Part shown: one piece after another, positions 1 through 20,081 of the stretch
Numbering within the stretch: the stretch's first letter is position 1
Layout: each line of letters starts with the position of its first letter
IMG/VR virus record: IMGVR_UViG_3300046804_001095
Coordinates: 1-20,081 of that record
From: a virus
Length of the DNA stretch: 20,081 nt
Strand: one strand, 5' to 3'
Program-made: the position numbers and the translations under genes
Notes under the pieces: model-generated
Told to the model about the DNA's origin: nothing
The model's database searches: none
The model's input: the letters and a program-made list of their open reading frames with translations, nothing else

Positions 1-1
1 A

Positions 2-388
2 GTAAAAGTACCTAATACCGTATACACCCCGGGTGGCGCAGCAGCATTTAAGAAAGCTAATGCTTGGATTGACGGAGATATTGCAGATCCAGAACCAGGT
101 GATATCGCCTATTTTGATTTTCCATCAGATGGCGTAGACCGCATCAGCCATGTAGGCATTGTTGTAAAAGACAATGGCGATGGCACAGTTTGGTGTATTG
201 AAGGAAATACCAGCCCAGATGAAAAGGGCTCACAGCGTAACGGTGGACAGGTTTCTAAGAAGCTCCGTGCTTATAAGAAGAACCCTAAGAAGGTAATGAT
301 TTCTATCGTTGGCTTTGGTCGTCCTAAGTTCAAAGATGCAGGAGCTGCATCTGCAGCACCAGCAAAGTGTGCTTGCTGCGGTAAGTAA
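2..388 (+). CDS. Endolysin C-terminal part, CHAP-type amidase/peptidase (5' end outside window)
   Basis: The reading frame is open from the window edge for 128 codons to TAA at 386-388, so only the C-terminal part is visible. It contains the second half of a CHAP (cysteine/histidine amidohydrolase/peptidase) fold: a PGDIAYFDF strand, then ISHVGIV with the likely catalytic His, then an IEGNTSP turn. This order is typical of phage peptidoglycan hydrolases that cleave stem peptides or cross-bridges at lysis. The catalytic Cys would lie upstream of the window. The tail after the domain is Ala-rich and ends in the cysteine-rich CACCGK, which is unusual and of unknown role. It is the only + strand gene and converges on the leftward gene train across a shared terminator. 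NlpC/P60 is the alternative fold, but the GD..YF/HVGIV/EGN pattern favours CHAP. Confidence 0.75.
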   Translation, partial: VKVPNTVYTPGGAAAFKKANAWIDGDIADPEPGDIAYFDFPSDGVDRISHVGIVVKDNGDGTVWCIEGNTSPDEKGSQRNGGQVSKKLRAYKKNPKKVMISIVGFGRPKFKDAGAASAAPAKCACCGK

Positions 389-397
389 TAGTTAAAT

Positions 398-430
398 AAA
401 AAACCCCCGGCTAATAACCGGGGGTTTTTT
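398..430. terminator. Bidirectional intrinsic terminator between convergent genes
   Basis: A perfect 13-bp inverted repeat (398-410 with 418-430) has a 7-nt loop. The GC core is CCCCCGG/CCGGGGG, flanked by six A on one side and six T on the other. Either strand therefore yields a GC stem followed by a U tract. It lies 9 nt after the endolysin stop and directly against the metallophosphoesterase stop at 431, so it ends transcription from both directions. Confidence 0.95.
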
Positions 431-1603
431 CTATCCACCAAGAACTACTAGTTCTCGACGAGGATCAATATCTTTACCTATAAGCAAAGAAACAATTCCT
501 GGAGCACTATCTAAACCAGATTTATCTCTAAACCAAGCTGACCCATTATCCATAGATGGGTTTTGAATAAATAATCTTGGGCCTACATTTTGTGCACGAT
601 AATGATGGTAATGACCAACGTTAAGAATATCTGCGTCAGCTACTGAACAACGTCCCATTACCTGACCCTGCCACCACTTAACCATATCTCGTGCTTGATG
701 ACCGTGAGCCAGGCCATACATAACCCCGCTTAAGTTTACGGTTAACGTGCTGTCATCTGCTGCAGGATACCTAAACTCTACACGTTCACGTAAGAAATCA
801 TTTTCTTTACAAATATCTTCTACCTGCGCTACAACATCAATCTGCCAAGAATCTTCTGGACGACCTACTAAAAATCGCTGTACTTCATCATGGTTTCCAG
901 GAACTACTGGAACAATAATCTTTGCAAATGGAGCAAGAGCTTTAATCTGCGCTAAAAGCATTCTACGTCCTACACGAACCTGCTCTGATACACCAATATC
1001 ATGACGCCCCATTACTTTACCTTTTTGACTAGTCATACCCTCAATACAATCACCAAGTTGTGGCAAAGCAATTTGTCCAATTGCATTTGGATACTTTGCC
1101 ACCAAGTATTCGTGATGCGCTACAGACTCGTCAATAGATTTAAGAACCCTATCAATAATCGCAGGGGTATCATCTTTACCGTACTGTGTATCACCTACGC
1201 TATACACAGCGGTTAGATCTCCAGTAAAACTACGTTCGTATGCTTGTGGAGACCAATCAGAAATCTTTGTTAATAATCCTTCTAAATCATAATCTGGTTT
1301 TGTTTGAGTTTCAGCGGGTACAACATTAACTCTGAAAGACTCTAACCAATCACCATTAAAAGTTTGCCAACGAGATCTACGATGAGATACAACAGTCCAT
1401 TCAGCTGGATCTAGTTTTGCTTCAATTAAAATTTCTTCTGCGCCAGGAGTATTGCCATCTGGACGTGGTGTGGAAACAATAAAGCCACCATCAGTTCCAA
1501 TTTCGGAACGAGGTCTCCAAGCTTCTGGAATGTTCTTATTGGCTTTATCTGAACCTTGATTACCTGCTTGTATGATTGAATCATAATCATCTGCTAAAGA
1601 CAT
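431..1603 (-). CDS. Calcineurin-like metallophosphoesterase
   Basis: A 390-residue phosphoesterase of the calcineurin-like superfamily (Mre11/SbcD, lambda phosphatase). Family motifs appear in order from the ATG: D138-x-Q140 (the usual D-x-H with Gln replacing His), G-D185, G-N237-H238-D239, H300-G-H302 and G-H331-x-H333. These residues bind two metal ions and the phosphate. The first ~130 residues form an extra N-terminal domain without a recognised fold. ATG at 1603 is chosen over an in-frame TTG two codons upstream because GAGGAG lies 7 nt before it. It overlaps the end of the upstream small HTH gene by 10 nt. Substrate is unknown: in phages such enzymes may act as nucleases or as phosphatases. 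It is the last gene before the shared terminator. Confidence 0.85.
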   Translation of the reverse strand: MSLADDYDSIIQAGNQGSDKANKNIPEAWRPRSEIGTDGGFIVSTPRPDGNTPGAEEILIEAKLDPAEWTVVSHRRSRWQTFNGDWLESFRVNVVPAETQTKPDYDLEGLLTKISDWSPQAYERSFTGDLTAVYSVGDTQYGKDDTPAIIDRVLKSIDESVAHHEYLVAKYPNAIGQIALPQLGDCIEGMTSQKGKVMGRHDIGVSEQVRVGRRMLLAQIKALAPFAKIIVPVVPGNHDEVQRFLVGRPEDSWQIDVVAQVEDICKENDFLRERVEFRYPAADDSTLTVNLSGVMYGLAHGHQARDMVKWWQGQVMGRCSVADADILNVGHYHHYRAQNVGPRLFIQNPSMDNGSAWFRDKSGLDSAPGIVSLLIGKDIDPRRELVVLGG

Positions 1604-1827
1604 ACACAATCTCCTCTACGGTGGTCACGAACAGCGGTTTTACCGAACGTGCCCCCAGCACGACGGAGCAGTAAAAATAAATCTTTTGTGCTTAAGTCAT
1701 CATCTTCCATAGCAAATTCAAATGCTTTTTTATCTTCGTCTGAAAGAGTGGCGGCCCATTGGCCTACGATGCAATTCTTTATACTTCCCAATGACTTTGC
1801 TTCTGCGTACAAATCTTGTAGCGACAC
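1594..1827 (-). CDS. Small helix-turn-helix-like protein
   Basis: A 77-residue protein starting at GTG with AGGAGG 5 nt upstream. The layout is a Cys-containing helix (C19), an acidic helix, then a segment ending in VRDHRRGDCVC that looks like the recognition helix of a homeodomain-like HTH (LLRRAGGTFGKTAVRDHRRG). Similar small proteins ending in HRRG-x-C are, as I recall, common in actinophages and are usually called HTH DNA-binding proteins. C74 and C76 with C19 could bind a metal, but a fourth ligand is not obvious. It overlaps the metallophosphoesterase start by 10 nt and is probably translated with it. Function is inferred from the HTH-like segment only. Confidence 0.6.
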   Translation of the reverse strand: MSLQDLYAEAKSLGSIKNCIVGQWAATLSDEDKKAFEFAMEDDDLSTKDLFLLLRRAGGTFGKTAVRDHRRGDCVCL

Positions 1828-1857
1828 TAGTGCCTCCTTTTATGCTCCAATTGCAGT

Positions 1858-1890
1858 ACTAGGCCCTAGAGGAAACCTCTAAGACCTAGT
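1858..1890 (-). other. Intergenic RNA hairpin, 15-bp stem
   Basis: Lies in the 80-nt gap between the 122-residue protein and the small HTH gene. In minus-strand RNA the two 15-nt arms pair fully around a UUU loop, including two G-U wobbles. In plus-strand RNA the same two positions would be A-C mismatches. No U tract follows, so a classical terminator is not supported. An mRNA processing or stability element is likelier. Confidence 0.5.
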
Positions 1891-1907
1891 AACTAGCATA
1901 CACGAAA

Positions 1908-2276
1908 TTAGTAAGAAGCGCCTGCTCCGGAATCGAAGTTAGTACGATCACGCTTTACAGCAGTCTTGATAATCTTTCCGTTAGCCTGTGTTTGACCGGC
2001 TGAAGGATCGGTTAGCTTTGTGTAACGAGCCTTGATTGAATACGCAGCTCCGTTACGATCTTGAGCAGGTAGTGAAGCTTGAACGTTTGAACGTGGAGCA
2101 CCTTTCGATCCGTATGGATCTCCAGCCTGTGCGCCTTTCTTAGGTACAAGTGTTCCTGCTTTTGGTGATGCAGAAGGAGAGCTAAAGCCAAGTCCCTCTT
2201 TCATCATAGGTTGACGGCCTTGCTTTGCCATACCTGCAAGCGCCTCGTCAGGGCTTGGGATTGAGCTTTTTGCCAT
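1908..2276 (-). CDS. Unrecognised low-complexity basic protein
   Basis: A 122-residue protein rich in Ala, Gly, Ser, Lys and Pro, with no Cys or Trp and no membrane segment. It looks largely disordered up to about residue 75. The more ordered end (AAYSIKARYTKLTDPSAG... through KTAVKRDRTNFDSGAGASY) carries basic and aromatic residues. ATG at 2276 has a modest AGGA about 5 nt upstream. It stands between a SpoVS-like gene and a small HTH gene with short gaps on both sides. I do not recognise a family. A nucleic-acid-binding or virion-associated role is conceivable but not shown. Confidence 0.6.
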   Translation of the reverse strand: MAKSSIPSPDEALAGMAKQGRQPMMKEGLGFSSPSASPKAGTLVPKKGAQAGDPYGSKGAPRSNVQASLPAQDRNGAAYSIKARYTKLTDPSAGQTQANGKIIKTAVKRDRTNFDSGAGASY

Positions 2277-2319
2277 GGGGTTCCTAACTGTTTAGAGATC
2301 TCTTAAAATAAAGAATATA

Positions 2320-2604
2320 TCAACTTACATTGATAGTAAAGACTATCGCTGAAATTTGTCCGTCCCGTGAGTCCACGGTAGTAAATCCTGGTCGGCAGCT
2401 AAGGTCTAAACCTCTAGGGGCAACGTAGCCTCTAGCGATAGCAATGGCCTTAACAGCCTGGTTTACAGCGGATGCCCCTACTGCACGCAGTTTAACCTGC
2501 GGACGCTCATAAAGCGCATGAGCAATAGCTGAGCCCACTGATTGAGCATTAGATCCTGCGCTTACACGTAGGAACTGCTCCTCTGTTGTATCTTTTTCAA
2601 TCAC
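2320..2604 (-). CDS. SpoVS-like (Alba superfamily) protein
   Basis: A 94-residue protein that matches the stage V sporulation protein S family over most of its length. Recognisable elements are FLRVSAGSNAQSVGSAIAHAL at the start, AVGASAVNQAVKAIAIARGYVAP in the middle and LDLSCRPGFTTV with a C-terminal beta strand. The middle block is the family signature. SpoVS belongs to the Alba fold of small nucleic-acid-binding proteins. In Bacillus, loss of spoVS affects sporulation and septation, but the biochemical role is unsettled. GTG at 2604 is preceded by AAGGA about 10 nt away. It lies in a phage DNA-metabolism operon, so nucleic-acid binding or interference with host division are both possible. 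Family call is strong; role is inference. Confidence 0.88.
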   Translation of the reverse strand: MIEKDTTEEQFLRVSAGSNAQSVGSAIAHALYERPQVKLRAVGASAVNQAVKAIAIARGYVAPRGLDLSCRPGFTTVDSRDGQISAIVFTINVS

Positions 2605-2664
2605 GAGTTTGTAGTCCTTTGGATTCGATTATTAGTCGCCCACCCAAGGAAAAAGGTACGTTAT

Positions 2665-3015
2665 TTACGGAGTTAAGTCAGGGTATCCAGCTTCTTTTAA
2701 TAGCCTAATTAGATCGTCTAAACGTAAAACTGCTGGCCAATCACCGATAGTTGCAGGTCCTTGTCCATTAAGGCGAAGAACAGCTATAGGGAGAGTAACC
2801 CCATCGCTACGTTCTTTTAGCTGCTTTATAGCTGCACTGGGATTAAAGTCTTTTCTAGCCTTTACTTCCCAATCAATGCCTATAGTTCCCGTGACATCGG
2901 TACCTGATCTCCCGGCCCCAGTAGATTTTGCATAGGGCCACCCCTCTGCAACAAGCTTCTCTGCCAAGATATCTTGAGATTTATAGCCACGATGTTTTCT
3001 ACCTTGTGAAGGCAT
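2665..3015 (-). CDS. PD-(D/E)XK superfamily nuclease, Hjc/VRR-NUC-like
   Basis: A 116-residue protein with a compact restriction-endonuclease-like core. GYKSQDILAEKLVAEGW gives the N-terminal helix, D40 sits in SGTDVTGT, and E50-V-K52 lies in IDWEVKAR, followed by AAIKQL with Q65 on the next helix. The D-x9-E-x-K spacing fits metal-dependent PD-(D/E)XK nucleases, including archaeal-type Holliday-junction resolvases and VRR-NUC proteins. The substrate cannot be decided from sequence, but branch resolution or structure-specific cleavage during replication and recombination is plausible. ATG at 3015 overlaps the dNMP kinase end by 17 nt, indicating operon coupling. Confidence 0.7.
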   Translation of the reverse strand: MPSQGRKHRGYKSQDILAEKLVAEGWPYAKSTGAGRSGTDVTGTIGIDWEVKARKDFNPSAAIKQLKERSDGVTLPIAVLRLNGQGPATIGDWPAVLRLDDLIRLLKEAGYPDLTP

Positions 3016-3598
3016 CTTGCATCCTAACTTGAACTAAGAACTTAAGATCATCAATAGAACCGTTGTTAAGAAAGATTTGATCTACCTTGTACCCATCCAT
3101 TTGCGTCTCAGATACGTGAGCGTTTACTGCTTTAACACCGGGACGCTTTACACGCCACAACTGTCCGCCTAGCTTAGATATGTGCTTAGCCTCGTTCTCA
3201 AAACGAACATCAGTAATAACTACACGATCTCCTGGAGAAACGTTACGTAAAGCAACCTTTACCCAAATATCTTCGTCAATTAACTTACGAGCTGCTACGC
3301 CTAAATCTTGAAGCAGCCTACGTACTTGTGGTTCTTGTTTTGCATTGTCCCATCCAACTAAATTTACTAAGTCTTTTAAATAACCTGTTGGACTGCAGGC
3401 AACCATAGGATTAACCTCATAAATAAATTCACGTATCGCATCAGCAAAAGCTACACGTCGATATCCGTAACGCTCTACAAGAATACTTGCAAGCGTATCT
3501 TTACCGGACTGTGCGTAGCCTGTAAGGCCAATGACGTCATAAGACTTTTTAATACCAAGCTCTTCATCTGTAAATAAAGACATTTGTTCCCAGGTCAT
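2999..3598 (-). CDS. Deoxynucleoside monophosphate kinase
   Basis: A 199-residue P-loop kinase like T4 gp1. The P loop is G27-Y-A-Q-S-G32-K33-D34-T35, followed by a lid and core with VVITDVRFENEA, a signature of phage dNMP kinases that contributes to nucleotide binding. It would phosphorylate dNMPs salvaged from degraded host DNA to dNDPs in the cytoplasm, feeding phage DNA synthesis. ATG at 3598 is chosen because it forms an ATGA overlap with the stop of the upstream gene. A TTG four codons earlier is possible but less likely. It sits with nucleases, which fits a salvage route from DNA breakdown to dNTP. Confidence 0.82.
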   Translation of the reverse strand: MTWEQMSLFTDEELGIKKSYDVIGLTGYAQSGKDTLASILVERYGYRRVAFADAIREFIYEVNPMVACSPTGYLKDLVNLVGWDNAKQEPQVRRLLQDLGVAARKLIDEDIWVKVALRNVSPGDRVVITDVRFENEAKHISKLGGQLWRVKRPGVKAVNAHVSETQMDGYKVDQIFLNNGSIDDLKFLVQVRMQDAFTR

Positions 3599-4092
3599 GG
3601 TGTCAACCAACTGCTTCTGCCGGTTGCTTTATTAATATTTACACGGCGGGTAATCTCACGATTGATAAGAGAAATATCTTTTGATAGACGTTCAGAGATA
3701 ATATGAATAAGACCGTGATAGTTGGATAGTTCCTGCAAAGCGTTAACCTTTTCACGATAGTCCGGATCAACTTCAATCTCAGCGTCAATCATAGCAATAG
3801 CTGTGCCATTCTTTTTTAACGCTAAGCGTTTCTGAGCCTTAACAAAAGAAAGATTCTTATCAGCTTCAGCCTTATCTACCTCAGCACACCATAGTTGTAA
3901 ATTAATAAATTCTAAGTAGGCTACGTACTTTGTATACAAATCCATAACCTGTTCTTCCATCAAACCTGTAATGTCTGAGGGTAACGAAGGGGCATCATAA
4001 CCATAGTGTTGGTTTACTGACATCCCTTGTTGTTCTAAAGCGGTGATAGTTTTACTACTAGCCTCCGCTACTTTTAATTCAATTGGACTCAT
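3595..4092 (-). CDS. Coiled-coil protein, possible recombination mediator (UvsY-like)
   Basis: A 165-residue protein, mostly helical. LPSDITGLMEEQV opens a long helix (about 46-95), then a short acidic turn, then a second helix (about 112-152) ending in ISLINREITRR. No Walker, nuclease or zinc motif is visible. Size and architecture recall the UvsY family of phage recombination mediators, whose C-terminal helix ends in a basic stretch. Proteins of this general shape are common in actinophages, mostly unnamed. Of three consecutive ATGs, the one at 4092 is chosen because GGAGG then lies 7 nt upstream; 4098 would give an ATGA overlap with the previous gene but only 1 nt spacing. The UvsY comparison is a hypothesis from shape and context (RecA, SSB), not from clear homology. 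Confidence 0.6.
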   Translation of the reverse strand: MSPIELKVAEASSKTITALEQQGMSVNQHYGYDAPSLPSDITGLMEEQVMDLYTKYVAYLEFINLQLWCAEVDKAEADKNLSFVKAQKRLALKKNGTAIAMIDAEIEVDPDYREKVNALQELSNYHGLIHIISERLSKDISLINREITRRVNINKATGRSSWLTP

Positions 4093-4094
4093 CA

Positions 4095-4265
4095 TCATGC
4101 CTCCACATTCTCTTTGAGCCAGATTGCCCACTCTTTTTGTAGATCCTCTTCCTCTATGGAGTCATCGTAACCCATCTCTAGAAGATGTTCAATAAAATCA
4201 TCGTCTACTACATAGACAGGCAAACCATCTAAAGTAATACCGTTATCTGTTCGTTCAATATTCAT
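4095..4265 (-). CDS. Small acidic protein, unknown
   Basis: A 56-residue, strongly acidic protein with the acidic run DDSIEEED near the middle and a C-terminal amphipathic helix containing EWAIWLKENVEA. The start at 4265 is supported by a 4-nt ATGA overlap with the stop of the FmdB-type zinc-ribbon gene. The frame is open further upstream, but that part runs through the zinc-ribbon gene in another frame and looks basic and unnatural. No family is recognised. Highly acidic small phage proteins sometimes mimic DNA or bind host proteins, but nothing here proves it. Confidence 0.6.
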   Translation of the reverse strand: MNIERTDNGITLDGLPVYVVDDDFIEHLLEMGYDDSIEEEDLQKEWAIWLKENVEA

Positions 4266-4432
4266 TGTCCGCCCCATCCTCCGCCTTTTAAGTGAATCCC
4301 AAAGTTTGAGTACTGACGAAAAGCTTCGCCACCACACTCGCATAATACAGCTGGCGTTGGGCCTTCTGCAATTGGGAAAAAGGTCTCAAAGACAACCTGA
4401 CACTTAGGACACTTGTACTCGTAGTTAGGCAT
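4262..4432 (-). CDS. FmdB-type zinc-ribbon protein
   Basis: A 56-residue protein beginning MPNYEYKCPKC, the hallmark of FmdB/CxxC regulatory-type zinc ribbons. Metal ligands would be C8, C11, C31 and C33. The second pair is C-x-C rather than the usual C-x-x-C, a small deviation. The C-terminus is Gly/Trp rich (LKGGGWGGQ), as in many family members. ATG at 4432 is chosen because AGGAG lies 5 nt upstream; longer forms would add residues unlike the family. It overlaps the Cas4-like nuclease gene by 8 nt. The role of the family is poorly known; a nucleic-acid or protein-binding adaptor is likely. Confidence 0.82.
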   Translation of the reverse strand: MPNYEYKCPKCQVVFETFFPIAEGPTPAVLCECGGEAFRQYSNFGIHLKGGGWGGQ

Positions 4433-5312
4433 CGATGCTCCTGAAAGGCTCACAACGTTTGCAGCCGTTGATTGGGTCTATATTACATACTGGTGGGCGC
4501 TTGTTATCAACTGCCCAGGCAACATCTAAAGCGCTCTCAAAGATCTCTTTTGTGTACTCTGGGTTATAAGTGACCACGAACTCTTTATAATCTTGAGTTG
4601 ATTTAAGCTCATAGATAAATACAATTTCATTTGGTGCTGAGGGTATCTCTCCAGCTTCAGCCATCAAGTGAGTTAGGTGCAGGTAAACCTGACCCTGAAG
4701 TTGGTGTGCTCTAAAGGGAGCCCTAATATTCCGCCAAGCCTTCTCTATATCTCCGTCTGCCTGTGTTAACAAAGCAGGAGCTTCAAAGCGCAGTGTTCCC
4801 GGACCAATTGATTTAATCTCAATAAGAAAGTCTTCTCCCAAACCTTTTACCCAGCCGTCAGAGTGACCAGAGATCATATGCTTAGGGCTATGCAAGGGAA
4901 CTTCACGGTACTCAAAGGTACCGCACTCATCATTAAAATCTAGTTCGGAAGCAAGTTCCCAGTCTGATGGGCCACAGCCACTGCACTCCCATTTACCGTA
5001 CAGTACGCCCATCTCTTTAAGCCATGTTTGCCATTTTTCATGAATGTAGTGACCTTCAGCAAAGATAGAAGCTAAGCGTAGATTTGGTTTCTCACGAACC
5101 TCTTTATAGTTACCTGATAATGCATGATAAGAAGCTAGGTGACACCACTCAGGTTTAATGATGTCAGAAGGATGTAGAACGGCCATATTACGAGAATCAA
5201 AAGGCTTAGATAATAGGTGGCGTTCGATAGCCCCCACTAAACGACTCTCACGCTTATTAGCATCTAAGAATGCCTTTAATGCGCTTGTTTTAGGTTTGCC
5301 CGTACTTACCAT
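4425..5312 (-). CDS. Cas4/RecB-like PD-(D/E)XK exonuclease with Fe-S cysteines
   Basis: A 295-residue nuclease. RecB-type motifs occur in order: H88 (GHYIH), D152 in GHSDGW, E165-I-K167 in LIEIKSI, and a Q-rich helix AHQLQGQVYLH (about 202-212). Four cysteines, C57 far upstream and C276, C284, C287 at the C-terminus, match the split layout that holds a 4Fe-4S cluster in Cas4 and AddB nucleases. C110, C113 and C130 form an extra possible metal site in an insertion. Phage Cas4-like enzymes are thought to process DNA ends for recombination or degrade DNA. No CRISPR array or cas1/cas2 is in the window, so a DNA-end-processing role with the RecA-like protein is favoured. ATG at 5312 overlaps the WhiB gene by 23 nt and has a poor ribosome site, so the start is somewhat uncertain. 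Confidence 0.83.
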   Translation of the reverse strand: MVSTGKPKTSALKAFLDANKRESRLVGAIERHLLSKPFDSRNMAVLHPSDIIKPEWCHLASYHALSGNYKEVREKPNLRLASIFAEGHYIHEKWQTWLKEMGVLYGKWECSGCGPSDWELASELDFNDECGTFEYREVPLHSPKHMISGHSDGWVKGLGEDFLIEIKSIGPGTLRFEAPALLTQADGDIEKAWRNIRAPFRAHQLQGQVYLHLTHLMAEAGEIPSAPNEIVFIYELKSTQDYKEFVVTYNPEYTKEIFESALDVAWAVDNKRPPVCNIDPINGCKRCEPFRSIDA

Positions 5313-5619
5313 CCTGGTTTATCCATTCGTCTAATGTTAATCCTTGTTTTTTATATTTTCTTTGAGCTGCATTTCTTTCTCTGTGGGACATGCCCCCAAA
5401 TATTCCGTGCAACTCATCGTTTATGATAGCTTCTTTAAGGCACTCTTTGCGAACTGGACATGCCGGTCGGCCGTCCTTCCCCCAACAGATTGCTTTAGCT
5501 TTATCCGCTATCGGTTTGTATAAAGCCTTATCTCGTGGAGGAAAAAACATCTCTGTATCTTCTCCGCGACACTTAGCACTATAGCGCCAAGCCCACTTGG
5601 GCTCGTCTGGGTTTTCCAT
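5290..5619 (-). CDS. WhiB-family transcription factor with atypical cysteine spacing
   Basis: A 109-residue Wbl protein. Cluster cysteines are C17, C45, C54 and C60. The segment from C45 reads C-x8-C-x5-C, whereas canonical WhiB has C-x2-C-x5-C; six extra residues (within WGKDGRPA) separate the second and third ligands. GIFGGMSHRERN follows, corresponding to the conserved G-[VI]-W-G-G turn that contacts the primary sigma factor, with Phe for Trp. A basic C-terminal tail would bind DNA. WhiB proteins carry a 4Fe-4S cluster and act with sigma-A at promoters, so this one may redirect host transcription or sense redox or NO. ATG at 5619 directly follows the TAA of the upstream gene, with GAGGTG as ribosome site. 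Confidence 0.9.
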   Translation of the reverse strand: MENPDEPKWAWRYSAKCRGEDTEMFFPPRDKALYKPIADKAKAICWGKDGRPACPVRKECLKEAIINDELHGIFGGMSHRERNAAQRKYKKQGLTLDEWINQDGKYGQT

Positions 5620-5937
5620 TTAGTCACCTCTGATTGAATTACGAAGTTCAAAGAAATCCTCCTCTACTAAAACTACGTAGTTCTCTCCGTCAAGGTGAAG
5701 ACCTAAAACTGGAATGCGACTATCTAAAATCGCCTCAGTAGTGATCTTCTTTAGAACATCTGATTTAATGGTTACTGACTTTTTGCCAGTCCATTTGTGC
5801 TCAATCAAAAGTTCGTCATTGCGTACATCCCCTTTACGAGACCAAAAAGCTCCAGAAGCTGCGGATCGTTTTCCGTCAATCTTCTTAGCCAATCGCTTCT
5901 CATGCTTTAGTGATTGCTTCTGCCCCTCACTCTTCAT
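5620..5937 (-). CDS. Putative PD-(D/E)XK nuclease (Holliday-junction-resolvase-like)
   Basis: A 105-residue basic protein. After a Lys-rich N-terminal helix it reads GKRSAASGAFWSRKGDVRND, with D37 in the GDV turn, then E46-H-K48 in LLIEHKWT, a beta-strand pair with the D...E-x-K layout of PD-(D/E)XK enzymes. The SGA-x-W-x-(R/K)-KGDV and (L)IE-x-K-(W/T)T pattern is one I associate with small phage resolvase-like nucleases. The ATG at 5937 is chosen because GAGGA lies 5 nt upstream; a longer form from 5958 lacks a site. It overlaps the end of recA by 11 nt, which supports a recombination role such as branch cleavage. Substrate is not determined. Confidence 0.65.
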   Translation of the reverse strand: MKSEGQKQSLKHEKRLAKKIDGKRSAASGAFWSRKGDVRNDELLIEHKWTGKKSVTIKSDVLKKITTEAILDSRIPVLGLHLDGENYVVLVEEDFFELRNSIRGD

Positions 5938-6988
5938 CCGAGTCCTCGTGTAATGCAAGGATAGGCTGTGCCTTAAGAGTACTTAAGACTGCCGTACTTA
6001 GCTCTTCTCTAAGATCAATCTCTTCTCGTAAAGAGTCAATCAGAGCTTGAGCACCCTGCCACTTACGGTCACCATAATACATCCATCCTCCACGGCGTTC
6101 TACAATCCCGTTAAGAATAGACAGAGCAACAATTTCTTTTCCGGTGTCATAGCCACCAGCATCTATAGCCCCACCGTCAGCAAAGTAGAAATCAAGGTAT
6201 GCGGTCTGTTGTGGTGGGAAAGTCTTATTCTTAATAGTTCTTACGCGGATAGTCTGACCTACCCGACGCTTGCTCTCTCCAGTGCCTACCTCTAGCCAAT
6301 CATCGCGCTTTACTTCGCATCGAACGCTATAGGCGTAGTCCTTGCCCAGCCCACCAGGGGTGGTTCTAGGATCTCCGTGCATAACACCGATCTTCATCCG
6401 ATACTGATTAATCATAATTCCTAAAACTGGTCGTTCTGATTCGATGAGGTCTCGTTTGGTAGCTGACGCCACTTTTCTAAAGAACTTATTGGTAATAAGT
6501 GCGCCACGACCCACAGTAAATTCTTCCATGTGTTTTTCATCTTCTGCGCTAGGAACAAGGGCTGGAAGGGAATCCACAACAACCATGTCAACAGCCTTGC
6601 TTTCCATAAACTGAATGACCGCATCAAAAGCATCCTCCATACTATTAGTTTCTACAAGTAGAACTCGACTGTTATCAACTCCGCAAAGCTCTGCGTACTT
6701 TGAATCAAAATCTTCTGCTGCAATCCAAACTGCAGTAAAGTCTGGGTTGAGCTTTTGATTGGCAGCAATTGTCCGTAGAGCGATAGCTGTCTTGCCATGT
6801 GATGCCTCCCCTACTAGTTCAACCCAACGATTCATGGGCCAACCGCCGCCAAGAACAACATCAAGAGTTAATGATCCAGATGTAATTCGTTTAGAGATCT
6901 GAGCATCACCGGCCAACACGACAGTGTTTGCACCAAGCTTCTTATTAATACCCGCAGCAATTTTTAAAGCTTCTGCACTAAGTGACAT
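5927..6988 (-). CDS. RecA-like recombinase
   Basis: A 353-residue RecA/UvsX-type ATPase. The P loop is G60-E-A-S-H-G-K66-T67, a variant of the bacterial GPESSGKT. The glutamate region AAEDFDSKYAELCGVD (about 90-105) follows, then Walker B MVVVD139. The L2 DNA-binding loop region NQYRMKIGVMHGDPRTTPGG starts at N194-Q195, the allosteric glutamine region. The protein would form filaments on ssDNA and drive strand exchange for repair or recombination-primed replication. ATG at 6988 overlaps the previous stop as TAATG. Length matches bacterial RecA, but N- and C-terminal parts are diverged and the acidic C-terminus (HEDSDEE) is conserved in character. Nearby nucleases, the UvsY-like protein and SSB form a likely working set. 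Confidence 0.93.
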   Translation of the reverse strand: MSLSAEALKIAAGINKKLGANTVVLAGDAQISKRITSGSLTLDVVLGGGWPMNRWVELVGEASHGKTAIALRTIAANQKLNPDFTAVWIAAEDFDSKYAELCGVDNSRVLLVETNSMEDAFDAVIQFMESKAVDMVVVDSLPALVPSAEDEKHMEEFTVGRGALITNKFFRKVASATKRDLIESERPVLGIMINQYRMKIGVMHGDPRTTPGGLGKDYAYSVRCEVKRDDWLEVGTGESKRRVGQTIRVRTIKNKTFPPQQTAYLDFYFADGGAIDAGGYDTGKEIVALSILNGIVERRGGWMYYGDRKWQGAQALIDSLREEIDLREELSTAVLSTLKAQPILALHEDSDEE

Positions 6989-7374
6989 TATCCGATCCTA
7001 TCTACGATTATTGTTGGATTAAATCCTCCGCCTTGTGACGGTTGTTTAGCTGCAATAGGTGTGCCACCTTGTCCGGTACCACCAACTCCAGTTCCAGCCT
7101 GAACAATTGGATAGCCGCAATCATAACAACGTTTACGTTGTGTGCCAACTGGGGCCATGTAATTGCCAGACATACATCCAGGACAACGTTCAGAGTCACG
7201 GGCGCTTTGTGCTCTAGTAACTAACTGATCTTGTTGTGGATCATAAGATACTTGAACATTGGGTGTCTGTTGAGGTGCTCGGTAAACGTTAGGTGCTGGG
7301 GGAGAAAGTGGCGGAGTATTTTGTGAAGGAGTTTGAGTACCTAATTTTTTTGACCACCAGTCATTATTCGCCAT
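6988..7374 (-). CDS. Proline-rich zinc-ribbon protein
   Basis: A 128-residue protein with three parts. The N-terminal tip MANNDWWSKKLG resembles a short linear motif and is followed by a Pro/Gln-rich disordered stretch. A zinc ribbon comes next with C64-x2-C67 and C83-x2-C86 (RCPGCMSG ... KRCYDCGYP). A Gly/Gln-rich tail follows. ATG at 7374 is preferred over an in-frame upstream start because it opens just inside the previous gene's end and has AAGGA about 9 nt upstream. The gene lies directly before recA with a 1-nt overlap. The fold suggests an adaptor that binds nucleic acid or protein; no enzyme motif is seen. Confidence 0.72.
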   Translation of the reverse strand: MANNDWWSKKLGTQTPSQNTPPLSPPAPNVYRAPQQTPNVQVSYDPQQDQLVTRAQSARDSERCPGCMSGNYMAPVGTQRKRCYDCGYPIVQAGTGVGGTGQGGTPIAAKQPSQGGGFNPTIIVDRIG

Positions 7375-7783
7375 CTGATACCATCCTTGATTCAATTAAT
7401 CCGATATTTGCTAAAGTTGAAACGCAAGAAACTGCAGCAGATAGGGAAACCATACGGAACAAATGGTTAAGCTGATCTACTTGTTCTGGAGTCATATCCT
7501 CGTTGTTATCCTCGTCTAACATATACGCAGAGGTAGCAATCTTTGCCGCTATATCTGCGTGTGCGTCTATAAAAGGAATTAAAGCAGATATATTTGAAAG
7601 CCTGTCTTGGCTAGCCTGCTCCTCCATCTCAGCAACTTCTGACGATATTGGGGGTAAACCCATAAGCTCTGCTATACCCTCTGTTGGAGTTAGCATCGCA
7701 TCGTAAATAATTTCACGCATTAGTACAGTGAGAGGCACCTGTGTAATAGAAAGCCTCTTCTTCTTACGTCGAAATAGCCTCAC
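7364..7783 (-). CDS. Unrecognised helical protein downstream of DNA polymerase
   Basis: A 139-residue protein with a very basic N-terminus (RRKKKR within the first ten residues), then several predicted amphipathic helices: LTVLMREIIYDAMLTPTEGIAELMGL, and DAHADIAAKIATSAYML followed by an acidic patch (DEDNNED). The C-terminal third is moderately hydrophobic (HLFRMVSLSAAVSCVSTLANIGL). GTG at 7783 forms a 4-nt GTGA overlap with the polymerase stop and has GGAG about 8 nt upstream. Translational coupling to polymerase suggests a replication-related role, but I recognise no family and see no catalytic motif. Confidence 0.7.
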   Translation of the reverse strand: MRLFRRKKKRLSITQVPLTVLMREIIYDAMLTPTEGIAELMGLPPISSEVAEMEEQASQDRLSNISALIPFIDAHADIAAKIATSAYMLDEDNNEDMTPEQVDQLNHLFRMVSLSAAVSCVSTLANIGLIESRMVSDGE

Positions 7784-9756
7784 TTAGCTTCTCCCCATCT
7801 TTTAACGGTAGTTATGTCCGCAAGTAATGGGACAGTTAATGCGTTAATACCTTCCATAGCCAACCTAATTTGTTCAGCAGTTTCTTCTGCTAGTTCTGTA
7901 GGAGTTACAGTAACTAGTTCATCGTGAACTGTGAGTATCAGGTTTGCCTCCCCCGGTATCATTTTATTAGCCCTAATCATAGCAAGCTTAATGATGTCCG
8001 CTGCCGACCCCTGGATAACAGTATTAAAAGCTTGACGCTCTGCTCTAGAGCGTTTCCAGATCTCATTTGATCTTAGATCGGGAAGATACCTGCGACGCTT
8101 TAGAAGGGTGCTTGCAAAAGGAACTGGGGCATGACGGCGGCTCTCACTAATAACCTGACGTTTATACCTAGCAACAGATGGAAATTTAGAAGTAAAGCCA
8201 TCAAGTAAATCTCTAGCCTCAGCTAAGCTACACCCGATAGACGTAGAGATTTTATCTGGACCTACACCGTAAGCTAAAGACAAAACTAATACTTTACCAG
8301 CTTTACGATCAACTCCCATAGTATTTCCAATAGTTGTATAAATATCTTCTCCGTTTAAGTAAGCACCGCACATAATTCTGTCTTGGCTAAACGAAGCAAT
8401 TACACGAGGTTCAATCTGAGAATAGTCAGCAACTACTAAAGAATATCCTTCAGGAGCAACAAAAAGATTACGAATTGCTTTACCATTAGCAGTGTGCGGA
8501 GCCGGCACATTCTGCAAATTCGGATTACGGCTCGAGAACCGGCCGGTCTCCGCACCATACTGAACAAAGTCAGTGTGAATACGGCCCTTAAGCATTAAAC
8601 TCTTCTTAGCAGTAACTTTAGATTTACCTGCAAGAGTTCTAGTAATATCCCCGCCAAGATAAGGGATTACATAAGTAGTTAATAACTTATTTAAATCTGA
8701 ATACTCAATAAGAGCATCCACTAGTGGATCTTTTCCAGCCAACCCTTGTAAAGCGGGTTCAGATACAGAAAAATCAGAAACAGAAGCAGGCTTACCCTCT
8801 TCAGCCCGCCTCTGCCCTGCTGGGGTCAAAACTTTAGGCTTTAGACCCCTGCCCCCATCTTTCTTGGGGGAGAACAATAACTTTTGTTTCTCTGGAACAC
8901 TGTTAATATTAAAAGCCCTACCAGCTAATCTATAGATAGTTGCTTTGGTGGTCTCTAGCTGAACTTCTAGGTTAGCCTTTAACTTTTCCAACTCGTTCAC
9001 ATCTATATCTGCACCGCGTAATTCCATGCGACAGATAACCTCAAGCACATCCATCTCAAGGTTAAAGATTCCACGAAGTCCATCTGCATCTAGTTGATTA
9101 GATAGTTTCAACCATAACTTCCAAGTCCACTCTGCGTCTAAACCAGCATAAGTGGCTACTTCATCAAAGCTGTGCTTTTCTACCTCTTTACCAACACCCT
9201 TAACCATGTGATACCCGAACTCACGCTGCAGGCAGTCATCAAGTCCAAGAGAGTTACGGTTTTGATTATCTAAAATAAAAGAAGCGTTGAGGGTACAGGC
9301 GTACGGCTGAGAAGGCAGGCCACCGATGTACTTAGATACGCTTTGCAAATCAAACTTAAGATTATGCCCAGCCTTTACCTTAGAGCTGTTAAGTAAAGGC
9401 TTAAGGGCCTTAAACACCTCACCGGCAGTTAACTGTTCAGGAGCAGGGCCAAAAATACGTGTGGACTTACGCTCATCCTTACTGTAGTCAGAGTCACGAA
9501 GTTCTAAACCTTTTGCTACACGAGAGGCAGCTGAAGGGAGCAGCGGGTATTCGGTACGAATATACTCACCGTTTGGATGACCCATGGGGATAACATCAAC
9601 TCGATCATAGGTTGCTAATGCAATCCAGGTAACAATATTTTGACGAGGATCGCCTCTATGATCCCCAACAGTTTCTACGTCAAAGCAAAAAGCATCTACT
9701 GCGCCATACGCAGTAACTAACTCATCGAGTTGTTTTTGTGTAGTAATAATGTTCAT
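7780..9756 (-). CDS. Family A DNA polymerase with 3'-5' exonuclease domain
   Basis: A 658-residue replicative polymerase of the Pol I family without a 5'-nuclease domain. The proofreading domain has D26-x-E28, N132-L-K-F-D136 and Y203...D207. The polymerase domain has motif A V-A-D444-Y-S-Q-I-E, the O helix with R484, K488, L492 and Y496-G, and motif C H611-D612-E613. The residue equivalent to E. coli Phe762 is Leu492. Position 762 affects nucleotide selection, and Leu, Tyr and Phe variants are known to divide viral PolA lineages. All catalytic carboxylates are present, so both activities should be intact. ATG at 9756 has GGGAG a few nt upstream. A 13-bp hairpin precedes the gene. It would synthesise phage DNA with the primase and helicase encoded upstream. 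Confidence 0.97.
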   Translation of the reverse strand: MNIITTQKQLDELVTAYGAVDAFCFDVETVGDHRGDPRQNIVTWIALATYDRVDVIPMGHPNGEYIRTEYPLLPSAASRVAKGLELRDSDYSKDERKSTRIFGPAPEQLTAGEVFKALKPLLNSSKVKAGHNLKFDLQSVSKYIGGLPSQPYACTLNASFILDNQNRNSLGLDDCLQREFGYHMVKGVGKEVEKHSFDEVATYAGLDAEWTWKLWLKLSNQLDADGLRGIFNLEMDVLEVICRMELRGADIDVNELEKLKANLEVQLETTKATIYRLAGRAFNINSVPEKQKLLFSPKKDGGRGLKPKVLTPAGQRRAEEGKPASVSDFSVSEPALQGLAGKDPLVDALIEYSDLNKLLTTYVIPYLGGDITRTLAGKSKVTAKKSLMLKGRIHTDFVQYGAETGRFSSRNPNLQNVPAPHTANGKAIRNLFVAPEGYSLVVADYSQIEPRVIASFSQDRIMCGAYLNGEDIYTTIGNTMGVDRKAGKVLVLSLAYGVGPDKISTSIGCSLAEARDLLDGFTSKFPSVARYKRQVISESRRHAPVPFASTLLKRRRYLPDLRSNEIWKRSRAERQAFNTVIQGSAADIIKLAMIRANKMIPGEANLILTVHDELVTVTPTELAEETAEQIRLAMEGINALTVPLLADITTVKRWGEAK

Positions 9757-9779
9757 TCGCGCTCCCGAAGATTAGGTGC

Positions 9780-9827
9780 GCTGAGGGCTCATAGAGAAAA
9801 GGAGACACCAAGAGATGAGCCCTCAGC
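9780..9827 (-). promoter_or_regulatory. 13-bp inverted repeat between SSB and polymerase genes
   Basis: Perfect arms (9780-9792 and 9815-9827, core GAGGGCTC) surround a 22-nt loop. It begins 15 nt after the SSB stop and ends 23 nt before the polymerase start. No U tract follows on either strand, so a simple terminator is unlikely. As RNA it could partly attenuate, protect the SSB mRNA 3' end or set the SSB to polymerase ratio; as DNA it could bind a dimeric regulator. Confidence 0.6.
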
Positions 9828-9841
9828 ACGATTATTTGAGG

Positions 9842-10543
9842 TTAGTTAGCTGATGCAATTTCTCGAGCAATTTCAGCAAGTTCAGCCTTGGTAGAAGTGT
9901 GAAGTGCTTCTGGTCCAAGTGGCTTCATTGTTTTAATTAGCTCTGCTGCTGCAACAGGGTCAATACCCCAATCCTCAGCGAGGTCACGCTCTTTCACAGG
10001 ATTGATTGTGTAAGAGGTTTTTGTACCGGTTCCACTCTTGCTTACAGCCCAGTATAGATCTGGACGGTTTAGAGGTCCGGTCTTTGCATTTGAATCAAGC
10101 TTCTCAAGCTGTCCGCATAGACGAATGCCTACAACCATTAACTGTAGTTGTGGATCTTCGTCAGACAAGTTAAGGACAGTAAACGCAAACTTTTGATCTG
10201 GCTTACTACCAACAGCAATGAGTGGGTCGCCCTCACCAATGCTAATAAATGATTTCTTACCAGGACGATTTACCCAGTGCTGCATAAAGGTCATTGGTTC
10301 ATTACCAATAAACTTGATTAGCTGGACATCTTCGTCAAAACGGAAATCAGTTGCGAAGGATTTACTGGACTTGGCTACAGCCTTTTTAGCAGCTGCCCAA
10401 CCAGTTTGAATTATAGAAGAACGTTCAGGAGTTTCTGTCTCGTCTTCTGCTGCGAAGATCTCTTCGAGAACTTCTTGAGTAGGGGTCTCGCTCACATATG
10501 TGTCGAGATTAGGTGTTGCTTGGTTTTCAATGCGGATACCCAT
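9842..10543 (-). CDS. Single-stranded DNA-binding protein, gp32-like actinophage type
   Basis: A 233-residue protein. An acidic, flexible N-terminus (about 1-45) is followed by GWAAAKKAVAKSS, then a beta-rich core (about 62-200) containing QLIKFIGNEP, QHWVNRPGKKSFISIGEG, FTVLNL, LYWAVSKSGTGTKTSYTINPVKERDL and EDWGIDP. This order matches a family of actinophage proteins generally called ssDNA-binding proteins with an OB-type core resembling T4 gp32. The cysteines that bind zinc in some relatives are replaced here by a Gly/Asp turn (GEGDP), so it probably lacks zinc. It would coat ssDNA at the fork for polymerase and RecA. ATG at 10543 has AAAGGAG 8 nt upstream and lies in a hairpin. The family call rests on pattern recognition. 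Confidence 0.68.
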   Translation of the reverse strand: MGIRIENQATPNLDTYVSETPTQEVLEEIFAAEDETETPERSSIIQTGWAAAKKAVAKSSKSFATDFRFDEDVQLIKFIGNEPMTFMQHWVNRPGKKSFISIGEGDPLIAVGSKPDQKFAFTVLNLSDEDPQLQLMVVGIRLCGQLEKLDSNAKTGPLNRPDLYWAVSKSGTGTKTSYTINPVKERDLAEDWGIDPVAAAELIKTMKPLGPEALHTSTKAELAEIAREIASAN

Positions 10544-10558
10544 TTGGGTATCTCCTTT
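10535..10558 (-). promoter_or_regulatory. Hairpin over the SSB translation start
   Basis: A perfect 7-bp inverted repeat, GATACCC/GGGTATC (10535-10541 and 10546-10552), encloses a 4-nt AAAT loop, with the ATG spanning loop and stem. The Shine-Dalgarno AAAGGAG (10552-10558) abuts and shares one base with the stem. Folding would hinder ribosome entry, a layout suited to autogenous translational control. Confidence 0.5.
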
Positions 10559-10588
10559 CAGTCAATGGATCATAGGTTGATGGTCATA

Positions 10589-11056
10589 TTAAGTTGTTTC
10601 TTGAGTATGAATCTTAGTCCACTTTTCCATCAATTCAATTGATAGATCGTGATGTCGATTCCAATCAACCCTGGGTGCTTCAAGAAGTCCCCGAGATTGA
10701 AAGCTCTCGATAGTTGCTTCGACAATTGCTCTGCTGTACATCCGCCATCCGGGCTTCTTTACACCATTAACAATCATTGACTTTAAGCGATAGGGTGCAC
10801 GTGGTATATAACCTTTTCGTTCCCAAAGTCTCAAAGTAACTAACGGTCTGTTTAGCGCAAGTCCCAAAGAACCTGCACTGAACAATTCTAGCACCTTTCC
10901 ATTTGGAAGAGTCTTTACCTGAGGTTCAGAATCCCAAGTTTCTGGTGTAGAAACTTTTCTAGGTTTTGCTTTTGGATCTGGAGCACGACGTTTGCGCTTT
11001 GACCCTGGGTAGTAATCATCCAGGCTTTCAAAGAGCTTGTCAACTTCGTCGTTCAT
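10589..11056 (-). CDS. MerR-like helix-turn-helix DNA-binding protein
   Basis: A 155-residue protein. Residues 1-50 are charged and basic (SKRKRRAPDPKAKPRK). Residues 57-85 carry a MerR/excisionase-type HTH: LELFSAGSLGLALNRPLVTLRLWERKGYIPRAPYR, where W78-ERKGYIP matches the second helix and turn of MerR-like domains. A wing with GWRMYSRAIVEA (about 103-114) follows. No effector domain is present, so it is more like a phage transcription factor or recombination-directionality-type DNA-bender than a metal sensor. ATG at 11056 has AAGG 6 nt upstream. It lies just upstream of the SSB gene with a 45-nt gap that holds nothing I can recognise. Confidence 0.72.
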   Translation of the reverse strand: MNDEVDKLFESLDDYYPGSKRKRRAPDPKAKPRKVSTPETWDSEPQVKTLPNGKVLELFSAGSLGLALNRPLVTLRLWERKGYIPRAPYRLKSMIVNGVKKPGWRMYSRAIVEATIESFQSRGLLEAPRVDWNRHHDLSIELMEKWTKIHTQETT

Positions 11057-11064
11057 ATATAACC

Positions 11065-11499
11065 TTAAGATTTAGAAGGAATAAAGGCCCAGACCACTTT
11101 CTTAGGAAACATCGTATCAATTTCCTCTTCAGTAAGCAAACCTTCGTAGAGGCAAGACATTACTGCGTCTTCATTTAAAACTGGTTGCATCTCGAAACAA
11201 CGCGAGTATAGATCCTTCTCTGTAAGAATCCTTGTTGCCTGCGCCATATCTAAAGATTGAGAAACTTTACGTTGACGTTGAAGAGAACGGTAACCTTCTA
11301 CTTCTTGGTCTAGTGAATACCACAGATGACCTTTATCATCCGGCACACCTTCTTTATCAACTAAGTCTGATAAGAAAGATTTTACTTCTGATTGTTCTTT
11401 AGTTAGATCTTCGATTCGACGCTTTAAATTAACAAAGTGTTGAACCTTAGCGAGAATTGAATCTACGGGCTTCTTGTCTGGTGGAATAATATTTGGCAT
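11065..11499 (-). CDS. Unrecognised protein with N-terminal coiled coil
   Basis: A 144-residue protein. Residues 15-50 form a charged heptad-like helix (KVQHFVNLKRRIEDLTKEQSEVKSFLSDLVDKEG). A beta-prone segment with GHLWYSL follows, then QRQRKVSQSLDMAQATRILTEKDLYSRCFE and a C-terminal acidic stretch ending VVWAFIPSKS. The order helix, GHLWY, Q-R-(Q/R), and a C-terminal F/W strand is one I associate with unnamed actinophage proteins next to replication genes. ATG at 11499 has GGAGG 5 nt upstream, a strong site. No enzyme motif is seen. Confidence 0.7.
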   Translation of the reverse strand: MPNIIPPDKKPVDSILAKVQHFVNLKRRIEDLTKEQSEVKSFLSDLVDKEGVPDDKGHLWYSLDQEVEGYRSLQRQRKVSQSLDMAQATRILTEKDLYSRCFEMQPVLNEDAVMSCLYEGLLTEEEIDTMFPKKVVWAFIPSKS

Positions 11500-11521
11500 G
11501 GTGCCCTCCTTTGAATACCAG

Positions 11522-11549
11522 CCTATACCATCCCACCGACAAGATGCAA
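11522..11549 (-). promoter_or_regulatory. Weak promoter candidate after hsp20
   Basis: On the minus strand TTGCAT is followed after 16 nt by TATAGG, upstream of the coiled-coil gene and its strong ribosome site. Both hexamers match the housekeeping consensus only partly (4 of 6 each). It lies in the 51-nt gap after hsp20. Low confidence. Confidence 0.25.
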
Positions 11550-11550
11550 G

Positions 11551-12036
11551 TTACTTAATGGTAATAGTCTTGGGCTTCTTTTCTTCAGGAAGTTCCTGCT
11601 TTAGGGTAATCCTAAGTAGACCATCTTTGAGCTCAGCCCCCTTAACAACTACATACTCAGCTAGGGCAAAATTCTGGGAGAATTCGCGACCTGCAATTCC
11701 TTTATGAACATAGTTAGTTTCTGAGTCTGAAAGTTTGCCCTCTACGGTAAGCGTTAGCTCTTTAACAGTGATAGTGATGTCCTTTTTAGAGAAACCAGCT
11801 ACAGCTAGCTCAAGGACGTGTTCATCACCATTTTTAAGAACGTTATATGGCGGATACGTAGATGACTTTGCCTCTAATGCGATCTCTTTAAGAGTTTCAA
11901 ATATCGGGTCAAAACCAATAGCCCATCGATTAATGTTTGGGAACAAGCTATTGAGTGTTAGTGGTGCCTGGATAACCTGTGGCTTTTTGTGCCAATCATG
12001 ATCTGGGTAACCTTTTGGCATGGGTAATTGATGCAT
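11551..12036 (-). CDS. Small heat-shock protein (Hsp20/IbpA family)
   Basis: A 161-residue alpha-crystallin-type chaperone. The N-terminal arm has NRWAIGFDPIFETLKEIA, a segment typical of IbpA-like proteins. The alpha-crystallin domain spans roughly residues 60-150, with YPPYNVLKNGDEHVLELAVAGFSKKDI, LTVEGKL, HKGIAGREFSQNFALAEYV and GLLRITL. The C-terminal tail ends in KTITIK, containing the I-x-I oligomerisation motif. It would form oligomers that hold unfolding proteins for refolding. ATG at 12036 has AAGGAG 5 nt upstream. Small heat-shock proteins are known in marine cyanophages but are less usual elsewhere. A promoter-like element and leader hairpins precede it, so it may have its own control. 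Confidence 0.95.
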   Translation of the reverse strand: MHQLPMPKGYPDHDWHKKPQVIQAPLTLNSLFPNINRWAIGFDPIFETLKEIALEAKSSTYPPYNVLKNGDEHVLELAVAGFSKKDITITVKELTLTVEGKLSDSETNYVHKGIAGREFSQNFALAEYVVVKGAELKDGLLRITLKQELPEEKKPKTITIK

Positions 12037-12060
12037 AATTATCTCCTTAGACGATAACTA
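12034..12060 (-). promoter_or_regulatory. AU-rich hairpin over hsp20 ribosome site
   Basis: In minus-strand RNA UAGUUAUC pairs with GAUAAUUA (8 bp, one G-U) around a 9-nt loop containing AAGGA. The 3' arm includes the last G of the AGGAG and the A of the start codon. An AU-rich weak stem here is the layout of an RNA thermometer, though the Shine-Dalgarno is mostly in the loop. Confidence 0.4.
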
Positions 12061-12066
12061 GTAAGT

Positions 12067-12090
12067 AGACCCCCCATTGTGGGCGAGTCT
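12067..12090 (-). other. Upstream leader hairpin of hsp20
   Basis: In minus-strand RNA AGAC-U-CGCCCA can fold on UGGGGGGUCU around a CAA loop, with one G-G mismatch and a bulged U. It lies in the hsp20 leader between the promoter candidate and the ribosome-site hairpin. No U tract follows, so a terminator role is not supported. Confidence 0.35.
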
Positions 12091-12102
12091 GAGTGTGTAA
12101 CA

Positions 12103-12111
12103 ATAATACCA
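12103..12111 (-). promoter_or_regulatory. Extended -10 promoter candidate for hsp20
   Basis: The minus strand reads TGGTATTAT, an extended -10 (TG-N-TATTAT, five of six bases of the -10 hexamer) about 65 nt before the hsp20 start. The region 17 nt further up (ACATCA) is a poor -35, as allowed for extended -10 promoters. It would give hsp20 transcription independent of the upstream operon. Confidence 0.4.
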
Positions 12112-12117
12112 GGAAAT

Positions 12118-12261
12118 TTATTCCTTGATGTATGCCTTTAGAGCCTCAACAATGACGTCGGTAACCGTACGGCCTTCGATAGCGGCCTTTTCTTTTACGG
12201 CAGACCAAAGGTCTGTAGCAACACGGATAGTACGTGTTGGGGTCTTAGGTGCGTTAGGCAT
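12118..12261 (-). CDS. Ribbon-helix-helix (CopG/Arc-like) DNA-binding protein
   Basis: A 47-residue protein. TRTIRVATDLWSAVKEKAAIEG gives the beta strand and first helix, and RTVTDVIVEALKAYIKE gives the turn and second helix, the full ribbon-helix-helix pattern. Such proteins are dimeric, with the strand residues (around T9-R13) contacting operator DNA. The T-x-R-I-R-V strand and the L-W position fit phage and plasmid CopG-like repressors. ATG at 12261 lies 9 nt after the SNF2 helicase stop; no clear Shine-Dalgarno is seen, so it may depend on reinitiation. It precedes the hsp20 promoter candidate and could be an autoregulator or plasmid-like copy control. No toxin partner is next to it. Confidence 0.82.
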   Translation of the reverse strand: MPNAPKTPTRTIRVATDLWSAVKEKAAIEGRTVTDVIVEALKAYIKE

Positions 12262-12270
12262 TTGACTATG

Positions 12271-13824
12271 TTAAACGAAGGCTGCTTCTAGGAAAGCCTT
12301 AAGTGAACCAAGATTTAAGCTAACTCCACCTTTATCGTCAATTCCTTCACCATCTACGACCGCATTTGCTATGGCCAATTTTTGTGTAAGCATCGCATGT
12401 TGACGCTCTTCAATTGAATCCTGCATAAGTAAATCTTGAATAACTATTGTTTTCCATTCGCTAGACGCCCTACGAATACGGCCGTTCCTTTGTACAGCGA
12501 GACCAGCATTCCACGGCAAGTCATAGTTAACGAGTAAATTAGCTTGAGGCAAGTCCACGCCATAGCCACCAGCATCAGAACTAACAAGGATGCGAACATT
12601 AGGATCAGTCTGAAACTTAAGTTTAGAAGACTCTTTATCTTTAGCATTCATTTCTCCGGTATACGGCGTAGATATATCTCGCCCTAGAGTCTCACGGATT
12701 ATGTCAACCATCTTTACATAACTAGTAAAGATAACTACTTTATTGCCTTCGTAGTCATCTAGAAAGGTATTTACATACTCTTTTAGTACGGAAAGCTTAG
12801 GGGACTTTGACAAAGAGCCTAGTAGGTCTAACTCCTTTAACTCTGCGGCATACTTAGAGGACTCTGCGGATACAGACAATAACTCTGGGTGATCGCACAA
12901 CATTCTTAAAGATAAAAGACGAGACATAATCTTTCCGCGTAATGCGTTTTCTTGATTGTCTCCACCATCGTAGTGTGAAAACAAATCAAAAGAAGAACCA
13001 AAAGACTCTATAGCTTCATCAAGAGTTGCTAATAAATCTCTGACAATATACTTATAAAGCTTGGCCCCAGCAGAATCAAAAGGAACAAGAATGGGCTCAG
13101 CAAAAATTGTTTCTGGAAGATAAGGGGCAACATCAGGATCTGATTGACGCTTACGAACGCAAGCCTCGGACAAGGTCTTATTTAGTAAAGGTAAGTTGCG
13201 GTATCGTTCAACACCACCAAACCGATTACGTACAATAAAAGTTTGATCAAAAAGATCAAATCTACCTAAGACCTTAGAATCAACAAATTGCATAATAGAG
13301 TAGAGCTCTTCTGGTTTTCCGTTTTCTACCGGTGTACCAGTAAGAGCAAACTTATAGGGACTAGATAATTTTTTTACGTGTTTGGATCGTTTTGATTTAA
13401 AACTTTTGATTGCTGTGGCTTCGTCGCAGACAATGAATCCTGTAGGGAGCTGTCGTACATACTCCCAGTCGTTAACAACTTGCTCGTAGTTAATAATGAC
13501 GTAATCCACGAGTGTATGCCCCCAGTCGAAGGCTTCTTGGTATTGGGCAGCACGCTGTTTTGGCGTTCCGTCAATAACCAAAGGTGTTGAAGATCCATTG
13601 GTAAACTTCCTTATCTGGTCAGCCCATTGATACTTAAGGCTGGAAAGGCAAATAATAATGCCTGGCTCTGTTATTGAACCCTCATCCATGAGACGTTCTA
13701 TAGCGGCAATAGTTAAAACAGTTTTACCCAAACCAAGATCGTATGCAACTAACATCTTTCCTCGGGTGCACATGGCATCCACTGCATCCGGTTGATATGG
13801 AAGCAGAGTGCCAGTAAATGTCAT
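12271..13824 (-). CDS. SNF2-family DEAD-like helicase/ATPase
   Basis: A 517-residue two-domain superfamily 2 ATPase. Motif I is GLGK34-T within YDLGLGKTVLTIAAIE, motif Ia CLSSLKYQW, motif II D134-E-A-T (Thr for His), motif III LTGTP165, then the second domain with VVIFTSYV, motif V SSDAGGYGVDLPQA and motif VI Q445-R-N-G-R-I-R-R with the arginine finger. The QRNGR box and D-L-G-L-G-K-T place it in the SNF2 branch, as in many phages. It may remodel or translocate on duplex DNA for replication, recombination or host-defence evasion. ATG at 13824 overlaps the previous stop as TAATG. Confidence 0.95.
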   Translation of the reverse strand: MTFTGTLLPYQPDAVDAMCTRGKMLVAYDLGLGKTVLTIAAIERLMDEGSITEPGIIICLSSLKYQWADQIRKFTNGSSTPLVIDGTPKQRAAQYQEAFDWGHTLVDYVIINYEQVVNDWEYVRQLPTGFIVCDEATAIKSFKSKRSKHVKKLSSPYKFALTGTPVENGKPEELYSIMQFVDSKVLGRFDLFDQTFIVRNRFGGVERYRNLPLLNKTLSEACVRKRQSDPDVAPYLPETIFAEPILVPFDSAGAKLYKYIVRDLLATLDEAIESFGSSFDLFSHYDGGDNQENALRGKIMSRLLSLRMLCDHPELLSVSAESSKYAAELKELDLLGSLSKSPKLSVLKEYVNTFLDDYEGNKVVIFTSYVKMVDIIRETLGRDISTPYTGEMNAKDKESSKLKFQTDPNVRILVSSDAGGYGVDLPQANLLVNYDLPWNAGLAVQRNGRIRRASSEWKTIVIQDLLMQDSIEERQHAMLTQKLAIANAVVDGEGIDDKGGVSLNLGSLKAFLEAAFV

Positions 13825-14021
13825 TAGTTACCCCTTATTATTGCCATTACTTCCACAAGTATAGCAGTGGCAGATTTAGGGCTTCCACTTTGATAGAACT
13901 CGCTGACATGAGCAATCTCGTTAATGATACGAGCACGCAGTTCAGCCTCAGTCTCCGTATATCGCTTTTTCCCCAAATACGCAGTGCTTAGCTTTCGTGA
14001 TGCCGTACTGGATCTGCTCAT
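13824..14021 (-). CDS. Small unknown protein overlapping primase 3' end
   Basis: A 65-residue basic protein. The part past residue 20 (ETEAELRARIINEIAHVSEFYQSG ... AILVEVMAIIRGN) is two amphipathic helices and ends one base before the helicase ATG (TAATG). The ATG at 14021 has GGAG about 9 nt upstream but lies 74 nt inside the primase gene, an unusually long overlap. A TTG at residue 16 (position 13976) would shorten the overlap but lacks a ribosome site. The helical C-terminal part is the more convincing region. Function unknown. Confidence 0.5.
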   Translation of the reverse strand: MSRSSTASRKLSTAYLGKKRYTETEAELRARIINEIAHVSEFYQSGSPKSATAILVEVMAIIRGN

Positions 14022-14925
14022 ACCCCATGTCTCCTATGTCTTTTATACCGCTAGCTCCGTAATTAAAGAACAGGCATTCAAAGCCCTGCTCTTTACTTAG
14101 AGCAAGCATTTCTTTAGAAGCTTTTTCTCCAGCCTTATCAATACTAGGGTTATCGAAAGCAAAAATCAACTTCTCAGCTTTACGAAACAAAGCAACCTGG
14201 TCCGAGCTGACACTGGCTCCAAAAGTTGATACGCCTTGACTCAATCTCATTGAGCTCAGTTTTACGACATCCAAAGGAGACTCAACTACGACCATAGTTG
14301 TAGAAGTCCAGACATCTAAACCAAAGAGCGTAGTAGATTTCTTGACTCCAGTAGGTCTATTGCGGAAAGTTCTATTGCTCTGACCCTTTTCTTGCCAACC
14401 CAAAAGTTTTCCGTTCTCAGGATTTCTTATAGGGGTAATCCAAGCCTCTTGACGCCTATCCCATCTAACCCCGTAAGTATCGCAAGCCGTATCAGTAAGC
14501 TGACGTGCCTGTAATGCCCAGTCAGGCGGCCTGTCAAACACTGCAAGGCGTGCTTCGCTCATCTCTACCGGCTTAGGTAAAGAAACGTAAGACTCCCTGA
14601 GTTCCTCTAACTGTTTGGTTAGTTGTTCAAAATCAACTTCAACATTTGCACGAAGCCACTCTTTTGCAGCTTCAAGATCTAACCGGCCCCAAGAAGTGTT
14701 TAACTCTTTAACCTCGGCTACAAGAGTTAGAAGTGTGCCTTTGTATCCACAGGAGAAGCAGTGGTGGACACCAGAATCACAATTCATAGACCAAGAAGGG
14801 TTGTGATCTTCCCGACCAACACGTTCTAAGTGCATGGGGCAGTAACCTTGTAGCTCTCGGTTACGTTGTTCTGTTAGAACACCGAGACGCAACAAAGCCT
14901 GTTGAACATCTCCATCACGATACAT
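13948..14925 (-). CDS. DnaG-type DNA primase
   Basis: A 325-residue primase with a CHC2-type zinc finger (C29, H32, C56, C59; GYCPMH ... HHCFSCGYKG), a middle linker with coiled region (about 97-115), and a Toprim domain. Toprim has VVVE215 and the acidic pair D258 and D263 in FAFDNPSIDKAG, i.e. D-x4-D instead of D-x-D, with A-G after it as usual. The domain would make RNA primers for the polymerase, recruited by the DnaB helicase. ATG at 14925 follows directly on the TAG of the upstream gene (TAGATG) with no strong Shine-Dalgarno, so coupling is probable. Length is short compared with bacterial DnaG, since the helicase-binding C-terminal domain is absent. Confidence 0.9.
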   Translation of the reverse strand: MYRDGDVQQALLRLGVLTEQRNRELQGYCPMHLERVGREDHNPSWSMNCDSGVHHCFSCGYKGTLLTLVAEVKELNTSWGRLDLEAAKEWLRANVEVDFEQLTKQLEELRESYVSLPKPVEMSEARLAVFDRPPDWALQARQLTDTACDTYGVRWDRRQEAWITPIRNPENGKLLGWQEKGQSNRTFRNRPTGVKKSTTLFGLDVWTSTTMVVVESPLDVVKLSSMRLSQGVSTFGASVSSDQVALFRKAEKLIFAFDNPSIDKAGEKASKEMLALSKEQGFECLFFNYGASGIKDIGDMGYEQIQYGITKAKHCVFGEKAIYGD

Positions 14926-15141
14926 CTATGAAAAGTCAGCAATCACTCGATACATAATCTCAGTGTAAACCGCAGCATTAGATGCTAAGTCTTCTGGATG
15001 ATGCAAGTCTTTAGCAGTGCTTGGCCAGTTAGAGTACATATAACCACGCAAGCTTTCTGCAAACTTATCTACAAACTGATCAATAGTCATATACCCGCGT
15101 TCAATAAGCTGCTCATCTGTAGGCATTTTAAATTTAGCCAT
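14926..15141 (-). CDS. Small unknown protein between zinc ribbon and primase
   Basis: A 71-residue protein starting at ATG 15141, chosen because GGGAGGG lies 6 nt upstream; the longer frame contains unlikely N-terminal residues. It has MPTDEQLIERGYMTIDQFVDKFAESLRGYMYSNW and a C-terminal helix (AAVYTEIMYRVIADFS). The composition is helical, neutral to slightly acidic, without Cys or motifs. The stop abuts the primase ATG, suggesting coupled expression with primase, perhaps a partner. No family recognised. Confidence 0.68.
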   Translation of the reverse strand: MAKFKMPTDEQLIERGYMTIDQFVDKFAESLRGYMYSNWPSTAKDLHHPEDLASNAAVYTEIMYRVIADFS

Positions 15142-15322
15142 TGTATTCCCTCCCGTCGATAGGTGTAGGAGCTGTTGCGAGTGCATCACACAAGGCACAC
15201 TGCATATCAAGCATGTATAAGGAAATCTCCCCATCCTCAAACATAGCCTTTACGTTCCACAAAGTCGAACCGCAAACACACACGTGTAACGGAGCGTCTT
15301 TGTCTCTAAGATCTAAACTCAT
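15134..15322 (-). CDS. Small zinc-ribbon protein
   Basis: A 62-residue protein with two cysteine pairs, C15-x-C17 (HVCVCGSTLW) and C42-x2-C45 (MQCALCDA), typical of small actinophage zinc-binding proteins. Between them lies an acidic beta-hairpin (FEDGEISLYML). ATG at 15322 forms an ATGA overlap with the WhiB stop and has GAGGGC 6 nt upstream. Possible roles are a nucleic-acid or protein adaptor in replication; the name of the family is not known to me. Confidence 0.75.
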   Translation of the reverse strand: MSLDLRDKDAPLHVCVCGSTLWNVKAMFEDGEISLYMLDMQCALCDALATAPTPIDGREYNG

Positions 15323-15573
15323 ATTAATGCCCTCTTTCGTCGTCGCATATTTCTACGTTCATTTGGAGTCGTAGCTCCCCAGATACCCTCAAGGCTTGAA
15401 TCCTTGATTGCATACACCAAACACGCTGAGGTTAAAGGACAGCTTTGGCAGATAGCTTTAGCTTGTAGCACGGCTATTCTGTCATCATAGTCTTCTGGAA
15501 AGAACATCTCCGGATCCACAGACTTGCAAGCTTGAGTTCCATCAAATGGTACTGATTCCAAATAGAGATCCAT
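15319..15573 (-). CDS. WhiB-family transcription factor, canonical type
   Basis: An 84-residue Wbl protein with the four cluster cysteines C16, C42, C45 and C51 in the canonical C-x2-C-x5-C order (ICQSCPLTSAC), then EGIWGATTPNERRNMRRRKR, where GIWG is the sigma-contacting turn and the basic tail contacts DNA. ATG at 15573 lies 32 nt inside the DnaB gene, with GGGAAG and GAAG upstream; longer forms would translate the helicase frame and look unnatural. This copy is sandwiched in the replication operon, unlike the second WhiB at 5290-5619. It may switch transcription between host and phage promoters. Confidence 0.93.
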   Translation of the reverse strand: MDLYLESVPFDGTQACKSVDPEMFFPEDYDDRIAVLQAKAICQSCPLTSACLVYAIKDSSLEGIWGATTPNERRNMRRRKRALI

Positions 15574-16783
15574 ACTCTTCAAACTTCCCTTCTTCCCAGT
15601 CCCATAGCAGATCACTTGTAGCCGGTCCGCAGTTACGGCTTGCAACGATACGTAGTTCACGAGATGTGTCATCTTCCTCATCTTGCTTTTGCAAACCAAG
15701 GATTACATCAGAATCTTGATAGAAAGATGATGAATAACCAATAGCATCTGCTGATACTTGACGCTTCTTCATCTTCCACAATAGAACCTGAGTAGAGATA
15801 ACAATAGGAAGTTTCTTAGCCATAGCTAAATGTTTTAAGTTGCGAGTAATGTTTGTAAGTGCTTGAGGGCTATTGGATTCCCCAGTTACCTCATCAGTCA
15901 TGAGATAGACACCATCTACAAATACGATGTCAGGACGAATCTTGTCGATCTTTGCAGCAAGACCTGTAACAGTCATTGCAGATACAGAATCGGTTAGATA
16001 AAACTTGTGCATCGTTTCCATTGCTTTCAACTCAGCCATGTAACGATCTTCTTCAGCTTTAGTCAGGGCCCCGCGAATGAGCCGAGAGTGAGCAATGCGA
16101 GCACGCATCGAGTCGTGTCGCTGCTGCTGCTCTAAGTTGGTCATCTCAAAAGATTGGAACATTGGAACAAAGCCGTCTCTATGTACGTTGACTGCCATCT
16201 GCATTGCAAGGACTGATTTACCTGTCTTAGGTGGAGCGATAATGGTTACAAGTTGTCCTGGCTGTAAACCTGCAGTTGCCTCATCGATTGTTTTAAACCC
16301 AGTTGCAAAACCTAGTAAACCATTTGGTCGTGTCTTGATATTTGTGTAATCATCAAAGCGTTTAGTGGCGTTATCAGTTAGATCAATATCCCCGGACTCA
16401 CGAACGCCCTCATCAATTAGTCTTGCTACACCTTGACTAAGAACAGCAATAGCGCCGTTATGATCACCACTAGCAATAGCTTCGGAAGCATCCTGAACAA
16501 CTGTGATTGCGTGTTGACGTTTGCGGTATTCAACTAACTGATCTAAAAGATACTCAAGAGTGTCATCAACAGCTAACAAACGATAGGTTGGAAAGTTATC
16601 TAGAACAGTAACTGCAGTAGGTACTTCTTGATATTTAGTCCAATGTTGACGTAAGAATCTCCAGACTTGACGATTTTCATCAACAAAAAACCAGTCGTCA
16701 GTAACTCCTGCTTCAAGTAATGGAGAGATATCTCGGGTTCGAACAGCTCGAGATAATAATCTGACCTCGTTGTCTGCTGCCAC
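15542..16783 (-). CDS. Replicative DNA helicase, DnaB-like
   Basis: A 413-residue RecA-fold helicase. A helical N-terminal domain (about 1-130) precedes the core. Walker A is A-P-P-K-T-G-K189-S190, followed by FQSFEM (the DnaB-type catalytic Glu E213), Walker B IVFVD290, and QVLLWKMKKRQVSADAIGYSSSFYQDSDVILGL with a Lys/Arg-rich loop. It would form a hexamer unwinding the fork. GTG at 16783 has GGGAGG 5 nt upstream and overlaps the previous stop as TAGTG. The DnaC-like loader two genes upstream would place it, and the primase downstream would partner it. It is somewhat shorter than bacterial DnaB. Confidence 0.95.
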   Translation of the reverse strand: MAADNEVRLLSRAVRTRDISPLLEAGVTDDWFFVDENRQVWRFLRQHWTKYQEVPTAVTVLDNFPTYRLLAVDDTLEYLLDQLVEYRKRQHAITVVQDASEAIASGDHNGAIAVLSQGVARLIDEGVRESGDIDLTDNATKRFDDYTNIKTRPNGLLGFATGFKTIDEATAGLQPGQLVTIIAPPKTGKSVLAMQMAVNVHRDGFVPMFQSFEMTNLEQQQRHDSMRARIAHSRLIRGALTKAEEDRYMAELKAMETMHKFYLTDSVSAMTVTGLAAKIDKIRPDIVFVDGVYLMTDEVTGESNSPQALTNITRNLKHLAMAKKLPIVISTQVLLWKMKKRQVSADAIGYSSSFYQDSDVILGLQKQDEEDDTSRELRIVASRNCGPATSDLLWDWEEGKFEEYGSLFGISTI

Positions 16784-17187
16784 TATAACCTCCCAGTATC
16801 AATAAACTTACTGCCGTATCTTAAACCTCTCGATGGGATATCTACAACTCCCATAAGTTCCGGTCTATATGGTAACTCTGCTACTAGATCAGATACTACC
16901 GGGTAGGCAATCGCATAGTTAAATGGATTAGTCCCAAGATTATTTAAATCTTCTAAAACCTCGTCCATCTCTTTTTGTGAGTACCCAAACCCAACTAATT
17001 CTAAAGTGTAACTAAACTTTTCTGCAAAACGCCAAAAGAAAGAAAGTTGCTGCCGGTTGTATACAGACTCTTCGCTGAATACTGGTATGCCCAATACTTT
17101 TTTTACATTAGGTCTTTTATCGAGAATACAATCTAGAGTTACTGCAACCCTTAAAGGAATCTCGTTAGATATGTCGCCCCCACGCAT
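16783..17187 (-). CDS. Unrecognised protein upstream of DnaB helicase
   Basis: A 134-residue protein with no Cys pair or P loop. It reads IPLRVAVTLDCILDKRP at the N-terminus, a long aromatic helix FWRFAEKFSYTLELVGFGYSQ, then NPFNYAIAYPVVSDLVAELPYRPELMGV. The VAVTLDCIL strand resembles the first strand of HAD-type hydrolases, but only D19 is in place and the other HAD motifs are not clear, so I leave it unnamed. ATG at 17187 lies 2 nt after the SWIM-gene stop with a weak ribosome site, suggesting coupling. Between loader and helicase genes it may be a replisome accessory. Confidence 0.7.
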   Translation of the reverse strand: MRGGDISNEIPLRVAVTLDCILDKRPNVKKVLGIPVFSEESVYNRQQLSFFWRFAEKFSYTLELVGFGYSQKEMDEVLEDLNNLGTNPFNYAIAYPVVSDLVAELPYRPELMGVVDIPSRGLRYGSKFIDTGRL

Positions 17188-17189
17188 AT

Positions 17190-17486
17190 CTACAGCACTT
17201 CAATTTTGCCGTAAGTAATCAGTAAGTTTCTAAAAGCTTTAGGATCTTTCTGTGCGACAGCAGCATCGAGTTTAGATGCTTTGCTAGAGATAGCTGTTGG
17301 ATAAACTCCGTCGTTCTCATCCATACGGGTTTTTACAAAACGGGTATGTTTGCAAGAGTTTCTAAAGCCAAACCCATCACAGTTACAACGTAACCTTAAA
17401 GAAGACATGTTGATCTCTACTTCGTGAACTCCTGTGTCTGAAAGAAACAATTGCATTGCTTTCCAGTAAGTCATTGCTGTCCTCAT
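17190..17486 (-). CDS. SWIM-like zinc-finger protein
   Basis: A 98-residue protein. The core RLRCNCDGFGFRNSCKHTRFV carries C34-x-C36, then C45-x-H47, the C-x-C...C-x-H layout of SWIM domains, which bind zinc and often DNA or protein. A beta strand (VHEVEINMSSLRLRC) leads into it, and a helical tail with KASKLDAAVAQKDPKAFRNLL follows. ATG at 17486 makes an ATGA overlap with the loader stop; a second ATG four codons later with AGGA 5 nt upstream is possible. Its position between helicase loader and helicase suggests a replication accessory. The motif is visible but the name rests on it alone. Confidence 0.75.
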   Translation of the reverse strand: MRTAMTYWKAMQLFLSDTGVHEVEINMSSLRLRCNCDGFGFRNSCKHTRFVKTRMDENDGVYPTAISSKASKLDAAVAQKDPKAFRNLLITYGKIEVL

Positions 17487-18157
17487 CTACGTCGATCCCC
17501 TTTCGCTATTATGTCAATTGGAATGAAAGCTTCGTATGCAAAACTACCCATAGCTTCGCCATACACCGTGCTCCAACTCTTTAGTGGAACGTTAGTTGTA
17601 ACGATAGTTGGAAAACCAGCATTAAACCTAGAGCGTAGTAAAGCATCAAATGTATTTTCCGCCCAACCGGTAGCTGTGCGGTGTTCTTTGCCCAAATCGT
17701 CTAGAACAAATGTTCGAACGTTATGTTCTCTGGAACCCTCTCCGTAAATCCCATTGATCATAGTTTCGATGCTGTCATCAAACTCTGACCACTGAGCCTT
17801 CTGAACCCTAAGGAGCTTTGGATAGTCCATAAACATGGCTGGGCGCTTTGGGTTCAAATCTGGCATGCCCCAGGCCTCCCTAGACATACCCCTAATAAGC
17901 TCCTGGAGGGCCGTAGAGGCGAGAGTAGTCTTCCCGTGACCTGGTTCACCTACCAAGAGCAATCCACGACCGCAATTGGGGTTTCCGGCTGCTTGTATAA
18001 CTTTCCCAGCCTTGACCATCTCAACCCACATCTTGACCTTTTCTAGGGAATCAGATGGCTCGATATCTGAGAACTCCCACCCAACAGTTTTCATTGGGAG
18101 GTTTGCTCCGTTGATCTGTGCCCGGAGTGTTCCTGGTAATTCTGAAATGTTATACAT
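17483..18157 (-). CDS. DnaC/IstB-like AAA+ helicase loader
   Basis: A 224-residue AAA+ ATPase. Walker A is G70-E-P-G-H-G-K76-T77, Walker B FVLD153-D154-L, and sensor 1 TIVT-T188-N189. A short N-terminal arm (about 1-35) replaces the larger helicase-binding domain of DnaC. The family loads the DnaB hexamer onto origin DNA, and the gene lies between an initiator and the helicase, the layout of lambda O-P. ATG at 18157 is chosen because GGAGG is 4 nt upstream and it overlaps the previous TGA by one base (TGATG); a GTG directly before it would be too close to the ribosome site. The C-terminal arginine-rich tail (GDRRR) may contact DNA. Confidence 0.9.
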   Translation of the reverse strand: MYNISELPGTLRAQINGANLPMKTVGWEFSDIEPSDSLEKVKMWVEMVKAGKVIQAAGNPNCGRGLLLVGEPGHGKTTLASTALQELIRGMSREAWGMPDLNPKRPAMFMDYPKLLRVQKAQWSEFDDSIETMINGIYGEGSREHNVRTFVLDDLGKEHRTATGWAENTFDALLRSRFNAGFPTIVTTNVPLKSWSTVYGEAMGSFAYEAFIPIDIIAKGDRRR

Positions 18158-19056
18158 CACCCCTCCAACATCTTAAGTAACTTCTCTTGATGAGCCAACG
18201 TATCCTCGTCCAACTGAGTGGACTCCGCAACTCGACTAACAATTCCGTGAACTGTTCCGTAGTATTTCATAAACCGCTGGTATACCGGCAAACCTACACC
18301 AATATCGTTCAACATTCTAGGGTCATCAAAAAACATACGCATACCCTTGAGAATAGATATACGAGCAACTCCTTGCCCAACCAATCTGTTAATCCAGGTA
18401 ATCAAATGTTTTCCGTTTACTTGATTTGGAGCACCGGCATGGATTTTCATGTACATGTCGTAAAACTCAGCAACTAGCTCACCAGTTGTCCAATCTTCTT
18501 CTGGAACATTAATTCTGTCCCTAGACTCTTTCTCAACTTTAGTTTTCTTTGGTCGGGCACCCCCAACTTTTAGAGCGCTAACCTTTCCGATAGATCCTGA
18601 GTCATCTTCGGTATCTAGAACAACTTTGCGTTTTGGCTTTTCCGGGGTTGTGTTATCTCCGAGTCCTGGCCATCCCATTGCAACCTCTCCTTTTCCTTTT
18701 TGGGGCGCAGCCCCTATAGATACAGTTACGTTAGTAACTGTATCTATATCTTTACTACTAGTAGATAGATCACTAGTACTAGTTACTGTATCACTACCTA
18801 TGTATAGAACGCCTGAAAATCCGTCGTCGGTGAATTTCAGTGCTGTACGCCATTGACCAGAGTTATCTTGGTGTCGAACAGCTTTAATGTACCTATGGAA
18901 CTTAAGTTCTGACATAGCGTTTCTAATTGCATCGCGTCCTTCTGGAACTGACGCAGACATTTCTTCCGCAGATAAAACGCGGCCTACTTCAACATAGTAT
19001 GCAAAAAGACCCCTAGCACGAAGTGATAGGTTTGGGTCTGAATATGGTGACTTCAT
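18157..19056 (-). CDS. Phage replication initiator with N-terminal winged helix (lambda-O-like)
   Basis: A 299-residue protein in three parts. Residues 1-80 form a winged HTH: LSLRARGLFAYYVEVGR, EGRDAIRNAMSELKFHRYIKAV and NSGQWRTALKFT. Residues 81-185 are a Ser/Thr/Lys-rich, probably disordered linker. Residues 186-299 are helical, with AEFYDMYMKIHAGAPNQVNGKHLITWINRLVGQG resembling primosome/DnaD-type C-terminal domains. Such proteins bind the origin and hand on the helicase through the loader. ATG at 19056 has GGAGG about 5 nt upstream, inside a hairpin. The next gene is the DnaC-like loader, which supports an initiator role. The linker-coding DNA holds a palindrome cluster (18702-18792). 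A general transcription factor is the main alternative. Confidence 0.72.
   Translation of the reverse strand: MKSPYSDPNLSLRARGLFAYYVEVGRVLSAEEMSASVPEGRDAIRNAMSELKFHRYIKAVRHQDNSGQWRTALKFTDDGFSGVLYIGSDTVTSTSDLSTSSKDIDTVTNVTVSIGAAPQKGKGEVAMGWPGLGDNTTPEKPKRKVVLDTEDDSGSIGKVSALKVGGARPKKTKVEKESRDRINVPEEDWTTGELVAEFYDMYMKIHAGAPNQVNGKHLITWINRLVGQGVARISILKGMRMFFDDPRMLNDIGVGLPVYQRFMKYYGTVHGIVSRVAESTQLDEDTLAHQEKLLKMLEG
18702..18792. repeat. Palindrome cluster inside the initiator gene, candidate origin
   Basis: In 91 bp there are a 5-bp GC hairpin (18702-18714, GGGGC-GCA-GCCCC), then directly a perfect 15-bp inverted repeat (18715-18729 and 18734-18748, 4-nt GTTA loop), a 10-bp palindrome CTACTAGTAG (18755-18764) and a 12-bp palindrome ACTAGTACTAGT (18772-18783). 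GTTACTGTATC at 18782-18792 repeats the right arm segment GTAACTGTATC (18734-18744) with one change. The stretch encodes linker residues 88-118 of the initiator. Lambda and relatives place their origin iterons in exactly this part of gene O. Confidence 0.55.
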
Positions 19057-19083
19057 AGTCTCCTCCTTCTTGGAGGACAGACT
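19057..19083 (-). promoter_or_regulatory. Hairpin sequestering the initiator Shine-Dalgarno
   Basis: Minus-strand RNA has AGUCU-GU-CCUCC, loop AAGAA, then GGAGG-AGACU directly before AUG. The 10-bp stem (2-nt bulge) locks GGAGG in its 3' arm. As DNA, it is a near-palindrome beside the promoter candidate and could equally be an operator. Confidence 0.5.
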
Positions 19084-19110
19084 CTATAGTGGAGGAACCC
19101 TTCTTGGCAA
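19083..19110 (-). promoter_or_regulatory. Promoter candidate for the replication operon
   Basis: On the minus strand TTGCCA (19110-19105) and TATAGA (19088-19083) are separated by 16 nt. The -35 matches five of six consensus bases and the -10 four of six. It overlaps the 3' end of the membrane-protein gene, and its start point would fall inside the hairpin before the initiator. Confidence 0.4.
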
Positions 19111-19359
19111 ACCGCGAACAACTCGCTCTGGGGTTCCGGTCACAAGATTCTCAATAATTACCGATGATGTTAGTCCTAGAAAAGCTGCAGCTAGTACATA
19201 AAAGATCTGGTCCCAGCCCATTGGCCTAAGAACTAAACAAGCTACTGTGCTCATAGATAGGGCAAGTAAGCCTCTCCACTTTCCTAAGGATATTAATAGT
19301 TCTTCTATGGCCGTTAATACGCAGGCTACAGCCCAAGCTGCTACTAATAGTTCAGTCAT
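19084..19359 (-). CDS. Small membrane protein with three hydrophobic segments (possible holin)
   Basis: A 91-residue protein with hydrophobic segments at about 3-25, 30-45 and 51-73, followed by a basic cytosolic-type tail (ERVVRGLPRRVPPL). Size, three helices and charged tail fit holins and other small phage membrane proteins, but holin families are diverse and nothing specific is recognised. ATG at 19359 lies 10 nt after the tail-protein stop. The closest AAGGAG is about 14 nt upstream with a small GTAGG/CCTAC repeat between, so initiation may rely on coupling. The endolysin is at the other end of the window, so a lysis cassette is not demonstrated. Confidence 0.65.
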   Translation of the reverse strand: MTELLVAAWAVACVLTAIEELLISLGKWRGLLALSMSTVACLVLRPMGWDQIFYVLAAAFLGLTSSVIIENLVTGTPERVVRGLPRRVPPL

Positions 19360-19369
19360 GGGTAGGAAC

Positions 19370-20081
19370 CTACTCCTTAAAGATTACCTTGTCAAGGTGG
19401 AAGGTACGTCCCACACCCGCAGAGGTGGGTTCACAACTTACCTCAACTTTGGCAAAAGAAACGCCAGTATTTGAGAATCTTGCTGATCCAGTTACCCCTG
19501 TTTCAGCCAAGTTTGCTGCTGAACGAGTAAACGAAAACGTAGTATCTGTTACAGACTCAATAGTTATGGTTCCAGATAAAGACGAGTAGTCGTTAATAGA
19601 GAGCGTTACGTCTTCCCCGACAGAAAATTTGTGGGCTCCTCTAGTAGTTACTGTAACAAGATTACTAGCTACCGCTACAGCAGATACAGCTACTGTTCTA
19701 GTTCCGGGAGCTACTATGTCCATATAGGCCCAACGATCATGTCTATTAATTACCATAGAGGTAGTTTTTTCTCTTAAAAAGCCTGTGCTTTCTGCGTACC
19801 ACTTTAGCTTCAAAGTATAAGTTCCATAAGCGTCCTCATTTTCTGGCTTTATTGCAATCGAGGTGTAGTAGCCAGTTACTGGGTCTATATCAATTAGGTC
19901 AGTAATAATTCCAAAACTAGTTGCTGCTGTAGAAGTTACTTTACAGAACGCTGCCCCCTGAGTTAATAACTCATCAAAAATTGTTCCTCTAGAAATAGAT
20001 CTTTTTAGGTTTGCTGATACCCCATTCCAACCACTTAAATTTAATTCAAAAGATGGGGAGGCTAGAAGTGTTCCTGAGATT
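19370..20081 (-). CDS. Minor tail/receptor-binding protein, C-terminal part (5' end outside window)
   Basis: The frame is open from the right edge for 236 codons to the stop at 19370, so the gene enters from outside. It begins with a jelly-roll, carbohydrate-binding-module-like pattern: SPSFELNLSGWNG, a Tyr/Ser-rich strand set (VTGYYTSIAIKPEN, YTLKLKWYAESTGF) and, at the very end, VSFAKVEVSCEPTSAGVGRTFHLDKVIFKE. Between APGTRT and the last strands lies an unrelated small beta module (VTVTTRGAHKFSVGEDVTLS ... GTITIESVTDTTFSFTRSAANLA...TGSA) of the type found repeatedly in phage tail proteins. The set fits a host-surface-binding minor tail protein or fibre. It is an internal piece of a larger protein, so overall size and trimer signals cannot be judged. 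Confidence 0.7.
   Translation of the reverse strand, partial: ISGTLLASPSFELNLSGWNGVSANLKRSISRGTIFDELLTQGAAFCKVTSTAATSFGIITDLIDIDPVTGYYTSIAIKPENEDAYGTYTLKLKWYAESTGFLREKTTSMVINRHDRWAYMDIVAPGTRTVAVSAVAVASNLVTVTTRGAHKFSVGEDVTLSINDYSSLSGTITIESVTDTTFSFTRSAANLAETGVTGSARFSNTGVSFAKVEVSCEPTSAGVGRTFHLDKVIFKE

Follow-up and report, generated by a model that had tools for sequence, protein, structure and literature searches.

The linker-coding DNA of a putative phage replication initiator carries a cis element under nucleotide-level constraint. The element was found in the window, a stretch of 20,081 nucleotides of viral DNA (IMG/VR record IMGVR_UViG_3300046804_001095). It consists of a long perfect hairpin whose pairing is conserved through compensatory change, a second hairpin next to it and an AT-rich stretch of short repeats, and it is followed by the signature of an internal translation start. 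We see about an even chance that the element is the core of a replication origin, embedded in the DNA that encodes the initiator's linker, in a phage family that reaches about 100 kb and whose hosts are probably actinobacteria.

The initiator gene and its surroundings

In the window, the initiator gene lies upstream of the genes for a DnaC-like loader and DnaB (Table 1), and the preliminary description had rightly recognized both the loader and the N-terminal winged helix of the initiator. The AlphaFold model of the initiator (mean pLDDT 63.5) comprises a winged helix (residues 12–75), a disordered linker (residues 79–167) and a helical C-terminal domain (residues 173–297); as modelled, the linker is encoded by DNA that runs through both the hairpin element and the internal start. 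The winged helix matches wHTH folds, among them the DnaD N-terminal domain 2v79 (Z 7.3) and 4pql (Z 7.5), with which many other wHTH folds tie. The full-length model matched only generic wHTH proteins in the PDB, plus viral HTH and initiator models, and for the C-terminal domain on its own no PDB structure was a convincing match (best Z 4.2), which excludes nothing.

The window protein falls into no family in Pfam or NCBIfam, its PHROG matches comprise 'DNA binding protein' families and one family of unknown function, and a profile search of PDB sequences reached its best E value, 0.024, with haemoglobins. Among 38 members of the alignment, PHROG matches were to 'DNA binding protein' (19/38), 'replication initiation protein' (16/38), 'DnaD-like helicase loader' (6/38) and 'O-like' (5/38) families; all were weak, with best E values of 1.6e-5 to 3.7e-4. 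With the relative L386 as query, tblastn matched phage HTH proteins, starting at E 3e-4; matches carrying a DnaD or replication-initiator annotation had E values of 9e-3 to 0.3. By similarity and model, the gene appears to encode an initiator of the DNA-binding type, with separate N- and C-terminal domains, beside loader and helicase genes.

Several further features of the genomes were recorded. Two WhiB-like proteins (window 5290–5619 and 15319–15699; PF02467, E 1.1e-17 and 7.2e-17) point to an actinobacterial host. A RecA-like recombinase and an Hsp20-family protein are encoded in the same gene block (window 5927–6988 and 11551–12036), and a terminator-like 13-bp perfect stem (AAAAAACCCCCGG / CCGGGGGTTTTTT, window 398–430) lies just downstream of the leftmost gene (431–1609, minus strand). 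When window positions 7780–19359 were compared with L276 and L277, the gene order loader, DnaB, primase, helicase resembled that of the Streptomyces phages BRock and LuckySocke (112.5 and 114.6 kb), and the likeness to LuckySocke extended to SSB and Pol I. The two phages were rejected as sources of initiator relatives, the protein at the initiator's place looking unrelated by eye. Three records of about 100 kb (G003, G005 and G006) have exact end overlaps of 94, 123 and 123 bp, respectively, which suggests that they are complete genomes.

Table 1 Features of the initiator region in the window.
Feature	Position	Strand	Basis or remark
DnaB-like replicative helicase gene	15542..16783	(-)	PF03796, E 5.3e-30; phrog_19
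DnaC-like helicase loader gene	17483..18160	(-)	phrog_50, E 8.1e-23
Initiator gene	18157..19056	(-)	299 aa ORF; AlphaFold model; weak PHROG matches in alignment members
Predicted second product from internal ATG (M127), 173 aa, without winged helix	18157..18678	(-)	
Internal start codon	18676-18678		
Shine-Dalgarno-like AAAAGGAG of internal start	18687..18694	(-)	match of at least 5 in 95/98
Hairpin 2, GGGGC-TGC-GCCCC on coding strand (+ strand GGGGC-GCA-GCCCC)	18702..18714	(-)	pairing kept in relatives, letters vary
Hairpin 1, perfect 15-bp inverted repeat, 4-nt loop TAAC on coding strand (GTTA on + strand)	18715..18748	(-)	arms 18715-18729 and 18734-18748; 32-nt core 18716-18747
AT-rich ACTAGT-repeat stretch, T/S linker code	18749..18800	(-)	just upstream of hairpin 1 on coding strand
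10-bp palindrome CTACTAGTAG	18755-18764		
12-bp palindrome ACTAGTACTAGT	18772-18783		
Near copy of 11-bp arm	18782-18792		91%
Winged-helix domain, residues 12-75	18832..19023	(-)	AlphaFold model; wHTH fold matches

Hairpin 1 is constrained at the level of nucleotides

The preliminary description had listed a 15-bp inverted repeat, a GC hairpin, 10- and 12-bp palindromes and a near copy of an 11-bp arm, and had placed them in the linker-coding part of the gene. All of these pieces are real and lie where Table 1 gives them; what that list missed was the internal start, the covariation of hairpin 2 and the exchange of arm types. Its view that the 15-bp repeat is unlikely by chance holds against 30 dinucleotide shuffles of the whole window, in which the best perfect arm was 11 (loop up to 8). 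For the one gene the evidence is modest, because the linker peptide is itself palindrome-compatible: when synonymous codons were shuffled within the window gene, 13 of 10,000 trials reached a 15-bp arm in the linker, so that the repetitive T/V/S code could indeed contribute, as had been suspected.

The relatives confirmed that the element is real, through letter-level constraint and a hairpin that is kept. A protein search of viral contigs, with peptide patterns that avoided the element, yielded 47 loci; the element arms are exact in 45, and the other two stop short of the element. When 32 distinct genes collected independently of the element, the window included, were aligned by codon, the stretch ATA GAT ACA GTT ACT AAC GTA ACT GTA TCT AT proved identical in 32/32. 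Columns with a constant residue use a single codon in 11/11 cases inside the element vs 8/97 elsewhere. In a wider set of 43 type-A genes, all distinct and 42–100% identical at the protein level, the corresponding values are 10/11 and 0/49, invariance here being partly by construction because part of the set was gathered by its arms. The near copy of the arm is matched at 10 of 11 positions in 6 of these 32 genes and at fewer in the other 26.

These codon counts bear on the notion that the hairpin is a by-product, with a palindrome-prone T/V/S-rich linker kept by selection on the protein, or with template switching correcting one arm to the other. The synonymous shuffles that reach 15 bp fit the former and the wobble-free perfect symmetry could stem from such arm-to-arm copying, but the codons are frozen inside the element and the peptide itself is unconserved between arm types. 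This explanation is already largely refuted, and we consider it extremely improbable.

The element is also confined to one place. An exact-pattern scan found 62 stretches with type-A arms, and the 17 that were new all lie in initiator genes at the same position. Among 18 records of 18.6–101.6 kb, 17 contain exactly one element match, and the eighteenth, G017, carries the type D described below. No other perfect hairpin with arms of at least 11 bp recurs in 1.4 Mb of loci around initiator genes.

Discrete arm types and compensatory change

A profile search gave relatives of 46–51% identity (best 80 of 203) with other palindromes at the same place. Among the matches listed for a degenerate pattern that fixed only the outer ATAG-TA and the centre CTAACG, 216 of 218 lie in initiator genes, with 14/14 positions paired (overlapping pieces included); the remaining two, L219 and L245, lie in unrelated genes and have 10 and 8 of 14 positions paired. 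In all, 11 arm types were distinguished, mostly with the loop TAAC. This loop is shared by A (ATAGATACAGTTAC), B (ATAGTTAAAGATAC), C (ATAGATAATAATCC), E (ATAGTTAATAATCC), F (ATAGATAAAGATAC), G (ATAGATACAACTAC), H (ATAGATATAGATAC) and I (ATAGATATAACTTC), and type D (GTATTAGAAGTAC) has the loop TAC. Type J (L384) combines TAAC with unrelated arms, perfect over 10 bp and then, by eye, with one mismatch and 4 pairs, and type K (L386) has 15-bp arms with the loop AA, or 14-bp arms with the loop TAAA. L384 and L386 are the most divergent elements found.

Scans that were not aimed at the element supplied 163 loci (from the 47 above, the best 80 of 224 and the best 80 of 216 relatives). Scored as the longest perfect hairpin, hairpin 1 is present in 158/158 of the loci that showed the motifs on either side (81 distinct sequences, from these scans and best-80 lists), and the perfect arms are at least 13 bp long in 80 of the 81. 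The five loci left out, in which the two flanking motifs were not both found, comprise three that are cut short and carry the element (L044, L317 and L375) and two that do not reach it (L046 and L047). The profile searches cover the best 80 of 203, 224 and 216 relatives, and the degenerate pattern the matches listed, so that more distant relatives may lack the hairpin. Since overlapping pieces of a single contig account for many of the loci, distinct genes were counted where possible (98 genes; 81 regions); since the genes are related, such counts are not independent events. No comparable hairpin was seen in nine cultured phages, Clawz among them, whose initiator-like genes are distant; the 10-bp GC-rich hairpin of Wheelbite gp84 is within its shuffles.

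The arm types are discrete, with 95 of the 163 unaimed loci being exact type A and none lying 1–3 letters away. Across the eight types that could be aligned, 6 of 14 pairs change on both sides and 0 on one side only (the shuffle control ignores relatedness), with no G-T pair among 112 cells. The linker peptide varies meanwhile (IDTVTNVTVSI, IVKDTNVSLTI, IDNNPNGLLSI and others) and a 13–15 bp hairpin stays, so the palindromes do persist while the linker residues drift, a pattern that the preliminary description had thought worth looking for. Pairing in the element is thus conserved through compensatory change.

One copy per record and arms around a short asymmetric centre could also suit another DNA transaction, such as site-specific recombination, partition or the start of packaging. 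We regard this as very unlikely: in 158/158 scored loci the hairpin lies inside the initiator gene, between the winged helix and the C-terminal domain. Moreover, the type-A arms, the only type searched in this way for host or prophage copies, gave 0 matches in the genome_contigs collection, so no shared attachment site was seen.

Hairpin 2 and the AT-rich repeat region

Hairpin 2 directly follows hairpin 1 on the coding strand. It was followed through 98 distinct genes, a set found with patterns of the element that demanded perfect pairing. Of these, 97 have arms of 5 bp or more vs about 2% of control positions, the exception, L154, having GGG-AAA-CCC. The letters vary freely, with variants such as GAGGC-TGC-GCCTC, CCCGAGC-AA-GCTCGGG, GAGGCGC-AA-GCGCCTC, TTCGAC-TGC-GTCGAA and TTCAGC-TGC-GCTGAA, among others. 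An intrinsic terminator was rejected on both strands: on the coding strand no T tract lies behind either hairpin, and on the + strand of the window TCTTTACTAC, behind hairpin 1, came up in a pattern scan but lies in a flank that is not conserved.

The 10- and 12-bp palindromes are less conserved and dissolve, among relatives, into ACTAGT repeats of varying number, 0 to 5 per 70 nt. Upstream of the hairpins, the 98 distinct genes hold 158 copies of ACTAGT vs a mean of 17 in synonymous shuffles, a ninefold excess. ACTAGT is absent within 70 nt in 11/98 genes, and a related hexamer occurs within 90 nt in 98/98. In 12 records, 1–3 copies lie near the element out of 3–29 in the whole record. Tandem slippage may contribute to these repeats, which are only 6 bp long and exceed the synonymous expectation.

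A conserved putative internal start behind the hairpins

Of the 98 distinct genes, 83 have ATG and 15 have GTG at the position two residues ahead of the first Trp that follows the element. Elsewhere in these genes Val is encoded by GTG in 118/1911 cases, so a freely chosen Val would hardly give GTG 15/15. Consistently, a Shine-Dalgarno match of at least 5 precedes this codon in 95/98 genes vs 96/723 of the other in-frame ATG/GTG codons, and a match of at least 6 does so in 75/98 vs 6/723. The conserved in-frame signature predicts a C-terminal-only form of the initiator.

The hairpins lie just upstream of this internal ribosome site in 98/98 distinct genes, with a distance from hairpin 2 to the Shine-Dalgarno sequence that varies among relatives. 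Because hairpin and ribosome site always occur together in the genes examined, both hairpins may instead act in the transcript, where they would govern translation from the internal start (or mRNA processing) and set the ratio of full-length to C-terminal product. The conserved ribosome site and ATG/GTG directly downstream of the element in all 98 genes favour such control, but the spacing from hairpin 2 is variable. The asymmetric loop TAAC is retained in L384 despite unrelated arms, and its survival of a complete arm change suggests recognition of one strand; C(UAAC)G fits the UNAC tetraloop class. The RNA fold is strong (z −3.95), but DNA folding is equally unusual (z −5.14), and the window gave 0 Rfam matches at the gathering score. 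RNA stems usually tolerate some G-U pairs, and the eight aligned arm types contain none in their 112 cells; by eye, types D, J and K showed no wobble, nor did the second hairpins, the perfect-arm searches themselves being blind to wobbles. The discreteness of the arm types, with 95/163 loci exact and no near variants, is likewise more than a mere stem requires. We consider control in the mRNA, the main alternative to an origin, somewhat doubtful.

The arm type is decoupled from the initiator, loader and helicase

In the relatives compared, the arm type does not follow the winged helix, the loader or DnaB. The same 32 nt of type A serve winged helices that are about 40% identical; conversely, L158 (type E) and L133 (type B) have winged helices 97.5% identical and different palindromes, and in the closest B/F and B/E pairs the initiators, loaders and helicases are 91–96% identical. 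The simple model in which the winged helix reads the arms was therefore rejected, the two being decoupled. When G006 was set against other type-A records and records of other types in a crude best-match comparison (best 12 of 205 rows), no obvious DNA-binding candidate tracking the arm type was seen by eye, which does not exclude one.

Arms serving as repeated regulator sites were also rejected, own-type arms not being enriched elsewhere in 12 records, and the excess of half-sites in the window (15 vs 5.1 expected) was set aside for this reason. A perfect dyad with discrete arm types in AT-rich surroundings could still be a single operator, at which a regulator from phage or host acts on an internal promoter or keeps the replication operon repressed. 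This is unlikely: there is a single site per record in 17/18 and no excess of own-type arms elsewhere, no promoter-like match was found at the element in the window, and a regulator leaves unexplained a hairpin 2 whose letters vary freely while its pairing is kept. The shared ACTAGT region, for its part, could be the initiator's site.

Duplex stability and strand composition

Duplex stability, computed from nearest-neighbour stacking values, is lowest over 100 bp at the element in the window and in records G001 (101.6 kb) and G012 (29.6 kb). The other 10 sequences contain 2–7 clusters at least as unstable as the surroundings of the element. When the element is left out, the 60 bp upstream rank among the lowest 0.1–2.8%, with 3–73 clusters at least as unstable. 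The site is AT-rich, DUE-like, easily opened DNA, a property less pronounced in the upstream DNA alone.

In 12/12 records, co-oriented genes show an increase in third-position GC skew at the element, and cumulative skew has minima near the element in some (G007, G012 and G017). At fourfold-degenerate sites, GC skew shows no consistent step at the element and no clear origin elsewhere. The step therefore reflects the amino-acid composition of the tail and replication modules, and GC skew, to which the preliminary description had looked for a signal near 18.7 kb, was rejected as origin evidence. The abrupt shift of third-position skew between the tail and replication modules, absent at fourfold sites, is a trap for skew-based origin calls.

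A candidate origin within the initiator gene

If the element is an origin core, the initiator would assemble on the AT-rich repeat region and the weakly paired duplex would open. Hairpin 1 (and hairpin 2) might then fold out or mark the opened strand, and the DnaC-like loader would place DnaB at the opened site. The internal ribosome site behind the hairpins would make the C-terminal-only form; without a DNA-binding domain, this form may modulate or end initiation, like Rep'/pi30.5-type proteins. Origin activity, strand opening, helicase loading and the role of the short form are all inferred here. An origin within the initiator gene, as in lambda O, had been the central proposal of the preliminary description. 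Persistent palindromes, weak O-like and DnaD-like matches, the loader and low duplex stability argue for it; arms decoupled from the winged helix, the lack of 18-bp iterons and the absence of a skew step at fourfold sites argue against it. Other observations that weigh against an origin are the short and variable ACTAGT repeats, the upstream DNA that is less special without the element, the distant genes of the nine cultured phages, and hairpins that always lie upstream of the internal ribosome site, which an RNA function fits at least as well. An origin and RNA control of the internal start could both be true.

Tentatively, and as one possible reading, the element may be an origin module with discrete, interchangeable hairpin alleles, read by something other than the winged helix and coupled within 100 bp to the start of a short form. 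The reader of the alleles might then be a host factor, or the alleles might diversify to escape origin-directed attack, like that of Odn on PLE origins. A single stretch would in that case serve as linker code, origin and translation-start region.

Comparison with known systems

The lambda origin lies inside the initiator gene O, combines symmetric repeats with an AT-rich region and works with the co-expressed loader gene P (PMC6022878). A site within an initiator gene (an origin in lambda, a candidate origin here), symmetric repeats and AT-rich DNA are common to lambda and the element. The lambda origin contains four iterons of 18 bp and an AT-rich region of 39 bp, whereas the element has a single long hairpin whose arms can be exchanged, accompanied by short ACTAGT repeats, another hairpin and an internal start codon; an ungapped repeat search of 18300–19200 found no lambda-like family of 18-bp iterons. 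In SPP1, oriL lies in gene 38, the gene of the origin-binding protein, which acts with the loader gp39 and the DnaB-type helicase gp40 (PMC6316719). SPP1 differs by its direct repeats, which accompany an AT-rich region, and by a further origin, oriR, and the cited part of that source mentions no long hairpin.

The layout of the protein has a counterpart in the RepA_N plasmids. In pSK41 (PMC5703833), a winged-helix N-terminal domain and a helical C-terminal domain are joined by a dispensable linker that encodes the origin, and the N-terminal domain binds four Rep boxes. Covariation of the RepA_N domain and the origin is described for PLE satellites (PMC8263062), whereas arm type and winged helix do not covary in the element. 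That source also offers, in PLE and ICP1, a precedent for the exchange of origin modules under attack. We therefore propose that the element works like an embedded origin, not that it is a member of such a group, because the ACTAGT region could still be the initiator's site and the arm type is decoupled from the winged helix.

Shorter in-frame replication proteins are described for pIGRK (RepR/RepR'), R6K (pi), phiX174 (A/A*) and M13 (pII/pX) in PMC6854812. An internal in-frame start is common to such Rep/Rep' pairs and the window gene, whose short form is predicted from sequence only and, unlike theirs, would lose the whole winged helix and start just behind hairpins. Word searches of open-access literature, which leave differently worded or subscription papers out of reach, found no description of the combination of exchangeable hairpin alleles, decoupled from the DNA-binding domain, with a conserved internal start.

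Implications

The origins of uncultured phages have seldom been located from sequence alone. Here, letter-level constraint across many related loci pins one origin candidate to 32 nt inside a protein gene, and the 11 arm types are natural double mutants that amount to a ready-made genetic experiment. If the element is an origin, it offers a test of whether pressure from parasites or hosts makes phage origins diversify independently of the initiators. As an RNA switch, it would show a phage setting the ratio of two initiator forms through hairpins within its own coding sequence. Either way, the element provides a DNA signature for classifying these phages.
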